Of a stretch of 64,000 bases of DNA, positions 1 through 64,000 are shown piece after piece. The translations under genes were made by a program, and so were the position numbers. The notes under the pieces are model-generated. The model saw only the letters and a program-made list of their open reading frames with translations, made no database searches and had not been told where the DNA came from. The first letter of the stretch is position 1; each line of letters begins with the position of its first letter. Source of the stretch: Bacteroidota bacterium (GTDB lineage Bacteria; Bacteroidota; Bacteroidia; Flavobacteriales; Flavobacteriaceae); assembly GCA_024279425.1 (NCBI GenBank), contig JAJRRO010000093.1, positions 1-64,000 on the forward strand, read 5' to 3'.

Positions 1-1
1 A

Positions 2-262
2 CTGTCACCAAGTTTCTCGATTTTTGGCCATGCCCCCACGAGGGAGTTTTATTCCCCGAAATATGATGCGAATTTCGAAGGGCAGGACGTTCCCGACTAT
101 CGCGCCACTCTGTACTGGAATCCTTCTTTTACTACTGATAGCAATGGGAATGCCTCTTTGATTTTTTATAATTCTGATAATGCCAAACAACTCCAAGTGG
201 ACATTGAGGGACTGTCGGAATATGGAACTCCAGGAGCCTATCTAAATACTTTTGGACAATAA
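2..262 (+). CDS. C-terminal fragment of a TonB-plug/MG2-type surface protein (5' end outside window)
   Basis: Open from the window edge in frame 2 to TAA at 260-262, 86 codons, no start visible. The motif REFYSPKYD, then YRATLYWNP, TD..GNASLIFYNSD and a final EG......G.PG segment match the C-terminal end of large Bacteroidota envelope proteins that combine MG2/carboxypeptidase-regulatory beta domains with a TonB receptor plug-like domain. The family is thought to be cell-envelope associated, with no settled function. It converges with dprA downstream. The identification is from C-terminal motifs only, so the family is likely but the exact protein is not. Confidence 0.7.
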   Translation: MSPSFSIFGHAPTREFYSPKYDANFEGQDVPDYRATLYWNPSFTTDSNGNASLIFYNSDNAKQLQVDIEGLSEYGTPGAYLNTFGQ

Positions 263-540
263 AATTGAGTTTTAGGAAAATCCCTTAAACCAACTATTGG
301 GTTTGTTGTATGAACTATTGAGGAGGATGCTTTAAGTCAACACTAGTGATTTTCGGTTGCATTTGGACGATGAAGTACTACAATAATGACCAAACGACCA
401 GTTCACGAATCATTTACAAACCATATGTCGGCGTGTGATCACTAAAATTATTGTATAAAATACGGATTTCTGGTTCGCTTAAGTCTAAATCTGTTTGAAT
501 TCTTATAAAAACCTCTCGGCTATAACCACCGTGACAGACC

Positions 541-1644
541 CTATATCGCCTCAAACAATTTTCCGGGCAACGGTCGAATCGCCCCTTTCATTTCCATGTT
601 CAGGAGGGTAGAGGAAACCTTAAAAATGGGCAATTGACAATCTAAGGCAATACTATCCAACAATTGCTTTCCCCCTCTCTGTAAATACTGATAAATAGAT
701 TTCTCGACATCATCCAATTCAATGAACAATTGTTTTTGTATGGCTTTTGTTTCTTTTTGTTCCAACTCCCAACCTAACAGATATATAAGATCGGCTGCCG
801 AAGTCAACATATGTGCCTTTTGCTGCTTGATCAAATTATTGCATCCCGTACTATATTTGTCGTGGGCACGGCCTGGTACTGCAAATACCTCCCGATCATA
901 ACTATTTGCAATATCCGCCGTCACTAGGCTCCCTCCTTTTGCCGCAGATTCTATAACAATTGTGGCTTCACTCATTCCGGCAATAATTCGGTTCCGTTTT
1001 AGAAAATTTTCCCGGTCGGGACTACTAGTACTCCAAAATTCAGTCATGAAGCCCCCTCTTTTCTCAACCTCAGTAGTGTATTTTGAATGTACTTTCGGAT
1101 ACGTCTGATTTAGTCCGTGTGCCAAACATCCTATAGTCTGTAGACCATGTTTAACGGCTGTTTTCTGGGCACATATGTCAACTCCATAAGCGAATCCACT
1201 TATAACAATAGGGTCCAATAGCGCTAACTCCTCAACAAGCCGTTCACAAAAAGCCATCCCATAACCTGTTATATTGCGGGTACCCACAATACTGATAATC
1301 TTGTGGTCCTCAAGATCGATAGTACCTCTTTTAAACAACAATAAGGGCCCATCAATACAATGTTTTAGATATTTGGGATAGGCTGCATCCGTAAAGTAAC
1401 AATAGCCAATGTCATTGTCCCGGATATATCTCAATTCATCTTCTGCTGCCTCAATATGCTCAGAATCCTTTAGACCTTGAATGGTAAAAGAGCCAATACC
1501 ATCGATTTTTAGGAGGTTCTGCAACTTATCGTCAAAAACCGCCGATGCACTACCACAATGCGCAATCAATTTTTTAGCAGTGATATCCCCAATATTAGGA
1601 ATGCTTTGCAACCTAAGAACTGCAATCAATTCATCTGTAGTCAT
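541..1644 (-). CDS. dprA: DNA-processing protein DprA (Smf)
   Basis: Binds single-stranded DNA entering during natural transformation and loads RecA. The 367 residues match the family length. An N-terminal helix-hairpin-helix/SAM-like part (about 1-75, with IPNIGDITAKKL) precedes the Rossmann-like core: IVGTRNITGYG, ISGFAYGVDICAQ, RNRIIAGMSEATIVIESAAKGGSLVTA in pieces, and FAVPGRAHDKYSTGCN. A C-terminal winged-helix-like tail (about 305-367) follows. The ATG at 1644 is the natural start. It is divergent from the HU/SPOR gene across about 100 bp, and both encode DNA- or envelope-linked functions. No other competence gene is next to it. Confidence 0.96.
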   Translation of the reverse strand: MTTDELIAVLRLQSIPNIGDITAKKLIAHCGSASAVFDDKLQNLLKIDGIGSFTIQGLKDSEHIEAAEDELRYIRDNDIGYCYFTDAAYPKYLKHCIDGPLLLFKRGTIDLEDHKIISIVGTRNITGYGMAFCERLVEELALLDPIVISGFAYGVDICAQKTAVKHGLQTIGCLAHGLNQTYPKVHSKYTTEVEKRGGFMTEFWSTSSPDRENFLKRNRIIAGMSEATIVIESAAKGGSLVTADIANSYDREVFAVPGRAHDKYSTGCNNLIKQQKAHMLTSAADLIYLLGWELEQKETKAIQKQLFIELDDVEKSIYQYLQRGGKQLLDSIALDCQLPIFKVSSTLLNMEMKGAIRPLPGKLFEAI

Positions 1645-1748
1645 TTATAATTAGTGTTTAGTTATCCACAAAATACATAAAATATAATGTTAATAAAAAG
1701 TGGCGCCATACCTATTGACACGCTGATTTTTTTATAATATTTGTTAAC

Positions 1749-2708
1749 ATGGTATTGGAGCATTATATATCCGATTTACTTTATAGATACAACTGTGTTG
1801 TAGTGCCGGGTTTTGGTGCGTTCTTATCCCAACTTAGATCAGCAACCATAAACGAGAACACCAATTCTTTTTACCCTCCCTCGAAAACATTGTCATTTAA
1901 TGGGCAATTAACATCCAATGATGGATTGTTGATTGCCCATATGGCCGAGATTGAAAGGACTTCCTATGAAGACATGTTACAAATTGTAACTGAGGAGGTA
2001 GAGGTATGGAAAAAAGCGTTACATCGAGGAGAACGTCTTTCTTTTGAGAACATTGGTGAACTAAAATTTAATGCACAAGGAAAAATACAGTTTCAGCCTT
2101 CATATCAGGTCAATCATTTAACTTCTTCATTCGGATTGTCATCTTTTGTATCGACGCCAGTCACAAGGGAGGTTTTGAAAAAGGAAGTTGTTGCATTGGA
2201 GGAAAAGGTGCCTTTTATAATTACGCCCGAGCAAAGACGTGAATCAAGCTCGACCATAAGGTCTTATTTAAAGTATGCTGCGGTCATTCTTTTAGCATTT
2301 TCAACAGGATTAACAGGTTACAGGTTTTTCAATGAGACCATAAACAATCAACAATTGGTGGTGGAAAAAGCCCAGAAAGAAGTTTCCAAGAGCATTCAAG
2401 AAGCCACTTTTTTTAATACCGCCCCTTTGGAACTGCCCACATTGAATTTAAAGGTACTTATAAAAACCCCAAAGCAGGGCATACATCACATTGTGGCCGG
2501 TGCTTTTAGGTTTAAGGAGAATGCCGATCGGAAGATTAGACAACTTAAACGAAAAGGATTTGTTGCCGCCACCTATTTTGGCACAAATGAACATGGCCTT
2601 CATATGGTGACATACAGTAGTCATAGCGATGCAAATGAGGCCTTGCAGACTCTTAGGCAAATAAAAAGAACCCATTCAAGGGATGCATGGCTGAAATCAG
2701 TCAGATAG
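1749..2708 (+). CDS. HU-CCDC81-like and SPOR domain membrane protein
   Basis: A 319-residue protein. Residues 1-125 resemble the paired HU-like fold of the CCDC81 type found in Bacteroidota (YISDLLYRYNCVVVPGFGAF; SFENIGELKFNAQGKIQF). A single membrane segment lies at about 172-190, and a C-terminal SPOR-like domain at about 245-319 (IHHIVAGAFRFKENADRKIR...GFVAATYFG). SPOR domains bind denuded glycan strands of septal peptidoglycan, so the likely topology is cytoplasmic N-terminus and periplasmic SPOR. I infer a role linking a cytoplasmic or nucleoid partner to the cell wall, probably at division sites. The ATG at 1749 has no competing start. The gene is divergent from dprA. Confidence 0.85.
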   Translation: MVLEHYISDLLYRYNCVVVPGFGAFLSQLRSATINENTNSFYPPSKTLSFNGQLTSNDGLLIAHMAEIERTSYEDMLQIVTEEVEVWKKALHRGERLSFENIGELKFNAQGKIQFQPSYQVNHLTSSFGLSSFVSTPVTREVLKKEVVALEEKVPFIITPEQRRESSSTIRSYLKYAAVILLAFSTGLTGYRFFNETINNQQLVVEKAQKEVSKSIQEATFFNTAPLELPTLNLKVLIKTPKQGIHHIVAGAFRFKENADRKIRQLKRKGFVAATYFGTNEHGLHMVTYSSHSDANEALQTLRQIKRTHSRDAWLKSVR

Positions 2709-2759
2709 TTGATTTATCACGTTAGAGCCAGTTATGACATATGTCAATTATTTTATTAT

Positions 2760-2895
2760 GTCCCTTTTTACGCACAACTTCGTTAAAATTTTGAACCATA
2801 GCCCTGCTATGCTTAAAAATTTCGCCTCGTTTTGCCTCAAAAATCGCCTGTAATAATTCTAATCACATATTTCAAAACAGGCTCTTACCTTCTTT
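2760..2895. repeat. candidate dispersed intergenic repeat with small hairpin
   Basis: The gap between the HU/SPOR gene and the thioesterase holds non-coding sequence with a perfect short inverted repeat (CATAGC...GCTATG near 2797-2811) and the unusual string CGCCTCGTTTTGCCTCAAAA. Its texture resembles repeated intergenic sequences of marine Flavobacteriaceae as I remember them. No second copy occurs in this window, so repeat status is unproven. Confidence 0.3.
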
Positions 2896-2925
2896 CAATA
2901 AAGTATCTTTACCCAAAAGTTGATT

Positions 2926-3441
2926 ATGCAATCCAAAAATCCCAGCGAATCACGCACGGTAATGACAGATATGGTACTTCCCAGTGAGACCAATCCCTTG
3001 AACAATCTCTTTGGAGGTGAGCTATTGGCACGAATGGATAGGGCGGCCAGTATCGCTGCCGGACGGCACAGCCGGCGTATTACGGTTACGGCTTCGGTGA
3101 ACCATGTTGCTTTTAATCAAGCCGTTCCTTTAGGCAGCGTGGTTACTGTTGAGGCTAAGGTATCCAGAGCTTTTAATACTTCAATGGAGGTATATATAGA
3201 TGTTTGGGTAGAAGATCGTTATAATGGAACGCGTTCTAAAGCCAATGAGGCGATTTACACCTTTGTGGCTGTTGATGAAACTGGAAGGCCAACTGAAGTT
3301 CCTGCAATTAAACCGGTAACAGCATTGGAAACGGAACGTTTTGATGCCGCTCTACGGAGAAAACAACTTAGTCTTGTGCTAGCAGGCAAGATGAAACCTA
3401 ACGAAGCTACTGAGCTTAGAGCTTTGTTCATGGATGATTAG
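2926..3441 (+). CDS. Acyl-CoA thioesterase, hotdog fold (YciA/BACH type)
   Basis: Hydrolyses acyl-CoA to free fatty acid and CoA in the cytoplasm. The 171-residue single hotdog domain carries the characteristic NPLNNLFGGELLARMDRAA helix segment with its conserved Asn, Gly-Gly and Asp, then ASVNHVAFNQAVPLGSVVT. A TTG at 2920 could extend it by two residues, but the ATG at 2926 is preferred. It converges with the aldo/keto reductase. The substrate chain length cannot be told from sequence. Confidence 0.9.
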   Translation: MQSKNPSESRTVMTDMVLPSETNPLNNLFGGELLARMDRAASIAAGRHSRRITVTASVNHVAFNQAVPLGSVVTVEAKVSRAFNTSMEVYIDVWVEDRYNGTRSKANEAIYTFVAVDETGRPTEVPAIKPVTALETERFDAALRRKQLSLVLAGKMKPNEATELRALFMDD

Positions 3442-3458
3442 CAATTACCGTATTCGGT

Positions 3459-4307
3459 TTAAAAATCAAAAGCATCAGGATCAGGACCAAATCTTTTTCC
3501 TTTTTCCAGACTATCCAAATGGGCTACATCTTCATCGGAAAGTTCAAAATCAAAAATAGCCGCATTGGCTTCTATCCGCTCCTTTTTAGAGGATTTGGGA
3601 ATAGTAATCACTCCTTTTTGCAGATCCCAACGAAGAACAATCTGAGCGACCGATTTACTATACTTTAGGGCCATTTCCTTTAAGCTACCCACATCAAAAA
3701 TTCGGCCTTGCATCATAGGTGACCAAGCCTCATACTGAATTTTATGGGCTCCGCAATAGTCTAATAAATCTTGTTGTACCAGATACGGATGAAACTCCAT
3801 TTGATTTACCATCGGAACAATTTCGGCGGTTTCCAATACATCTTCCAAATGATGTTGCAAAAAATTGCTTACACCTATCGCCCTGACTTTCTTTTCTTTG
3901 TACAATTGTTCCAATGCACGCCAAGATTCCTTGTATTTACCCTTTACTGGCCAATGGATAAGATACAAATCCAGGTAATCCAAGTCTAATCGCTTCAAAC
4001 TATCATTAAAGGCCCTCAAAGTACTTTTATACCCTTGGTCTGCGTTCCAAACCTTGCTAACGGCAAAAATGTCTTCTCTTTTGACTCCGCTTTGTTTAAT
4101 TCCTTCTCCAACACCTTCCTCATTGGCGTATATCGAGGCCGTATCAATATGTCTGTATCCGGCATCAACAGCCCATTTTATGGCATCGATAACTTCTTGC
4201 CCATCTTCTGATAAATAAACCCCCAAACCAAAATAGGGCATTTTTACCCCGTTATGCAATTCAAATGTTCCTTTAATATCTGTAATAACCTTGTTTTTTT
4301 TTGCCAT
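3459..4307 (-). CDS. Aldo/keto reductase
   Basis: NAD(P)H-dependent carbonyl reductase of the single-domain TIM-barrel AKR family. The tetrad is visible: Asp in HIDTASIYANEEGVG, Tyr six residues later, Lys in VSKVWNAD and His in LIHWPVKG. The cofactor-binding C-terminal strand contains ITIPKSSKKERIEAN. A GTG at 4316 would abut the stop of the upstream gene, but the ATG at 4307 gives the usual MAKKNK start and a 9-nt gap. It is probably the last gene of the dut-TPR-DUF4292-envC run by position. Substrate unknown. Confidence 0.93.
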   Translation of the reverse strand: MAKKNKVITDIKGTFELHNGVKMPYFGLGVYLSEDGQEVIDAIKWAVDAGYRHIDTASIYANEEGVGEGIKQSGVKREDIFAVSKVWNADQGYKSTLRAFNDSLKRLDLDYLDLYLIHWPVKGKYKESWRALEQLYKEKKVRAIGVSNFLQHHLEDVLETAEIVPMVNQMEFHPYLVQQDLLDYCGAHKIQYEAWSPMMQGRIFDVGSLKEMALKYSKSVAQIVLRWDLQKGVITIPKSSKKERIEANAAIFDFELSDEDVAHLDSLEKGKRFGPDPDAFDF

Positions 4308-4316
4308 TTTTAACAC

Positions 4317-5558
4317 TTATAGTTGGTATACCCATTCTTCAGGGTTCAATTTAGATGTATCTCTGTAAAGGTAAAATTTTAGACGTGTCTGCCCATTAGA
4401 CCGATTGGTATATACTTCGCCCAGTTCTGTTTTTAAGATTACCCTGTCCCCTTTCTTGACATATATATCAGACAAGTTATAATAGGTGCTTATAAAGTTG
4501 CCGTGTTTTACTGTAACACCTTTATTACCCCCTGGTACAGAGAGTATAGCAATAACTTCTCCTTCGAAAATGGCCCTCGCCTTTGCGCCCTGGTCCGTTG
4601 CGATTATCACCCCATTGCTTTGGTGTTTAATGCCTGGATACACGGCATCCTTATACACGCCAAAACCCTGACTTTTTATCCCTTTCTCCACTGGCCAAAT
4701 CAGTTTACCTTTATTTGCCAAAAAATTATTGGCGACCAAGGCCGCCTCAGGAGTAAGGATAAATTTGTTTGAAACTGCATTTTTTGCTTTTCCTGCGCCT
4801 GCTTTTTTATTTGAAGCAGCAATAGCACTCCGAATCAATCTTTCAATTTGTCGATCTATTTTTCTTGCTTCCTTCTTTTTCTTTTGGATGGCAGATGCAT
4901 ATTTACTCTCATTTTGTCGTATGCTTCCCAATAATTCCTTTTGGGATTTCATTTCTTTCATCAATTGAGCCTTTGCACTATTGTTGAGCGTAATCAATTG
5001 ATCTTTTCCCTTTCGTTGTGCGGTCAACTCAATATTCAACTTAGTCAATTCCCCTGTTTTAACCATAATTTGCTCCCCTTGCTCTTTACGGTACTGCGTA
5101 TACTGCTTAATATATTGCATTCGCTTAAAAGCTTGAAAAAAGTTCTCGGATGACAACAGGAACATTATCCGACTTTGCTGTGATTTATTTTGATACGATT
5201 TTTGGATCATCGTCCCGTATTCCTCTCTTAGTAATTTTAGGTCATCCCTTAATTTTGTAATGTTTCTGATGTTGGCATTGATCTGTCTATTCAGTAAATT
5301 GGATTGTTGATTGGTGACACGAATCAATTGTTGCCGAACATTTATTTTTCTGTCCAATGCCTCCATTTGATCAAGAACATTTCCCTTTTCCCTTTTTTCG
5401 GCGAAAAGTAGACGATTAATTTCCTGTATCTCCTTTTGCAGTTGTTCCCGTTTGGCTTCCAAGGACTTTTGTTCATTCGTTTGGGCATAGGTATCCTGAA
5501 CGGAAACACCACTCAAAAAAATGAACAAGCAAGCAATATATAGATATCTACAGAGCAT
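4317..5558 (-). CDS. EnvC-like murein hydrolase activator with degenerate M23/LytM domain
   Basis: A 413-residue exported protein. The signal peptide (about 1-25, ending near DTYAQ) is followed by a long coiled coil (about 28-250, rich in Lys, Glu and Gln) and a C-terminal M23/LytM domain (about 290-413). The zinc and catalytic positions are eroded. HQSNGVIIA keeps His, but the usual Asp of HxxxD is not in place. The normally HLHFE-like strand reads RLKFYLYRD. This pattern fits the EnvC class, which activates amidases rather than cutting wall itself. The start overlaps the end of the DUF4292 gene by 11 nt, so translation is probably coupled. Confidence 0.88.
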   Translation of the reverse strand: MLCRYLYIACLFIFLSGVSVQDTYAQTNEQKSLEAKREQLQKEIQEINRLLFAEKREKGNVLDQMEALDRKINVRQQLIRVTNQQSNLLNRQINANIRNITKLRDDLKLLREEYGTMIQKSYQNKSQQSRIMFLLSSENFFQAFKRMQYIKQYTQYRKEQGEQIMVKTGELTKLNIELTAQRKGKDQLITLNNSAKAQLMKEMKSQKELLGSIRQNESKYASAIQKKKKEARKIDRQIERLIRSAIAASNKKAGAGKAKNAVSNKFILTPEAALVANNFLANKGKLIWPVEKGIKSQGFGVYKDAVYPGIKHQSNGVIIATDQGAKARAIFEGEVIAILSVPGGNKGVTVKHGNFISTYYNLSDIYVKKGDRVILKTELGEVYTNRSNGQTRLKFYLYRDTSKLNPEEWVYQL

Positions 5559-6333
5559 TTGTGTCTAATACAATCTTTTTAAAACCTTTTGGTATTTTGT
5601 AAGGAAACCTCAATGCCCTATTAAATTCAATACTACGATAATCCAAGCTGATTTCGTTCTTCGTATTGGCCTCTATAGCAGTTATCACTACCTCATTGGG
5701 CAAAACCTTTTCATTGATTTGTTGATACTCCTTATATTCAATATCCAACACCCTTTTTCTTAAAGGTTGGGATAATTGCTGCGTGGAAATCTTGAAATTA
5801 TGCGGATCAATCCTGTATAACGTCTTGAACAGGGCCAATGGCTTCTTTGGCTTTAGTACATAGTCAGAACCAGTTATCATAACGTCATACTTAGCATCTC
5901 TTAAGTCAAACAATGCTTGCCCCAGCAATAGATTTTGTACTTTTTCAAAATTAAGCTCAATTCCCAACATATTACTCAGGTAAGAAAAGTCCCCATCAAA
6001 ATATTCGTTTTGGAGTTTATTGTAGAAAGTAACCCTGTTAGGAGTAACATAGGCCTTTATAATTCCTAAGGGAGCACTGATCCAAATGGCCTTGTCTTTT
6101 TGCATTCGTAAACTTACGGTAACACTTTTTGAAGATTCCCCATCAAAATATTCGATTTTCATTCTACCGCGTAGGGTTTTGAAATTCATTTGATTTTGAT
6201 AGTGTGTACGGATAATTGCCCTTGCAGACATATCTTTATCGATCGAACCATCAATAGCCAGCTTTTTGGATTTACAGGAAATTACAAGTAGAATAAAAAA
6301 ACTGATACATGCCAATCGAATTGCCTTAGTCAT
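5548..6333 (-). CDS. DUF4292 lipoprotein
   Basis: A 261-residue predicted lipoprotein. The hydrophobic leader ends in a lipobox (LLVISC, Cys about residue 20). The body matches the Bacteroidota DUF4292 family, with ARAIIRTHYQNQMNFKTLRGRMKIEYFDG near the start and IWISAPLGIIKAYVTP. The family has a LolA/LolB-like look (a beta-rich sheet that could hold lipid). That function is an inference. It sits between a TPR protein (4-nt gap) and the EnvC-like protein (11-nt overlap), an arrangement I recognise from other Flavobacteriaceae and one that suggests a joint envelope role. Confidence 0.85.
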   Translation of the reverse strand: MTKAIRLACISFFILLVISCKSKKLAIDGSIDKDMSARAIIRTHYQNQMNFKTLRGRMKIEYFDGESSKSVTVSLRMQKDKAIWISAPLGIIKAYVTPNRVTFYNKLQNEYFDGDFSYLSNMLGIELNFEKVQNLLLGQALFDLRDAKYDVMITGSDYVLKPKKPLALFKTLYRIDPHNFKISTQQLSQPLRKRVLDIEYKEYQQINEKVLPNEVVITAIEANTKNEISLDYRSIEFNRALRFPYKIPKGFKKIVLDTNAL

Positions 6334-6337
6334 ATTT

Positions 6338-7270
6338 TTAGAACCCGGATTTTATCATACGAAGATACATATTTGCCTTGGAAGAATTATTCAATGCCGT
6401 ATGTGCATCCGCCAATTCCTGATATATTTTATTTAATAAGGGAACATCTTCCAGTGTATAATCCAATGCTGTTTCCAATGCTTCAATGGCCTCTCTGTGT
6501 TTAGCTTTTTTATTGAATACATACCCTTGAGCATAATAAAAATAAGGTTGGGAAGGATAGTTTTCCAATGCCTCGTTGTTAACCTGTTCTAAGGTTGACA
6601 GGTCATTTTCGATTAGTAGATTAGATATACGGGCCTTTAGCTCTTCTAATGGATTTGTCTTAATATCTTGAGCGCTCTGAGTCTCTTCTTTTTGAGTATT
6701 TAATCTAATTTTCTTTACCGAATCATTGATTTTTGAGGATAATTCCTCTGTAAAAGAAGATTTTCTAATGTCATTGATTACATTTAAGGCCCTTTCATAG
6801 TTCTTTTGCTTGAAGTAAATAAGTGCTAGGTTTTCCCTGAGTTTAGCATTATCAAAAAGAATATCAGCCTTAACCTGATCCAATGAACCTCCTTGCACTT
6901 GCATAATCGTTACCAAGGTATTCAGATACCATTGGTTTTCGGGCTCGGACAACAATGCGGTAATGGCATATTCTTGAGCACTGATATATTGTTTGTCCAA
7001 CAGATATGCTTTGGCCAATTCAAAATCAATTACACTATTGTTTGCATCAAGTAATTTACACTCCAAGAAAAGATTAATAGCCTTGTCATAGTTTTCTATT
7101 CCCTTTTGTTTTAGGGCCTCAAAAAAGTACTCTTGGAAGGTGTCTGAGTATTCCTCAAGATAAACCTCTGCACTTTCCTCAATCTGCATTGGTTCTTCTT
7201 GGGCGCTACTATTGATAGGAGCTAAAACCAATCCTATAATAAGCAACATTATCTTTAGTAAACTTTCCAT
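6338..7270 (-). CDS. Secreted tetratricopeptide-repeat protein
   Basis: A 310-residue protein with an N-terminal signal peptide (about 1-23, ending SSAQ) followed by TPR-like helices: about 50-85 (FFEALKQKGIENYDKAINLF), 145-175 (LALIYFKQKNYERALNVI) and 240-300 (YYAQGYVFNKKAKHREAIEA, then LADAHTALNNSSKANMYL). It is probably periplasmic and a protein-interaction scaffold. It is 4 nt upstream of the DUF4292 gene, so co-transcribed with it and the EnvC-like gene. No enzymatic motif is present. Confidence 0.85.
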   Translation of the reverse strand: MESLLKIMLLIIGLVLAPINSSAQEEPMQIEESAEVYLEEYSDTFQEYFFEALKQKGIENYDKAINLFLECKLLDANNSVIDFELAKAYLLDKQYISAQEYAITALLSEPENQWYLNTLVTIMQVQGGSLDQVKADILFDNAKLRENLALIYFKQKNYERALNVINDIRKSSFTEELSSKINDSVKKIRLNTQKEETQSAQDIKTNPLEELKARISNLLIENDLSTLEQVNNEALENYPSQPYFYYAQGYVFNKKAKHREAIEALETALDYTLEDVPLLNKIYQELADAHTALNNSSKANMYLRMIKSGF

Positions 7271-7329
7271 TTTAAAACTTAAGAAACTTATACAAATACC
7301 CTAATAAAGAATTTCATGAAACCAACTAT

Positions 7330-7353
7330 CCCCATGGCAAGCTAAGGGGTATT
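7330..7353. repeat. REP-like palindrome, copy 1
   Basis: CCCCATGGCAAGCTAAGGGG followed by TATT. It is an imperfect palindrome centred on CAAGCT. It aligns base for base with the unit at 7455-7478 under the pattern CCCCRYRGCAAGCTRMGRGG, so the two are direct copies 125 bp apart. Confidence 0.55.
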
Positions 7354-7454
7354 TCACTGGTTTCATTTTGACCCAAATATCAAAAAACGATCTCGAAGGC
7401 TTTCGGTACCATTATTTAGATTACCATTTTCATGGGAATGACAATTTTAGGTAA

Positions 7455-7478
7455 CCCCGCAGCAAGCTGCGAGGAATT
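7455..7478. repeat. REP-like palindrome, copy 2
   Basis: CCCCGCAGCAAGCTGCGAGG followed by AATT, a better palindrome (CCGCAGC/GCTGCGAGG, one mismatch) than copy 1. It can form a strong hairpin on either strand and is followed by a T-rich stretch on the plus strand, so it might also slow transcription. Confidence 0.55.
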
Positions 7479-7601
7479 CTTTTCTATTAAACCCTATAAC
7501 GGAATAAAATCATCAATAAGTATTCCAGAGACTTTACCTTTTTTGTTAAAACACCCTTAAAGTAAATCCGAAATCACCCTGAACAGCCCATTGTACTGAA
7601 C

Positions 7602-8036
7602 TTACTTGGTTCCTGTGCTACCAAAACCGCCAGAACCCCTAGAAGTGTCTGAAAGCGCTTCTACTTGGTTCCATTCGGCACGTTCATGCTTAGCAATGAC
7701 CAATTGTGCAATGCGCTCGCCATTTTCAACGGTAAAGGCACTGTTTGATAAATTGACCAGAATAACTCCTATTTCCCCACGATAATCAGCATCTACTGTT
7801 CCAGGAGCGTTAAGTACCGTAATCCCCTTTTTGGCCGCGAGGCCACTTCTTGCTCGAACCTGAGCCTCATAACCCATGGGAAGCTCAATAAAAAGACCCG
7901 TCTTGATCACTGCTCTTTCCAAAGGAGCCAAAGTAATAGATTCCATTATGTTGGCTCTTAAATCCATCCCCGCAGATGCCTCCGTCTCATAATGTGGTAA
8001 TTCATGCCCCGATGTATTGATAATCTTTATATTCAT
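7602..8036 (-). CDS. dut: Deoxyuridine 5'-triphosphate nucleotidohydrolase (dUTPase)
   Basis: Hydrolyses dUTP to dUMP and pyrophosphate, supplying dTMP precursor and keeping uracil out of DNA. It is a trimeric enzyme of 144 residues, the normal length. Five motifs are in order: [40 protein letters not shown] and the glycine-rich [10 protein letters not shown] tail. The ATG at 8036 is clear. It lies downstream of a flippase gene and upstream of the TPR/DUF4292/EnvC group. Confidence 0.98.
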
Positions 8037-8121
8037 TTTGTCTGTTGTTATTTAATTGATTTTTTAAGGTCGGAAGTGGTTCGCAATCAACTTTTCGGCA
8101 GGTATCTTGATTTGTTACAAC

Positions 8122-9582
8122 TCATTTCTTAAGAAATATTTTTTTGAGGTTATGATTTTCAAGTGTATAGACCATTCCCAGAAATAACAGTAACAACCCA
8201 GCACCAATAATTAAATTACGATCAAACACATAAAATGATAATACCGAGAATAAGATTGAAGCAAATAGGTAAAACGTGATTTTTCTAAAGTTATAGGGAA
8301 TAGGGTAGTACATTCTCCCAAAAAAAAGCGATAGTAACATCATACTTCCGTATGCGATAAGCGTAGCGACAGCAGATGCCACATAACCAAACTGTGGAAT
8401 CAAGGCGAAGTTTATTATAATGGTCAAAAGGGCTCCAATCATTGATATATAGGCGCCATATTTAGTTCTGTCGGTGACTTTGTACCAAACGGAAAGATTG
8501 TGATATATTCCCAGAAAGAAACTAGCTAATATTATAATGGGCACAACTTGCATGGCCTCCCAATACTCTGGATTGGAAATAAAGATTGCTTTTAAAACAT
8601 CGGCAAAAACAATGACGGCCAATAAAATAATACTTCCCAAAACCACAAAATAATTGGTAATCTGCGCGTACGCTTTTTGTGGGTTTTCTGTATTGGAGTG
8701 ACTAAAAAAGAAGGGTTCGATTCCCATACGAAAGGCTGTGGCAAACAAGGTCATGAACATTGCCAATTTATAGCAGGCGGAGTACATTCCAACCTCGCTA
8801 TCGGCCACGTCTTCCGGAAGTAATCGTTCCAACAAAATACGGTCAAAAACTTCATTTATGGTAAATGCTATCCCTGCAATCAATACAGGCATCGCATACT
8901 TCATCATCCTTTTCCAAAGTTCTACATCGAACCTATAGGTCTTCATAAGATAGTGTCGTAGCATCATTGCCAACGTAATGGCGCTTGCAATAAGGTTGGC
9001 AATAAATATGTAGGATATCTCGAAATCGGGCTTGTAGATTCCCTGTAACAAGCTTTCTGGATCACTCTGAACCCATCTGGGGAGCAGATAAAGAAAAAAT
9101 ACATTAAGTCCCAAATTGACAACAACATTCAATATTTTCACTACCGCATACCTCATTGGTCTTTCATTTGCCCGTAGGCGGGCAAAGGGAATAATCACCA
9201 AGGCATCCAATGTTAATATTAAAATGGCATATCTTAGATATTTTAGGTCGATCTCAGTGATTCCAGCTATTCCATTTTGAAAAAACAAGGCTACCCCCAA
9301 AAACAAAAATGTGCTTCCTAAAATTGAAATCAAAGAGGTAGAAACTACGGTTTTTCTATTATCCCCTCCGTTGTAAAATCTGAAAAAGGCCGTTTCCATA
9401 CCATAGGCCAAAACCACATTAAAAATAGCAAACCAGGCATAAATTACCGATAACTGGCCATAATCGGGAGTGAGTAGAACCCCAGTGTGAAAAGGCAATA
9501 AAAGAAACGAAAGCATCCGTGGTAACACGGTGGCCAAACCATAAATGGCCGTTTGCTTAAAAAGTTTCTTTAGTGGATTCAA
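8122..9582 (-). CDS. Polysaccharide flippase (MATE/Wzx-like, MOP superfamily)
   Basis: About 486 residues with 12-14 hydrophobic segments. It belongs to the polysaccharide biosynthesis flippase group of the MOP superfamily, which moves lipid-linked saccharides across the inner membrane. Family-like N-terminus: NPLKKLFKQTAIYGLATVLP. I chose the TTG at 9582 because homologues start at this Asn-Pro-Leu. A TTG at 9630 would add 16 residues, but a near-match promoter box (TATTTTTA on the minus strand, 9601-9608) lies between the two. It follows the atp operon terminator, so it is probably a separate unit. Substrate unknown, and it is distant from the sugar locus. Confidence 0.85.
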   Translation of the reverse strand: MNPLKKLFKQTAIYGLATVLPRMLSFLLLPFHTGVLLTPDYGQLSVIYAWFAIFNVVLAYGMETAFFRFYNGGDNRKTVVSTSLISILGSTFLFLGVALFFQNGIAGITEIDLKYLRYAILILTLDALVIIPFARLRANERPMRYAVVKILNVVVNLGLNVFFLYLLPRWVQSDPESLLQGIYKPDFEISYIFIANLIASAITLAMMLRHYLMKTYRFDVELWKRMMKYAMPVLIAGIAFTINEVFDRILLERLLPEDVADSEVGMYSACYKLAMFMTLFATAFRMGIEPFFFSHSNTENPQKAYAQITNYFVVLGSIILLAVIVFADVLKAIFISNPEYWEAMQVVPIIILASFFLGIYHNLSVWYKVTDRTKYGAYISMIGALLTIIINFALIPQFGYVASAVATLIAYGSMMLLSLFFGRMYYPIPYNFRKITFYLFASILFSVLSFYVFDRNLIIGAGLLLLFLGMVYTLENHNLKKIFLKK

Positions 9583-9659
9583 GCGAGAATAATTATAGCC
9601 TAAAAATAGGTATTTAAACCAAGGCAGCAAAGAGAGGTAATTGTAATTGGCAATAGGCC

Positions 9660-9687
9660 AAAAAAAACCTCACAAGTTGTGAGGTTT
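9660..9687 (-). terminator. Intrinsic terminator of the atp operon
   Basis: On the minus strand AAACCTCACAA pairs with TTGTGAGGTTT around a minimal centre, directly followed by eight T. It lies 54 nt after the atpG stop, a textbook rho-independent terminator for the ATP synthase transcript. Confidence 0.9.
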
Positions 9688-9740
9688 GTATTTTACTGTA
9701 GTTGTAGTTTTCGAAAATAGACAACTACAAAGTACTGGAT

Positions 9741-10601
9741 TTAATTATTCAATGCTTCCGCTCCCCCTACAATCTCCAAGATTTCGTTGGTAATCGCGGC
9801 TTGCCTTGCTTGGTTATAGGTAAGTTTTAATTGATCTCTTAACTCTGTAGCATTATCCGTTGCCTTATGCATCGCAGTCATACGGGCACCATGCTCACTG
9901 GCAAAAGAATCACGAACCGCCTTATATAGCTGTGTCTTTAACGATTTAGGGATTAATTGCTCGATGATTTCCATTTTTGAAGGTTCAAAAATATAATCTG
10001 CATTTGAACTCTCTGTACTATCCAAAGGTACAATTGGCAAGAATTGCTCGGTCAGTACAATCTGTGTAGCGGCATTTTTGAACTTGTTATAAACCAATTC
10101 AATTTTGTCATAAGACCCATCTTTGAACAATTCCATCAATTCTTCTGCCATGGCCGCAACATTCTCAAAGGTCAATTCATCAAAAACTTGGCTATGGTTT
10201 GCCAAAACTGTCGATTTCTTCCCGAGAATATCATTGGCCTTTTTTCCAATAGCCACAAAATCAACCCGCTTACCAGCATGGATTTCATCGGTAAGAATCG
10301 CGCACTGTTTAATAATGTTTGTATTAAAAGCACCACACAACCCGCGGTTCGAAGTAATGGCAACAACCAATACCTTATTAACCGGACGGTTGTTGGCAAA
10401 AGTACTTCCAGAATCAGCATCCAAACTAGCACTTAAGCTCTGTAATAATTCGGTAAGCTTATCTGCATAAGGCCTCATGGCAGTAATTGCATCCTGTGCC
10501 TTCTTTAACTTGGCAGCAGATACCATTTTCATGGCACTTGTAATCTGCATCGTTGAAGAAACCGATGATATTCTATTACGTATTTCCTTTAAATTGGCCA
10601 T
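9741..10601 (-). CDS. atpG: F1Fo ATP synthase gamma subunit
   Basis: The central shaft of F1, coupling c-ring rotation to catalysis in the alpha/beta hexamer. 286 residues. N-terminal helix MANLKEIRNRISSVSSTMQI followed by TSAMKMVSAAKLKKAQ, core AITSNRGLCGAFNTNI, and C-terminal helix RMTAMHKATDNATELRDQL...NQARQAAITNEILEIVGGA, all family hallmarks. It is normally adjacent to atpA, but here a decayed four-helix-bundle gene separates them by 390 bp. The atpD and atpC genes are not in the window, as usual in Bacteroidota. Confidence 0.98.
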   Translation of the reverse strand: MANLKEIRNRISSVSSTMQITSAMKMVSAAKLKKAQDAITAMRPYADKLTELLQSLSASLDADSGSTFANNRPVNKVLVVAITSNRGLCGAFNTNIIKQCAILTDEIHAGKRVDFVAIGKKANDILGKKSTVLANHSQVFDELTFENVAAMAEELMELFKDGSYDKIELVYNKFKNAATQIVLTEQFLPIVPLDSTESSNADYIFEPSKMEIIEQLIPKSLKTQLYKAVRDSFASEHGARMTAMHKATDNATELRDQLKLTYNQARQAAITNEILEIVGGAEALNN

Positions 10602-10607
10602 ATTTCA

Positions 10608-10624
10608 AGTTATGAGTTAGGAGT
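10608..10624. repeat. Left inverted repeat flanking the four-helix-bundle gene
   Basis: AGTTATGAGTTAGGAGT, starting 7 nt upstream of the atpG start codon. It matches, in inverted orientation, the sequence at 10971-10985 (TTATGAGTT followed by AGG/CAGGG). The repeats enclose the pseudogene, suggesting the boundaries of an inserted unit. Confidence 0.6.
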
Positions 10625-10630
10625 GATTCG

Positions 10631-10968
10631 TTAAGAGTTTTTGATTACTGACACCAAAATTCGTATTAACTCTTCACAATTCTTCTTCATGTCTTTTGGT
10701 ACTTGCCTGCCAGTTGCTTCTAAAATGTCCAACCAATACAAAGTTTCATCAGCTTCTTTAAGGGCAATCCCAAACTTATTCTTAAATCCTTTGTACTAAC
10801 TCCTCTTTGAGCCTCTCTAGTATTTGCTCCAATACTCGTTCCGCTTTTTAATAATTGGGATGCTAGTTCAAAATCATTGTTTTTCTTTAAATCATCGCAG
10901 TACAAAACTATATTACAAGCAAATTGAAAACTCTTAATCCGAATAGGACTATCACTTAATTTACTCAT
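10631..10968 (-). pseudogene. Four-helix-bundle (S23/IVP-like) protein gene, frameshifted
   Basis: The start at 10968 opens a frame reading RIKSFQFACNIVLYCDDLKK, then LASQLLKSGTSIGANTREAQRGVSTKD, characteristic of the four-helix-bundle family named after 23S rRNA intervening-sequence proteins. Near 10785 the frame slips. The original frame stops at 10720-10722. The next frame continues perfectly in family style (NKFGIALKEADETLYWLDIL, then EELIRILVSV) to TAA at 10631-10633. Restoring one T in the run after AAGGAT mends it. The intact product would be about 112 residues. It lies inside the ATP synthase operon between inverted repeats. The biochemical role of the family is not established. Sequencing error is possible for a single base. 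Confidence 0.85.
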
Positions 10969-10985
10969 AACCCTGAACTCATAAT
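10963..10985. repeat. Right inverted repeat flanking the four-helix-bundle gene
   Basis: ACTCATAACCCTGAACTCAT followed by AAT. Its reverse complement contains TTATGAGTTCAGGGT, matching the left repeat at 10608-10624 with one inserted base and one substitution. It also contains an internal tandem of ACTCATAA/AACTCATAA. It lies just after the atpA stop codon. Confidence 0.6.
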
Positions 10986-10991
10986 TTTTAA

Positions 10992-12572
10992 CTAGTTTCT
11001 GTACTTCCCAGTCAAATCCTTACAAACAGAGGTCAAGGTATCAGTAGCCTCATCGGTTAATTTACCTGCCTTAAGCAAATCAAGAACATCTCTGTGCTTG
11101 GCATTCATAAACTCAATGAAATCGTTTTCAAATTCCTTTACCTTTTCAACAGGAACATCACGCAACAAGTTTTTGGAACCAGCATAGATAATTGCAACTT
11201 GGTCCTCAACGGTAAAAGGATCGTTCTGTGCTTGTTTTAAAATCTCAACATTGCGACGTCCTTTTTCAATTACGTTTAAGGTCGCAGCGTCCAAATCAGA
11301 GCCAAACTTGGCAAAAGCTTCCAATTCTCTAAACTGTGCTTGATCCAGTTTTAACGTACCCGAAACTTTCTTCATTGATTTGACCTGGGCATTACCCCCA
11401 ACCCTTGATACCGAGATACCTACGTTGATTGCAGGACGAACCCCTTGGTTGAATAAATCTTGCTCCAAGAATATCTGTCCATCTGTAATGGAGATAACGT
11501 TCGTGGGAATATATGCAGATACATCACCAGCTTGGGTTTCGATAATTGGCAAAGCGGTCAATGATCCACCACCTTTTACCATTGGTTTTAAAGGCTCTGG
11601 CAAATCGTTCATGTTTTTTGCTATATCATCATCAGCTATAACTTTTGCAGCACGCTCCAATAATCTTGAATGCAAATAGAATACGTCTCCAGGATATGCC
11701 TCACGTCCCGGTGGGCGTCTTAACAACAGTGATATCTCACGATAAGCAACTGCTTGTTTTGATAGGTCATCAAATATAATCAATGCTGGTCTACCTGTAT
11801 CTCTAAAATATTCCCCAATCGCAGCTCCTGCAAATGGCGCGTATACCTGCATTGGTGCAGGATCTGATGCGTTGGCAGCAACAATAGTAGTATAGGCCAA
11901 GGCCCCTTTGTCTTCCAACACTTTGGCTATGGCAGCAACGTTTGAAGCTTTTTGACCTATAGCCACATAGATACAATATACGGGTACGCCAGCATCGTAA
12001 AATTCTTTTTGATTAAGAATAGTATCGATACAAACGGTTGTTTTACCTGTCTGACGGTCACCAATTACCAATTCTCGCTGACCGCGACCTACTGGGATCA
12101 TAGCATCAATTGCCTTAATTCCTGTTTGTAAAGGTTCTGTTACCGGTTGACGGAAAATTACACCTGGTGCTTTGCGTTCCAATGGCATTTCAAAAAGATC
12201 ACCAGAAATAGGTCCTTTACCATCAATAGGAGCACCCAAGGTATTTACAACACGACCAACGATACCCTCACCAACGTTTATTGATGCGATACGTTGGGTA
12301 CGCTTAACTGTTGAGCCTTCTCCTATTTCCTTTGAATGTCCCAATAGCACGACGCCAACATTATCCTCTTCCAAGTTCAAAACGATGCCTTCAAGGCCTT
12401 CTTCAAACTCAACCAACTCGCCATATTGGACATTGGAAAGTCCATATACCCTTGCAATTCCATCTCCAACTTGCAATACGGTTCCTACTTCATCTAAAGT
12501 AGCGGTTGCTTCAAATCCTGATAATTGCTGCTTTAAAATTGCTGATACTTCAGCGGCTTTTACTCCTGCCAT
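10992..12572 (-). CDS. atpA: F1Fo ATP synthase alpha subunit
   Basis: Non-catalytic nucleotide-binding subunit of the F1 hexamer. 526 residues, full length. Walker A GDRQTGKT with flanking [11 protein letters not shown], the [19 protein letters not shown] block, the alpha-subunit sequence [20 protein letters not shown], and the [20 protein letters not shown] block are all present. It is in the minus-strand order atpB-E-F-H-A-G, 45 nt after atpH. Nothing is missing. Confidence 0.99.
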
Positions 12573-12617
12573 TTGTTTAAGATATAAAGTTTTAGACTCT
12601 AAGAGCCTTAAAATGTA

Positions 12618-13157
12618 TTATAGACTATTTGTGAATTCTCTTTTTAAATTGCTCAATGTATTGGCGATACTTGCGTCAAACTGCAAATCACCTACTCTTA
12701 ATACAAAACCTCCAATAATATTCTCATCGATTTTGCTCTCGATAGCAACTTTGTCCCCTGTAATTTTGGTTACTTGTGCCAGTATTTTCTTTTCTAACGC
12801 TGTTGTCAAGGGAACCGCTGTGGTTACATAAGCGACATCCTGTCTCTTTAATTTTTCATTTAGAATGATGTACTTCAATGCTACTTCATTCAACATGCCA
12901 ACCCTTTTATTGTCTACCAAAAGTTTAAGCAAGCCTTCGGTAATGGCGTGGCTATTCCTAAATATAGCGGACAAAGCATTTTTTTTGGTTTCTCCCCTTA
13001 AAACAGGGCTTGCCAACATATCCTTTAATTCATTACTGTCAGAAATGGTATGTACCACCGAGCGCATATCTTTTTCAACTGCATCAGTTGCTTTCTTGTC
13101 AACCGCACTATCCAAAATTGCCTTTGCGTATCGTATGGCTGCTCTAGTATCCTTCAT
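12618..13157 (-). CDS. atpH: F1Fo ATP synthase delta subunit
   Basis: The stator subunit joining the top of F1 to the b-subunit stalk. 179 residues. N-terminal six-helix domain beginning RAAIRYAKAILDSAVDKK and C-terminal region with ITGDKVAIESKIDENIIGGF followed by VLRVGDLQFDASIANTLSNL, the recognised family signature. It is 6 nt downstream of atpF and 45 nt upstream of atpA. Confidence 0.97.
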   Translation of the reverse strand: MKDTRAAIRYAKAILDSAVDKKATDAVEKDMRSVVHTISDSNELKDMLASPVLRGETKKNALSAIFRNSHAITEGLLKLLVDNKRVGMLNEVALKYIILNEKLKRQDVAYVTTAVPLTTALEKKILAQVTKITGDKVAIESKIDENIIGGFVLRVGDLQFDASIANTLSNLKREFTNSL

Positions 13158-13163
13158 CCTTGA

Positions 13164-13664
13164 TTAGTTCAATTTAATGTCTCCCAACATATCGTCGACC
13201 AACTTCAATTGTCTGTCTTTATTCGACAACTGTTCCTTGATGACTTTTTCGGCAATTTCAATAGAAAGTTCAGCTACCTGGTTTTTAATATCGGCAACGG
13301 CTGCCTTCTTTTCACTCTCAATGGTAGCCTGTGCTTGTTTTATCATTTTATCACCTTCAACCTTGGCCTGCTCTTTTGAATCGGCAATCCACTTATCTTT
13401 TATTTCACGAGCCTCTTTCAACATGGCTTCCCTTTCGGTACGTGCTTCCTTCAATAATTTCTCGCTATCGGCAGTAACATTCTGCATTTCCTTTTTAGCG
13501 TTCTCAGCAGCTGCCAAAGCGTTTTTGATACCTTCTTCGCGATCATTAACCGCATTCAAAATGGGTTTCCATGCATATTTTCGTAGTAACAGAAGCAACA
13601 GAATAAAAAGCGTTATCTGCCAGAAAAATAAACCAAATGAAAAATCATTAATTAACTTATCCAT
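13164..13664 (-). CDS. atpF: F1Fo ATP synthase b subunit
   Basis: Peripheral stalk protein. 166 residues with one N-terminal membrane helix (about 8-27) and then a long charged helix for dimerisation, including RKYAWKPILNAVNDREEGIK, the usual start of the stalk, and a C-terminal LSIEIAEKVIKEQLSNKD that contacts delta. It is separated from atpE by about 70 nt holding a terminator-like hairpin. Confidence 0.97.
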   Translation of the reverse strand: MDKLINDFSFGLFFWQITLFILLLLLLRKYAWKPILNAVNDREEGIKNALAAAENAKKEMQNVTADSEKLLKEARTEREAMLKEAREIKDKWIADSKEQAKVEGDKMIKQAQATIESEKKAAVADIKNQVAELSIEIAEKVIKEQLSNKDRQLKLVDDMLGDIKLN

Positions 13665-13687
13665 ATTATTTTATTTAATCAATTCAT

Positions 13688-13725
13688 AAAAACAAAGGCC
13701 ACAACCAACCGTTATGGCCTTTGTT
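13688..13725 (-). terminator. Terminator-like hairpin (possible attenuator) between atpE and atpF
   Basis: A perfect 11-bp stem, AACAAAGGCCA (13691-13701) with TGGCCTTTGTT (13715-13725), around a 13-nt loop. Read on the minus strand it ends in GGCCTTTGTTTTTATG, i.e. stem plus a T5 tract. It begins 9 nt after the atpE stop. It would lower or slow transcription into atpF and beyond, or protect the upstream mRNA end, either of which would favour the high-copy c subunit. Structure is seen; function is inferred. Confidence 0.7.
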
Positions 13726-13733
13726 CAATACTA

Positions 13734-13925
13734 CTAGCCTACAAACAATGCTGCAAAGCCAATACCTTCAATAAGCGCTGCTGCAATCAACATCGCTGTT
13801 TGAATTTTACCAGTAGCCTCAGGCTGACGAGCGATGGCATCCATTGCTGAACCACCGATTCTACCGATACCGATACCTACACCAATCACAATCAAACCTG
13901 CTCCTACTATAGTTGGTACTTCCAT
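13734..13925 (-). CDS. atpE: F1Fo ATP synthase c subunit
   Basis: Proton-carrying ring subunit. 63 residues, short but typical of Bacteroidota. Two hydrophobic helices joined by the polar loop AIARQPEATGKI, and the ion-binding Glu in the second helix (ALIEGIGFAAL, residue about 53). Helix 1 has the glycine pattern GAGLIVIGVGIGIGRIGG. There are about 34 nt between it and atpB upstream. A hairpin follows the stop. Confidence 0.98.
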   Translation of the reverse strand: MEVPTIVGAGLIVIGVGIGIGRIGGSAMDAIARQPEATGKIQTAMLIAAALIEGIGFAALFVG

Positions 13926-13959
13926 AATATATATAAATTAAAAATTAAACATTCAAAAA

Positions 13960-15054
13960 TCAATGGGCCTCATCATGCTCATGCTCCTCTACAGCAAAGC
14001 CAAAATACAAGGCCGATAATAACGTAAAAATATACGCCTGTAAGGCTGCAACCAATAGCTCAATTAAAGAAAGGAAAAAAGCGAGCACCATTGATAACCC
14101 ACCACCAAGCCAGTTCTGGACCGTAAAAACCAATGCGATAATACTCATTAGTACTACGTGACCGGCCATAATATTAGCGTACAAACGAATCATTAAGGCA
14201 AAGGGTTTAATGAACACCCCCAATAATTCTATTGGAGCCAAAATAAATTTCATTGGAACGGGTACTCCTGGCATCCAAAAAATATGTTTCCAATAATTAC
14301 GGTTACCAGAAAATTGTGTAATTATAAAAGTTATAATAGCCAAGGCAAAAGTAACCGCGATATTTCCAGTGACATTTACTCCAAGTGGTGTAAGTCCAAA
14401 AATATTTAAAAACCAGATAAAGAAAAACACGGTTAGCAAATAGGGCATAAATCGCTTATATTTTTTCTCACCAATATTAGGCTTGGCAATATCGTCCCTA
14501 ATATAAAGTACTATAGGCTCAAAGAAACGACCTGCGCCTGTAGCTATTGGTCCTTTTCCAAATGACTTCGCCAGACCACTAAACAACAAGAACATTAGGA
14601 GCCCAGTGACAAACATCATCACGACATTCTTGGTTATTGAAAAATCAATGGGTTTGACATTGGTTGCATGGTGGCTTTCATCATAGTTGATGATACCCTC
14701 AGCATTAGTCTTATAAATTTTACTGTGGTATAATTTGTAGTAACTACCGTCTACTTCAGCTAAAGTCTCGCCGTGGTGGAACTTAGAAGAAGAGAACACT
14801 TTCAACCCGTTATCCCATAAGATTACAGGAAGTGAAAAACCGTAGTGTATGCCCTTTTCGGAATCAGAAAAAAAAGTAAAAGAATGTGAATCCTGGATAT
14901 GGTGCTGAATATCTCCGTCTATTTTCTCCTGAACTCCTATCGGTTCATGGGCTTCAGCCTTTTTTGAATTATGACCCACTTCCTGTGAGAAAACAGTTCC
15001 TCCTAAAAAAAGCAGTACACCAAAAAGAAACTTGGTAAAATAAGTTATGCGCAT
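13960..15054 (-). CDS. atpB: F1Fo ATP synthase a subunit
   Basis: Stator half-channel for ion flow. 364 residues, longer than the enterobacterial form because of an N-terminal signal-like segment (about 1-23) and a His/Glu-rich extracytoplasmic stretch (about 24-140), a feature of Bacteroidota. The essential Arg lies in LMIRLYANIMAGHVVL, followed by the ELLVAALQAYIFTLLSALYF helix. It ends in a His/Glu/Asp tail. It begins the core atp genes after the DUF6168 and atpZ genes. Confidence 0.97.
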   Translation of the reverse strand: MRITYFTKFLFGVLLFLGGTVFSQEVGHNSKKAEAHEPIGVQEKIDGDIQHHIQDSHSFTFFSDSEKGIHYGFSLPVILWDNGLKVFSSSKFHHGETLAEVDGSYYKLYHSKIYKTNAEGIINYDESHHATNVKPIDFSITKNVVMMFVTGLLMFLLFSGLAKSFGKGPIATGAGRFFEPIVLYIRDDIAKPNIGEKKYKRFMPYLLTVFFFIWFLNIFGLTPLGVNVTGNIAVTFALAIITFIITQFSGNRNYWKHIFWMPGVPVPMKFILAPIELLGVFIKPFALMIRLYANIMAGHVVLMSIIALVFTVQNWLGGGLSMVLAFFLSLIELLVAALQAYIFTLLSALYFGFAVEEHEHDEAH

Positions 15055-15172
15055 ATCACTTAAAAATATCGGTCTCTAAAAATCGGTGCAAATGTAAGCT
15101 ATTCTCTTAAAAAGAAAAAAGCATTTTAGAGTTTATTTTCAGGGAATTAGTGAGGGGAAAAGACCAAAAGAA

Positions 15173-15565
15173 TTAATCCAATTTTCTAAGCATCTTGGTA
15201 GTAAAAATCGTTTCAATAATCAAAGAAATGGTATAGGGGATAAAAAAGGAGGCAAACTCCAATCCGCTCATTTCACCATCGGCTTTATATGTAGGATAAA
15301 AAAGAATGAAAAAAAAGATGAATTTTAATAAACTACCCCCTATAAACAAGAAACCTATCTGATTTTTAAGTTTGTTCCTCAACGTGTAAAGTGCAATAAA
15401 AATTGCGGCAGCTAGAATACTGTTCACCATATAGGAAAGTACAATAAGGTTTTCATAAGGAGGGAGTCCCTTGCCCTTAAGAATCGTAATATGAAGAAAA
15501 AAAGCTATTCCTAGTGAAAGTATCAAAAGGATGATAAATTGAACAATCGAGTTAATCCTAGACAT
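15173..15565 (-). CDS. DUF6168-like membrane protein of the atp operon
   Basis: A 130-residue protein with four predicted membrane helices (about 5-25, 38-58, 65-88, 100-122). It resembles the small flavobacterial DUF6168 family located between atpZ and atpB, the place taken by AtpI-type proteins elsewhere. I chose the ATG at 15565, which overlaps the atpZ stop by one base (TAATG). An in-frame upstream start would read through atpZ. I infer a role in ATP synthase assembly or Mg2+/c-ring handling, as for AtpI. Function untested. Confidence 0.75.
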   Translation of the reverse strand: MSRINSIVQFIILLILSLGIAFFLHITILKGKGLPPYENLIVLSYMVNSILAAAIFIALYTLRNKLKNQIGFLFIGGSLLKFIFFFILFYPTYKADGEMSGLEFASFFIPYTISLIIETIFTTKMLRKLD

Positions 15566-15795
15566 TAGTTTTTTATTCTTTTCAGTTGCCGCAAAACTAC
15601 CCAAATAGAAATTGCCACACCAATTAGTGTGGCAAATGCCGTAAAAATTCTTTTGTCGGTTTGGTAATATTCATCCAACCAAATGCCCCCTTGGGCCGCC
15701 AAGAAGATAATAGCGCCCATCTCAAAGGCAATGCCCGAGAGCATTGCAAAGTTCTTTAGGGTGTTCTTTTTTTTAGGAGGCTTTTGCTCGTTCAT
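15565..15795 (-). CDS. atpZ: AtpZ/AtpI family protein
   Basis: A 76-residue protein with a basic N-terminus (NEQKPPKKKNTLKNF) and two membrane helices (about 17-35 and 48-68) separated by GIWLDEYYQTDKRIFTA, the usual AtpZ layout. AtpI/AtpZ proteins help c-ring assembly and Mg2+ supply. Its start lies inside the end of the bactofilin gene (23-nt overlap) and its stop overlaps the next start, so the whole cluster seems translationally coupled. Confidence 0.85.
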   Translation of the reverse strand: MNEQKPPKKKNTLKNFAMLSGIAFEMGAIIFLAAQGGIWLDEYYQTDKRIFTAFATLIGVAISIWVVLRQLKRIKN

Positions 15796-16228
15796 TACTG
15801 CCTACAGATGATTTAAAACCGCCTGCACTGGACGAAGACCCTTGATCATTACCTTTAAATGACCCTCCTTTACCTTTCATTGTACATGATGCATTAAAGG
15901 TCGCTCCCGGTTCAACAGCCAATTTGGTCACTGATACAGAACCTTCAATAACTGCAGAAGCTTTTAAGGAAAGTAAATCAGACACTAGAAGTTCTCCGTT
16001 AAAACTACCTTCGATATCGGCATTGACACATTCAACTTTTCCGTGAATGTAACCGCCTTTTCCGATGACCACTTTACCAGAAGTCGTAACATTTCCGTCT
16101 AATTTTCCGTCGATTCGGAAATCGGCCTCGGAAACGATATCACCTTTGATTTTTGTGTTTTTTTCGATTCTGTTGGGTTGTCCGCCTACTTCATTCATAG
16201 TTCTAGGTTTTTTGTTGTCTGAAAACAT
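15773..16228 (-). CDS. Bactofilin family cytoskeletal protein
   Basis: A 151-residue protein. The central beta-helix domain (about 20-120) shows the six-residue rung pattern IKGDIVSEADFRIDGKLDGN and VVIGKGGYIHGKVECVNADI, flanked by low-complexity Ser/Gly/Lys tails. Bactofilins polymerise without nucleotide and scaffold wall enzymes or motility machinery. It is 2 nt after sprE/porW and overlaps atpZ, so it is in one transcript with gliding/secretion and ATP synthase genes. Confidence 0.93.
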   Translation of the reverse strand: MFSDNKKPRTMNEVGGQPNRIEKNTKIKGDIVSEADFRIDGKLDGNVTTSGKVVIGKGGYIHGKVECVNADIEGSFNGELLVSDLLSLKASAVIEGSVSVTKLAVEPGATFNASCTMKGKGGSFKGNDQGSSSSAGGFKSSVGSNERAKAS

Positions 16229-16230
16229 GT

Positions 16231-18783
16231 TTATGGTTTTGGGGTTAAAACGTAATCCTTATATTCTAATAGGTTCTTGTGTACTTGTACTATTTTATAG
16301 TTGGCCGATAAAATTACAAAATTCTCATTGTCAACCTTATAATCCTTGTTAATTTTTAGCAATTCGGCATAGCCTAAAGCAAATTCCTTTGATTTAAAGC
16401 CATGGACGATAATGAATTGATTCTCTAGATTGTAAATATCTTTGGAAACCACGTTTTTGTACTTCAAATCCTTTATTGATTTTTCTAAAAGCTCCATGAG
16501 TTTTAAAGCTTCTTGATCCTTATGTCTTTTAAAGGCAAAAACCACCTTCCAATTGGCAGTGCCTGTAGCATCGGTTTCCGGTGAAAATTCCTTGGGCTCC
16601 AATTTCGGTAATTGCTCTGCCACCATCTGCTCCGCCTTTTTTCCTTCTGGATTATTAGGATAGGTCAAAGCCACATAGTTCAAAGCTTCTTTAAAATCAT
16701 CAAATCCTTGCAACCTTCCAATGGCATTCGCCTTTAGCATTTCGAACTTAGGTACTATTGGATCCCCTGTAAATTTGTTTATACTTTCTTCTGTGGCCGT
16801 AATTACCTTTAAAAACTCTTGGTCCTGGAATAGTTTATAGAGCTTAACATATTGTGCGTCTGGACTACTGGAATTACTCTCAAGCACTGCTGCTGGGTTT
16901 AATAATATCTCGGCATAGCGCGAATCTGGATGGTTTTTGATTATGTTGCCTTTCATATCATTGGCCAACGGACTACCTTCTTCTTCATACATCTTATATA
17001 GATTGTATTTTGAAGGAAGTATCAATCGTTCTTCAGGCTTTGATCTTAAAACCTCTTCTAATTTTGCCGAGGCTAAAAGATTCTCCTTGAATTTTTCTTT
17101 ATAAATCAATCCCAACTGATAGTTGGCGAAATTCCGTTCTCCTTTCAAACTGTCAATAATCGCAACCTCTGTAGGAATCTGGTCCAAATAAAATTCAACT
17201 GAATATTTTTCTTCATCTGTTAGCTCTTCTTGACTACCTGCATCTGCAATAGCTTCTCCACTTTCATTGGTAATTGTAATTGTGTTTTTATTAGACCAGC
17301 GCCAATCATCTTCAAGCGTTCGGTTACCCCATTTATTGGTAAAATCATTCTTACCATAGCCTAGACTGGTCAGATTATAAAAGTAGAACTTGCCCTTATT
17401 TTCCTTACCCCCTTTACTTTTTGCAAAGGCTGCAAAACCTTCTGTGATACGATCTACTTCTTTTTTTTCAGCTTCTTCCCTTGCTTTTTTCAAGGCTTCA
17501 ATATGTTCCTCAAAAAAAGTAACCTGTTGGTCTTTGGGAAGGTCATATACTGTAATAACGCTATCCGCATAATGAACGATGTCTTCATACTTGATTACAT
17601 CTTCGAGATTGTCCAACTTCTTTTTAATCGATCTGTATTTTTTTGTATTTTCAGGAAGGTTGGTCAATACGCTATCAAAATAAGAGCCTGCAGTCTTATA
17701 TTCGTTCAGATCAAAGTTGTACACGGCCAAATTCTCATAATTCAAGGCATTCAGTTTGGGCATGTTTTGGGTAGCTCGTAGTGATTTGTTGAAATATACC
17801 AATGCCAGACTATCTGATTCGGTCTCTAAATGATACTCGGCCAACTGACGATATATTTTATCTAAAAAAGGGCGATTTTCTCTATTTTCTTCCAATTCGG
17901 TAAGATATTCAAGCAGTTCTTCCTTGTTCACATCTGTGAGTTCGGTATTCTTTATTTTCTGCAAATGGGCATTTATCATGTAAATGCGGGGCGACCTTCT
18001 ATTCAAATCTATTACCTCATCAAATGCATAGTTTGCACTGTCTTTATGTTGTAACTGATTGTATAATTGCCCTATAATGTAATAATATCTTCCTTTTTCT
18101 GGGTTCTTTTTGGTGTAATACGAGGCGATTTTAAGTTGTTGGATAGCCGTGTCGGGGGCATTGAGATTTATGTAAGCTTGTGCCAACATTGCCCTAGCAT
18201 CAGCATATTCCTGATCTTTCAAGGCTTCGAACTTCATGAGACGTTTGAGGTTCTTAATGGCCAGTTCTTCATTTTCCAGACGTATATTCACTTTTTCCCT
18301 CCAGATATTGGCCTCATTCAGTTTATCGCTTTCATAATACTTTCTTAAGACATAGTTGAAGGCTTCCAAAGCTGGCATATAACGCTGATCAAAATACCTT
18401 GCTTTCCCTAAAAGTAAAAAAGCCTCGTCGGTTTGAGGATTTCTTTCTTCCTCTTCGATATCCATACTGTGTTTCTGGATGGCCTTGGTGGCTTTTTCTT
18501 CTGCAATAATGAAGTTTGGATTGTTATCTTCGGAATCGAGCTTTATGTTTTCAGTAACTTCCAGCCGTTCTATGGGCAGTACTTGCCAATAATCATCCTG
18601 ATAACTGGCATTGAGTTCTTCCCTACCTTGTTCAAACGCGATATCGCCATTGTACAAGGTGTTGAACTTTGTGTTCATGGCATGCCAATTTCTGTTAAGA
18701 AACGCGTCTTTTTTTGTTGAGCAAGCGCTAAAAACAAGCGCTGTTAAAACAGCATTTACGATGATTTTATATTGAAGCTTCAA
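16231..18783 (-). CDS. porW: Type IX secretion/gliding lipoprotein PorW/SprE
   Basis: An 850-residue lipoprotein (leader ends LVFSAC, Cys about residue 21) matching SprE of Flavobacterium and PorW of Porphyromonas, required for type IX secretion and gliding. Early signature: NRNWHAMNTKFNTLYNGDIA, then DDYWQVLPIERLE. The middle (about 120-400) is made of TPR helices (e.g. EAFLLLGKARYFDQRYMPAL), with a conserved FYFYNLTSLGYGKNDFTNKWG block near 465. The C-terminus resembles a repeat/ferredoxin-like tail. It is first gene of the run that continues into bactofilin and the atp genes. Confidence 0.93.
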   Translation of the reverse strand: MKLQYKIIVNAVLTALVFSACSTKKDAFLNRNWHAMNTKFNTLYNGDIAFEQGREELNASYQDDYWQVLPIERLEVTENIKLDSEDNNPNFIIAEEKATKAIQKHSMDIEEEERNPQTDEAFLLLGKARYFDQRYMPALEAFNYVLRKYYESDKLNEANIWREKVNIRLENEELAIKNLKRLMKFEALKDQEYADARAMLAQAYINLNAPDTAIQQLKIASYYTKKNPEKGRYYYIIGQLYNQLQHKDSANYAFDEVIDLNRRSPRIYMINAHLQKIKNTELTDVNKEELLEYLTELEENRENRPFLDKIYRQLAEYHLETESDSLALVYFNKSLRATQNMPKLNALNYENLAVYNFDLNEYKTAGSYFDSVLTNLPENTKKYRSIKKKLDNLEDVIKYEDIVHYADSVITVYDLPKDQQVTFFEEHIEALKKAREEAEKKEVDRITEGFAAFAKSKGGKENKGKFYFYNLTSLGYGKNDFTNKWGNRTLEDDWRWSNKNTITITNESGEAIADAGSQEELTDEEKYSVEFYLDQIPTEVAIIDSLKGERNFANYQLGLIYKEKFKENLLASAKLEEVLRSKPEERLILPSKYNLYKMYEEEGSPLANDMKGNIIKNHPDSRYAEILLNPAAVLESNSSSPDAQYVKLYKLFQDQEFLKVITATEESINKFTGDPIVPKFEMLKANAIGRLQGFDDFKEALNYVALTYPNNPEGKKAEQMVAEQLPKLEPKEFSPETDATGTANWKVVFAFKRHKDQEALKLMELLEKSIKDLKYKNVVSKDIYNLENQFIIVHGFKSKEFALGYAELLKINKDYKVDNENFVILSANYKIVQVHKNLLEYKDYVLTPKP

Positions 18784-18960
18784 AATTCCTTGTATTCGTA
18801 CACATTCTTAACTGAAAAACGACTGGTTTATTATGTATTTGGTCGATTAAATCAAGTTTTTTACTGCCTGCCAAATGTCTCCTTGACAAAACCTTATGAA
18901 TTGAAAACCCAAAGTTTATAAAAACTGGGTATTTTTAAGTATAAAAAAAACAAAATAGCC

Positions 18961-19335
18961 ATGACAACACAGGAAGTTGCCGACAAATTAGTCGGTTATT
19001 GCAGACAAGGACAATTTGAAAATGCCATTAACGACCTTTACGGAGAAGACATCGTTAGTATTGAACCAGATGGGGCACCTATGAAAGAGGTAAGGGGGTT
19101 GGAAGCTGTTCGCCAAAAGACAGAACATTTTAATACTATGGTCGAGGAATTTCATGGAATGGAGGTCTCTGAACCTTTGGTAGCCGATAATTTCTTTTCA
19201 TGTCGATTGACCATGGAAGCTACATTTAAAGAAGGTGGCAGAAATACTCTAGATGAGTTATGTCTTTATCAGGTGGAAAATGGGAAAGTCATCCGTGAGG
19301 AATTTTTCTATACTCCTATGCCTCCAAAGGGCTAA
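18961..19335 (+). CDS. SnoaL/NTF2-like protein
   Basis: A 124-residue single NTF2-fold domain of the SnoaL-like group: VADKLVGYCRQGQFENAIND at the start, DIVSIEP, and a GLEAVRQKTEHFN helix. Members are small-molecule isomerases, hydrolases or simple binding proteins. No diagnostic catalytic pair stands out, so no substrate is proposed. It is monocistronic with a strong hairpin terminator directly behind it. Confidence 0.8.
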   Translation: MTTQEVADKLVGYCRQGQFENAINDLYGEDIVSIEPDGAPMKEVRGLEAVRQKTEHFNTMVEEFHGMEVSEPLVADNFFSCRLTMEATFKEGGRNTLDELCLYQVENGKVIREEFFYTPMPPKG

Positions 19336-19343
19336 CGGAAAGT

Positions 19344-19376
19344 AGACCTGTCAGGTTTATAAAACCTGACAGGTCT
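19344..19376. terminator. Bidirectional terminator, 15-bp perfect stem
   Basis: AGACCTGTCAGGTTT (19344-19358) pairs fully with AAACCTGACAGGTCT (19362-19376) around ATA. T- or A-rich flanks exist on both sides. It sits between the convergent SnoaL-like gene and the ABC transporter gene. Near-identical GACCTGTCAGGTTTT palindromes are, from memory, common between genes in Flavobacteriia. Confidence 0.88.
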
Positions 19377-19398
19377 TCACTATTTTTGTACACTAAAC

Positions 19399-20118
19399 TT
19401 ATTCTTGCTCGATGCTAACAGGGCTCCTGCTAAAGAAGTTTTCCAATTCGCGCAATGTCTCCGCTGAAGTCTTAATGTCCTTTACTATTTTCCCTTTGTT
19501 CAGTACCACAATGCGTTCGCATACTTCCGTGACATGCATTAGATCGTGACTTGATACCAAAACCGTTACTCCCTGTTTAGCTGCTAAATCCTTAATGATC
19601 GCCTTCAATCGTATTTGGGTGGTTGGGTCTAAATTAGCAAAAGGTTCATCCAAAATAATTACTTCTGGATTCCCTATAAAGGAACCGACTATCCCCGCCT
19701 TTTTTTGGTTTCCTTTAGAAAGGTCCCTCAGGTATTTTTTCTGACCGAGGATTTCCCCATGGAAAAAATCCTTGAAATCGGAAAGCAGTGCATTTACGTC
19801 GGCCTTATTTTGGTTGCGCAGCTCACCAATGAAATAGAAGTACTCCTCAGGAGTCAAATATCCAATCAGGAAAGATTCATCAATAAATGATGAGGTAAAA
19901 GGCTTCCAATCCTCACTGGTATTCACCTGTACACCATTATTGATAATATAGCCTGTTGTAGGCTGAATCAAATCCAACATTAAACTGAAAAGAGTTGTCT
20001 TGCCCGCACCATTGTTCCCTACCAAACCAAAACTCTGACCTTTTGGGATATCCAGCTGTTCTAGACTCAAAACCAATTGATTACCGTATTTTTTGGTCAA
20101 ATTTTGTATTGTGATCAT
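19399..20118 (-). CDS. ABC transporter ATP-binding protein
   Basis: A 239-residue single nucleotide-binding domain: Walker A GLVGNNGAGKTTLF, Q-loop region, signature LSKGNQKKAGIVG (LSKGN instead of LSGGQ, common in exporters of this type), Walker B EVIILDEPFANLD, H-loop VLVSSHDL. It is 11 nt downstream of a DUF5687 membrane protein, which would be its permease. Substrate unknown. The pair is typical of Bacteroidota ABC-2-like exporters. Confidence 0.95.
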   Translation of the reverse strand: MITIQNLTKKYGNQLVLSLEQLDIPKGQSFGLVGNNGAGKTTLFSLMLDLIQPTTGYIINNGVQVNTSEDWKPFTSSFIDESFLIGYLTPEEYFYFIGELRNQNKADVNALLSDFKDFFHGEILGQKKYLRDLSKGNQKKAGIVGSFIGNPEVIILDEPFANLDPTTQIRLKAIIKDLAAKQGVTVLVSSHDLMHVTEVCERIVVLNKGKIVKDIKTSAETLRELENFFSRSPVSIEQE

Positions 20119-20129
20119 ATCTTAAACTA

Positions 20130-21599
20130 TTAGCTGTTCTGTTCCTTGAAACCGGCAATCATTCCGTATTTCCTTTTTCTATAAACCTCTGCAACTTTGT
20201 CCAATGCTGTTTTCCTTAATGCAAAACCCGTAATTCCTAGAATTGAGAGGACACCTATCGCTGCCTCGAATGATATAAATGTCTTTAATCCAAAATATAG
20301 CAAGCTAGGAACGACCATTAGCGGTAACAATACCAAAAACTGAGTCGCACTTGTGCCTTGCATATTCCCAATAGCGCTTTTGGTCAGGTCAATTCGCTTT
20401 TTATTAAAAGACCCGAAGAATAAAATGACAGGTACGTTTACCCCTAAGTTGTAGAGGGCACAGCTAAAATTAATGGCCAATGCCTTCCAACCAAAATAAA
20501 CGTAGGGTATGGATAGGAGAAACATAACCACTATACTTACTGAAATGAGCGCGGCCTTTGATTCCAGATATTTTCGAAGGGGTATGTTCTGGGACATCAT
20601 CATCCCATAGTATTCACTGTCCCATGCCGGAATAAATTGCCCAAAATTAGATAGGAAGATCCCGGTCATAAAAATCCCCACGAACAGATATATTGTACTG
20701 GTTTCCCCATAGGTATCCATGCTGTAAAAGATCAATCCATAAAGAATCATGGCCAATGATATGAATACTTGCATTTTAGTACGCTTATTTCTCCATATCA
20801 ATTTTAAATCCAATCGAAGAAATGGAGCTATATCACCAAATCGTTCGGTCCAGGACAGATCCGAAGTTATAGCCTCTTTGGCCTTCTTTTTAAGAGAGGC
20901 ATCAAGGTATAACCTGTTCTTTAAATATTTATAGTTTGCAAAATATGTACTTAATGCCAAAATTAGGGGAATAAAAGCCAATGCTGGGTTCTGGTATAAG
21001 ATGTAGAATATTTTTCCTGCATATTGAGTTACTGGAATCACATTAAAATATTCCAGTGTGTAAAATCCCAATATTAAACTGCCCAATATAAGCAGGACCC
21101 TATCGCTTTTATTGATTAAGAAATTGGTGAAGTTGATGGTGAGCACCATTCCTATTATTGCAAATAACCAAGCTAAAACATTAAGTACAGGATAACCTTC
21201 CGCCATCAAAACGATTGAAAAAGGAACGGCCATAAACAAGGACAAAAAGTTATAACCCGATAGTCCCGATTTAGCAAGAATGTAGTGCGTAATACTACTC
21301 TTTTTGATTGGGTATAAAAGCAATGGTCTAATATCCATTACCGGTAACTTTTGCATGAAATATCTAAAAAACAACTCAATGAGCACCCAATACAGCATGT
21401 ACTCGCTGACTTTGAGCATGGGATCTACATCAGGAAAAGTTTTGCGCAAAATAAAAAACAGGGCAACTCCCAAACCTGCAAAGGAGACTAACATATAAAC
21501 AGCAAAAAATCCCATTATAATTTTAAGGGTAAGTCCCTTCCCAATATTGGACGACCTAAAAAAAGATTTCCATTGTAGACCTATGAAGTGTTTGAACAT
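20130..21599 (-). CDS. DUF5687 membrane protein, probable ABC permease partner
   Basis: A 489-residue integral membrane protein with about 12 hydrophobic segments and a cytoplasmic loop near 230-260 (KKAKEAITSDLSWTERFGDI). It begins FKHFIGLQWKSFFRSSNIGK, a family hallmark. DUF5687 proteins are always found, as far as I know, beside an ABC ATPase, as here. Probably exports or flips an unidentified substrate. Confidence 0.85.
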   Translation of the reverse strand: MFKHFIGLQWKSFFRSSNIGKGLTLKIIMGFFAVYMLVSFAGLGVALFFILRKTFPDVDPMLKVSEYMLYWVLIELFFRYFMQKLPVMDIRPLLLYPIKKSSITHYILAKSGLSGYNFLSLFMAVPFSIVLMAEGYPVLNVLAWLFAIIGMVLTINFTNFLINKSDRVLLILGSLILGFYTLEYFNVIPVTQYAGKIFYILYQNPALAFIPLILALSTYFANYKYLKNRLYLDASLKKKAKEAITSDLSWTERFGDIAPFLRLDLKLIWRNKRTKMQVFISLAMILYGLIFYSMDTYGETSTIYLFVGIFMTGIFLSNFGQFIPAWDSEYYGMMMSQNIPLRKYLESKAALISVSIVVMFLLSIPYVYFGWKALAINFSCALYNLGVNVPVILFFGSFNKKRIDLTKSAIGNMQGTSATQFLVLLPLMVVPSLLYFGLKTFISFEAAIGVLSILGITGFALRKTALDKVAEVYRKRKYGMIAGFKEQNS

Positions 21600-21666
21600 T
21601 GAAGTTGGTAATTTGCTCTGTGGAGTTAGTATATAAAAAGTCGGTTTTGTTACAAAAGATCTCCTA

Positions 21667-22908
21667 TTAAAGAGATTTCAATACTACTTTTCTCTTTATT
21701 AAATAGTCCTTTTCCAAATCATTGTGCGTTTTTAGAATTGCCTTATTTAGGTAAGAAATCGCTAGAACAATATCTTTTTTTTTGACATAATATTCGGCAT
21801 AACATCCATAATAAAGGTAGGCCCTTTGTTCGAGCTTTGCAATGCTTATTTGGTCAAGTATTCGTTGTGCAACTTCTAAATGGTTCAATTGAAGATTAAC
21901 AATTGCCATATTCAGTTGGGTAAAAGTACTAGGTTGTAATTGATATAATTCAGAATACCAGTACAATATTTTATTCCAATCGGTATTTTCAAAAGTTTTT
22001 GCCTTTATATGCTCCGCGGCAATCGCCGCTTCATAATGGTAGATAGAAATGACATCATACTCCATGGCTTTGTTCATGGAATTATTCCCTATTTTGATAA
22101 GTGGGAAGAACCATTTGCTACGGTCCTGATGTTCTAAACTTACAATTTCATTGCTAGAATTTGTTTTACTATCCAGTCTAGAGGCATGAAAACACATCAA
22201 AGCAAAAAGTGCATATAAATTTCCCGACCTGAATTTTTCTTTTTTCAAAAGGAGTTTGGTTAGGCGAATCGCCTCCCCACAAAGATCTTTACGAATAAGC
22301 TTGGTCTTGTTTGTGGAATGAAACCCCTCGTTAAAGGTCAAATAGATAATCTCCATAACTCGATCAAGTCTTTGTTGAACTTCATTGGCTGAAGGAAACT
22401 CAAATTTGATCTTATTTTTAACAATCGCCTTCTTGGCCCTACTTAATCTTTTCTTTATGGTCTCCTCTTTGATCAAAAGAGCTGCAGCAATTTCTTTAGA
22501 ATTAAATCCAGAAATGGTCTTAAGTGCAAAGGCAATTTGTTCTTTTGGCTTAAGACTTGGATGGCATGCCACAAAAATCATACGAAGTTGACTATCCTCA
22601 ATCTCATGATCCAAGAATATATCGTTTGTATGGTTTGAAACGACCGTGTAGGCCACTTTGTCAAATCTGTTCTTCTCTGCCTTTAGGCTTCTAAGTAAAT
22701 CAATGGTCCGGTTTTTGGCCACTTTAGTAAGCCAAGCCTCGGGGTTTTCTGGAATTTGACTTCTCCATTGCAGAGTAGCCTTAATAAATGTATCCTGAAC
22801 AGCATCTTCAATGGTCTCAATGTTGGACAATCCAAAAAAACGAATCAAAATAGCAACCATCTTTCCATACTGATGTCTGAAAAGATGGTCGACAATCTTC
22901 TGTTCCAT
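21667..22908 (-). CDS. ECF-type RNA polymerase sigma factor with C-terminal helical (DUF6596-like) domain
   Basis: A 413-residue protein. Sigma region 2 at about 15-75 (ETIEDAVQDTFIKATLQW...NPEAWLTKVAKNRTIDLLR) and region 4 at about 110-165 (FALKTISGFNSKEIAAALLI then KEETIKKRLSRAKKAI). A long C-terminal TPR-like domain (about 180-413) marks the ECF42-like class. Its start overlaps the stop of the YCII-type gene by one base (TAATG). In this class sigma factors are paired with DGPF/YCII proteins rather than classical anti-sigma factors. Target genes unknown. Confidence 0.92.
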   Translation of the reverse strand: MEQKIVDHLFRHQYGKMVAILIRFFGLSNIETIEDAVQDTFIKATLQWRSQIPENPEAWLTKVAKNRTIDLLRSLKAEKNRFDKVAYTVVSNHTNDIFLDHEIEDSQLRMIFVACHPSLKPKEQIAFALKTISGFNSKEIAAALLIKEETIKKRLSRAKKAIVKNKIKFEFPSANEVQQRLDRVMEIIYLTFNEGFHSTNKTKLIRKDLCGEAIRLTKLLLKKEKFRSGNLYALFALMCFHASRLDSKTNSSNEIVSLEHQDRSKWFFPLIKIGNNSMNKAMEYDVISIYHYEAAIAAEHIKAKTFENTDWNKILYWYSELYQLQPSTFTQLNMAIVNLQLNHLEVAQRILDQISIAKLEQRAYLYYGCYAEYYVKKKDIVLAISYLNKAILKTHNDLEKDYLIKRKVVLKSL

Positions 22909-23261
22909 TATTGGTCGAATACCATTATCTCACGAATTTCAACCGTACCTCCCAAATCATAGTCTGGATAATCGTCGGCAATTTTCACAACTACTTCTGC
23001 ATTTTCAGCAGATACGATATAGTAACCCCCTACCAACTCCTTTCCTTCAACAAAAGGACCGTCAGTGATTGTTCTGTCTGGACCGGAAACACGTTTAGCA
23101 ACCGGAACAAGCGCATTGCCTCCTTTTAAAATACCCTGCGCCTCCATCTTGTCATTCCATCCAAACCATTTCCCCATACGGTCTTGTAATTGTTCGGGCG
23201 ACAATCCTAATTCTTGGTAATCGGCCCCGATAAAAATCATCATAAAATCTTTCATTTCCAA
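22908..23261 (-). CDS. YCII/DGPF-domain protein
   Basis: A 117-residue protein with the conserved DGPFVEGKELVGGYYIV block (about 71-87), MGKWFGWNDKMEAQGILKGG and the C-terminal VEIREIMV. The YCII fold is ferredoxin-like. Its function is unproven, but it is a constant partner of ECF42-like sigma factors, possibly as a sensor or regulator. Translationally coupled to the downstream sigma gene. Confidence 0.92.
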   Translation of the reverse strand: MEMKDFMMIFIGADYQELGLSPEQLQDRMGKWFGWNDKMEAQGILKGGNALVPVAKRVSGPDRTITDGPFVEGKELVGGYYIVSAENAEVVVKIADDYPDYDLGGTVEIREIMVFDQ

Positions 23262-23438
23262 TACTGTTTTAAGATTAATACTATTTGTTTACCTAATGAC
23301 GGAACCCGTTCGAAACTTGGGGACATTTATTGAGTTTTATTTTATCTCCACCTATTAATGGCATTCATCAAGTCATAATCTATTACAAATAAGTACAATT
23401 TTTATTTCATTCCAATTTTTTATGGAATTTTCAATGCT

Positions 23439-23446
23439 TAGCTTTG
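23439..23446 (+). promoter_or_regulatory. TAnnTTTG -7 promoter box
   Basis: TAGCTTTG, an exact match to the Bacteroidota -7 element, 28 nt before the ATG of the PaaE-like gene. No clear -33 TTTG is seen at the ideal spacing. Confidence 0.5.
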
Positions 23447-23474
23447 CACTTCAAATTTACTGAAACAAGAAAGC

Positions 23475-24527
23475 ATGACCGATTTTTATGCCCTAACGGT
23501 ACAAAGTATTAAACCCCTTACCCCGACATCTGTAGCAATTACGTTAGAAATACCCAAGGAATTAAAGCAGGTGTTTACTTTTGCCCCTGGTCAATATATT
23601 ACCATTAAAAAGGAGATTAAGGGTGCCGAATTGCGCAGGGCTTATTCCATTAGCTCTTCCCCAAAACGGGACTATATCACTATTGGTGTAAAAAAGGTTG
23701 ACAAAGGCGGTTTCTCTGAATATGCCAACACAAAATTGAAGGCTGGGGATGTTCTTGATGTAGTGCCACCGGAAGGCCGGTTTATTTTTAAAAGAAGTGA
23801 TTCCGTCAAGAATATAGTAGCCTTTGCTGCAGGAAGTGGTATTACCCCTATCATGAGCATTCTAAAGGCTGTGTTGGGAAGTAACCCCAACAACAAATTT
23901 GTACTGGTATATGGTAATAAGTCCAATAAAGAGACCATGTTCTATAAAGATTTGGTAAAACTTCAATTGGAATATGCTAGTCGTTTTTTTGTGTACTTTA
24001 CCAACAGCAAAACCCAGGAAGAAGGCTCTCTTTTTGGTAGAATAGATACCTCAGCGGTGAATTATGCTCTTAAAAATAAGCACAAGGATACTCTATTCGA
24101 TGCCTTTTATCTCTGCGGCCCTGAGGACATGATTCATTTGGTCAAAAACACTTTATTGGAAAACGGTGCCCCAAAGGAGAAAATCCATTTTGAATTATTT
24201 ACCACTTCGGAAACTACGGCTGAAACTACAACTGCTCCGACTGTGGGAAAAACCCAAGTGACCATTACTTTGGATGATGAGGAATTTTCTTTGAACATGA
24301 ATAAAAATGATGTGGTCTTGGATGCTGTTCTAAAGGAAAACATCGATGCCCCTTATTCCTGTCAAGGTGGGGTCTGTAGCAGTTGTATTGCCAGGATTAC
24401 TGAAGGAAAAGCAGAAATGGTCAAAAACCAAATCCTCACTGATGGTGAAATCGAAGAGGGGTTGATCCTTACTTGCCAAGCTAAACCCTTGACCGCCACT
24501 TTAAAAGTGGATTATGATGATGTTTAA
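23475..24527 (+). CDS. PaaE-like ferredoxin/NAD(P)H oxidoreductase
   Basis: A 350-residue flavin plus [2Fe-2S] reductase. FAD domain about 1-105 with RRAYSISSSPKRDY, NAD(P) domain about 110-235 with AAGSGITPIMSI and YLCGPEDM, and a C-terminal plant-type ferredoxin about 255-350 with CQGGVCSSC and a later LTC completing the four-Cys cluster. This is the architecture of PaaE, the electron-transfer subunit of phenylacetyl-CoA epoxidase. The epoxidase genes paaA-D are not adjacent, so it may serve another oxygenase or be split from its partners. A TetR regulator follows. Confidence 0.85.
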   Translation: MTDFYALTVQSIKPLTPTSVAITLEIPKELKQVFTFAPGQYITIKKEIKGAELRRAYSISSSPKRDYITIGVKKVDKGGFSEYANTKLKAGDVLDVVPPEGRFIFKRSDSVKNIVAFAAGSGITPIMSILKAVLGSNPNNKFVLVYGNKSNKETMFYKDLVKLQLEYASRFFVYFTNSKTQEEGSLFGRIDTSAVNYALKNKHKDTLFDAFYLCGPEDMIHLVKNTLLENGAPKEKIHFELFTTSETTAETTTAPTVGKTQVTITLDDEEFSLNMNKNDVVLDAVLKENIDAPYSCQGGVCSSCIARITEGKAEMVKNQILTDGEIEEGLILTCQAKPLTATLKVDYDDV

Positions 24528-24872
24528 TAATTTTTGGATGTCTAAACACATATTCCGTTCTGCTTAATCTATTGAAGCTTTTCAACTGTTGAATGTCATT
24601 GACCATTACCTCGGTTATAGTGGCCATTCTTAATGCCAATTTGCCGCCAAACCTAATTGTCAAACTTTTGGAGGAGCCTTTAACCCGACAAGTCATACAC
24701 TTGAACCGACTGGCCAGTCGGTTTTGTTTTTAGCAACTAGTGCCGTACATCGAGATTTATTCACTTGAACGAATTTTTAGTGAATTACATCCTTAAATAT
24801 TCCCCTAAACATAAGGTCGGGGGTTCTTTGTATAAGGCTTAACAGTCTGTTTTAACCCAAAACCCAAATCTT
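24528..24872. other. 345-bp intergenic region before the TetR gene
   Basis: No convincing gene. A 71-codon minus-strand frame across 24481-24696 overlaps the PaaE-like coding end and has no family look, so I treat it as chance. The notable element is the 20-bp palindrome at 24704-24723. Confidence 0.55.
24704..24723. promoter_or_regulatory. 20-bp perfect palindrome, candidate TetR operator
   Basis: AACCGACTGG followed by its exact reverse complement. Length and symmetry are typical of TetR-family operators, and the TetR gene starts 150 bp downstream, so autoregulation is likely. An alternative is a weak plus-strand terminator, because an 8-bp stem with a GGCC loop is followed by TTGTTTTT, but it lies 177 nt after the preceding gene. 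Confidence 0.6.
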
Positions 24873-25490
24873 ATGGACAAGAATCTAAAACGCATGGCCA
24901 CCATGCAACGTATGCAAGTTACAGGCTTGGAATTGTTTTATAAAAACGGATATTACAATACCAGCGTTGACGACATTTTAAAAGAACTTTCGCTTTCAAA
25001 AGGAGCTTTTTATTATCACTTTGATTCTAAAGAGGATTTCTTCACACAAATCATCGAGAATTTATTGGTACGCAAAGTTTACAGTATGCTCATTGAGCCT
25101 ATTGAAGGTCACGACAATCCCTTAGAGCTAATTACCAACTGTTTTGAAAATGCATTGGAAACCGCAGTGCACAATGAGTTGGACTTTGGTTTTGCCCTAA
25201 ACAACTTCATTACAGAATTTAATGGAAGAAATGAGAAAATAATGAAACACCTGAATGACATCCTTAAAGTATGGGAAGTTAATTTAGTTTCAACCATTCA
25301 AAAGGGAAAATTTAATAATCATATTGATAGGCATGTAGATGCTGAAGGTGTTGCTTTATTTCTAATGAGTTCTTATCTAGGCGTTCGTACACTTATGGCA
25401 GAATCTTGCCCCAGTGCTAGAAAATATAGGTTTATGTCACAATTACGGCAGTATTTCAAAGCTTTGGAAATTAAGCAATCAACTTTTTAG
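24873..25490 (+). CDS. TetR/AcrR family transcriptional regulator
   Basis: A 205-residue protein. N-terminal helix-turn-helix (about 10-60): ELFYKNGYYNTSVDDILKEL then SKGAFYYHFDSKEDF, the classical TetR signature. The C-terminal ligand domain (about 70-205) is not diagnostic. The adjacent upstream gene is PaaE-like on the same strand and a palindromic operator lies between, so the regulator may sense an acyl- or aryl-CoA. That is an inference from context only. Confidence 0.93.
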   Translation: MDKNLKRMATMQRMQVTGLELFYKNGYYNTSVDDILKELSLSKGAFYYHFDSKEDFFTQIIENLLVRKVYSMLIEPIEGHDNPLELITNCFENALETAVHNELDFGFALNNFITEFNGRNEKIMKHLNDILKVWEVNLVSTIQKGKFNNHIDRHVDAEGVALFLMSSYLGVRTLMAESCPSARKYRFMSQLRQYFKALEIKQSTF

Positions 25491-25505
25491 GAATCAACTT
25501 TACTT

Positions 25506-26543
25506 TTAATTCAATAACAATTCAACCTTGTTGAATACATCTTCTGGAAGTATTGTTTCCATAGCGTTTTCGTATCCTTTGGGAGCCTTGTTCCCATAAA
25601 TTGATGTAGGGATCGACGGGTAGATCTCTCTGTCGGAAAGAAGCGCATTGTCCAAATCTTGTCCAAATGGGTAAAAACCGGCATAGGGGTGGGTCACGCC
25701 CCATAGGGTAACAGTGGGAATGCCGTACATGGCAGCCAGATGGGCATTGCCACTATCCATTGAAAGCATTGTATCAAGATTCGATATAAGGGCCAATTCC
25801 TCTTCAAAAGAGAGCGCACCCACTATATTGGTGCATTGTTGATATTTTTTTTGCCAATCGGCCAGTAGCAGCTTTTCTCTTTGGCCCCCGCCAAATAAAA
25901 ATATTTTATACTTATTGGTATTATTTAGATTTTGGATTACATTTTCCATTAAATGCAAAGGGTACATCTTTCCTGAAAAGGTAGCAAATGGGGCTACCCC
26001 TAGCCATTTCGAGGTGTTGTTCCCAACAAGTTTCAATGTATTGTTCGGCATACCCTTTCTAACCAGAGTGTCGGTCAGAGACAATTTTAAGGGATACCCC
26101 AATCGGTCAAACACCTTGGCATAGCGCTCGTGGGTTGTTTCCAATTGTTTAAAATCCTTGTTCTTTAATGCAGTTAGAGATTTTTTTTCCTTTCTTCCTT
26201 TATCGATTTGAACAACAGGGATTCCTGCAAATTGAACAAATTGCTTTAGTATTGTACTGCGTAGTACGTTGTGCAAGTCTGCTACGGCATCTATGTGTAA
26301 TGGTTCCAGTTCCTTGAAGAGTTTCCAAAGTCCAAAAACACCCTTATGTTTTCCCAAAACATCAACTTCATACACTTTTATATTGTCGAGTCCCAAGAAT
26401 ATAGGTTTAAAAAAAGCTTTGGTAAGGACTGTGATTTTAAGCCGGGGATATGTTTTGGTAAGCGATTTCAGAACTGGAACGGTCATGGCAACATCACCCA
26501 TAGCAGATAAACGAATTACCAATAGGTGCTTGTTGTTATTCAT
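25506..26543 (-). CDS. Glycosyltransferase family 9 (heptosyltransferase-like)
   Basis: A 345-residue GT-B enzyme: N-terminal VIRLSAMGDVAMTVPVLKSL, the central DLHNVLRS block, and the C-terminal donor site with LSMDSGNAHLAAMYGIPTVTLWG and HPYAGFYPFG. Family 9 members add heptose or related sugars to lipopolysaccharide core. It is 16 nt after the DUF4254 gene, a pairing seen repeatedly in Bacteroidota. Acts at the cytoplasmic face of the inner membrane. Confidence 0.93.
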   Translation of the reverse strand: MNNNKHLLVIRLSAMGDVAMTVPVLKSLTKTYPRLKITVLTKAFFKPIFLGLDNIKVYEVDVLGKHKGVFGLWKLFKELEPLHIDAVADLHNVLRSTILKQFVQFAGIPVVQIDKGRKEKKSLTALKNKDFKQLETTHERYAKVFDRLGYPLKLSLTDTLVRKGMPNNTLKLVGNNTSKWLGVAPFATFSGKMYPLHLMENVIQNLNNTNKYKIFLFGGGQREKLLLADWQKKYQQCTNIVGALSFEEELALISNLDTMLSMDSGNAHLAAMYGIPTVTLWGVTHPYAGFYPFGQDLDNALLSDREIYPSIPTSIYGNKAPKGYENAMETILPEDVFNKVELLLN

Positions 26544-26559
26544 TTCTTAAAAAAGGAAT

Positions 26560-27162
26560 TTACTTTTGGGCTCGCAGAACAGGGTTAAGTTCGTCATCGT
26601 TGTACATTTTCATTTGCTTATAGACCTTCATGTACTTATTTCCCAATTCAATATCGGCCAACAATTGATCTATCGCGATGGAAAGATCAGCTCTTTGTTC
26701 GAGCAATACATTTAATTTTTGCCTGCATTTTTCGATATGATCCCCAGAAGCATCTTTACGATCCACTTCTTCTTGCATGTGGTAAATCTTTAAGGCCAAA
26801 ATAGAAAGCCGGTCAATGGCCCAAGCTGGACTTTCAGTATTAATAATGGCATTATCCTTGATTTCAACAGACTCATATTTTTGTAAAAAATAGCTGTCTA
26901 TGTACTCTACCAAATCTGTCCGGTCCTGATTACTGCTATCAATTTGCCGTTTTAATAGTAAGGCTGCGTCTGGGTCAATGTCCGGATCGCGAATAATATC
27001 CTCATAATGCCATTGAACTGTGTCTATCCAATTTTTACGGTAAAGCAGGTGGGCAATATCGCCTTTCGGATACGAATTTTCAAAAGGTTGGTCTACTTTA
27101 TCAATACGATGGTATTTGGCAATACTTTCTTGAAAAATGCGATTGGCAACGGCACTGAACAT
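26560..27162 (-). CDS. DUF4254 protein
   Basis: A 200-residue soluble, mostly helical protein beginning FSAVANRIFQESIAKYHRID, with LLYRKNWIDTVQWHYEDIIRDPDID split across the conserved first third and a DRLSILALKIYHMQEEVDRKD middle. It matches the DUF4254 family, frequently next to GT9 genes. No catalytic motif is recognised. I infer a role beside the heptosyltransferase in core-sugar assembly. Confidence 0.85.
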   Translation of the reverse strand: MFSAVANRIFQESIAKYHRIDKVDQPFENSYPKGDIAHLLYRKNWIDTVQWHYEDIIRDPDIDPDAALLLKRQIDSSNQDRTDLVEYIDSYFLQKYESVEIKDNAIINTESPAWAIDRLSILALKIYHMQEEVDRKDASGDHIEKCRQKLNVLLEQRADLSIAIDQLLADIELGNKYMKVYKQMKMYNDDELNPVLRAQK

Positions 27163-27193
27163 GTACTCTGGTTTTTTGTAAAGATACCCCTAT

Positions 27194-28132
27194 TTACTTT
27201 AAAATCATGCTAGATAAGAATACAATAAATGGAATAAATATGGAAAACATAAGAACAATTTCCTTGATATTGGGTCGCTTAATCGATTCAACATAATTGG
27301 TTAGAAGAACGGCTGTCGGGAAAAAAGTAAGCAATATAGGATGAAGTTCTTCGGAAGACACAAAGATATTTATAATCAACCCTATTATGAAATAAACGAT
27401 AATCAACCGGGTCGTAACGATTTTGCCAACTCCTGATTTTCCCAATTTTAAAAAAGCGAAAACCGACAGAATGAATACAACAATGGTATAAATGATAAGT
27501 TTTGAACTATTGGTCCAATTCAAATAATACCCAACATCGAATTTCATTGAAAATTGATAGTGTTCCGCGATGTACTCCTGATTATTGGTTAGAATCAAAA
27601 AAGCGTAGCTCATCATAAACATGGCAAAAATTGCAGCGAAGGGCACTAGCCAATTTCTAAAATTCTTTGGTTCATAAATATAAATGGCCATAAATACCAC
27701 CAACAAGTATAGTATTGCCCAATCATAAAACAAAGTAGAGAACATTACCCAAAGCGAAGCGTCAAAAATCTTGAATCTTGTATTTTTCAAAGACCTCATG
27801 CTAATGAGCCTCCTTGTTGCCAACAACAGGAAGAAATTGCACAGAACAGCACCATTATCCATTAATGTTTCAGGAAAAATGACCATTAGTAATGCAAAAA
27901 ACAAGATTGTAAACGAATTGGTCTCGGTCATTTTGTTTCGTTTTACAATAAAATTGACAACAAAAAAGCTAGACAACAAAAAGCCTAATACCAATGTCTG
28001 TACTACTAGTTGCTTAGGACCGTATACCCGATTGAAGAGAAAAAAATGAACCAGCCAATAAAAAAGAAACAGAAAAGTTTGTACAATTATGTAATTTATA
28101 GGTTTTGTTCCTCCAAAAATGCTTGAAATCAT
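27194..28132 (-). CDS. DUF6427-like integral membrane protein
   Basis: A 312-residue protein with about 9-10 predicted membrane helices and few charged loops. The N-terminus ISSIFGGTKPINYIIVQTFL is shared by the flavobacterial DUF6427 group. It is first of a minus-strand trio (DUF6427, DUF4254, GT9), which suggests a part in lipopolysaccharide or lipid-sugar biology. Function unknown. Confidence 0.75.
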   Translation of the reverse strand: MISSIFGGTKPINYIIVQTFLFLFYWLVHFFLFNRVYGPKQLVVQTLVLGFLLSSFFVVNFIVKRNKMTETNSFTILFFALLMVIFPETLMDNGAVLCNFFLLLATRRLISMRSLKNTRFKIFDASLWVMFSTLFYDWAILYLLVVFMAIYIYEPKNFRNWLVPFAAIFAMFMMSYAFLILTNNQEYIAEHYQFSMKFDVGYYLNWTNSSKLIIYTIVVFILSVFAFLKLGKSGVGKIVTTRLIIVYFIIGLIINIFVSSEELHPILLTFFPTAVLLTNYVESIKRPNIKEIVLMFSIFIPFIVFLSSMILK

Positions 28133-28143
28133 CTTGGTTTTTA

Positions 28144-28151
28144 TATTTTTG
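28144..28151 (+). promoter_or_regulatory. TAnnTTTG promoter with upstream TTG
   Basis: TATTTTTG, with CTTG beginning 22 nt upstream (28122), close to the Bacteroidota -33/-7 spacing. It lies 20 nt before the ATG of the small DUF6341-like gene. Confidence 0.5.
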
Positions 28152-28171
28152 CCTCGTAAATATACTATAAG

Positions 28172-28393
28172 ATGAAGGCATTTTTCGAAGGCATAGAAAA
28201 TTTATTTGTAAATGGTTTTTTCTTGCCCTATGACTTTTTTAGATTTTTGGAAAACTGGTGGGTAGCCAATGCAGTAAACTGGATCTTCTTTATTATCGGC
28301 TCCACGGCGTTTGTATATTGGATGCTTGAATTGAAGAAATATAACGACAATAACGAGGAAGACAAGTCAATTACTTCCCATTCTTATTTATAG
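28172..28393 (+). CDS. DUF6341-like small membrane protein
   Basis: A 73-residue protein with two hydrophobic stretches (about 8-26 and 33-52) and an acidic tail. FFEGIENLFVNGFFLPYDFF and WWVANAVNWIFF are features of the small flavobacterial DUF6341 family, found beside purD. Its last 6 nt overlap the 3' end of purD on the other strand. Role unknown. The conserved aromatic pattern argues that it is a real gene. Confidence 0.75.
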   Translation: MKAFFEGIENLFVNGFFLPYDFFRFLENWWVANAVNWIFFIIGSTAFVYWMLELKKYNDNNEEDKSITSHSYL

Positions 28394-29659
28394 ATCGAAC
28401 CCAATATCTTTTCGATAATTCATCTTATCAAAATGTATCTTTTCTATAGTTTGATAGGAGACCTTTAATGCGTCCTGAAAATTAGTGCCTAAAGAGGTGA
28501 TGGCCATCACCCTTCCTCCGTTGGTCACCACTTTGCCATCCCTGATGTCAGTACCTGCATGAAAGACGACGGAGTCCTTGATGTCTTCAAAGCCACTGAT
28601 CTCTTTGCCCTTTTCATAAGCTTCGGGATATCCCCCTGAAACCAACATCACCGTTGTAGCGGTTCGTTCATCGAGTTGCAAATCGATGGTATTCAGTGTT
28701 TGGTTGGCAACTGCCTGGAAAACCTCGACCAAATCATTCTTTATTCTTGGAATCACCACTTCAGTTTCAGGGTCACCCATTCGAACGTTATACTCAATTA
28801 CAAATGGATCATCACCGACTTTGATCAATCCTATGAAAATGAATCCCTTATAGGGCAAATTGTCTTTTTTAAGCCCTTCTACGGTTGGTTTTACTATCCT
28901 CCTGTGTATTTTGTCCATGAACACCTTATCTGCAAATGGAACTGGCGATATGGCCCCCATGCCTCCAGTATTCAACCCGGTATCACCTTCACCGATTCTT
29001 TTGTAATCTTTTGCAGTGGGCAACACTTTGTAGCCTTCACCATCACTCAACACAAAGACGCTCAATTCTATTCCGTCTAAAAATTCCTCAATAACCACGG
29101 TGGCACTGGCATTGCCAAATTTGGCATCCACCAGCATGGCTTTCAACTCATCCTTGGCTTCTTGCAGGTCTTTTAAAATAAGAACACCTTTCCCTGCAGC
29201 CAATCCATCAGCTTTTAAGACATACGGCGAATTTAAGGTTTCAAGAAATGCGTAACCTTCTTCCAAATCATTCGAGGTGAAACTTTTATAGGCCGCCGTT
29301 GGTATATTATGCCGAAATAAGAACTCCTTTGCGAATTCCTTACTGCCTTCTAAAGATGCAGCGGCCTTCTGAGGGCCTATAACCGGAATGCCCCTAAGTT
29401 CTGAATCATCAAGAAAAAAATCGTGTATCCCGTTTACCAAAGGGTCTTCTGGTCCTACGATGACCATATCAACTTTATTTAAAAGTACCGCGTTTTTAAT
29501 CCCTTCAAAATCATTTACACCAATGGGTATATTTATTCCAACATCAGCTGTACCCGCATTTCCTGGGGCAATAAAAAGATCTTTGAGTTTAGGACTTTGT
29601 TTCAGTTTCCAGGCTATAGCATGTTCGCGGCCTCCTGATCCAAGAATAAGGATATTCAT
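28388..29659 (-). CDS. purD: Phosphoribosylamine-glycine ligase (GAR synthetase)
   Basis: Second step of de novo purine synthesis: 5-phosphoribosylamine + glycine + ATP to GAR. 423 residues in the ATP-grasp fold: N-terminal ILILGSGGREHAIAWKL, PGNAGTADVG, ATP-binding PYVLKADGLAAGKGVLIL, GTVVIEEFLDG-like segment, and NVRMGDPETEVVIPR. The ATG at 29659 is preferred to one at 29677 because a TAnnTTTG promoter box covers 29675-29682. Confidence 0.97.
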   Translation of the reverse strand: MNILILGSGGREHAIAWKLKQSPKLKDLFIAPGNAGTADVGINIPIGVNDFEGIKNAVLLNKVDMVIVGPEDPLVNGIHDFFLDDSELRGIPVIGPQKAAASLEGSKEFAKEFLFRHNIPTAAYKSFTSNDLEEGYAFLETLNSPYVLKADGLAAGKGVLILKDLQEAKDELKAMLVDAKFGNASATVVIEEFLDGIELSVFVLSDGEGYKVLPTAKDYKRIGEGDTGLNTGGMGAISPVPFADKVFMDKIHRRIVKPTVEGLKKDNLPYKGFIFIGLIKVGDDPFVIEYNVRMGDPETEVVIPRIKNDLVEVFQAVANQTLNTIDLQLDERTATTVMLVSGGYPEAYEKGKEISGFEDIKDSVVFHAGTDIRDGKVVTNGGRVMAITSLGTNFQDALKVSYQTIEKIHFDKMNYRKDIGFDL

Positions 29660-29674
29660 ATTTCTAAGTTTGCG

Positions 29675-29682
29675 CAAAAATA
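29675..29682 (-). promoter_or_regulatory. purD promoter -7 box
   Basis: TATTTTTG on the minus strand, ending 15 nt before the purD ATG at 29659. It implies a very short leader and rules out the in-frame upstream ATG at 29677. Confidence 0.6.
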
Positions 29683-29716
29683 AAGGAAATAGGTCTCACG
29701 GATAGCGATTTCTGAA

Positions 29717-30554
29717 TTATTTTCCTTTTAAACCCGAGAAATCCCCATGCTCTTTTTTCTGGAGTTCCTCTTTTGACAGTGACTTAAAATAATCATATGC
29801 TTTTTTAAGTCCTTCAGAGCGTTTTGTTTGCGGTTCCCATCCCAAGATTTCCTTGGCTCGAGTAATATCTGTCTGTCGTTGCGTAGGGTCATCCTGAGGC
29901 AGAGGTTGGTATATTATCTTTTGATTTGTCCCCGTTAATTTTACAATTTCCTCTGCAAACTCTTTAATCGTTGTCTCATCAGGATTCCCGATATTAATGG
30001 GGTCCGTATAATCACTCATTAATAGGCGATAGATTCCTTCGACCTGATCATCGATATAACAAAATGAACGTGTTTGGGAACCATCCCCAAAAACAGTCAA
30101 ATCTTCACCCCTTAAAGCTTGGCCCATAAAGCGCTTGGCTTCATCATACACCCCGCGAGGACCTATGGGCTAACGTTCCCATAATATTCCTCATTTTGTG
30201 GATGCACTAATGGATCCCCATACACCTCTGAGGTCGAAGCCACTAAAATCCGTGCATTTTTTTCTTTGGCCAAACCTAAAAGATTAAGCGCTCCTAAAGA
30301 GCCTACCTTTAAGGTTTCAATAGGTATTTTCAAATAATCTATTGGACTTGCCGGAGAGGCAAAATGTAGAATATAATCCAACTGCCCACCCAAATGCACA
30401 AAAGTGGATACATCATGATAGTGAAACTTAAATTGCTTCAATGGGAAAAGGGTGCTCTAAATTTTTAAGATCACCAGTGATTAGGTTATCCATAGCGATC
30501 ACATAAATGTGATCCCAAAAATCCTGCTGCACCAGTTATGAGTACTCTTTTCAT
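29717..30554 (-). pseudogene. UDP-glucuronate decarboxylase (UDP-xylose synthase), decayed
   Basis: An extended SDR beginning KRVLITGAAGFLGSHLCDR at 30554 and ending in SREWEP-like [19 protein letters not shown]. Four lesions are readable. About 29 nt are lost after CDR, shifting frame. One extra C sits in GAGCACC (near 30457). One C is missing in the [10 protein letters not shown] stretch (near 30163). An in-frame loss removes about 35 codons between KRFM and GQALRG, where homologues have the TRIVRIFNTYGPRMR region. The catalytic YDEAK survives but the product cannot be made. It abuts the stop of the wecA-like gene. UDP-xylose supply from here is therefore lost. Confidence 0.93.
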
Positions 30555-31736
30555 TTATTTCTCAACCTTAGATTGCTCATCGACTTTTCCTGACATTTCT
30601 TTTTTGCCATTTTTTCCGTCGACTTTGGACTTCAATTTATCAACCTTTCGCCTTATCATAATTTTCTGTTTCATAGTGGTAAAATTATAATTGTACTTAA
30701 AGAAGACATATCCCAAAACTACAACAACAGTAACCAGCATAATTACCATTCCCAAATTTTTAGCGGTACTTCCCAATACAATAAAAAGCATAACAAAAAG
30801 CAAATTAAAACTGCCTATAATGAAACTTGCCTGTTTGTGTGAAAGTCCCCAATAATCAATAAGAACATGATGCGTATGATTGCGATCTGGAGAGAATGGT
30901 CCTTTTTTATTTGCGATTCGTATTGCAAATACCCTTGCTGTATCAAAAAGAGGAACAATTAGAATACTTATGGCAATTAAAGGAGCATTCTCCAATAAAA
31001 AAGGCAATTCTGTATAGGCATGTGGTTTTAAAGCTAAAAACTTTAAGGTCAAAATACTAATTATAAACCCCACAATCAATGATCCTGTATCTCCCATGAA
31101 TATTTTCTTTTCCGACGAGATATTAAAACCAAAAAAGGCAATAAGGATGGCATTCATTGTAATACTCAACAATGCGAAAAAATGTTCCTCTGTTAAATAA
31201 AAAATTGTGGTGTATATAACCATTATCACAATTCCCACAACGGATGCCAAGCCATCTATGCCATCAATTAAGTTATAGGAATTTATTATGGTAATCATCA
31301 TAAACCCTGCAATGACTATATATAGATAATAGGGTATTTCGTTGATGTTCAGAAAACCATTTAATGAGCCGATCGTAAAGCTAGGGTTCACTAAAATAAA
31401 AGCGATTGCCAAAACCTGCGCCATAAGCTTCGCCCCCGGAGAGATTACCACAAGGTCATCTTTCAAACCAACAATAAATAGAATTGTAAGGCCTGGAATA
31501 ATATAAATAGCCTCATTAAACAAATCTCTGCCATTGATAAAGAAAAGAGCAAAAATCAATGTATAGAAAAACGCAACTCCTCCTAATGTCGGTGTTTTCA
31601 TCTCATGCGAGCTTCGCTGATTAGGATCGTCCATCAAGCGCTTATGTTCAACAACATTAATGATTTTTGGTATTGTCAAATATGTTAGAAGAAAAGCTCC
31701 AATAAAAATTGATATGGCGGTTTCTAGAAAATACAA
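30555..31736 (-). CDS. MraY/WecA-type polyprenyl-phosphate sugar-1-phosphate transferase
   Basis: Starts glycan assembly by moving GlcNAc-1-P (or a related sugar-1-P) from UDP-sugar to undecaprenyl phosphate in the inner membrane. 393 residues with about 10-11 helices. Loop motifs: DDPNQRSSHEMKTPTLGG, LKDDL, NLIDGIDGLAS, the acidic MGDTGSLIVG, and the histidine motif RNHTHHVL. A Lys/Glu-rich cytoplasmic tail (about 360-393) follows. It is the likely initiating enzyme for the surrounding polysaccharide locus. Confidence 0.94.
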   Translation of the reverse strand: MYFLETAISIFIGAFLLTYLTIPKIINVVEHKRLMDDPNQRSSHEMKTPTLGGVAFFYTLIFALFFINGRDLFNEAIYIIPGLTILFIVGLKDDLVVISPGAKLMAQVLAIAFILVNPSFTIGSLNGFLNINEIPYYLYIVIAGFMMITIINSYNLIDGIDGLASVVGIVIMVIYTTIFYLTEEHFFALLSITMNAILIAFFGFNISSEKKIFMGDTGSLIVGFIISILTLKFLALKPHAYTELPFLLENAPLIAISILIVPLFDTARVFAIRIANKKGPFSPDRNHTHHVLIDYWGLSHKQASFIIGSFNLLFVMLFIVLGSTAKNLGMVIMLVTVVVVLGYVFFKYNYNFTTMKQKIMIRRKVDKLKSKVDGKNGKKEMSGKVDEQSKVEK

Positions 31737-31853
31737 CTGGTTATGGTGTTACTGAAATAAAAATGCGATTATCTCCATTCTCCGAAATTGAAGGTCTGTT
31801 AGTAAATAGGATCAATAACCCTCATGGCAGTAAAGTTATGAAATGAGGCCTTA

Positions 31854-31861
31854 CAAAACTA
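31854..31861 (-). promoter_or_regulatory. TAnnTTTG box upstream of the wecA-like gene
   Basis: TAGTTTTG on the minus strand in the 211-bp gap before the transferase gene, about 118 nt from its ATG. The -33 element is not convincing. Confidence 0.35.
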
Positions 31862-31947
31862 AATCTCAAACTAAATGTTTGTTCAGAAAATACTTCTGAT
31901 TACAAAAATTGCAATTAATAAAAAGTAAACAATGCTCAATCTTATTC

Positions 31948-32964
31948 TTATTCAGAGGGCGAAAACACATCCTGAAGCCACCCTCCTATAGAGTACTTAG
32001 AATAAACTGCTTTATCTATTTCTTTATATGGATTATCAAAAAAGGATTTTTTTAATTCAATATTGTCCCTGTCCAAGCAAAATATGTTGTTCGGATTATA
32101 GAAGTCATATTCCATAATTTCCTTATTAGTGGTAATTATCTTTTTCTTTGCACCAATCATCTCAATGGTCCTCATTGTCAATCCTTTCTGACCGGTATGT
32201 TGAATATCCAATATAACTTTGCCGCGATTAATCTTTTGTATCAACCCATCCTTCGTAAGAGATTTAAATTCAAAGTCAGATATTTTAGCAGTTCGAAACG
32301 CCTTATTTAAAGCCTTTTGTAGATAAAACAGTTTCTTGCTTTGAAAGAACATGAAATAATCTACGTTTTTGCCTAATTCATGGCATTTTTCTTTGATAGT
32401 CATAAGTAGGGAATATCGATCACTGTGCACTGTGCCCACAAAAAGCAAATCTACTATATCATTTTCTAAAGTTAAACCTATGTCTTTATAGACATCTAAA
32501 AAAAACAGAGGCCTGAAATGAAGCTCGTATTCCTCAATCTGGCTATCTTCTTTATCAAAAGTGTGCTTTAAATCGAAATAGGGAAGTAAATCCAAGGTGT
32601 ATTTTTTATTCTTTAAAGAATCCCACATATAAATTATGAACTTCGCCTTTGTTTGGTTATCCCTTAATATTTGTAAATTTTTGGCCGATATAGCCTCCGC
32701 ATTCAAAAACAAAACATAGTCATAACAATCAATATCCAATTTCGAAATAATTCTTCGGTAGTAATTATCGATTTTTTTTGACATTAATGACTTGTTCACT
32801 CGTATGACAGCTTTTGTCATAAAATCATTTCCGGGACGCTCATCAAAATAATCCACCCGCGCGCCAAGCATTCTAAGTTTATTGGCAATTTCCTGTCCGT
32901 ACCCAAAAAATTGTGGCGAAAAAAGAAGGATTCTCTTATGAGCAAAAAAATCGCTTAACATCAT
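31948..32964 (-). CDS. Putative glycosyltransferase (CgeB/GT-B-like)
   Basis: A 338-residue cytoplasmic protein. N-terminal Rossmann-like half (RILLFSPQFFGYGQEIANKL, DYVLFLNAEAIS) and C-terminal half with DLLFVGTVHSDRYSLL, LDIQHTGQKGLTMRTIEMIG and GAKKKIITTNKEIMEYDFY, a pattern of GT-B enzymes where a Glu/Thr-rich helix binds the nucleotide. It resembles capsule-locus glycosyltransferases of the CgeB type. It overlaps the AlgX-like gene by 4 nt (ATGA). Donor and acceptor unknown. Confidence 0.7.
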   Translation of the reverse strand: MMLSDFFAHKRILLFSPQFFGYGQEIANKLRMLGARVDYFDERPGNDFMTKAVIRVNKSLMSKKIDNYYRRIISKLDIDCYDYVLFLNAEAISAKNLQILRDNQTKAKFIIYMWDSLKNKKYTLDLLPYFDLKHTFDKEDSQIEEYELHFRPLFFLDVYKDIGLTLENDIVDLLFVGTVHSDRYSLLMTIKEKCHELGKNVDYFMFFQSKKLFYLQKALNKAFRTAKISDFEFKSLTKDGLIQKINRGKVILDIQHTGQKGLTMRTIEMIGAKKKIITTNKEIMEYDFYNPNNIFCLDRDNIELKKSFFDNPYKEIDKAVYSKYSIGGWLQDVFSPSE

Positions 32965-34691
32965 AATTTATTTATAGTATGTTTTTCGCCTAATTCCCGT
33001 TCAACAAAACCATCTATGATAACATCAGGTTGTACTTTTTTAACATAATATTCTTTGTGGCCCCATATATAGGTTACTTCATAGAAGTGTAGCGAGAAAA
33101 ATTGAATCAAACTATTCGTATACGAATCCCGAAAAACCAGTGCCTTCAACTTGTTGCCACAATGTTCATTCCGTGTTCTAACCGTGAGTTTTGGATATCC
33201 GTCAATGGGCAAATATTGAATTTGATCTTTGTTCTTTTTTAAAACAAATTTGGGTCTTTTTTCACTGAAAAAACCATCATTCCTAACCCCTAACATCGAT
33301 ATAAGATCACCCCCCCTGTAGTCTTCCCAAACAATATGAAAATCCTTTTCCTTTTTGGGGGCGATTCCTAGGTCTCCCTGAATTTCTTGGAAAAAAGTCC
33401 TATAAGCCAAAAAAGCCCCGTAATCATTCCAATGGGTGTCAAACTTATGATAAACTTGACTGGCCTTTTTGGCTTCCATTAAGTTTTGTCTTACGTCCAC
33501 AAGTTTAACACTCGTGTTATGCCTTTTCATATAGGTGTTGATTTGATCAACTCTTGATACGGTATCCTTAATTTGAATCTTCATGGTAGACGGTAAATAT
33601 TCAGGATAAATGGAATGTTTGTTAGGCCAAAAAGCTATAAAATACTTTCTCCCTTCCGCTTCAAATCTCGCTTTATTATCTTCCCATTGATCAACAATGC
33701 GTTTAAGCGTGTCCTGGGTAAGCAAATTTACCCTTCTATAGCTATCGTATATATGGCTGTTAAAATTATTGTAATACAGCCATTTCTGTTTTCCCAACAT
33801 GACTTGTTCAGGATGCATTGAAGACCTAAAGAATTTAGTTCGGTAGGTGCCTCCCCAATTGACAAAGATATTCCTGAGACCAAAATTATCATTGTAGTAA
33901 GACTCAAATCCTCTTGCAAACTCCTTAGTCCATGTGAATTCAGGCATTTTTACAAGCTCTCTTTTCTCAAGATTCTCCAATGGTTTGGCGAATTGAATCT
34001 GATTTTGAAGTGTTGGCATGATTAAAACTATCACAAAGACAGCAACAAAAATGCCTTCTTTTGAAATAGAAACCGAATTTACATTATACATCACAAATAA
34101 AAAGAGCACCAGACAAATAAAGGCCGCTATCAAATATGGATGTTTAGTAAGTCTATTCAACCTGATCGATTCCATTTCCCTTGAGCTATCAACAGAAATA
34201 AAATAGGGGTCGTATATAGTTTTTGATTTTAAAGCACCCGTCTTCCCGTTAAAACTATGATTATCGGTTGTTGCAATATATTTGTTTCCTGTGAATAAAC
34301 GATTAAACCCATTTATGCCGAATACAAGTTCGTCCGCTTCCTTAATGAATTTTATTTCCTTTATAATGACCGCATTCTGCTCAAAATTCTCTCCTATGTC
34401 TAATCGCAATCGAAATAAGTCTTTGATTCTTGGCAATTCAAATACAATCTCCTGGAAGTCTTCTGAGCCTTTGATTTTGGTTCGAACCGAATTTGCAATC
34501 TTAAATTTGGAAGCTGAGGTTTCCCAATAGAATAATTGAAAAACATCATCTTTCTGCACTTTGGCAGATAACACCACCGACATGTCGTCCAATGTAGTAT
34601 TCTCCGATTTCTTTAAATAGTTTGCTATCAAAAAAAAAGCGGCAATCCCCAGTAGGGCGAGTATATGTTCTTTTCTAATTTTGTTCAACAT
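32961..34691 (-). CDS. AlgX/AlgJ-like acetyltransferase with N-terminal sensor-like module
   Basis: A 576-residue membrane protein. TM at about 8-24, then an extracytoplasmic module (about 36-170), two TM (183-203 and 212-228), and a periplasmic SGNH/AlgX-like domain (about 240-576). Catalytic elements: FIAFWPNKHSIYPEYLP, D418 and H420 in KFDTHWNDYG, and S523 in FRDSYTN. Family members acetylate polysaccharides using acetyl groups passed by an MBOAT protein, here encoded 6 nt upstream. The N-terminal module resembles that of the O-antigen ligase-like protein at 42930-44660. Confidence 0.88.
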   Translation of the reverse strand: MLNKIRKEHILALLGIAAFFLIANYLKKSENTTLDDMSVVLSAKVQKDDVFQLFYWETSASKFKIANSVRTKIKGSEDFQEIVFELPRIKDLFRLRLDIGENFEQNAVIIKEIKFIKEADELVFGINGFNRLFTGNKYIATTDNHSFNGKTGALKSKTIYDPYFISVDSSREMESIRLNRLTKHPYLIAAFICLVLFLFVMYNVNSVSISKEGIFVAVFVIVLIMPTLQNQIQFAKPLENLEKRELVKMPEFTWTKEFARGFESYYNDNFGLRNIFVNWGGTYRTKFFRSSMHPEQVMLGKQKWLYYNNFNSHIYDSYRRVNLLTQDTLKRIVDQWEDNKARFEAEGRKYFIAFWPNKHSIYPEYLPSTMKIQIKDTVSRVDQINTYMKRHNTSVKLVDVRQNLMEAKKASQVYHKFDTHWNDYGAFLAYRTFFQEIQGDLGIAPKKEKDFHIVWEDYRGGDLISMLGVRNDGFFSEKRPKFVLKKNKDQIQYLPIDGYPKLTVRTRNEHCGNKLKALVFRDSYTNSLIQFFSLHFYEVTYIWGHKEYYVKKVQPDVIIDGFVERELGEKHTINKL

Positions 34692-34697
34692 AACGCT

Positions 34698-36116
34698 TTA
34701 AAATCTAAAGTAAATGAACGGATTGTAACTAGATTGAGCCAATTCAATGACAGACAATGTCAATAACACCGTGTAAAAGATATAAATTCCAATCTGGTAT
34801 CCAGTTTTTATCCACAATGAGCTCGTTTTTCTCAGGAACTCATTCGTCCAGTTACGCACAGGCATTGAAAAAATTATAGCCATTATAAGCACACAAATGA
34901 CATACGGATTTACATAAATCAACGCTGTAGTATCATTGCCTCCAGCAGCACCTATCATGTTTTTGAGATAAGCAAAGGCATCAGTCAAAGTTTCTGCCCT
35001 GAAAAACACCCAACCCACTACAACCACTATCAAAACATACACATGTTGAAGCGGCTTAGGCCATTTTTTAGTGTTTAATATCATGCTGCGCTCCAAGATA
35101 AGAAAGCTTCCGTGGAACAACCCCCAAAAGATAAAATTCCAGCTCGCCCCGTGCCATAGACCCGTAACAAAAAAGACAAGAATCAAATTGGCATAGGTTC
35201 TTCCCAAGCCTTTACGATTACCTCCCAAAGCAATATACAAATAGTCTCTAAACCAAGTAGATAGTGATATATGCCATCTTCTCCAAAAATCCTGAATTGA
35301 GTTGGAAATGTAGGGATAGTTGAAATTTTCCTTGAAATTGAAACCTAGCATTTTTCCCAATCCAATGGCCATATCGGAATAACCGGAAAAATCAAAGTAA
35401 ATCTGCATGGTATAGCACAAAACCCCCATCCAGGCGGTAGCCGTTGAAATTTCAGTGACTGTAACGGCAAATACTTGGTCGGCAATTAAGGCAGCGCTAT
35501 TGGCTATTATTATCTTTTTGGCCAGCCCACGGATAAACCGAATTACACCTTCGGTAAACAGGGGAAGATCTATAGAACGCTCCTTTATCTCTTGGGCAAT
35601 GTCATGATAACGAACAATAGGGCCGGCAATCAACTGTGGGAAAAAAGAAATATAGAGGCCTAAATGGAACAGATTACGTTGTTCTTTCGTTTCCTTACGG
35701 TACACGTCTACCAAATAAGAAATACCCTGAAATGTGAAAAAAGATATTCCAATAGGTAACAAAATGTTCTTATGATCATAGTCCAAGTAAAAACCAATTT
35801 CTTTGAGGGTCTCAACAATAAAATTGGCATACTTATAGTAAAATAGAAGACCGAGATTGACGGTTACGGCTAAGCCTAAAATTATTTTGGATAAGCTGTG
35901 TCCACGATTAAAAAAATAGGCGATCCCTAAACCGGATATATAGTTGACGCTTATGGAAAACAGCATAAGCAAAACAAGCATACCCTCTCCCCATGCATAA
36001 AACACCAAACTGGCAAGCAAAAGGAAGAAATTACGATACCGCTGTTTTAGTAAAAGGTTGAATATTAAAACGAAAGGCAAGAAAATAAATAGAAATACTG
36101 TTGAACTAAAAACCAT
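34698..36116 (-). CDS. MBOAT O-acyltransferase (AlgI-like)
   Basis: A 472-residue multi-pass protein (about 11 helices) that carries acyl groups, usually acetyl, across the inner membrane for polysaccharide O-acetylation. Hallmarks: LLPIGISFFTFQGISYLVDVYR, FFPQLIAGPIVRYHDI, DFWRRWHISLSTWFRDYLYI and the active-site His in FVTGLWHGASWNFIFWG. It pairs with the AlgX-like gene just downstream. Confidence 0.95.
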   Translation of the reverse strand: MVFSSTVFLFIFLPFVLIFNLLLKQRYRNFFLLLASLVFYAWGEGMLVLLMLFSISVNYISGLGIAYFFNRGHSLSKIILGLAVTVNLGLLFYYKYANFIVETLKEIGFYLDYDHKNILLPIGISFFTFQGISYLVDVYRKETKEQRNLFHLGLYISFFPQLIAGPIVRYHDIAQEIKERSIDLPLFTEGVIRFIRGLAKKIIIANSAALIADQVFAVTVTEISTATAWMGVLCYTMQIYFDFSGYSDMAIGLGKMLGFNFKENFNYPYISNSIQDFWRRWHISLSTWFRDYLYIALGGNRKGLGRTYANLILVFFVTGLWHGASWNFIFWGLFHGSFLILERSMILNTKKWPKPLQHVYVLIVVVVGWVFFRAETLTDAFAYLKNMIGAAGGNDTTALIYVNPYVICVLIMAIIFSMPVRNWTNEFLRKTSSLWIKTGYQIGIYIFYTVLLTLSVIELAQSSYNPFIYFRF

Positions 36117-36133
36117 TGTTTATTATAAAACTT

Positions 36134-36853
36134 TTAGTTGTTTTTTGAGTTTTTAAACCAGACACGCCTGCACAAATTAACCAGAAGGTTCCATCTAATC
36201 TTTATTTTTGTAAGCAAAGAATTTTCACTCTTACCACCTGCCGTCGAAGCCGTATTTCCGTGCCTTCTATAATAGATCAGGGGTTCGTTGATAAAATAGG
36301 TAGAAGCAGTGGTCTCCGCAATCAGACCTAACCAAATGTCATGCATTGCCAGGTTTCTAGGAAATGGCAGCGCCTTCTTCAAAACGGACTTTTTAAATGC
36401 CAATGTAGCCCCTAAAAATTTAACACTAATCAAGTTCGACAGTAGGCCTGTTTTCTTTTTAGCATCAGAAAAGAACAATTCACTTTCAGTCCGGTTTTCT
36501 CCATAAAACATGGCTGCATTTGAAAATACCAATGAGTATTTTCTCAAATAATCTTTGCACTTCTCAACCTTGTGGTCAAACCATACGTCATCTTGATCAG
36601 AAAGAAAGATGATTTCCCCAGTTGCATGTTCCAGGGCATTTTCAAAATTGAAAATCAGATTCTTATGTTCGGAATGCAATAATAGAATTCTCTCATCTCG
36701 ATAGGATTCTATGATTGGTATGGTTCTGTCCGTCGAGCCATCATCCGATATAATCAGTTCATCTGAAGAAGAGAGTTGCTTCAAGATGGAGTTCAGTTGT
36801 TCTTTTATAAAATTCTCGCCATTATACGTGGCCATGCAAACTGAAACCTTCAT
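36134..36853 (-). CDS. Glycosyltransferase family 2
   Basis: A 239-residue GT-A enzyme. VCMATYNGENFIKEQLNSIL opens the fold, ISDDGSTDRT binds nucleotide, and FLSDQDDVWF supplies the DxD metal site, a form frequent in rhamnosyl- and galactosyltransferases. HDIWLGLIAE and YRRHGNTAS follow. Shorter than average, with no C-terminal membrane helix. Adds one sugar to the lipid-linked repeat. Confidence 0.92.
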   Translation of the reverse strand: MKVSVCMATYNGENFIKEQLNSILKQLSSSDELIISDDGSTDRTIPIIESYRDERILLLHSEHKNLIFNFENALEHATGEIIFLSDQDDVWFDHKVEKCKDYLRKYSLVFSNAAMFYGENRTESELFFSDAKKKTGLLSNLISVKFLGATLAFKKSVLKKALPFPRNLAMHDIWLGLIAETTASTYFINEPLIYYRRHGNTASTAGGKSENSLLTKIKIRWNLLVNLCRRVWFKNSKNN

Positions 36854-36915
36854 ACGCGTGTTGGATAGTTATCTTGTTGCAAACTTAAGACAAATCTATG
36901 TGTTGACTATGCCTT

Positions 36916-37761
36916 TCATTTAATGCAAAATAAAAAAGTGTCCAAATAGGTCTTTAAAAAACCCAGCCTCCTGTACTTTGTGGTCAATCTTATGGCTCGA
37001 AGAAAAACAATGATGCTGTATTGCATCCAATCTACCCATCCATTTTTATCCATATTTCGAGCACCTTCACAATAATATTTGTATCTATTTTTTTGACTGG
37101 AAAAGGAGATATCATCATCAGAAAAATCTTGTAAACATTTTACGTCCATCACATAAAAATCACTATATTTTTTTCGAAAACGCCGTATAAATTGAAAATC
37201 ACTAAAATCCAATTTTACTTGATTATTATAACCTCCTACCTCTAAAAAAGCCTTTACATTTACAAGCATTCCACTATTCACAGGGGAAAGGTGCTGTAAA
37301 GAATGTAGGCCTCCTTTTATTGAATTTAGATAAAAACCCCTTTTGAATTTATAACTGCACGGAGAAAAAATTCTCCCGTTGTTCAATTGCAAGATGGGGA
37401 CAAATAGTTTGACATTTGAATTTTTTTGAACTGCATTTTCATAAGTGTTAAGAATAGTCTGCGGCAGGGTCGTATCCTGATCCAACAACAATAACCATGT
37501 ATTTTTTCTCTTTTGTGCATGTTTAACACCAACATTATAGGCCTTGCTCACTCCTGAGTTTGAAGGGTCATGAACGTACATAATCTCTAATCCGGCGTAC
37601 TTTCCTACTTCCTGGGGTTCAAGGGAGTTATCATAAACAAGTAAGTTAAGATTATAACTATTATTTGCCATCCGCTGAACAGATTCAAACGACTCACTCT
37701 CCTCCAGGGCCGTGTTGTAAATTACAATGATTATCGAAATGGAGTCTGTAAAATAATTCAT
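36916..37761 (-). CDS. Glycosyltransferase family 2 (rhamnosyltransferase-like)
   Basis: A 281-residue GT-A enzyme with IIIVIYNTALEES at the start, NSGVSKAYNVGVKHA, and the DxD site in LLLLDQDTTLP. The HLSPVNSGMLVNVKAFLEVG segment resembles rhamnosyltransferases, which fits the rfbBACD genes in this locus. It is 3 nt after the epimerase gene. Confidence 0.9.
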   Translation of the reverse strand: MNYFTDSISIIIVIYNTALEESESFESVQRMANNSYNLNLLVYDNSLEPQEVGKYAGLEIMYVHDPSNSGVSKAYNVGVKHAQKRKNTWLLLLDQDTTLPQTILNTYENAVQKNSNVKLFVPILQLNNGRIFSPCSYKFKRGFYLNSIKGGLHSLQHLSPVNSGMLVNVKAFLEVGGYNNQVKLDFSDFQFIRRFRKKYSDFYVMDVKCLQDFSDDDISFSSQKNRYKYYCEGARNMDKNGWVDWMQYSIIVFLRAIRLTTKYRRLGFLKTYLDTFLFCIK

Positions 37762-37764
37762 CTT

Positions 37765-38898
37765 CTACTTGTACATTCCTTTCTCTTTCATTTCGGCAAT
37801 TGACTTCTCATAATTGTCCTCTTTGATCTCTTGAGTATTGACCCAAGTCGCAAATCGCTTAATTCCCTCCTTAAAATCCATTTTAGGGATAAATCCCAAT
37901 TTTGATTTAACTTTCGTCAAATCGGCATAGTTATGGCGAATATCTCCCAATCTATAATTGCCAGTGATGCTTATAGGCGTGTCTATCCCATAATTCTGCA
38001 TCAAGGTACGGGCAACGGTTACCACATCGATAGCGACACCAGTTCCAACATTAAAAACCTCTCCGTTAGCCTCTTCGTTTTCCAGACCTAAAATCGTGGC
38101 ATCGACAACATCGTCTATAAAAACAAAATCACGGGTTTCCTTGCCATCTTCAAAAATATTTATTCCGTTGCCATTTTTAATCTGGGTAGAAAAAATAGAT
38201 AGGATTCCTGTATAGGGGTTGGATAATGATTGACCTGGGCCATATACATTCTGATAACGAAATGCTACAGGTGCAATCCCAACTGTGGGGCAAATCGTCA
38301 TAACCATTTGTTCTTGGTTTTGTTTAGTTATCCCATAAACAGACGATGGGTGTATTTTGGATTCTTCGTCGGTTGCCACTAACTCCAAATCAGAACTATT
38401 CGGGTATTTAACGTCAAAATCGTTTTGATCCATATCCGACCCCTTTCTGTGTTCCGGATATACTGGACCTAACTCCTGGCTCATATATTTTCCTTCACCA
38501 TAAATAGAACGGGAAGATGCTATTATGACTTTTTTGACATTATTAGGTTCATTTACCAATAAGTCTAACATCAAGGCAGTTCCTTGGATATTCACCGATG
38601 TATATTTATTTACTTCGTACATCGATTGGCCGGTTCCAGTTTCTGCGGCATAATGTACAATTGCGTCTTGACCTTTTATACTCTTTTCCCAGTCATCAAT
38701 ATTAGTTACATCGCCTTTAATAAAATTTACTTTATTTTTTATGGCATTAAATAATGGTGATGATTCCTCTGGGTCCTTCCCATGGATTTGTTCGGAGAGG
38801 TTGTCCAAGACAGTAACCTCATAACCTTTGGCAATGAGCTTTAGTGCTAAATTCGACCCTATAAATCCTGCACCACCGGTAATTAAAATGTGTTTCAT
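37765..38898 (-). CDS. NAD-dependent sugar epimerase/dehydratase
   Basis: A 377-residue extended SDR. GGAGFIGS nucleotide loop at residues 8-15, DNLSEQIHG, HYAAETGTGQSMYEVNKYTS, and the catalytic Tyr-Lys in SSVYGITKQNQEQ. The insertion region with YPEHRKGSDMDQ and the HYAAETGTGQ form recall dTDP-L-rhamnose 4-epimerases, which would make dTDP-6-deoxy-L-talose from the product of rfbBACD, though UDP-sugar epimerase is also possible. Start chosen at ATG 38898; an upstream start would add 14 unconserved residues. Confidence 0.85.
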   Translation of the reverse strand: MKHILITGGAGFIGSNLALKLIAKGYEVTVLDNLSEQIHGKDPEESSPLFNAIKNKVNFIKGDVTNIDDWEKSIKGQDAIVHYAAETGTGQSMYEVNKYTSVNIQGTALMLDLLVNEPNNVKKVIIASSRSIYGEGKYMSQELGPVYPEHRKGSDMDQNDFDVKYPNSSDLELVATDEESKIHPSSVYGITKQNQEQMVMTICPTVGIAPVAFRYQNVYGPGQSLSNPYTGILSIFSTQIKNGNGINIFEDGKETRDFVFIDDVVDATILGLENEEANGEVFNVGTGVAIDVVTVARTLMQNYGIDTPISITGNYRLGDIRHNYADLTKVKSKLGFIPKMDFKEGIKRFATWVNTQEIKEDNYEKSIAEMKEKGMYK

Positions 38899-39029
38899 TA
38901 AAAAATGGATTTTTGTTTGGAAATTTATACTTAAGCTCAAAAGTAGGGAATTTGCGTCTTTATTGACCTTCAGGTCTATATGATTATTTCACTGCAACAA
39001 TTGGATTAGTGAATTACCACCTTGTCCCA

Positions 39030-39037
39030 TATATTTG
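39030..39037 (+). promoter_or_regulatory. TAnnTTTG -7 box for the phosphoglycerol transferase gene
   Basis: TATATTTG, exact match, 26 nt before the ATG at 39063. It gives the plus-strand island its own promoter, separate from the minus-strand polysaccharide operons on both sides. Confidence 0.55.
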
Positions 39038-39062
39038 CATGAAGTTATCTAATTGATATGTT

Positions 39063-42041
39063 ATGTTGATAATCCAACTAATTATTCTAATTCTGATTTT
39101 ATCGATTATTAAGTCTTTTATCCCCGTTGGGAATAAGCTTTTTTTAATCGTTCTTTCCTTCTTTTTGGCACTTTTATTTACCATTCAATTAAGTTCCGCA
39201 GTAGTTACGGGAGAAATTGCAGATTATCGATTTTATGAGAATTTCGATATAAGCGATGTGATATCAGTTGCTGGGTTCTTCGGCAAGGAAGGGGTTGTTC
39301 TTACAATTGCCTTACTGGTGTCCATACTGCTTATCTATCGTGTAGGGCAAATTTTAAAGGCTAAGTTTAAAAGAAAATTTTGGCTGCTATTGTCTTTGTT
39401 GGTTGGAATTCTTGTTCTTAGCTCTTCTGGAGGAATACTTAATAACATCTACTATACCGTACAATTAAAATTTGCTGGGAATGCCTCCTTTAATGAGGCC
39501 CTCTCTTCATTACAAATTAATGAACAACAGTATGTTTATAAGGAAAACATTAATGCCTCAAAAGGAAAGAATATAATTGTATTATCCTTGGAGTCTTTGG
39601 AAAAGGGATATTTAGGAGATAAATTGAAGCACCTTACCCCCGAGCTTTCAAAGCTTGCAAAGGAGCATACATTTTATACCATGAAGCAATCTCCTGCAGG
39701 AGGGTGGACCTCCGCGTCAATGTATACTATGATAACGGGAGTACCTGCCTTTTTTAGCACACATGGCAACAGTGTTTTTCAGAACAGTTACCAAAACAAA
39801 CTTACCTCCTTGGCCGATGTGCTGAAGAGCGCAGGGTATGACCTTCAATACTTTATTGGTAAAAAGGAATACTCCGGAATTGATGACATGTTAAAAACAC
39901 ATGGTTTCACAGTCAAGTCGGAGAAAGATTTTGAAACAAAATATGCTGTTGTAGATTGGGGTATCCAGGATCAAGATCTATTTTCTGAATTAAAAAAAGA
40001 ACTCACTTTAAAAAAGAACACTAGGCAACCTTTTGCTCTTTTTATGTCAACTATCTCAACCCATTTTCCCAATGGAGTGCCTGATCCACGAATAAATAGT
40101 CTTTTGCCTCCTCAAAAAAGTAGATTGGAGCTCATGGTTTCAGCTACGGATTATTTTGTTGGAGATTTAGTCAAGTTCTTATCAGACCAGGGAATGCTCT
40201 CGAATACGGTCTTTTATATTTATCCAGACCATCTGCTAATGGGCAACAAATCAAGAGTTTTGGAAGATTTTGACGAACGATCACTGTTCCTACTAACCAA
40301 TGCGAATAATTCATCCATCGATTATATGATCGGAGAGGATATTTATCAAATAGATCTCCCTAAAATTATTCTTGAGGGAGCCGAAGTGATACACAATGCC
40401 AAGTTTTTAACCGATTTTATTCCAGATAAGGACAAGAATTTATTTTTACGTCAAAACGATAAAAATCTATTGCGTTTAAACGATGCCGCCTTAAAAACCT
40501 TGAACTGCAAAGAAGGTATCTATTTAGGGTTAAACGTGGACAAGGATTCGCTTGAAATTAAGAATGATGAAAATAGTCTAGTACTGAGTAGTATACTGCC
40601 GGATAAAGGATTTTGCCAACGAATCTTGTTCGATGAAAACCTAAGACCTTTCAAAGACTTTTCTATCGATATTTCGCAGGTATTAAAAGCACCACTAGCT
40701 TTTGCTTATTTGGATGTTTACTTTACTAATAATCAACTATATGGGACATTCAAAGGAAAATATCATTTTGGGATTACCAAAAACGGAAAACAGGAGGTTG
40801 TATTTGATTCCAATGATATTAGACTCCTTGAAAATATTGCACTAACTCAGGACAAAGAGGGGTCAATAACCCTTGAAAGTAATAGTTGGAACGCCAAAAA
40901 ACCCAGCAGGATTATTATTAAAGGCAAAGAAGTATCACCTTCACGGGGATTGACCATTATATGTTTTAATACTTCCTCGAAACAATATGAACTTAGAACT
41001 TTTGATACGTATGGTACTGAACAAGACTCTAATGAGTTTGTTGAAATTCTAAAAAATGTAATTAAGGATGGTGTGAAATTTATCATTCTTGCACACGATT
41101 CCGCCGCTAAAGGTTTATTGCCTTTTTCCGAGAAGTTAAGAGAGATGGGGTTAGATAAATTGAGTAAATTAAGGGATAGACAGGCCTATATTATGAATAA
41201 TCTTACGGAGAATAAAGTGGAAATAGTGGCTGATGCCTCTCTAAGAATAAATGTTCTTTTTCCAAATGAAATTCAAAATAGTAATCAATATTTTATTCAA
41301 GAAAAAGTAGAGTTCGAGTCCCGATCGGACCGTTATATAGCACATGCAGCAGGCATTATTGATGGAATAAAATACACCAACTCAAAGGAAGCCTTGGACC
41401 ATAGCTATGCACAGGGATTCCGGCTTTTTGAATTGGATATTATGGAAACCAAGGATAATTTCTACGTTGCTGGCCATGACTGGAACCATTGGGCAAAAGA
41501 AACTGGTTATAAGGGAATACTACCCGTTTCGAAAAATGAATTCCTGAAACATAAAATAAGAGGGCGTTTTTCTTTAATGGACATAGATGGTATCAACTCC
41601 TGGTTTGCAAATCATGGCGATGCAGTTTTAGTAACAGATAAAGTAAACGACCCGAAAAGGTTTGCTGCTCAATTCGTGGATAAAAAACGATTAATGATGG
41701 AGCTTTTTAGCCTCTCAGCAGTAGAGGCAGCTGCTTCAAACGAGGTAACTGTCTTACTGTCCGAAAAACCATTAAGTCAAATCAAAGGCGATTTAATTTC
41801 CTATCTAAAAAAGCATAAAATAAATCATGTAACCCTTTCTCGAAGGAGCATCAACAGTAGGAGAACATTGCTCAAAAAGTTAAGGGAACATAAGATTAAA
41901 GTATATGTATATCATGTCAACTTTGATCCTGGCAAAGACGAACAATACGTCTTGAATAATGAAATAGGATTGGTTTACGGTATGTATGCGGATAAATGGA
42001 TTCCTTCCTTTAAGCCTTCCAAGGAAACGGAAAACAAATGA
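39063..42041 (+). CDS. LtaS-like phosphoglycerol transferase fused to ILEI/FAM3-like and GDPD-like domains
   Basis: A 992-residue multidomain protein. Four to five N-terminal membrane helices (about 1-135). An LtaS/OpgB-type alkaline phosphatase fold domain (about 165-430) has E177 in VLSLES, the nucleophile-like T216 in GGWTSAS, and D389-H390 in YIYPDH. A linker (430-600) is followed by an ILEI/FAM3-like domain (about 620-712: RGLTIICFN...FDTYGTE...FIILAHDSA). A glycerophosphodiester phosphodiesterase-like domain (about 757-975) keeps H761 in IAHAAG, E790 and D792 in FELDI, and H805 in HDWNHW. Likely transfers phosphoglycerol to an envelope glycan. The GDPD part could remove or recycle it. 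The diacylglycerol kinase-like gene follows 14 nt later. Confidence 0.85.
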   Translation: MLIIQLIILILILSIIKSFIPVGNKLFLIVLSFFLALLFTIQLSSAVVTGEIADYRFYENFDISDVISVAGFFGKEGVVLTIALLVSILLIYRVGQILKAKFKRKFWLLLSLLVGILVLSSSGGILNNIYYTVQLKFAGNASFNEALSSLQINEQQYVYKENINASKGKNIIVLSLESLEKGYLGDKLKHLTPELSKLAKEHTFYTMKQSPAGGWTSASMYTMITGVPAFFSTHGNSVFQNSYQNKLTSLADVLKSAGYDLQYFIGKKEYSGIDDMLKTHGFTVKSEKDFETKYAVVDWGIQDQDLFSELKKELTLKKNTRQPFALFMSTISTHFPNGVPDPRINSLLPPQKSRLELMVSATDYFVGDLVKFLSDQGMLSNTVFYIYPDHLLMGNKSRVLEDFDERSLFLLTNANNSSIDYMIGEDIYQIDLPKIILEGAEVIHNAKFLTDFIPDKDKNLFLRQNDKNLLRLNDAALKTLNCKEGIYLGLNVDKDSLEIKNDENSLVLSSILPDKGFCQRILFDENLRPFKDFSIDISQVLKAPLAFAYLDVYFTNNQLYGTFKGKYHFGITKNGKQEVVFDSNDIRLLENIALTQDKEGSITLESNSWNAKKPSRIIIKGKEVSPSRGLTIICFNTSSKQYELRTFDTYGTEQDSNEFVEILKNVIKDGVKFIILAHDSAAKGLLPFSEKLREMGLDKLSKLRDRQAYIMNNLTENKVEIVADASLRINVLFPNEIQNSNQYFIQEKVEFESRSDRYIAHAAGIIDGIKYTNSKEALDHSYAQGFRLFELDIMETKDNFYVAGHDWNHWAKETGYKGILPVSKNEFLKHKIRGRFSLMDIDGINSWFANHGDAVLVTDKVNDPKRFAAQFVDKKRLMMELFSLSAVEAAASNEVTVLLSEKPLSQIKGDLISYLKKHKINHVTLSRRSINSRRTLLKKLREHKIKVYVYHVNFDPGKDEQYVLNNEIGLVYGMYADKWIPSFKPSKETENK

Positions 42042-42055
42042 AAAGATAATCGTCC

Positions 42056-42925
42056 TTGAGAAACCTCCATTTCATAATTAACCAACTTTCTCCCAATGCC
42101 ACTCGAGTGGAAAAAGAGGTTTTACGAAATTTTGATGTCAATGAATATGCCCTGACCATAAAAATATCTAAATACGAAGGACATACGGTTGAATTAACTA
42201 TGGCTTCTATTTCCGAAGGAGCATTGACCATAGTTGCTTGTGGAGGTGACGGTACCGTAAATGAGGTGGCTCAATGTTTGGTCAATACTCCTGTGTCTAT
42301 GGGAATCATCCCTATAGGATCTGGAAATGGTTTGGCAAGACACCTTTGTATTCCGACTAAGCTTGCCTCCGCCCTCGAAATCTTGAAAAAATTTGAAAGC
42401 GAAAAAATGGATGTAGGCCAGGTAAACAATCGTTATTTTTTTTGCAATATAAGTGTTGCCTTTTCGGCCCAGGTCATCCATTGTTATGACCAAATCCCTC
42501 AGAGAGGATTAAAAGCCTATTCAAAAGCATTTTTTAAGGCAATTTCAACATTTCAATATACAACGTTTCAATTCCAGGATAATGAGGTGCAATTGACGTC
42601 GACCCCTTTTATTTTATTGTTTTCCAATACAGACCAGTTGGGCTACAATAAAACCTTGACGCCGGATGCAAGCCTGTTCGATGGGAAATTGGACATGATT
42701 CGCGTGGAGAGGTCAAACCTCTTTCTACTCTCGTTCTTTATGCTTTTTGCCTTTTTTCGTAAGTTTCCGCCCTTCACAAATATACACAGGAAACAATTGG
42801 AGGTCATAAAAATTTCATGCCCCAATCAGCTCCTGAATATCCAAATAGATGGTGAAAGACTAGCTTGGAGGGCTACTGAACTGAACATCAAGGTGGTGCC
42901 AAAATCTTTGGAGATTATCTACTAA
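42056..42925 (+). CDS. Diacylglycerol/lipid kinase family protein (DgkB/YegS-like)
   Basis: A 289-residue kinase with the diacylglycerol-kinase catalytic fold: GGDGTVNEV at 63-71, GSGNGLARH at 88-96, and a C-terminal IQIDGERLAWR-like strand. It phosphorylates diacylglycerol or a related lipid. Start is TTG at 42056, since no ATG is near and the family N-terminus (NLHFIINQLSPNA) begins there. In Gram-positives DgkB returns the diacylglycerol released by LtaS to phospholipid synthesis. The same link is implied here by the gene pair. Confidence 0.88.
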   Translation: MRNLHFIINQLSPNATRVEKEVLRNFDVNEYALTIKISKYEGHTVELTMASISEGALTIVACGGDGTVNEVAQCLVNTPVSMGIIPIGSGNGLARHLCIPTKLASALEILKKFESEKMDVGQVNNRYFFCNISVAFSAQVIHCYDQIPQRGLKAYSKAFFKAISTFQYTTFQFQDNEVQLTSTPFILLFSNTDQLGYNKTLTPDASLFDGKLDMIRVERSNLFLLSFFMLFAFFRKFPPFTNIHRKQLEVIKISCPNQLLNIQIDGERLAWRATELNIKVVPKSLEIIY

Positions 42926-42929
42926 AATT

Positions 42930-44660
42930 CTAAATAGGGCTTTTAGAAGGTGTATAAAATATCGAAAGTAAGAATGCGATAACATATAATGAAGTTGTGG
43001 TCCGGAACGGTGACTCAATGGTCATTAATAGCAGTATCATAAAACTTACCAATAACATGGTCTTGTTTCCCTGTCTTATAAACTGATAGAACAAAAAAAG
43101 AAAGGTCGCAAGAAACAGTAGGGCGCCCAATAGACCATTTTCCAATAAATAGGTTAGGAATTGGTTATGGGAGTGGTTAACTTCCATAAACGCTTCTACT
43201 CCTCCCTTATTTATTGAAAGATGTTCTGGTAAAACAGTACTGGAAGTACCCGTGCCATGGCCCAACCAAATTTTATTTTTGAAAGCTGCCCATGTGACTT
43301 TCCACAACTGTTCTCGTTGGACATCCAGTGCCCCAATAAAATAAGCTATTATCGCAAAAATAGCGACCCAGGCTGGCACCAACCATCTGGAAAGGTTCCT
43401 TACTGATATGGCATATAAAAAAGGTAGCGAAATAACCAGCAACAAGGCAAAACGTGAACCAAGAAGCACCAATGTACAGAGGGTGAAAAGGGCATATATC
43501 AAGCCATATATCCTGGATATTTCCTTTTTACTATTAAGGTCCAAACAGAAAAGGGCACCAATGATGATAAAAAAGGAAAGAAAGGTGGTATGCGGATAGT
43601 ACAACCAGTACATAAGAGTGTGGGCGTGTGATTTAATATCGATAAAATAGTTGGCCCAACTAATCTTGTAAAAGTACCCATTATAAAACATCAACAATAG
43701 CCAATTGACCATAGAAATGGACATGATTACAAAAAATACGCCAACATATATTTTTTTAATCTGATTGACGCGATCCGAAAAATCTACCAGAGCTCCAATG
43801 AGGGCAAAGAGTACAAAGCCAAATGGAATAGTCAGCTCAGAGAGGTCCCCACCTCCTAAAAATAGCAAGGGCACTGCAAAAAACAACATTAAGGAAAAAT
43901 GAACAGGGCCTAATCGAACGCTTCGTTTTTTATAAAAATGAAAAAAAGCATAGGCAAGCAACAAGAGCGTTGTAAAAGTTACCCAAGCAATTTTCAGTGG
44001 AATGGCAGCAATAAATAATCCTATAAAAAATAATCCATATTGGCCTTCTTTTTTTAGTTTTCCTAACCATCGGAAAAGTGGAAGAATGAACAAAACCAAC
44101 CACGGACATATCAACAGTAAGATTCGCTGCCATTTGGGATACATCAACTCATTTATCGGGTCAAAAACAACATAGGGGTCGAATGGAACCACGTCCGTGT
44201 CCAAGGTAAAAGTCGCGGCAGTTTCATCTACCTTGGAGACGCTTGCCAAAAAACCCAATCTCTTCGCTATTTCTTCCTCTTCTAGCCGAAAAAGAATTTT
44301 ATCATTGTTGGATAACTGCACCGAATGGACCCTTACCTGCATCAAATTGTTATTAGATCCAAAATCCAATCGTAAATGTCTCAATTGCCCATCATCTTCT
44401 AATGAAAAAGTGAACAGCAGATTATTTTGACCTTTTTGGACTTTGGCCATTACTTTTTGCCCATTGTTAAAGTCATTCCCAGTATCATAAAGGAGCTGCA
44501 TACTGCCATCTGTTGCGTATAGAACACTAACCTCCAGATTGTAGTTTCCTTTGGAAAGACAGGATTTGAGATTATTATTGAAACTCATATTTAGAACAAG
44601 AGAAAGCACTAAGCATAGCCCAAGTCTCAATATAAATGATAAGTTTAGTGAACTATTCAT
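42930..44660 (-). CDS. O-antigen ligase/polymerase-like protein with N-terminal extracytoplasmic module
   Basis: A 576-residue membrane protein. TM about 8-26, an extracytoplasmic module (about 40-170), then about 11 membrane helices with the ligase/polymerase signature: ARG in LLGSRFALLL, the loop WLGHGTGTSSTVLPEHL, and EVNHSHNQFLTYLLENGLLG. WaaL/Wzy proteins join or polymerise lipid-linked glycans in the periplasm. The N-terminal module aligns by eye with the AlgX-like protein at 32961-34691. The start overlaps the upstream polymerase gene by 4 nt. Confidence 0.85.
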   Translation of the reverse strand: MNSSLNLSFILRLGLCLVLSLVLNMSFNNNLKSCLSKGNYNLEVSVLYATDGSMQLLYDTGNDFNNGQKVMAKVQKGQNNLLFTFSLEDDGQLRHLRLDFGSNNNLMQVRVHSVQLSNNDKILFRLEEEEIAKRLGFLASVSKVDETAATFTLDTDVVPFDPYVVFDPINELMYPKWQRILLLICPWLVLFILPLFRWLGKLKKEGQYGLFFIGLFIAAIPLKIAWVTFTTLLLLAYAFFHFYKKRSVRLGPVHFSLMLFFAVPLLFLGGGDLSELTIPFGFVLFALIGALVDFSDRVNQIKKIYVGVFFVIMSISMVNWLLLMFYNGYFYKISWANYFIDIKSHAHTLMYWLYYPHTTFLSFFIIIGALFCLDLNSKKEISRIYGLIYALFTLCTLVLLGSRFALLLVISLPFLYAISVRNLSRWLVPAWVAIFAIIAYFIGALDVQREQLWKVTWAAFKNKIWLGHGTGTSSTVLPEHLSINKGGVEAFMEVNHSHNQFLTYLLENGLLGALLFLATFLFLFYQFIRQGNKTMLLVSFMILLLMTIESPFRTTTSLYVIAFLLSIFYTPSKSPI

Positions 44661-45847
44661 GGACTATTACTGTTCACATTCAATTTTGCATTTTGTTGAT
44701 GCTCTTTTTTATTAAGTGCTTTTAAAGAAGCCAGCGCAATCATAAACAAAGATATTCCGATAGGATTATTAAAAAAGGGATTGGTCAAAGACAGTAAAAT
44801 CACAAACAATACACTTAAGAAAAAAGCTCTACGAATTTCTAAATAATTCTCTCCTTTAATATAGGAGTTGTACAATACAATAAAAAACAACCCCCAAAGA
44901 GACAAGCCCAATAGGCCTTGTTTGTGAAAAACTTCCAAATACCCAATTTCCATATGGACTTCGCGTATAGGCACCCCATTACCAAAACCGTGACCTATAA
45001 ACAGGCTTATGGGATTTATCCGTTCTACAACTTGGATAAGCTGTTGTATCCTAATAGAATCACTTAAGTCTTTGTCTCCCAACTCAAAATTACCAAAAAA
45101 ATAGATGCTCCCAATAACAAGGAATACCGCCAAGATCAAAATCTTAAAATTCATTCTTAACATCAAGGGAATGCCATAAAACAAGACATATATAACTCCA
45201 AACATTAGAATGAAACCACGTGTTCCAGTAAGTATCATTGCCGTCATAATAAACAGTATTGCGAGTCCTTTATTTTTTGATTTTGAGCTATGTATCCAAA
45301 ATATAAGCCCTACAACCATGTACAAAAAGCCTTTATAAAAGAAAAACCCATCTATTCCCCTATAGAAAAAGTCGGATGATGATACATGCGTATTTACAAA
45401 CCTGTAAAAGGACATAAAATCAATCTTACCCAAAAAGAATAGTAATTGGATAGAAATGTAGGTCAACGCCATAAGAAGGCTTGTTCTTTTAATCAAGGAA
45501 ACTACCAGAGCTACACGTTCTACATTATCGATATAATAACTGAAAAATATTATACTAAAAAAATAGGATAGTGGTTTTACGTCTTCAACTATGAGGGCTA
45601 TTGATGCACCGTTAACCCAACCCAAAAAAACATACCCCAATAAAACACATAGTACCAACATTAAAATAACTACTACATATTTGGGGATTTTTAATCGGTA
45701 AAAATAAAGTATCGCCACGATAACGATATTTAGAGAAAAAAGTGCTATCCGTAATGTCGCAGCACCAATTTCAAAAACCCTTCCACCACCCCCAATAAAC
45801 AATTCCAAAAGGGTTATTATAAAAATAATTCGAAGAAGGGTTTTCAT
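44657..45847 (-). CDS. O-antigen polymerase-like membrane protein (Wzy-type)
   Basis: A 396-residue protein of about 10-11 helices. The conserved region TGTRGFILMFGVIYVL and the large periplasmic loop with LFIGHGFGNGVP and EVFHKQGLLGLSLWG match the O-antigen ligase/polymerase superfamily. It is next to the Wzx-like flippase and overlaps the second ligase-like gene. Which of the two polymerises and which attaches the glycan cannot be told from sequence. Confidence 0.82.
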   Translation of the reverse strand: MKTLLRIIFIITLLELFIGGGGRVFEIGAATLRIALFSLNIVIVAILYFYRLKIPKYVVVILMLVLCVLLGYVFLGWVNGASIALIVEDVKPLSYFFSIIFFSYYIDNVERVALVVSLIKRTSLLMALTYISIQLLFFLGKIDFMSFYRFVNTHVSSSDFFYRGIDGFFFYKGFLYMVVGLIFWIHSSKSKNKGLAILFIMTAMILTGTRGFILMFGVIYVLFYGIPLMLRMNFKILILAVFLVIGSIYFFGNFELGDKDLSDSIRIQQLIQVVERINPISLFIGHGFGNGVPIREVHMEIGYLEVFHKQGLLGLSLWGLFFIVLYNSYIKGENYLEIRRAFFLSVLFVILLSLTNPFFNNPIGISLFMIALASLKALNKKEHQQNAKLNVNSNSP

Positions 45848-45892
45848 GAATAATCAATAGTCTTATTTAGTCTCAATATTACTGTTTTTTCT

Positions 45893-47305
45893 CTACCCAA
45901 CTCCTTTTTCCCCCAAAACTTGTTTTAAGAACTTGGAATTGTTGTTTTGACCCATAATGATATATACCACTGCCATCCAGAGGACAATACAACCAAACAC
46001 GACCCAAAGCCCTGACTGCCCAAAGTTTTGCATAAAAATATAAATGCCTGTGGTAACCGTTATTAAAATGGTATTGGATCTAGATCCTAATTTTATTGAA
46101 GGTACTTCTAATTTACTGAAAACAAAATACATTATAAACATCACGAGATGAACCAGGACACTAATCCAAGCAGCAGCGAGAATACCGTATTTAGGAATAA
46201 AAATGAAATTTAATGTCAAGCTTACGACCAATGAAACAAAGACCGTTAATACTCGATATACTTGTCTATTTGAAATCGTAAGAATATTACCTAATAATGA
46301 AGAAATCGTTCTTAGAATAACCACTATGGAGAAGGGAAGAACCAATATGGCAGCTTCTTGATATTCCGGTGTATAGAGTACTTCTAAAATTTTCGTTTTA
46401 AACGAGGTGAAAAGCAAAAACAGGGAACAGCCAATAATCAATAGGTACAGAAATATTTTAGCAATTAGCTCGGACAGATCTTCGTCTTTATAATATTTGA
46501 ATGAAAGGTAAGGCAGAAGAACATTTGATACTATTTCCGAAAAAACCAGCAAAATCAAGATTATTCTAAAAACAGATTGATATAACGCAACATCTCTTGC
46601 GCCTAGATATAATGAGATGATTTGGGTGTCCACCATAAAATAAAATATGCCAAGGACTGTATGCAGTCCAAATGACCAGCTGTTTTTAACAAGTCTAAAA
46701 ATTAATTTTTTATCATATTTAAATCTTTTAAAAGAGGCTCGGCATAGAAGAACGGCCCACAATAATTGTATGATTTTTGACAACAGTAGACAACAGACCA
46801 AGTTGACAAGGCTCAGTCCTACTTGCCAATAAATCAAAATAGAAATAGTGACCCCAATCGCATATACCATGGTAGACTCCATGAATTTGTGAAAGCGGTT
46901 CTGTACCTTCATCAAGGCTTGCAAATAAATTATAAAAGATGCTACTAGAGAGAATAAAATGTAAATGGCCCCAACAGAAAACCATTCACCTACATAAAAT
47001 ATACTTAGATAAACCAAAAAAAAACACCCTCCTAGAAGAGATAATCCCATTTTTGCCAAAACTCCATTGAAAACATATGAATCATGCCCCGTTTCCTTCT
47101 GCGGATAATCCTTCATAATCATCAAGGAAAAACCAAAATCGGCGACAATCACAACAAGTGTGGACAATGAAAAGCCAAAACTAAGAACGCCAAAATCTTC
47201 AACGGACATCAATTTTGCCAAAACAATAAAAACTACACTACCTGTATACAATTGTAATGCAGAGGTAAGGGTAGACCAAAAAATGTTTTTAGATACGGTG
47301 GGCAT
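45893..47305 (-). CDS. Oligosaccharide flippase (Wzx-like)
   Basis: A 470-residue MOP-superfamily flippase with 12-14 hydrophobic segments. VSKNIFWSTLTSALQLYTGS and LMSVEDFGVLSFGFSLSTLV at the start are characteristic of Wzx/PST proteins. Moves the lipid-linked repeat unit to the periplasm for the polymerase encoded next. It is 7 nt after the MBL-fold lipoprotein gene. Confidence 0.92.
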   Translation of the reverse strand: MPTVSKNIFWSTLTSALQLYTGSVVFIVLAKLMSVEDFGVLSFGFSLSTLVVIVADFGFSLMIMKDYPQKETGHDSYVFNGVLAKMGLSLLGGCFFLVYLSIFYVGEWFSVGAIYILFSLVASFIIYLQALMKVQNRFHKFMESTMVYAIGVTISILIYWQVGLSLVNLVCCLLLSKIIQLLWAVLLCRASFKRFKYDKKLIFRLVKNSWSFGLHTVLGIFYFMVDTQIISLYLGARDVALYQSVFRIILILLVFSEIVSNVLLPYLSFKYYKDEDLSELIAKIFLYLLIIGCSLFLLFTSFKTKILEVLYTPEYQEAAILVLPFSIVVILRTISSLLGNILTISNRQVYRVLTVFVSLVVSLTLNFIFIPKYGILAAAWISVLVHLVMFIMYFVFSKLEVPSIKLGSRSNTILITVTTGIYIFMQNFGQSGLWVVFGCIVLWMAVVYIIMGQNNNSKFLKQVLGEKGVG

Positions 47306-47312
47306 AAATTAT

Positions 47313-48263
47313 TTAGTCAATCTGAACTGTTTTTTCAATACCAGCAACATAATTCCTCTTTATATGTAAATCTGTCATCCATTGTCGAACCTGTATGGTC
47401 TTATAGATGCCACTAGCCACACCTTTTCCCGGAGCTCGATTTTCCCATAACCACTCCGGTGTTGGCCATAGAGCATAATCGGCCTGTACCAATTCATAGA
47501 AGTTTTTATTAACCCCTTGCTGACCATGATGTGCCATTTGTACATCATCAGCCTTTAGCCTTTCCAAATTGCCCCTGCCAATTATTTTATCCCCTCCTTC
47601 AGGGCCCAAGTCTCCCAAGAACAATACTGACTTCGATTTACTTGAAACTTTAAACACAAGAGAAGAATTGTTTATGGCATTATTTACAATGGCGTCATTT
47701 CGACTACTTAATATGGTTATTTCAACACCCTCGCCCAATTCTAGAACATCACTTTCCACAGCATTTAGAAGTGAAATATTTGACTTCTTTAAAGTGTTGC
47801 TATAGCGTTTAAAATTTTCATAAGAATCAGGCTCATTTTTTAACACCCAACTATCATCCAAAGTTATTTGAAGTATTGTTCGAATATCAACGGAATTTTT
47901 ACTAACAATTTCCAATAATGCCCCCATATGGTCCAAATGGGGGTGAGTAATAATCCACATATCAACAACCCCACCCAATTGTTTCAAATAATTTTCTAGA
48001 ATAGGTGCAGTTCTTGTCCCTCCTCCATCAATAATTACGATTCTATTATCGTCAGTTTTAAGAATATAGCCCATTTGCACTGCATCAAAAAATTGATCCA
48101 ACTGCCATAACGAAAAGTCTTGTTGGCGATTAGGGAATGACCTTATATCCAATAGATCAGAATGATTATAAGAATCGCTACAAGAAAGTACAATTATTAG
48201 TATCCCAAATAAAAAGAAGGTCTTAATAAATTTAAGATTTTCATAAGGCAACAATCGCTTCAT
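47313..48263 (-). CDS. Metallo-beta-lactamase-fold lipoprotein
   Basis: A 316-residue protein. N-terminal leader with lipobox VLSC (Cys about 28), so envelope-anchored. The MBL domain runs from about 55 to 300: IVIIDGGGTR, the metal motif THPHLDH at 106-112, SVLFLGDLGPEGG, and VQMAHHGQQG. It resembles the C-terminal hydrolase part of ComEC, but here it is a free lipoprotein inside a phosphonate/TagF cluster. The pneumococcal phosphorylcholine esterase Pce also uses this fold, so a phosphodiesterase acting on glycan decorations is plausible (inference). The start overlaps the TagF-like gene by 23 nt. Confidence 0.8.
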   Translation of the reverse strand: MKRLLPYENLKFIKTFFLFGILIIVLSCSDSYNHSDLLDIRSFPNRQQDFSLWQLDQFFDAVQMGYILKTDDNRIVIIDGGGTRTAPILENYLKQLGGVVDMWIITHPHLDHMGALLEIVSKNSVDIRTILQITLDDSWVLKNEPDSYENFKRYSNTLKKSNISLLNAVESDVLELGEGVEITILSSRNDAIVNNAINNSSLVFKVSSKSKSVLFLGDLGPEGGDKIIGRGNLERLKADDVQMAHHGQQGVNKNFYELVQADYALWPTPEWLWENRAPGKGVASGIYKTIQVRQWMTDLHIKRNYVAGIEKTVQID

Positions 48264-49425
48264 AAACTCTTTTCGAATTTAGATTATCATGGAATTTATT
48301 AAAGAATTGGTTCTTCTCTTTTACAAGCCTAGCATATTCAGGTTTGTCCCAAATATATCTTAAAGCTTTGATAAGTTCATCCCATGTGAGCACAATAGGG
48401 CCTGAAACTGAATCATGATAATCAAAATACATTTCGCGGGAGGATGAAAGGTAGTCTTCTAAATCAAAAGCTGCAAATATTATTGGTTTCTCAGTAAGTA
48501 AAAAATCAAAATAGGCCCCTGAATAATCCGTTATTAACGCATCAGCGTCTTTGAGCATAAAATTAATATCGCTTACCTTTTTATCTGATAGGCTAATCAA
48601 TCTTCCATCTGAATTACCATTATCCGGATTAAGTTGATTATCTACATAATGCCCCTTACTTACAAAAACCATATTCTCTTTAATTAAAAAATCCTCTAGT
48701 TTACCTCTACTATAGTCTTGCAAAGTAAACAGGCTTTTTACACTATCGTGACTTCTAAATGTAGGTAGGTAATAAATAATTTTACAGTCTTTATAGCGTT
48801 TTCGAAGTTGCTCATTGAAACCATCCATTTCTTCGCTATAAAAAATGTCATTTCGAGGACAACCCGTTTCCATAATTCCAGATAAGGGAACCTTGAATGC
48901 TGATGACATTTTGTCCGAAAAAACGGCAGCATTTGATACTACAAAACGGTAGTTGAATTCACATATAAAAGGAAAAACAAAAGGCACCATTTTTCTCTGA
49001 AAAAAGGAGTTTATAGGCGAAAATTTGTCGTCCAACCCAATTTTTTTCATTGGATTACCATGCCATAACTGAATCCAATTTGCGCCATTAATGAACAAAT
49101 AATTGATGTCTCTTTTCCCAGAGCTAACAAGTACATTTTTTGCAAGTAAGCTATAATAAATTCCAGAAAAACTATTCGTTAAGTATGATACTCCCCCAGA
49201 TCTTTTAATCTCGTCCAAAAGGCCGTCATTCCTTGTCAGCCAAATGGCTTTTATATTCGGATGGTTTTTTACAACGTACAAATAAAGCGCCTTGCTATTA
49301 TCAGAATACCGTGTCCCATACCAAGCGCCAAATATCCATACATTTTTTTTTCTGGGAATCAGTTTTTGCAGTGCCCAAAACGGAAGAAATAAAATATATC
49401 CTAAATATTTAAAAAGACGAGCCAT
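48241..49425 (-). CDS. TagF-like CDP-glycerol glycerophosphotransferase family protein
   Basis: A 394-residue GT-B-like phosphotransferase. Basic/hydrophobic N-terminus for membrane association, then H122 in IQLWHGNPMKKIG, TGCPRND (187-193), YLPTFRSH and the nucleotide-binding ALITDYSGAYFDFLL near 296-310. Classical members polymerise glycerol-phosphate from CDP-glycerol. No CDP-glycerol synthesis gene is present, but a PEP mutase fused to a cytidylyltransferase lies three genes upstream. I infer a CMP-phosphonate donor. It overlaps the reductase gene by one base. Confidence 0.85.
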   Translation of the reverse strand: MARLFKYLGYILFLPFWALQKLIPRKKNVWIFGAWYGTRYSDNSKALYLYVVKNHPNIKAIWLTRNDGLLDEIKRSGGVSYLTNSFSGIYYSLLAKNVLVSSGKRDINYLFINGANWIQLWHGNPMKKIGLDDKFSPINSFFQRKMVPFVFPFICEFNYRFVVSNAAVFSDKMSSAFKVPLSGIMETGCPRNDIFYSEEMDGFNEQLRKRYKDCKIIYYLPTFRSHDSVKSLFTLQDYSRGKLEDFLIKENMVFVSKGHYVDNQLNPDNGNSDGRLISLSDKKVSDINFMLKDADALITDYSGAYFDFLLTEKPIIFAAFDLEDYLSSSREMYFDYHDSVSGPIVLTWDELIKALRYIWDKPEYARLVKEKNQFFNKFHDNLNSKRVYEAIVAL

Positions 49426-50561
49426 TAATCCTGCTTGCTTTTTAAAAGTGTTACAAGACCCTCCTTGGTGATTTTTCTAGGATTGTTTCCTAAACGTTCC
49501 ATGTTTACATTGTCTATAATTTTTTCCTTGTAATCAGAAATCCCCAATTTTTCCAATGATAGTTCTATCCCAATTTCTTTTGCATATTCCCTTAAAAATA
49601 TTTTACCCTCCAAAGCGCAGCTTACCCCTAAAAGTTTACAAAGCTCATGCATATTATCTCGCGTATAATCAACTCCTCTAGAATCATTCATGTCGTTTTC
49701 ATCAACTCCTTGATTATATTCAAAAAACTCAGGTAAAGTTAGAAATACTGCATGTCCGTGGGGAATGGAATAATAGGTTGTAAAAGCATAAGAAACCGCA
49801 TGAGCCGCTGTTGTTTTCGAAATATTTATTGCCTTGCCAGCCAAAAAAGCTCCTTTCATAACAGCTTTCCTGCTTTCTACATCTGCAGAATTCACGGCCT
49901 TTGATAAGTATTTCACTAGCAATTGAATAGCTTCCTTAGAATACTCTTTTGATTCACTAGTTGAACCAACACTCCAATATGATTCTATGGCTTGAGAAAA
50001 TGCATCAAGACCTGTAGTTGCTGTTAAATATTTGGGTTTGGTTATAGTGAATCGATAATTTAGCCCTGCAATATCCGGAAGTATCGATTCATGAGCGACA
50101 GAATACTTTTTCTTTTGATGGTATACTACCGCAAAATGTGTTGCTTCACTTCCAGTTCCTGAAGTTGTAGGGATCGCAATCATTGTTTTCCCCTTATTTT
50201 GAATTAATTTAGGGTTTTGAATGATGTCCAAACTATTTAGAAACGAATTGGCCGTAAACACATTGATCAATTTAGCCATATCAATTACACTGCCCCCACC
50301 AATGGCAATCATCAAATCACATTTTGCTTGTTCAAACAATTCGACTCCTTTGATGGCGTCCTCGTATTTTGGATTCTGCTCAAAATCATAAAACCTTACA
50401 TATTCAAGACCCTCCAAAGCCAATTCAATATATTCCTTAGCACCAGAATTTACGTAAGCCCCATCTTTAACGGTAACCAAAAAAACTCTTCTGCATTCAT
50501 GTTTACTAATCAAATCCTTGAGGTCAATACTTGAAATATCTTCTATAAATTCTTGGTTCAT
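49425..50561 (-). CDS. Iron-containing alcohol dehydrogenase, probable phosphonoacetaldehyde reductase
   Basis: A 378-residue group III alcohol dehydrogenase. GGGSVIDMAK (88-97) binds NAD(P), TTSGTGSEATHFA and the metal ligands in AAHAVSYAFTTYYSIPHGHA are intact. It directly follows, with 4-nt overlap, phosphonopyruvate decarboxylase, which yields phosphonoacetaldehyde. In phosphonate clusters this family (PhpC-like) reduces that aldehyde to 2-hydroxyethylphosphonate. No transaminase for 2-aminoethylphosphonate is present. Confidence 0.9.
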   Translation of the reverse strand: MNQEFIEDISSIDLKDLISKHECRRVFLVTVKDGAYVNSGAKEYIELALEGLEYVRFYDFEQNPKYEDAIKGVELFEQAKCDLMIAIGGGSVIDMAKLINVFTANSFLNSLDIIQNPKLIQNKGKTMIAIPTTSGTGSEATHFAVVYHQKKKYSVAHESILPDIAGLNYRFTITKPKYLTATTGLDAFSQAIESYWSVGSTSESKEYSKEAIQLLVKYLSKAVNSADVESRKAVMKGAFLAGKAINISKTTAAHAVSYAFTTYYSIPHGHAVFLTLPEFFEYNQGVDENDMNDSRGVDYTRDNMHELCKLLGVSCALEGKIFLREYAKEIGIELSLEKLGISDYKEKIIDNVNMERLGNNPRKITKEGLVTLLKSKQD

Positions 50562-51682
50562 TTAAGAAATTGTTGAAAAGCATTTTTATTTTCTTTTGGC
50601 GTTTTAGTAGGCCTTCCCAAATCCTCTCTAGCACCTTTGTTTACCTTCAGTTCTAGAAACGCCCTGCCCTTGTGTCCCTTAAGAACTTTTAACTTTTTCT
50701 TGATATCCTGAATCTCTGAAGCCGAATCTACAAGTGTATACCCAGAAGCCTTAGCTATTTCAGGAAAATCAATTTCAAAGCCGACTGTAGGCTGGCCTCC
50801 AACAGAATCATGGGCACCATTATTAATAACAATATGCTTAAAGTTATTCAAATCGCCCATTAATCCGTTGATAGCTAAACTTCCCATATGCATAATGACG
50901 GATCCATCACCATCAATGCAATATACGTTTCTGTTCTTTTTTTCTATAGCGACCCCCATAGCGATAGAAGAGGTATGACCCATTGCTCCCACCGTAAGAA
51001 AATCTTTTTCATGTGATTGACCCAGGGCAACTCTATACTCAAATACTTCTCTTGAGGTTTTTCCTGTTGTCGAAACCACTATATCTTTATCCTCTAGAAC
51101 ATCAATAACCAATTTTACCGCGCCCTCTCGGTCTAGAGGGAAAGAAGTGGGGATTTCTTTCTTTAATTTATACTTCTCAAAAGTACCTTTCCTAACCAGT
51201 AATGCATAAGGTTTTTTATTTGTCATTGCCTTTTCGACCGCTTTGTCCAAAACAATATCAATATTACTTGTGGCATCAATAATTTGGTAAGGTATTTGCA
51301 TTGCAGCTAATAGCTCTTCACTAACCTTTCCTTGTTTAACATGTTGTGGTTCGTCTTTTATTCCCGGTTCTCCTCGCCAACCTATTAAAAGCAGCATAGG
51401 AATCCCATAGACATCATTATCGGCTATCGAAAGTAAGGGGTTAACCGTATTTCCAAAACCTGAGTTCTGCATATAAACTAAAGGTAATTTACCGCTAGCA
51501 AGGTAGCTGCCAACGGCTAATCCTACTGATGCACCTTCATTGGCTGCAATAATATGGCGTGCATTTGGGGCATTGTCCGATATAAACGCACAAATATCTT
51601 TAAGTAACGAGTCTGGTACTCCCGTGAAAAAATCTATTCCCCTAGCTGTAAGAGCTTGATAAAATTTTAATGTATTGATCAC
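50558..51682 (-). CDS. aepY: Phosphonopyruvate decarboxylase
   Basis: A 374-residue thiamine diphosphate enzyme turning phosphonopyruvate into phosphonoacetaldehyde, the step that pulls the unfavourable mutase reaction forward. Visible: GIDFFTGVPDSLLKDI at the start, catalytic E49 in AANEGASVG, and the cofactor motif from GDGS (258-261) to NN (287-288), then GAHDSVGGQPT. It is 12 nt after the PEP mutase gene. Length is normal. Confidence 0.96.
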   Translation of the reverse strand: MINTLKFYQALTARGIDFFTGVPDSLLKDICAFISDNAPNARHIIAANEGASVGLAVGSYLASGKLPLVYMQNSGFGNTVNPLLSIADNDVYGIPMLLLIGWRGEPGIKDEPQHVKQGKVSEELLAAMQIPYQIIDATSNIDIVLDKAVEKAMTNKKPYALLVRKGTFEKYKLKKEIPTSFPLDREGAVKLVIDVLEDKDIVVSTTGKTSREVFEYRVALGQSHEKDFLTVGAMGHTSSIAMGVAIEKKNRNVYCIDGDGSVIMHMGSLAINGLMGDLNNFKHIVINNGAHDSVGGQPTVGFEIDFPEIAKASGYTLVDSASEIQDIKKKLKVLKGHKGRAFLELKVNKGAREDLGRPTKTPKENKNAFQQFLK

Positions 51683-51694
51683 TTTTGATAAATA

Positions 51695-52993
51695 TTATTT
51701 AGTTCCGGGGATTAGTTCCAATATTTCTTTTATTGACATGCAATTCCCATTAGATTCATAAGATCGCTTATTGGTTAAAATTGATCTTGCCGTATCCAAC
51801 ATTGCTGGATATGCACTCCGCAAAAGATGGTTGGCATAAATAACTATATTAACCCCAGCTTCAGCAAGTTGATCTTCATAAATGGTGTTATAACTGGAAG
51901 GCACGGCAATTAATGGTGCTTTTCTTTCGAACTCACCATATTTTCTACAGAATTCTAAAATTTCATCAGGAGATTTTTCTTTGGAGTGAATCATTATTGC
52001 ATCTGCCCCTGCTTCAATATATGCTTTTGCGCGTTCTAAAGCATCATCCATTCCTGATTTTAGAATTAAACTCTCTATTCTAGCGATTACCATGAAATCA
52101 TCTGTGATTCTTGCTTCTCGCCCAACTCGTATTTTGTTTGAAAAATTTTCAATACTGTCTTGATACTGTTTAACGTCAGTTCCAAAAAGTGAATTCTTTT
52201 TTAAACCAACCTTGTCCTCTATAATTACTGCAGAAACTCCTAATCTCTCGAGAGTTCTTACCGTAAAAACAAAATGTTCGACTTTCCCTCCGGTATCCCC
52301 ATCAAAAATGATAGGTTTGGTGGTTACCTCTACCAAATTATTGATATTGTTGACCCTAGAAGTGATATCCACTGCCTCTATATCTGGTTTCCCCATAGAT
52401 GTAGAGTCTGTTAAACTACTTGCCCACATGCCATCAAATTCTCGAATCTCTCCGTTAACTTCTACGTTGATTTTTTCTACGATCAATCCTGTTAATCCAT
52501 TATGGGCTTCAATAATCCTTACAATGCTCTTAGACTGGATCAATCTTCTTAGCCGAGCTCTTCTAATATCCGGAGTGGTCCCTATCTCCTTTAACGCACT
52601 ATTGAGTTTGGTGCTAGAAATCCCTTTAGTGTAAGGCACCTCAACTAACTTACCTCCCCATTGTTCCATGGTGTCTATTACTTGTTGTCTAGTTTTTTTC
52701 TGAATCCCTTCTTTCCAATCATCTCCATGGACTACAAAATCTGGTTGAATCATTTTTAAGTTCGGTCGATAATCAAGTGTTTCCTGTGGAATAACTTCTT
52801 TTACGGCCTTTAAGTTTTCGAGAATAATTTTACGTTGATCATATTCCAAATATGGCAATCTTTTGTAACTAGCAATAGCCTTGTCAGTTAACAGCCCTAC
52901 TGTTACATCTCCGATTTTTGCCGCTTCATTCAAAATATTTAAATGCCCCGGATGAATTAAATCCGCACTCATACCGACATAAACTTTACCCAT
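51695..52993 (-). CDS. aepX: Phosphoenolpyruvate mutase with fused N-terminal cytidylyltransferase domain
   Basis: A 432-residue bifunctional-looking protein. The N-terminal nucleotidyltransferase (about 1-135) has HPGH at 14-17 and ISST at 125-128, the two CTP-binding motifs. The C-terminal mutase (about 145-430) has the diagnostic EDKxGxKxNS at 259-268 and FDGDTGG. The mutase makes the C-P bond (PEP to phosphonopyruvate), the committed step of nearly all phosphonate synthesis. A cytidylyltransferase would activate the final phosphonate as a CMP derivative (established for related PntC enzymes, inferred here). Confidence 0.95.
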
Positions 52994-53008
52994 AATTTTA
53001 ATTTTTAT

Positions 53009-53860
53009 CTATAATTTATTTAAACATTTTTTTAGACTATCACGCCAATACGGAATATTAATACCCAATTCTGTCTTCAACTTTGACTTATCCATGACGC
53101 TGAAAGCCGGTCTTTTGGCAGGTGTTGGATATTCATCAGTATTTATGGGCGAAACTTGGCAATCTACTTCAGCTATGTCAAATATTGCTTTTGCAAAATC
53201 ATACCAACTGGCCACTCCCTCATTGCTAAAATGATACACACCATTCTCAGTGCGTTCTTCCATAATTATTTTTAGAATAACCTTAGCCAAATCTCCGGCG
53301 TATGTTGGTGTACCTATTTGATCTGCCACAATACTCAGATTATCTCTTTCAGACCCTAATCTTAACATGGTCTTAAGAAAATTCTGCCCGTGTTCAGAAT
53401 ATAACCAAGAGGTTCTGATAATAAATGATTTTGGTAAGATTCGCATTATTTCCTGTTCTCCATTCAATTTGGTCAAGCCATAGACGCTGAGAGGGTCAGT
53501 AGGGTCATCTTCACGATAGGGGCGGGACTTTTTGCCATCGAAAACAAAATCCGTCGAAATTTGTATAAGTCCTGCGCTTTGTTTGTTGCACGCATTAGCC
53601 AAATTTTGGGCACCAACCTTATTTACCCTTGCTGTAAGGTCTTGTTCTGTTTCTGCCCTATCCACCGCTGTATACGCCGCACAATTCACGCAAAAAGAGA
53701 TGTTTTCGGATTCGAAGAATGAATTTACTTCCTTCGACTTCGTAATGTCCAACTCATCCAAATCCACATAGATGAAATTATACCCATTCAGACCTATTGC
53801 AATATCTTTAATACAGGTGGCTAATTGTCCTTTGCCTCCTGTTACTAATATTTTCTTCAT
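53009..53860 (-). CDS. rfbD: dTDP-4-dehydrorhamnose reductase
   Basis: The last step of dTDP-L-rhamnose synthesis (NADPH reduction). A 283-residue SDR with VTGGKGQLATCI, NCAAYTAVDRAE, and catalytic Tyr-Lys in SVYGLTKLNGEQ. RTSWLYSEHGQNF and TPAKRPAFSVMD are family hallmarks. Overlaps rfbC by 4 nt. Confidence 0.97.
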   Translation of the reverse strand: MKKILVTGGKGQLATCIKDIAIGLNGYNFIYVDLDELDITKSKEVNSFFESENISFCVNCAAYTAVDRAETEQDLTARVNKVGAQNLANACNKQSAGLIQISTDFVFDGKKSRPYREDDPTDPLSVYGLTKLNGEQEIMRILPKSFIIRTSWLYSEHGQNFLKTMLRLGSERDNLSIVADQIGTPTYAGDLAKVILKIIMEERTENGVYHFSNEGVASWYDFAKAIFDIAEVDCQVSPINTDEYPTPAKRPAFSVMDKSKLKTELGINIPYWRDSLKKCLNKL

Positions 53861-54402
53861 AGTCTAGCCTTTTCTAAAGTTGGCAAAACTAAGTCTTTCT
53901 CTGAAACCTTATATTGATTTGCAGGCAATTTCCAATCGATATTCAAAGTACCATCATTAAAGATAATTCCACCTTCCGCTGCCTTGTTATAATAGTTATC
54001 GCATTTGTAAAAAAACTCTGCCGTTTCGCTTAAAACAACAAATCCATGTCCAAAACCTCTAGGTATGAATAATTGTTTCATATTTTCACCACTAAGTTCC
54101 ACCGTCACATGTTGTTTAAAGGTAGGTGAGTCCTTTCTTAGGTCTACAGCTACATCCAAGACAGTACCTGATAAAACACGCACTAATTTTGCCTGTGCAT
54201 GTTCACCCAGTTGATAGTGTATTGCACGAATAACCCCTTTCGAAGAAAAAGACTGATTATCTTGTACAAATTCAACGTTTTTACCAACAAGAGTATTGAA
54301 TCTTTCCTTGTTGAAGGATTCAAAAAAACACCCTCTTTTATCTGAAAAAACATTAGGTTCCAATATAAAACAACCAACAAGTTCTGTTTCTGTTGCCTTC
54401 AT
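53857..54402 (-). CDS. rfbC: dTDP-4-dehydrorhamnose 3,5-epimerase
   Basis: Third step of dTDP-L-rhamnose synthesis. A 181-residue cupin with RAIHYQ carrying the catalytic His, the AKLVRVLSGTVLDVAVDLRK strand and FIPRGFGHGFVVLSE with Tyr partner FFYKCDNYY. Overlaps rfbA by one base and rfbD by 4, so the genes are translated as a unit. Confidence 0.98.
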   Translation of the reverse strand: MKATETELVGCFILEPNVFSDKRGCFFESFNKERFNTLVGKNVEFVQDNQSFSSKGVIRAIHYQLGEHAQAKLVRVLSGTVLDVAVDLRKDSPTFKQHVTVELSGENMKQLFIPRGFGHGFVVLSETAEFFYKCDNYYNKAAEGGIIFNDGTLNIDWKLPANQYKVSEKDLVLPTLEKARL

Positions 54403-55268
54403 TATTCTTTTTTTAATATTCCAAGTAAATTCTTACCATAGCCGCTCTTCATGAGTGGTTCTGCAAGGCTTTTGAATTGCCCCCTATTTATATAACCCAT
54501 TTCATAGGCAGCGCCTTCAATAGCTCCTATTTTAAGCCCTTGACGTTCTTCAATGACCTCTACAAATTGGGAAGCTTGTAATAAGGATTGGAAGGTGCCC
54601 GTGTCTAACCACGCGGTTCCTCTATCCAAAATACTAACACTTAGTTTTTCTCGATTTAGATATACCTTATTCACATCTGTAATTTCGAGTTCTCCACGAG
54701 GGCTTGGTGGTATGTTCTTTGCTATATCCACAACATCATTGTCATAAAAATAAATCCCGGGTACGGCATAATTGGATTTTGGCTCAAGTGGCTTTTCCTC
54801 AATACTAGTGGCCTTTCCATGTTCATCAAACTCTACAACCCCATAGCGCTCGGGGTCATGTACTCGATAAGCATAAATTACCCCTCCATCCGGATCGTTA
54901 TTGCATTGTAATAACTTGGCCAAACCAGAGCCATAAAATATATTATCACCAAGTATTAAGGCGACTTTATCCTTGCCAATAAATTCCTCTCCTATAATGA
55001 AAGCTTCTGCAAGACCGTTTGGAGCGTCTTGAACCGCATACGAGAAAGAGCAACCATATTTTTTACCATCTCCCAATAAATCCTTAAAAAGAGGCAAATC
55101 TTTAGGTGTTGAAATAATCAATATTTCCCGAATACCAGCATACATCAATGTAGATAAAGGATAATAAATCATTGGTTTGTCATAAATAGGCATCAGTTGT
55201 TTACTTACTGACAAGGTTAACGGATGTAAACGGGTGCCAGAACCTCCGGCCAATATTATACCTTTCAT
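54402..55268 (-). CDS. rfbA: Glucose-1-phosphate thymidylyltransferase
   Basis: First step of the dTDP-sugar route: glucose-1-P + dTTP to dTDP-glucose. 288 residues, standard length. [14 protein letters not shown] binds the nucleotide, [25 protein letters not shown] and [20 protein letters not shown] follow in order. About 59 nt after rfbB. Confidence 0.98.
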
Positions 55269-55327
55269 ATTTACTATTAATTCGATTTTGAATATATTGC
55301 CCTGGTTTAAAATCTAGAGAAATCTTA

Positions 55328-56371
55328 TTAAGAATACATCTTTTGATAATATTCTTGATAACCACCCGTAGTTACATTATTTAACCACTCTTCGTTTGAT
55401 AAAAACCAATCGATTGTTCTTTCCAATCCTTCTTCGAAGGTCACGGAGGGTCTCCATCCAAATTCCTTATTGATTTTTGAGGCATCTATCGCATATCTCA
55501 AATCATGGCCTGGCCTGTCCTTAACATAAGTGATCAATTTTTCAGAAGTGCCTTTAGTTCTGCCTAATTTTAGATCCATTTGCCTACATAATAATTTGAC
55601 CAAATCAATGTTTTGCCATTCATTGAATCCTCCAATATTATAGGTTTCGTGATTTTCACCTTTATGATACACCAAATCTATGGCAATAGCATGATCAATA
55701 ACATACAACCAATCTCTAGTATACTTACCATCACCATAGACAGGTAAAGGCTTATTCTCAATGATGTTGTTTATGAACAAGGGTATTAGTTTTTCTGGAA
55801 AATGATTTGGCCCATAATTGTTTGAACAGTTTGATATTACATAAGGCAGACCATAGGTTTCCCCATATGCTCTTACAAAATGATCAGAACTTGCTTTAGA
55901 AGCTGAATATGGAGAATTTGGATCATAAGCCGTTGTCTCTAGAAAAAGGCCTTCGTCCCCCAAACTGCCATAAACCTCGTCGGTACTTACATGATAGAAC
56001 CGTTTTTGGCCATAGGAATCCTTCCATAAATCTCGTGCCGCGTTCAATAAGTTTACGGTGCCTATTATATTGGTTCTTACAAAAGCCAATGGATCGGTTA
56101 TGGAGCGATCTACATGTGACTCCGCAGCAAGATGTACAACTCCATCGAATTTATACTTAGTAAAGATCTTATTAATAAAGTTTGCGTCAACAATATCTCC
56201 CTTAATAAAGTTATAATTGGGTTTATCATCAATATCTTTTAGGTTTTCCAGATTTCCTGCATAGGTCAATGCATCCAAATTATATATGTTGTAGTCTTTA
56301 TGCTTATTGACAAACTTACGAACGACATGCGAGCCAATAAACCCAGCTCCACCAGTAATCAATATATTCAT
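55328..56371 (-). CDS. rfbB: dTDP-glucose 4,6-dehydratase
   Basis: Second step of dTDP-sugar synthesis, giving dTDP-4-keto-6-deoxyglucose. A 347-residue SDR: ITGGAGFIGSHVVRKF, HLAAESHVDRSI, the catalytic stretch STDEVYGSLGD with Asp-Glu, and YSASKASSDHFV with Tyr-Lys. SNNYGPNHFPEKLIPL follows. It heads the rfbBACD cluster, 41 nt after the Wzz-like gene. Confidence 0.98.
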   Translation of the reverse strand: MNILITGGAGFIGSHVVRKFVNKHKDYNIYNLDALTYAGNLENLKDIDDKPNYNFIKGDIVDANFINKIFTKYKFDGVVHLAAESHVDRSITDPLAFVRTNIIGTVNLLNAARDLWKDSYGQKRFYHVSTDEVYGSLGDEGLFLETTAYDPNSPYSASKASSDHFVRAYGETYGLPYVISNCSNNYGPNHFPEKLIPLFINNIIENKPLPVYGDGKYTRDWLYVIDHAIAIDLVYHKGENHETYNIGGFNEWQNIDLVKLLCRQMDLKLGRTKGTSEKLITYVKDRPGHDLRYAIDASKINKEFGWRPSVTFEEGLERTIDWFLSNEEWLNNVTTGGYQEYYQKMYS

Positions 56372-56412
56372 ATGCTAATCTTTATTTTTCAATGACTTAT
56401 AAATCTGATTTA

Positions 56413-57417
56413 TTACTGCAAATTGTTAGCTTGTTCATTAAGATACTTTAAAAAAGAAACCAAAAAGAACAATCCAATAAAGACTAAGGGTATCGAAACA
56501 ATACTCTTGCCAAAAAAGGCTTTTTGAACCTCCCTCGGTTTCCCAAAATTAATGACTTTTACAGCTTCGGTCTTTGTATTGAGTTCTAACTTTTTATTTT
56601 CTATATCCTTTAATGAGCTGATTTTTAAGTCAAACAGGCCTTTTAAATCAACCCTCTCCTCTGAATCAAAAGAAATCGTCCCATTGGCAACTGGACTATC
56701 CTTTTCAGCAAGTTTGTCTGCATAGTTAGCTATCAAACCATCAATTTGTTCTACCAATTCTATATTTCGCTTGATACGTTCATTTGCATTTCCTCTATAA
56801 ACCGAGATCAATCCTGTGAAATACTCATTGGAATTAATATAATCCATCAATTTTTGGGCATATTCCTGTCCAATAATTGGGTCTTTATAATAAAAGGCAA
56901 TCTTGTGGTTAATTAATGTATTTTTACTTAAAATTTCAGCTCTAACGATGTCTGAAATTGCCTCCGAAGAGCCTTCAAACCCCTTTAATAATTCCAAGTA
57001 CTTTGTCCCCTGCTTAACATTTTTCCTAGTATCACCTAAAGATTCAACGGTAATCTCAAAACTTTTTAAGTTCTCAACTAAAATTCCCAAATCCTTGAAA
57101 AACAATGTGTCTTTTGCTCTGATATTCGCTTGTATTTCGTCAACTACCTCATAAAGATAATTGCGACTCTCCAAATTGGGCTTTACAATCACCTCTGTCT
57201 TCATTTTTTTTGAGACGATTTGATTCAGCCCAAAACCCATTGAAGAACCTAAAACCGTTAACCCAATCAGTATTATTGCATTTTTTTTAAGGTACAAGAA
57301 AACCCTTAAAAAGGCCCTGAATAAATTCCCAAACCCATTCCCAATCATTTGAAATAGTTGTCCCAAATCTATTTCATCGGATGAACTTGAGTTTGTTGGT
57401 GTCTGATTTTCTGCCAT
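56413..57417 (-). CDS. Wzz-like chain-length determinant/polysaccharide co-polymerase
   Basis: A 334-residue protein with a Ser/Glu-rich cytoplasmic start, TM1 at about 46-66, a long periplasmic coiled region (about 70-300) and TM2 at about 304-325, the two-helix layout of Wzz-family regulators of chain length. No tyrosine-kinase domain. The proline motif normally near TM2 is weak. It lies 8 nt after the DUF6909-like gene and 41 nt before rfbB. Confidence 0.85.
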   Translation of the reverse strand: MAENQTPTNSSSSDEIDLGQLFQMIGNGFGNLFRAFLRVFLYLKKNAIILIGLTVLGSSMGFGLNQIVSKKMKTEVIVKPNLESRNYLYEVVDEIQANIRAKDTLFFKDLGILVENLKSFEITVESLGDTRKNVKQGTKYLELLKGFEGSSEAISDIVRAEILSKNTLINHKIAFYYKDPIIGQEYAQKLMDYINSNEYFTGLISVYRGNANERIKRNIELVEQIDGLIANYADKLAEKDSPVANGTISFDSEERVDLKGLFDLKISSLKDIENKKLELNTKTEAVKVINFGKPREVQKAFFGKSIVSIPLVFIGLFFLVSFLKYLNEQANNLQ

Positions 57418-57425
57418 TTTAGTTA

Positions 57426-59111
57426 TTATGAATTAAATATTTGTTCTAAAATCCTATCTGTTATTAAGTACGTTGGTTTCACTCCTGTTGTGCCCAAACC
57501 ACCCGAGGCCAACGTACTTCCTGTTTCCAAGGGGTTATCTGATGCATAGTACGCGTACCTTACTTTTATATCTTCTCGAATGCTCCTGCGAATTTTTGAG
57601 GCCGACTGAATCGCTTTTTGGTAATGAACACCTTCCATTTCAAGTCCAATAACATTCCATGTAGACGTATGAAAAAACTCCAGAATGTCCCTATTTTGGA
57701 GCGAGGTTCCCAAAACCGTCACCATAGTACCCTCAAAAACCTCCAAACCATGTCCTTGGAAGTCCTTCGCGCATAACTCATTTTCAAATGGATAGTTGTC
57801 TGAGGTCCCTTCAAAAATATGGGCCGACGGAATCATTAAATCTCCTTTACCTCCTTCTAAAATACCTGCTTTGCCCATTATCGAAATCGAAGCCACATCA
57901 AGAAATACATCTCTCCTTTTTTTACTTTTGTAAGGCTTTAACAACTCATCAATAGTCTCATAGGCCTGCTCCCCAAAAGCGTAATCCATAACAAATATAA
58001 CAGGTTTTTCTTCATTGAGTATGCCATTGGGCAACTCATAACAACAGGCAGCCTTCCCTAATCTGGCCAAATCAAAAATCTGGACATCGATATTGGTCCC
58101 TGAAAGGTCATCAATGGCAATCATCCCATTTTTCAAGGCAAGCACCGTTACTTTCTTTTGCAGTTCTTTATTTTCTGCAGAACTTAATGCTTCATAGATT
58201 TCCAAAGAGCCATTGCCAGAATATTTTTTGCCCAAGGCCTTTCTGGCGAACAGGGAATTCATTACACTATGCATATTCGCACTTATGATATGCACTGGTC
58301 TGTTCAACAAATTGTTTTTGGCCATGACCTCTTTTATGGTATTGGCCCATCTTTCGCCATGTATATGGTGCCCTAATCTTTCGCGCAATAACGCCGTGAA
58401 GGTTATTGCTCTTTTATTGCCAGTAACCTCTTCTTCAATGGCCAATTTGCCCATCCAGTATATAATCTGAAGGAATTTTTCTGGATTCTTCTGCGTTGCG
58501 AAACTTTCATGAAATTCCAATATTTCCTCAAAAGGCCTGCCTAGGATATTGGCAGTATGTATAAGGGCCACCTCACGTTCAGATTGCGAAAGTTTGTTCT
58601 TTTTCACGGCAGCCTCCAGCTTATTCCAATCGCGAATTGTTTTATCTGTATCTTCAATAAGTACACGTTTACCTATTTTGTGTGACTCAATGAACAAAAA
58701 AGTAAGATGGGTAAGTATATCATAGATGTCAGAGCGTCCTCGGGTAATCTCGATATTCATCTGCTCATCATCTATACGATAACAATTTCTTCTTCTTTTC
58801 GGTGGAATAATCGGATTAAAATGGGCCTTATCATAGCCCTCGTCAGAAGTGAGGTTAATAAAACGGCATTGCTCTATCCCCTCTGGTAATCGCTCCAGAA
58901 TATAAACAAGCCCGTTTAGTTCCGCTTTTTCTTCGGCTATTGAACCATAAATCTCTGGTCGTAACTGCAATAGAGCATTCCTAAGTGTTTCCCCTGAAAT
59001 ACCCATGGGCTTGTAGAACCCACGATTGAATAAATGCCGCATCGTTATATACAAACGCTCTATGGCATTTGTGGATTCCTGTGCCCTTGTCGTATTAGTT
59101 CTTTGGTTCAT
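57426..59111 (-). CDS. Conserved DUF6909-like protein with nucleoside phosphorylase-like C-terminus
   Basis: A 561-residue soluble protein. The first half is helical (IERLYITMRHLFNRGFYKP, GLVYILERLPEGIEQCRFI). The second half has IDDLSGTNIDVQIFDLARLG and VIFVMDYAFGEQ, then ISIMGKAGILEGGKGDLMIP and a late NVIGLEMEGVHYQKAI. The last resembles the Glu-Met-Glu segment of nucleoside phosphorylases. It matches, as I recall, a Bacteroidota family called DUF6909. I do not know its function. It has its own -7 box and continues into the Wzz-like gene after 8 nt. Confidence 0.65.
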   Translation of the reverse strand: MNQRTNTTRAQESTNAIERLYITMRHLFNRGFYKPMGISGETLRNALLQLRPEIYGSIAEEKAELNGLVYILERLPEGIEQCRFINLTSDEGYDKAHFNPIIPPKRRRNCYRIDDEQMNIEITRGRSDIYDILTHLTFLFIESHKIGKRVLIEDTDKTIRDWNKLEAAVKKNKLSQSEREVALIHTANILGRPFEEILEFHESFATQKNPEKFLQIIYWMGKLAIEEEVTGNKRAITFTALLRERLGHHIHGERWANTIKEVMAKNNLLNRPVHIISANMHSVMNSLFARKALGKKYSGNGSLEIYEALSSAENKELQKKVTVLALKNGMIAIDDLSGTNIDVQIFDLARLGKAACCYELPNGILNEEKPVIFVMDYAFGEQAYETIDELLKPYKSKKRRDVFLDVASISIMGKAGILEGGKGDLMIPSAHIFEGTSDNYPFENELCAKDFQGHGLEVFEGTMVTVLGTSLQNRDILEFFHTSTWNVIGLEMEGVHYQKAIQSASKIRRSIREDIKVRYAYYASDNPLETGSTLASGGLGTTGVKPTYLITDRILEQIFNS

Positions 59112-59125
59112 ACAGAAAGTTCGTG

Positions 59126-59133
59126 CAAAATTA
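59126..59133 (-). promoter_or_regulatory. TAnnTTTG box for the DUF6909-wzz unit
   Basis: TAATTTTG on the minus strand, 15 nt before the ATG at 59111. It could be the main promoter of the downstream polysaccharide operon, because the gaps from here to rfbB are only 8 and 41 nt. Confidence 0.5.
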
Positions 59134-59183
59134 CGATTTAAATTGATGAATTATAATTCACAAAATCAAGTATTAACAGTAGT

Positions 59184-60686
59184 TCAACCCTCTTTGGCAA
59201 AGACAGAAAGTGCTTCGACCACCTTGCGATCATTTGATAAGCGTTGCACTTTGTTTTGGCCTCCCAATTTTCCAATGGACTTCATATAATCCTGAAAGCC
59301 GCCAACTTTGATTGGTAAGATTTTCAATGTTTGAAGTATTTTACCTTCAATAAGGTCAAGATAATAACTGTTCTGCTCTTGCAATGAAGTTTCTAAAACC
59401 TGAATGAACTTTTCAAAATCAGTTGGATCCTTTTCAAACTCTATAAACCATTCATGATAAGGCAACTCTTCATCAATTGGTGTTATCTGCGGGGCTACGG
59501 TAAACTCATTTACCCTTGCATCGGTCTTCTTTATTGCCAACTGCATGGCTTCCTCAACTTCCTTGGCGATTACATGCTCCCCAAAGGCCGAAATAAAATG
59601 TTTGATTCTTCCGGAAACGATTATCTTATAAGGTCTCAAAGAAATAAACTGAACGGTATCCCCAAGATTATACGCCCATAATCCGGCGTTTGTAGAAATA
59701 ATCATTACATAATTTACCCCTATTTCCACATCGCTAAGTTTAAGTCGTTCTCTGTCCTCTTTATAGAACTCGTCTGCTTTAACAAATTCATAGAAAATCC
59801 CTGAGTTTAACAGCAATAACATCCCCTTTTCGGTTTGGACATTTTGATAGGCAAAAAACCCTTCACTGGCTGGGAAAAGCTCAATACTATCTACTTTTCT
59901 GCCAATCAAATTCTCGAACTTTGCCCTATAGGGTTCATAATTTACCCCTCCGTATATGAACAATTGGAAGTTTTTGAACAATTCGCCAACCTTTTTATTG
60001 CCTGTTGTACTTAATTTTTCAAAATACATCTGTACCCATGATGGGATACCGGCAATTACCGTCATATTCTCATCTATGGTCTCATCAACAATGGTATTTA
60101 CCTTGGTTTCCCAATCCTCTATACAATTAGTTGCCCAACTCGGAAGTCTGTTTTTTTGAAGATATTTTGGCACGTAATGGGCCGAAATCCCCGAAAGTCG
60201 ACCAAGTTTTACCCCGTTTTTCTCTTCCAATTCAGGACTCCCTTGTAGAAATATCATTTTTCCGTCAACAAAATCTGCATTCCCGGTTTCATCAATATAA
60301 TTGAGAATGGCATTCCTTGAAGCCTCTACTTGACATTTTATTGACTCTTTTGTTATTGGAATATATTTAGCACCCGACGTTGTCCCTGAGGTTTTTGCAA
60401 AATAAATGGGCTTTCCTGGCCATAGAACATCGACATCACCTGCTACCATCTTTTCTACATAGCCCTTAAGTTCTTCATAATCACGAATAGGCACATGTTT
60501 AACAAAATCTGCATGGTTATGTATTGTGCCAAAATTGTGGTCCTTTCCAAAAATCGTATGGCTAGCTGTATTAATCAATTCACTAAATACGCTTTCCTGG
60601 GTTTCTAAAGGGCGGTTGGCCCATTGGGCAGTTTTTCGAGCAATGTTTTTAGCAAATATTTTAGCTGCGAAGGATTTTAATGACAT
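59184..60686 (-). CDS. GH3 family acyl-adenylating enzyme-like protein
   Basis: A 500-residue protein of the GH3 family, named after plant auxin/jasmonate-amino acid synthetases of the ANL superfamily. Nucleotide motif FAKTSGTTSGAKYIPIT (about 95-111), YGGVNYEPYRAKFENLI, ELFPASEGFFAYQ and the hinge-region IVSGRIKHFISAFGEHV. Predicted to adenylate a carboxylate and join it to an amine. The bacterial substrate is unknown. One nt separates it from the M23 gene upstream. Confidence 0.92.
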   Translation of the reverse strand: MSLKSFAAKIFAKNIARKTAQWANRPLETQESVFSELINTASHTIFGKDHNFGTIHNHADFVKHVPIRDYEELKGYVEKMVAGDVDVLWPGKPIYFAKTSGTTSGAKYIPITKESIKCQVEASRNAILNYIDETGNADFVDGKMIFLQGSPELEEKNGVKLGRLSGISAHYVPKYLQKNRLPSWATNCIEDWETKVNTIVDETIDENMTVIAGIPSWVQMYFEKLSTTGNKKVGELFKNFQLFIYGGVNYEPYRAKFENLIGRKVDSIELFPASEGFFAYQNVQTEKGMLLLLNSGIFYEFVKADEFYKEDRERLKLSDVEIGVNYVMIISTNAGLWAYNLGDTVQFISLRPYKIIVSGRIKHFISAFGEHVIAKEVEEAMQLAIKKTDARVNEFTVAPQITPIDEELPYHEWFIEFEKDPTDFEKFIQVLETSLQEQNSYYLDLIEGKILQTLKILPIKVGGFQDYMKSIGKLGGQNKVQRLSNDRKVVEALSVFAKEG

Positions 60687-60687
60687 A

Positions 60688-61557
60688 TTATTTAAAATCT
60701 ATGAAATCTAAAGGGTTGACAGGATCTCCATTATCCCAAAGTTCAAAATGTAAGTGGGGCCCAGTGGTATATTCACCTGTATTCCCTACTGAAGCAATCA
60801 CTTCTCCAGAACGGACGATGTCTCCTTGAGATTTATTCAGAGATCCGTTGTGTTTATATACACTCAACAAGCCTTCTTTGTGTTCAACAATAATTACATA
60901 GCCCGTCTCGGCAGTCCACTCGGCAAAAATGACAATGCCATTTGCCACAGATTTTATCGGTGTATCTTTGGGAGCAACAACATCTACGGCAAAATGCTTT
61001 TTTTCTCTATTATAAGTTTCAGAAAGCGTTCCACTTAATGGCGGAAATAAGATCAGATCTGTATTATAGCTGTTTCTTTCAAATAGATTATACTTATCTT
61101 CCAAGGCAACCTCTGCCCTGAGCAAGGAATCTTCTTTTATGGGGCTTAAATCTACGCTCGATGGGTCCAATTTGAACTGTTCAAATAGTGAATCACGATT
61201 AATCCCATTGTTCTCAATGTCACCTTTCAGTACCATTCTAATGTTATTCAAATACCTATTGGTATAATTTAAGGTGTTGACCAAAGAGTCTGTTCTATAG
61301 GTAAGTTCGGTTGCCTGTCTTTTTAATTTAGTTGAAGAATACCCGGGTATATATTCGCGAAGCGGGGTAAACGCAATTAAAAGTGTGGTTAATGCAATTA
61401 AGCCAATTATGCAGAGTGTTCCTGTTACAAATACGTTCAATCTGCTTAGTTTAAAACTAATTTTTTCCTCAAAAGTACTTTCATTAAGGATTACCAAGCG
61501 ATACTTGTGAAGTAGCTTTTTTTTTAAATCTTTCTTTTTTTTTACTTTCCTGGCCAT
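60688..61557 (-). CDS. M23 family peptidoglycan endopeptidase
   Basis: A 289-residue protein. Highly basic cytoplasmic start (ARKVKKKKDLKKK), one TM (about 46-68), a coiled region (about 80-150) and an M23 domain (about 175-289). The zinc ligands are complete: His and Asp in HFAVDVVAPKDTPI, HN in SVYKHNGSL and HLHFEL near the end. It therefore should cut wall cross-links, unlike the degenerate EnvC-like protein at 4317-5558. The ATG at 61557 is preferred to TTG at 61566, which falls inside the promoter box. Confidence 0.93.
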   Translation of the reverse strand: MARKVKKKKDLKKKLLHKYRLVILNESTFEEKISFKLSRLNVFVTGTLCIIGLIALTTLLIAFTPLREYIPGYSSTKLKRQATELTYRTDSLVNTLNYTNRYLNNIRMVLKGDIENNGINRDSLFEQFKLDPSSVDLSPIKEDSLLRAEVALEDKYNLFERNSYNTDLILFPPLSGTLSETYNREKKHFAVDVVAPKDTPIKSVANGIVIFAEWTAETGYVIIVEHKEGLLSVYKHNGSLNKSQGDIVRSGEVIASVGNTGEYTTGPHLHFELWDNGDPVNPLDFIDFK

Positions 61558-61563
61558 TACCCA

Positions 61564-61571
61564 CAAAGATA
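61564..61571 (-). promoter_or_regulatory. -7 box immediately upstream of the M23 gene
   Basis: TATCTTTG on the minus strand, only 6 nt before the ATG at 61557. If used, the transcript starts at or almost at the start codon, so it would be leaderless or nearly so. Confidence 0.55.
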
Positions 61572-61708
61572 AACTTAGTATTGAATTCTAAAGTGGTTCT
61601 TTAAAAATTTATACATCGATACATTAAATACAAATAATTTCCAGTTCTAATTCGTGCAATTAAAAAAGCTCTTACGTTAATATTAGCGGCTAACTAATAA
61701 GTTTTTAG

Positions 61709-61716
61709 TACATTTG
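61709..61716 (+). promoter_or_regulatory. -7 box for tatA
   Basis: TACATTTG, an exact TAnnTTTG match, 21 nt before the tatA ATG. Divergent from the M23 promoter. Confidence 0.5.
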
Positions 61717-61737
61717 TTATCCATTAAATAATAAACT

Positions 61738-61923
61738 ATGATAGCTTCACATACATTTTTAGCAATAGGTGCCCCACAAATTATCTTGGTTGTGGTAGTT
61801 GTACTTCTTTTATTCGGCGGAAAAAAAATTCCGGAACTAATGCGTGGTCTTGGTAGCGGCATCAAAGAGTTTAAAAATGCCTCCAAGGAAGATGAAAAAT
61901 TAGAGGAAAATAAAGAGAAGTAA
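61738..61923 (+). CDS. tatA: Twin-arginine translocase TatA/TatE family protein
   Basis: Forms the pore for folded proteins with twin-arginine signals. 61 residues: short N-terminus, one TM (about 10-27, [18 protein letters not shown]), the hinge [14 protein letters not shown], an amphipathic helix [11 protein letters not shown] and an acidic/basic tail. Monocistronic with its own promoter and terminator. No tatC nearby. Confidence 0.96.
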
Positions 61924-62292
61924 TCACCTCCATTAAAATACTTCGAAGACACCCCAACAAGGGTGTCTTTTTTGTTTACAACCTATAAATATACCTTTTG
62001 GTTTGTTCTACTTTTGTTGGAGTTATCCCAATAGGGCTTATAAAAGAATATTCACATCTGGTCTTTTTTTTAGATATTTTTAGGCCCATCTACCCCTTAA
62101 TTTTTAGGCGCCTATCGACGAAAAGCCACTTTACACGACAAAAAACGCCTTTTTCACAACAAAAAATATTTAAACTACATGGTAACTGCTAGTTTCGACG
62201 TTAAATGGTATTAGTGAAGGAATATCAAAAAACAAATGTATTGACCCAATAATTTTCGGTCTTGTTCCCACTTTTACTCTAGCCTTAAAACC
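61924..62292 (+). other. 369-bp intergenic region
   Basis: Holds the tatA terminator in its first part. The remainder is AT-rich with no believable gene on either strand. A 64-codon plus-strand frame at 61998-62192 has no family features. No promoter match stands out before the next gene. Confidence 0.5.
61946..61976 (+). terminator. Intrinsic terminator of tatA
   Basis: AAGACACCC and GGGTGTCTT form a 9-bp stem with a CAACAA loop, followed by TTTTG TTT. It starts 23 nt after the tatA stop. Confidence 0.9.
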
Positions 62293-64000
62293 ATGAGAAT
62301 ACCTGCAGAAAAGCTTTTAACATGCTTTATTTTGTTCCTGACTTTGAGCGTTGCTGCTCGAACCAATCCCAACCCAAGCTCAATTGAAGCCAAGGAAAAT
62401 TTCCTCTATACCACACACTTGGAAGAAACCGAAGTTGCGACAATATTATCTTCTACAAATCCTTCTGCATTTGTTCAAGCTGCCAAAAGAAACAATATAC
62501 CTCAAAGGAAATTCAAGGACATAAAAGGGTTACAAAACGGATATTATATTATTGGTGGGGTCTATGGAGAAATTAAAAATGTAAATAAGGCAATTTCTAG
62601 ATTACGCAAAAAAGGTTTTGATGCCAACTACATTCCCGTGGCTAAAAATGGGTTGAACTATGTTTATCTTAACTTTCATGAAAAATGGCAAGATGCCATA
62701 GCGTCTTGTACTACTAAATTCAATGGAAAATTTTTGGACGCTGTTTGGATATTGAATGCACAAGGCGAATTTAATTTAAACACAGCTCAACTTCCCAAGG
62801 CCAACACGGCAAAGACCATTATCAACGCTCTTTCAACAGTACAGCCAAAAAAAAGCGCTAAAGTTAAACGTAAAACGTTCCTTGAAACAGTAAAGCTGCA
62901 TAATATTGCTACAAGAAAATTGAGCAATCTAAAAGGAATAAAAAGTGGTTATTATATTATATCAGGAGTCTATGGCGATACAAACAACGCCAAGAAAATG
63001 GCCCTCAATTTAAAGAAAAAGGGTTTTGAATCTGATTATATCACAAATCCAGAGAACAACCTGAACTATACGTATTTGCAATATCAGGAAAACTGGAAAA
63101 ATGCAATACGTTCGGTCAAAACAGGATTTAATGGTACTTATAAGAATAAGGTTTGGATATTACATGTCGAAAACAATCTATTCAACAATAACCTTGTTGT
63201 AAAAAACCAATTTCCTAAGGTCCTGTCAAACAAAATTAAAGCTAGTAGTCTGTCTAAAAGACCCAAGGAGCCACAAAATAAGAGGAAGTTACTCAAAAAA
63301 GCTGATAGTTTCTTTGATAAAATGTGGTACGCAGAAGCGGCGGAGCTTTATGAGCAAGTCCTCGGAAAGGGGCGTGAAAATCACACTTTCGAGATTATAA
63401 AAAGAGCTGGGGATTCTCATTACTTCAATACCAATATGGAAAAGGCCTATCATTGGTATAATATACTATACGAACAATATAAGGATAAGATGTCTGTTGA
63501 CAATATCTTCAAGTATGCCCACTCCTTAAAAGGTACGGGGAAATATGCCCGGTCCAAAAGATTAATGCGCTTATACAATCGCAAAATGAAAAGCCCAGGC
63601 GCATCCATGGTTAAAAACATTGATGCTAATGAAGCAATATTGGATGAATTGTTGAGTTCACAAAGGAATTTTGACATCTTCAATTTGAGAATCAACTCAA
63701 AATACTCGGAATTTTCGCCAATGTTCTACAATGAAAATGAGGTTGTTTTTACTTCAGCAAATGATACTTCAATCTTCAATACCAGAAAGTATAAATGGAA
63801 TGACCAGCCCTATTTGGATTTGTACGTGGCGAAGATAAATGAAGAAACACAGGAACTACGGGATGCCATAAAGTTCTCAAAGAAAATAAATACCAAATAC
63901 CACGAAGCATCGGTAACTTTCTCTCCCGATAATAAATCAATGTATTTTACGAGAAATAACTTTGGGAAAAAACTTAAAAGAGACAAAAAAGGGGTAAACC
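62293..64000 (+). CDS. PorE-like envelope protein with two SPOR-like repeats, TPR and PD40 beta-propeller (3' end outside window)
   Basis: Starts at ATG 62293 and stays open to the window edge (569 codons). Signal peptide about 1-22. Two related SPOR-like repeats: about 82-155 (NGYYIIGGVYGEIKNVNKAI, KKGFDANYI, AVWIL) and about 217-290 (SGYYIISGVYGDTNNAKKMA, KKGFESDYI, KVWIL). TPR helices follow (about 335-440) and then PD40-type propeller blades (SEFSPMFYNENEVVFTSAND, then ASVTFSPDNKSMYFTRN). The TPR-PD40 order matches PorE/OmpA-like proteins of type IX secretion and gliding loci, which end in an OmpA domain. That part is not visible. SPOR duplication is unusual there. Confidence 0.85.
   Translation, partial: MRIPAEKLLTCFILFLTLSVAARTNPNPSSIEAKENFLYTTHLEETEVATILSSTNPSAFVQAAKRNNIPQRKFKDIKGLQNGYYIIGGVYGEIKNVNKAISRLRKKGFDANYIPVAKNGLNYVYLNFHEKWQDAIASCTTKFNGKFLDAVWILNAQGEFNLNTAQLPKANTAKTIINALSTVQPKKSAKVKRKTFLETVKLHNIATRKLSNLKGIKSGYYIISGVYGDTNNAKKMALNLKKKGFESDYITNPENNLNYTYLQYQENWKNAIRSVKTGFNGTYKNKVWILHVENNLFNNNLVVKNQFPKVLSNKIKASSLSKRPKEPQNKRKLLKKADSFFDKMWYAEAAELYEQVLGKGRENHTFEIIKRAGDSHYFNTNMEKAYHWYNILYEQYKDKMSVDNIFKYAHSLKGTGKYARSKRLMRLYNRKMKSPGASMVKNIDANEAILDELLSSQRNFDIFNLRINSKYSEFSPMFYNENEVVFTSANDTSIFNTRKYKWNDQPYLDLYVAKINEETQELRDAIKFSKKINTKYHEASVTFSPDNKSMYFTRNNFGKKLKRDKKGVN

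Follow-up and report, generated by a model that had tools for sequence, protein, structure and literature searches.

Phosphoglycerol derived from phosphatidylglycerol (PG) is known on the OPG of Escherichia coli and in Gram-positive walls. The E. coli transferase OpgB (MdoB) uses PG and burdens dgk mutants with diacylglycerol (DAG), as described in PMC3818809. GlpQ, a GDPD-type enzyme, is specific for sn-glycerol-3-phosphate and does not degrade intact PG-derived LTA, according to PMC7086022. On the trimming of phosphoglycerol in Gram-negative envelopes we found no paper in searches of an open-access library.

Here we analyze a window of 64,000 nucleotides from a member of the Flavobacteriaceae (assembly GCA_024279425.1, contig JAJRRO010000093.1, positions 1 to 64,000). 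One of its genes (39063..42041, + strand, ATG start) encodes a 992-aa multi-domain membrane protein that joins an OpgB-type transferase, a beta-rich segment, an ILEI domain and a GDPD-type domain. Judged from its sequence, this single membrane protein looks able both to add phosphoglycerol to a surface glycan and to cut such links. New here are the recurrence of the fusion, the coupling of standalone ILEI-GDPD genes to a transferase gene, the single branch dividing fused from standalone forms and the distribution of the neighboring kinase.

Anatomy of the fused protein and its transferase half

A sequence-only reading of this DNA had proposed membrane helices, an LtaS-like domain, an ILEI domain and a GDPD domain within 992 residues, and the open reading frame, Pfam and a structural model bear this out. 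N-terminal membrane helices occupy residues 1-136 (39063..39470, +; hydropathy segments 1-52, 66-100 and 105-127, with helices in the model). They are followed by an OpgB/LtaS-type sulfatase-fold transferase domain at about residues 166-480 (39558..40502, +; Pfam, pairwise comparison with OpgB, alignment and Foldseek) and a beta-rich segment at about residues 485-595 (40515..40847, +), recognized from the secondary structure of the model. An ILEI/FAM3-like domain spans residues 600-735 (40860..41267, +; Pfam, PDB profile search and alignment) and a GDPD-type phosphodiesterase domain residues 746-985 (41298..42017, +; Pfam, PDB profile search and conservation). AlphaFold2 modeled the full-length protein with a mean pLDDT of 85.3 and a pTM of 0.62, and the 50 Foldseek matches listed for the model are all of sulfatase/alkaline-phosphatase type. 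The ILEI and GDPD families were both recovered by HMM and profile searches, the check proposed with the reading, and the residues it had named (E177, T216, D389, H390, H761, E790, D792 and H805) are correctly placed and invariant in the aligned homologs.

In the transferase half, Pfam Sulfatase covers residues 169-394 (E 1.3e-19). NCBIfam phosphoglycerol transferase I (NF009027) matches residues 2-400 (E 1.8e-28) and NF003000 is also matched; these are the sole two NCBIfam families at E<=0.01 and both are phosphoglycerol transferases. With 99.6 and 82.5 bits, respectively, the two matches fall short of the curated equivalog cut-offs (572 and 574), which makes this half a relative of OpgB and not the same enzyme. 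E. coli OpgB is 29% identical over residues 170-415 (pairwise E 6e-19) and, like the fusion, combines membrane helices with a periplasmic sulfatase-fold domain carrying the same E/T/D-H residues, although the alignment of its 763 aa is confined to the transferase part. E177, T216, H334, D389 and H390 are identical in E. coli OpgB and in 15/15 transferase halves, namely that of the window and 14 homologs, one of which (L056) is a gene split in two ORFs. These residues include the catalytic E/T/D-H of LtaS, by analogy with which T216 is the likely nucleophile.

Among the 50 Foldseek matches listed, 3lxq, LtaP and LtaS rank at the top. The significant phmmer matches are 3lxq and LtaP (LtaP E 2.1e-6), and LtaS is missing from the 13 phmmer hits. 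LtaS and LtaP share the fold and catalytic residues of the fusion but match it less well in sequence, and its pocket segment is OpgB-like rather than LtaS-like. The earlier label "LtaS-like" holds for fold and residues, while NCBIfam and the pairwise comparison make OpgB, not LtaS, the nearest characterized enzyme. The acceptor of E. coli OpgB is OPG, whereas MdoG (PF04349) was not found at E<=0.001 in the genome that carries the fusion, in a search with a positive E. coli control.

The fold is also common to the phosphoethanolamine transferase MCR-1 (Foldseek rank 26), and the Trp/Arg of the LtaS glycerol pocket are absent at the corresponding stretch. The transferase half might therefore move another head group such as phosphoethanolamine, in a locus unrelated to phosphoglycerol; the kinase described below is compatible with any head-group transfer that releases DAG. 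We judge this distinctly unlikely, as the NCBIfam matches at the above threshold are phosphoglycerol transferases only, the OpgB match is good in a pairwise comparison that covered OpgB and no phosphoethanolamine transferase, and a GDPD domain suits glycerophosphodiesters.

The ILEI-like and GDPD-type domains

Pfam ILEI (PF15711) matches residues 628-711 with 30.3 bits (E 6e-7), over the gathering cut-off of 27; the paralog in the same genome (21.0) and L001 (20.6) score under it. With the domain isolated, 23/27 homologs match Pfam ILEI at E<=0.1. A profile search against the PDB returned FAM3B (E 2e-4), FAM3A, TMEM2 and FAM3C, and POMGNT1 weakly. The PF15711 match is shared with FAM3B, FAM3C, the POMGNT1 stem and TMEM2, but the domain in the fusion is bacterial and sits between two enzyme domains. 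R628, D679 and R706 are invariant in 27/27 aligned ILEI domains. FAM3 relatives in animals bind sugars, and the sugar contacts of the POMGNT1 stem are R129, D179 and R207, according to PMC9802357. These are spaced by 50 and 78 residues, compared with 51 and 78 for R628/D679/R706, a tentative correspondence based on spacing and the FAM3B alignment. By analogy, the ILEI domain of the fusion may bind sugar.

Pfam GDPD (PF03009) matches residues 773-806 (E 2.1e-6, 28.4 bits against a cut-off of 23.6), covering profile positions 11-44 of 244 only; L002 scores 17.8, under the gathering cut-off. All isolated GDPD domains (39/39 homologs) match Pfam GDPD at E<=0.1, and H761, E790, D792, H805, D859 and E880 are invariant in 39/39 aligned domains. 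The C-terminal secondary structure of the model can be read as that of a TIM barrel whose strand ends carry the conserved residues. Two conserved His and an E-x-D motif are shared with UgpQ, GlpQ, LyPls-PLD and LpgD, from which the fusion family differs by HA(A/G)G for HRG, by TDK for EIK and by being joined to a transferase or ILEI. The HRG Arg after the first His is replaced by Ala (Gly in one), and the UgpQ IEIK motif, which holds the third metal ligand Glu, is VTDK here when aligned by eye, with both D859 and E880 among the invariant residues. The GDPD domain may plausibly be a phosphoglycerol eraser, with its substrate presumed. The failure of GlpQ on intact PG-derived LTA and the altered HRG and IEIK motifs count against this role.

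In the profile search of the PDB the top match was 7ym0, a chain named lysoplasmalogenase, with HAGGE where GDPD enzymes have HRG; we take it to be LyPls-PLD. The search also returned 2otd and 2oog. The HAGG motif of the fusion resembles this lysophospholipid-type enzyme, as expected for a lipid-directed phospholipase D that would rid the membrane at which the transferase works of lipid by-products, lysophospholipid or others, and leave the glycan untouched. In S. aureus, one membrane-anchored GDPD enzyme acts as a lysophosphatidylglycerol PLD (PMC10404611), and LyPls-PLD retains the GDPD catalytic residues yet is inactive on GPC (PMC5095149). We nevertheless find this explanation doubtful. 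The 7ym0 match is weak (E 0.002, profile positions 14-73 of 240), and the standalone relatives described below argue against it. Still less likely, in our judgment, is a second transferase or recycler that shifts phosphoglycerol between acceptors or forms cyclic phosphates instead of erasing it: we know of no GDPD-fold phosphoglycerol transferase. The motifs do depart from canonical hydrolases, and the literature describes a soluble OpgB that shifts phosphoglycerol among glucans (PMC3818809) and a cyclic intermediate in a GDPD-family enzyme (PMC10404611). That soluble transferase, however, is the catalytic domain of OpgB itself and not a GDPD domain.

The adjacent lipid kinase and a possible cycle

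As the sequence-only reading had noted, a kinase gene starts 14 nt after the fusion stop. It encodes a DgkB-like lipid kinase of 289 aa (42056..42925, +, TTG start), assigned by Pfam (DAGK_cat, E 4.3e-24; YegS_C, E 2.8e-9), by its nearest solved chain (DgkB 2qv7, E 2.7e-21) and by a GGDGT motif at residue 63. These domains and the motif are common to DgkB/YegS-type kinases, but the window kinase scores under the curated NCBIfam cut-offs (110.5 of 118.65 bits for TIGR00147; 95.2 of 385 for NF009874, diacylglycerol kinase) and its lipid specificity is a prediction. A phosphoglycerol writer with DAG recycling is a well-supported inference, with PG as the donor, DAG as the product and the lipid of the kinase predicted by homology.

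Conservation of this pairing across homologs, also raised earlier, did not hold. The kinase is intact in Pelagihabitans, where it follows the fusion with a gap of 13 nt; a Maribacter MAG has a decayed copy and L001 none, so that it is decayed or missing in 2/4 orthologous loci. It lies beside 0/13 more distant relatives, for 4 of which the sequence breaks off no more than 700 bases away, and 7 family genomes with distant fusions gave no kinase match at E<=1e-20. The kinase clade adjoins LtaS-like genes in 17/22 family genomes, compared with 0/3 for distant kinases, so that the kinase-transferase link holds at module level. The genome carrying the fusion has a second kinase/LtaS-like gene pair, and pairs of this kind lead us to expect a DAG-recycling module throughout the family.

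We tentatively favor, at slightly under an even chance, an OpgB-family writer with DgkB-like DAG recycling, glycan binding by ILEI and GDPD trimming of that class of product. In this scheme, an OpgB-family phosphoglycerol transferase of the inner membrane would have acquired two additions in its periplasmic part: a domain that probably reads the glycan, and a phosphodiesterase. The sulfatase-fold domain would move phosphoglycerol from PG to what we infer to be a surface polysaccharide or lipid-linked precursor, leaving DAG for the adjacent kinase to convert to phosphatidic acid. The ILEI domain would bind the glycan and the GDPD domain would cleave glycerophosphodiester links in products of the same class, which would let a single polypeptide set, edit or turn over the phosphoglycerol load.

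Recurrence of the fusion and coupling of standalone ILEI-GDPD genes

The fusion recurs in 8/149 family genomes and persists in distant genera with catalytic positions invariant; in a phylum sample of 395, GDPD relatives were found in the fusion's own genome only. Seven fusions (L089-L093, L009 and L058) have no detected ILEI, and in the two-domain relatives L089-L093 the beta-rich segment is absent together with it, as judged from BLAST ranges. One tree branch splits fused from standalone forms (100/96).

An LtaS-like gene lies within 10 kb of the standalone ILEI-GDPD gene in 47/58 loci, and near it in 42/49 loci with at least 8 kb downstream. Among the 149 family genomes, in counts drawn from related genomes and not from independent events, 7/7 with a standalone ILEI-GDPD hold the LtaS-like gene at at least 69% identity (adjacent in 6/7). 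The same holds for 1/142 genomes without the standalone gene, and a relative at E<=1e-30 is found in 26/142. Since the standalone gene usually lies beside another such transferase gene, the pairing looks real. Such coupling of the separate gene to a transferase resembling that of the fusion, in dozens of related genomes, points to a defined partnership and offers a genetically clean test. It also counts, together with the retention of invariant catalytic positions in distant genera, against a fusion that is a gene-shuffling passenger, joined by chance and with a catalytically irrelevant GDPD part. The loss or decay of the kinase in orthologous loci and the fusions without ILEI would fit such a passenger, which we consider highly improbable.

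The ILEI domain, sugar-binding in animals, is present in 58/58 standalone proteins, while the GDPD-only relative L094 is without it. A hydrophobic stretch near the N-terminus, which may be a signal peptide or an anchor, occurs in 56/58 standalone ORFs (400-520 aa). These features and the position of 11/58 standalone genes at a polysaccharide locus speak against the lipid-directed phospholipase D.

In the window, the fusion is flanked by genes for a NAD-dependent sugar epimerase/dehydratase (37765..38940, -) and a Wzy_C-type O-antigen polymerase/ligase-like protein (42930..44660, -), both assigned by Pfam and both found as neighbors in L001, L139 and L140. Its earlier placement in a Gram-negative polysaccharide locus stands for this fusion but is not general, as several relatives lie among genes read as housekeeping. 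The 11 standalone genes without a nearby LtaS-like gene sit at the edge of a matching polysaccharide locus, at the position that in the window is an empty 72-base gap between a DUF6909 gene and a GH3-like gene (59112..59183, no strand). That LtaS-like gene is present elsewhere in all 11 genomes. A search at E<=1e-5 detected neither an OpgB-like protein nor a fusion in 9/11, and the partner of the standalone gene there, if any, is thus encoded elsewhere.

A more specific form of the favored reading seems to us rather unlikely. It holds that a writer-reader-eraser acts on a Gram-negative glycan, that its HAGG/TDK GDPD domain would cut PG-derived sn-glycerol-1-phosphate links, and that in part of the Flavobacteriaceae a separate eraser would serve a second LtaS-like exopolymer system and, in trans, the O-antigen-type locus. 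Because GlpQ rejects the sn-glycerol-1-phosphate stereochemistry, a GDPD domain cutting such links would, if true, be a counterpart of GlpQ. The host of the fusion is a marine bacterium.

Architecture and probable donor of the fusion

The ORF at 39063-42041 (+) encodes a protein of 992 residues, and the following ORF, a DgkB-like kinase (42056-42925, +), begins 14 nt downstream. Pfam assigns Sulfatase, ILEI and GDPD domains to the first and DAGK_cat and YegS_C to the second. Alignment placed all eight residues cited in the sequence-only reading at the positions named there. An AlphaFold2 model built from 45 aligned rows (mean pLDDT 85.3, pTM 0.62) can be read as N-terminal helices, then an alpha/beta transferase and, from about 485 to 595, a segment rich in beta structure, with the ILEI domain next and a C-terminal part that resembles a barrel. 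Searching the PDB with this model using Foldseek gave 3lxq, LtaP and LtaS as top matches. As the best 50 of 1282 matches were all of the sulfatase/alkaline-phosphatase type, the predicted ILEI and GDPD folds rest on HMM and profile matches combined with model confidence and secondary structure. Folded from a single sequence, the ILEI-GDPD part reached a pLDDT of 39.8.

Two NCBIfam models matched the fusion at E ≤ 0.01, both describing phosphoglycerol transferases of the OpgB kind and both scoring far under their equivalog cut-offs; the better one spans residues 2-400. E. coli OpgB is 29% identical to the fusion (pairwise E 6e-19). Furthermore, E177, T216, H334, D389 and H390 are the same in the fusion, in 14/14 homologous transferase halves and in OpgB, as seen in the alignment. 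The NCBIfam models, the OpgB alignment and the five identical residues together show the transferase half to be an OpgB relative, for which phosphatidylglycerol is most likely the donor. OPG is an unlikely acceptor, since no match to MdoG was found in the genome that contains the window.

ILEI and GDPD domains

A profile of 27 ILEI domains matched FAM3B, FAM3A, TMEM2 and FAM3C in the PDB, the TMEM2 chain being named cell surface hyaluronidase, as well as POMGNT1 at E 1.2. The sugar-contact residues described for the POMGNT1 stem are R129, D179 and R207 (PMC9802357). Their spacing resembles that of R628, D679 and R706, which are invariant in the fusion's domain, and this spacing is the only basis for the mapping.

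For the C-terminal domain, a profile of 39 GDPD domains matched 7ym0, a chain named lysoplasmalogenase (E 0.002), 2otd, a glycerophosphodiester phosphodiesterase (E 0.0079), and other GDPD chains. Alignment of this profile to UgpQ with hhalign gave a probability of 47 and E 1.9e-4, while a phmmer search of the PDB with a single GDPD domain returned no convincing match, its top matches being nanobody chains. The first His, the E-x-D motif, the second His, D859 and E880 are all invariant, and two motifs are altered, HRG to HA(A/G)G and IEIK to VTDK. In the profile alignment 7ym0 carries HAGGE as well, and we take this chain to be LyPls-PLD; if this identity is right, the missing Arg need not mean a dead site, because LyPls-PLD is active. 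Its activity is described in PMC5095149.

Conservation of YGMYADKW and HDW was discounted as independent evidence because both peptides served as search patterns for related loci. Eight GDPD rows obtained from genome searches (L087-L094) provide a pattern-independent check: H805 is kept, and YGMYADKW is not kept in all of them (YGIYADDW and similar). One of these relatives, at L094:8997-9815, is a 272-residue GDPD-only protein, with neither ILEI nor transferase in the same ORF and with an N-terminus that appears lipoprotein-like by eye.

Distribution, standalone genes and origin

In a family sample of 149 tool-drawn Flavobacteriaceae genomes, which overlaps with the set of related loci (the coordinates of G018 are those of L008's genome), the GDPD part had a match in 15. 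Transferase and GDPD lie in one frame in 8 of those 15, three with ILEI and five without. In the phylum sample, GDPD relatives were detected in 1/395 genomes, namely the window's own, with a positive control of 10/10. Records under the titles Flavobacteriales, Pontibacter, Sulfurospirillum and unclassified bacterium likewise contain full-length or two-domain relatives (L001-L004, L009, L058); metagenome-assembled records are among the relatives and may be misbinned. In a Bathymodiolus symbiont (L056) the parts are split over two ORFs. We regard the fusion as genuine, as recurring and as suggestive of function. All of its domains belong to known kinds, and no paper describing a transferase-GDPD fusion was listed in searches of an open-access library.

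Standalone ILEI-GDPD genes, which do not have the transferase half, were counted in 58 loci, after 6 of 64 (L005-L068) had been excluded as fusions, a split gene or fragments (L009, L056, L058, L060, L061, L063). In 47/58 the gene is near a conserved cluster of a YaiO-like barrel, an LtaS-like protein of about 790 residues, a GT2, a HEAT-repeat protein and a response regulator. Of loci with at least 8 kb downstream, 42/49 contain this cluster, and five further positives are truncated by contig ends. The other 11 genes sit at the border of a polysaccharide locus of the window's type, with a DUF6909 gene on one side and a GH3-like gene on the other; the same slot is empty in the window (59112-59183). 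All 11 genomes encode the same LtaS-like gene elsewhere (73-79% identity), and in 9/11 no OpgB-like or fusion match was found at E ≤ 1e-5. Within the family sample, this LtaS-like gene, at 69% identity or more, is present in 7/7 genomes with a standalone gene, adjoining it in 6, and in 1/142 genomes without one, where a relative at E ≤ 1e-30 occurs in 26/142; kinship of the genomes inflates these co-occurrence counts.

The window's own genome has such a standalone ILEI-GDPD and LtaS-like pair too. Here (L074:1-10395), the conserved cluster is convergent with ILEI-GDPD; it contains a YaiO-like barrel, a HEAT-repeat protein and a response regulator, all three named by eye, together with a GT2 and an LtaS-like/TPR protein found by Pfam. 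It resembles a system that makes and exports an exopolymer and has a phosphoglycerol-type transferase of its own. Gene names assigned by eye, not by Pfam or NCBIfam, are thrS-like, gltX-like and other housekeeping neighbours, HEAT, YaiO, response regulators, PAP2 and transposase.

A tree was calculated from 48 ILEI-GDPD parts. Nine rows are fusions that include ILEI, those lacking it being excluded; 11 are standalone genes from the polysaccharide slot, and 28 are standalone genes of the other kind, taken from 27 of the 47 loci and from the paralogue in the window's own genome. A single branch (100/96) has all 9 fused rows on one side, so that one fusion or one fission would suffice for the rows included. 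The three long branches of the tree (L087, L004, L088) and its assumed root are uncertain. The locus of Pelagihabitans pacificus is collinear with that of the window (fusion 66% identity, kinase 76% with a 13-nt gap) and has, about 16 kb away, a standalone ILEI-GDPD gene.

Kinase, proposed mechanism and neighbouring genes

DgkB is the closest solved relative of the kinase. The sequence-only reading had coupled fusion and kinase, a pairing that is not conserved among homologues: the kinase is intact in 2/4 orthologous loci, the window and Pelagihabitans, and stands beside the gene in 0/13 more distant relatives. In a Maribacter MAG (L140:13081-13802) a decayed copy with two frames and an internal stop adjoins an intact fusion, which may mark a kinase that is being lost or else a misassembly. 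In L001 its place is taken by an ORF that looks, by eye, like a transposase. The surrounding stretches of the 13 distant relatives (L002-L004, L009, L056, L058, L087-L093) hold no kinase beside the fusion, with L002, L003, L004 and L056 ending less than 700 bases from the gene; the L009 and L058 genomes have a kinase relative outside the stretch examined. A constant pairing of the fusion with the kinase was rejected on these data. In the family sample, close kinases (E below 1e-40) were found in 22 other genomes, with an LtaS-like immediate neighbour in 17/22; for distant kinases this was 0/3. The own genome has a second pair (L075:810-9491) of a 665-residue LtaS-like protein and a lipid kinase, both identified by Pfam; a gene for a PAP2-like phosphatase comes next. 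Around the pair lie this gene, a two-component pair and a gene for a TonB-dependent-receptor-like protein, all named by eye, and the whole is a candidate diacylglycerol/phosphatidate recycling operon.

In the proposed mechanism the transferase half would add phosphoglycerol and the kinase would recycle the resulting diacylglycerol. That OpgB draws on PG and that dgk mutants are overloaded with DAG is established (PMC3818809). The fusion would join this writer to a phosphodiesterase bearing a probable sugar-binding domain, and we infer that the GDPD part may act on the writer's product. The strongest support is that ILEI-GDPD is coupled to a transferase of the same superfamily, whether fused or apart. 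The strongest objection is stereochemistry: GlpQ degrades sn-glycerol-3-phosphate WTA but not intact PG-type LTA (PMC7086022).

Further genes of the polysaccharide locus include a phosphonate cassette (48241-52993) encoding a cytidylyltransferase-PEP mutase fusion (TIGR02320 above cut-off), a phosphonopyruvate decarboxylase (TIGR03297 above cut-off), an Fe-ADH and a TarF-like transferase. It resembles the Fom1-type route to CMP-hydroxyethylphosphonate as described in PMC6697681. These genes are not necessary to the fusion, as Pelagihabitans has fusion and kinase without them; since that locus is collinear, the cassette represents a variable decoration. A DltB-like MBOAT acyltransferase (TIGR04091, 164 of 375 bits) adjoins an AlgX-like SGNH protein at 32961-36116, and the pair probably O-acylates the same polysaccharide. 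The GH3-family protein at the locus edge (59184-60686) is OlsH-like (lyso-ornithine lipid synthetase, 392 of 620 bits), and in 11 relatives its gene borders the standalone ILEI-GDPD gene. Finally, a metallo-beta-lactamase-fold protein with weak ComEC-like similarity (47313-48263) lies within the locus and shares 52-55% identity with its counterparts in both collinear relatives.
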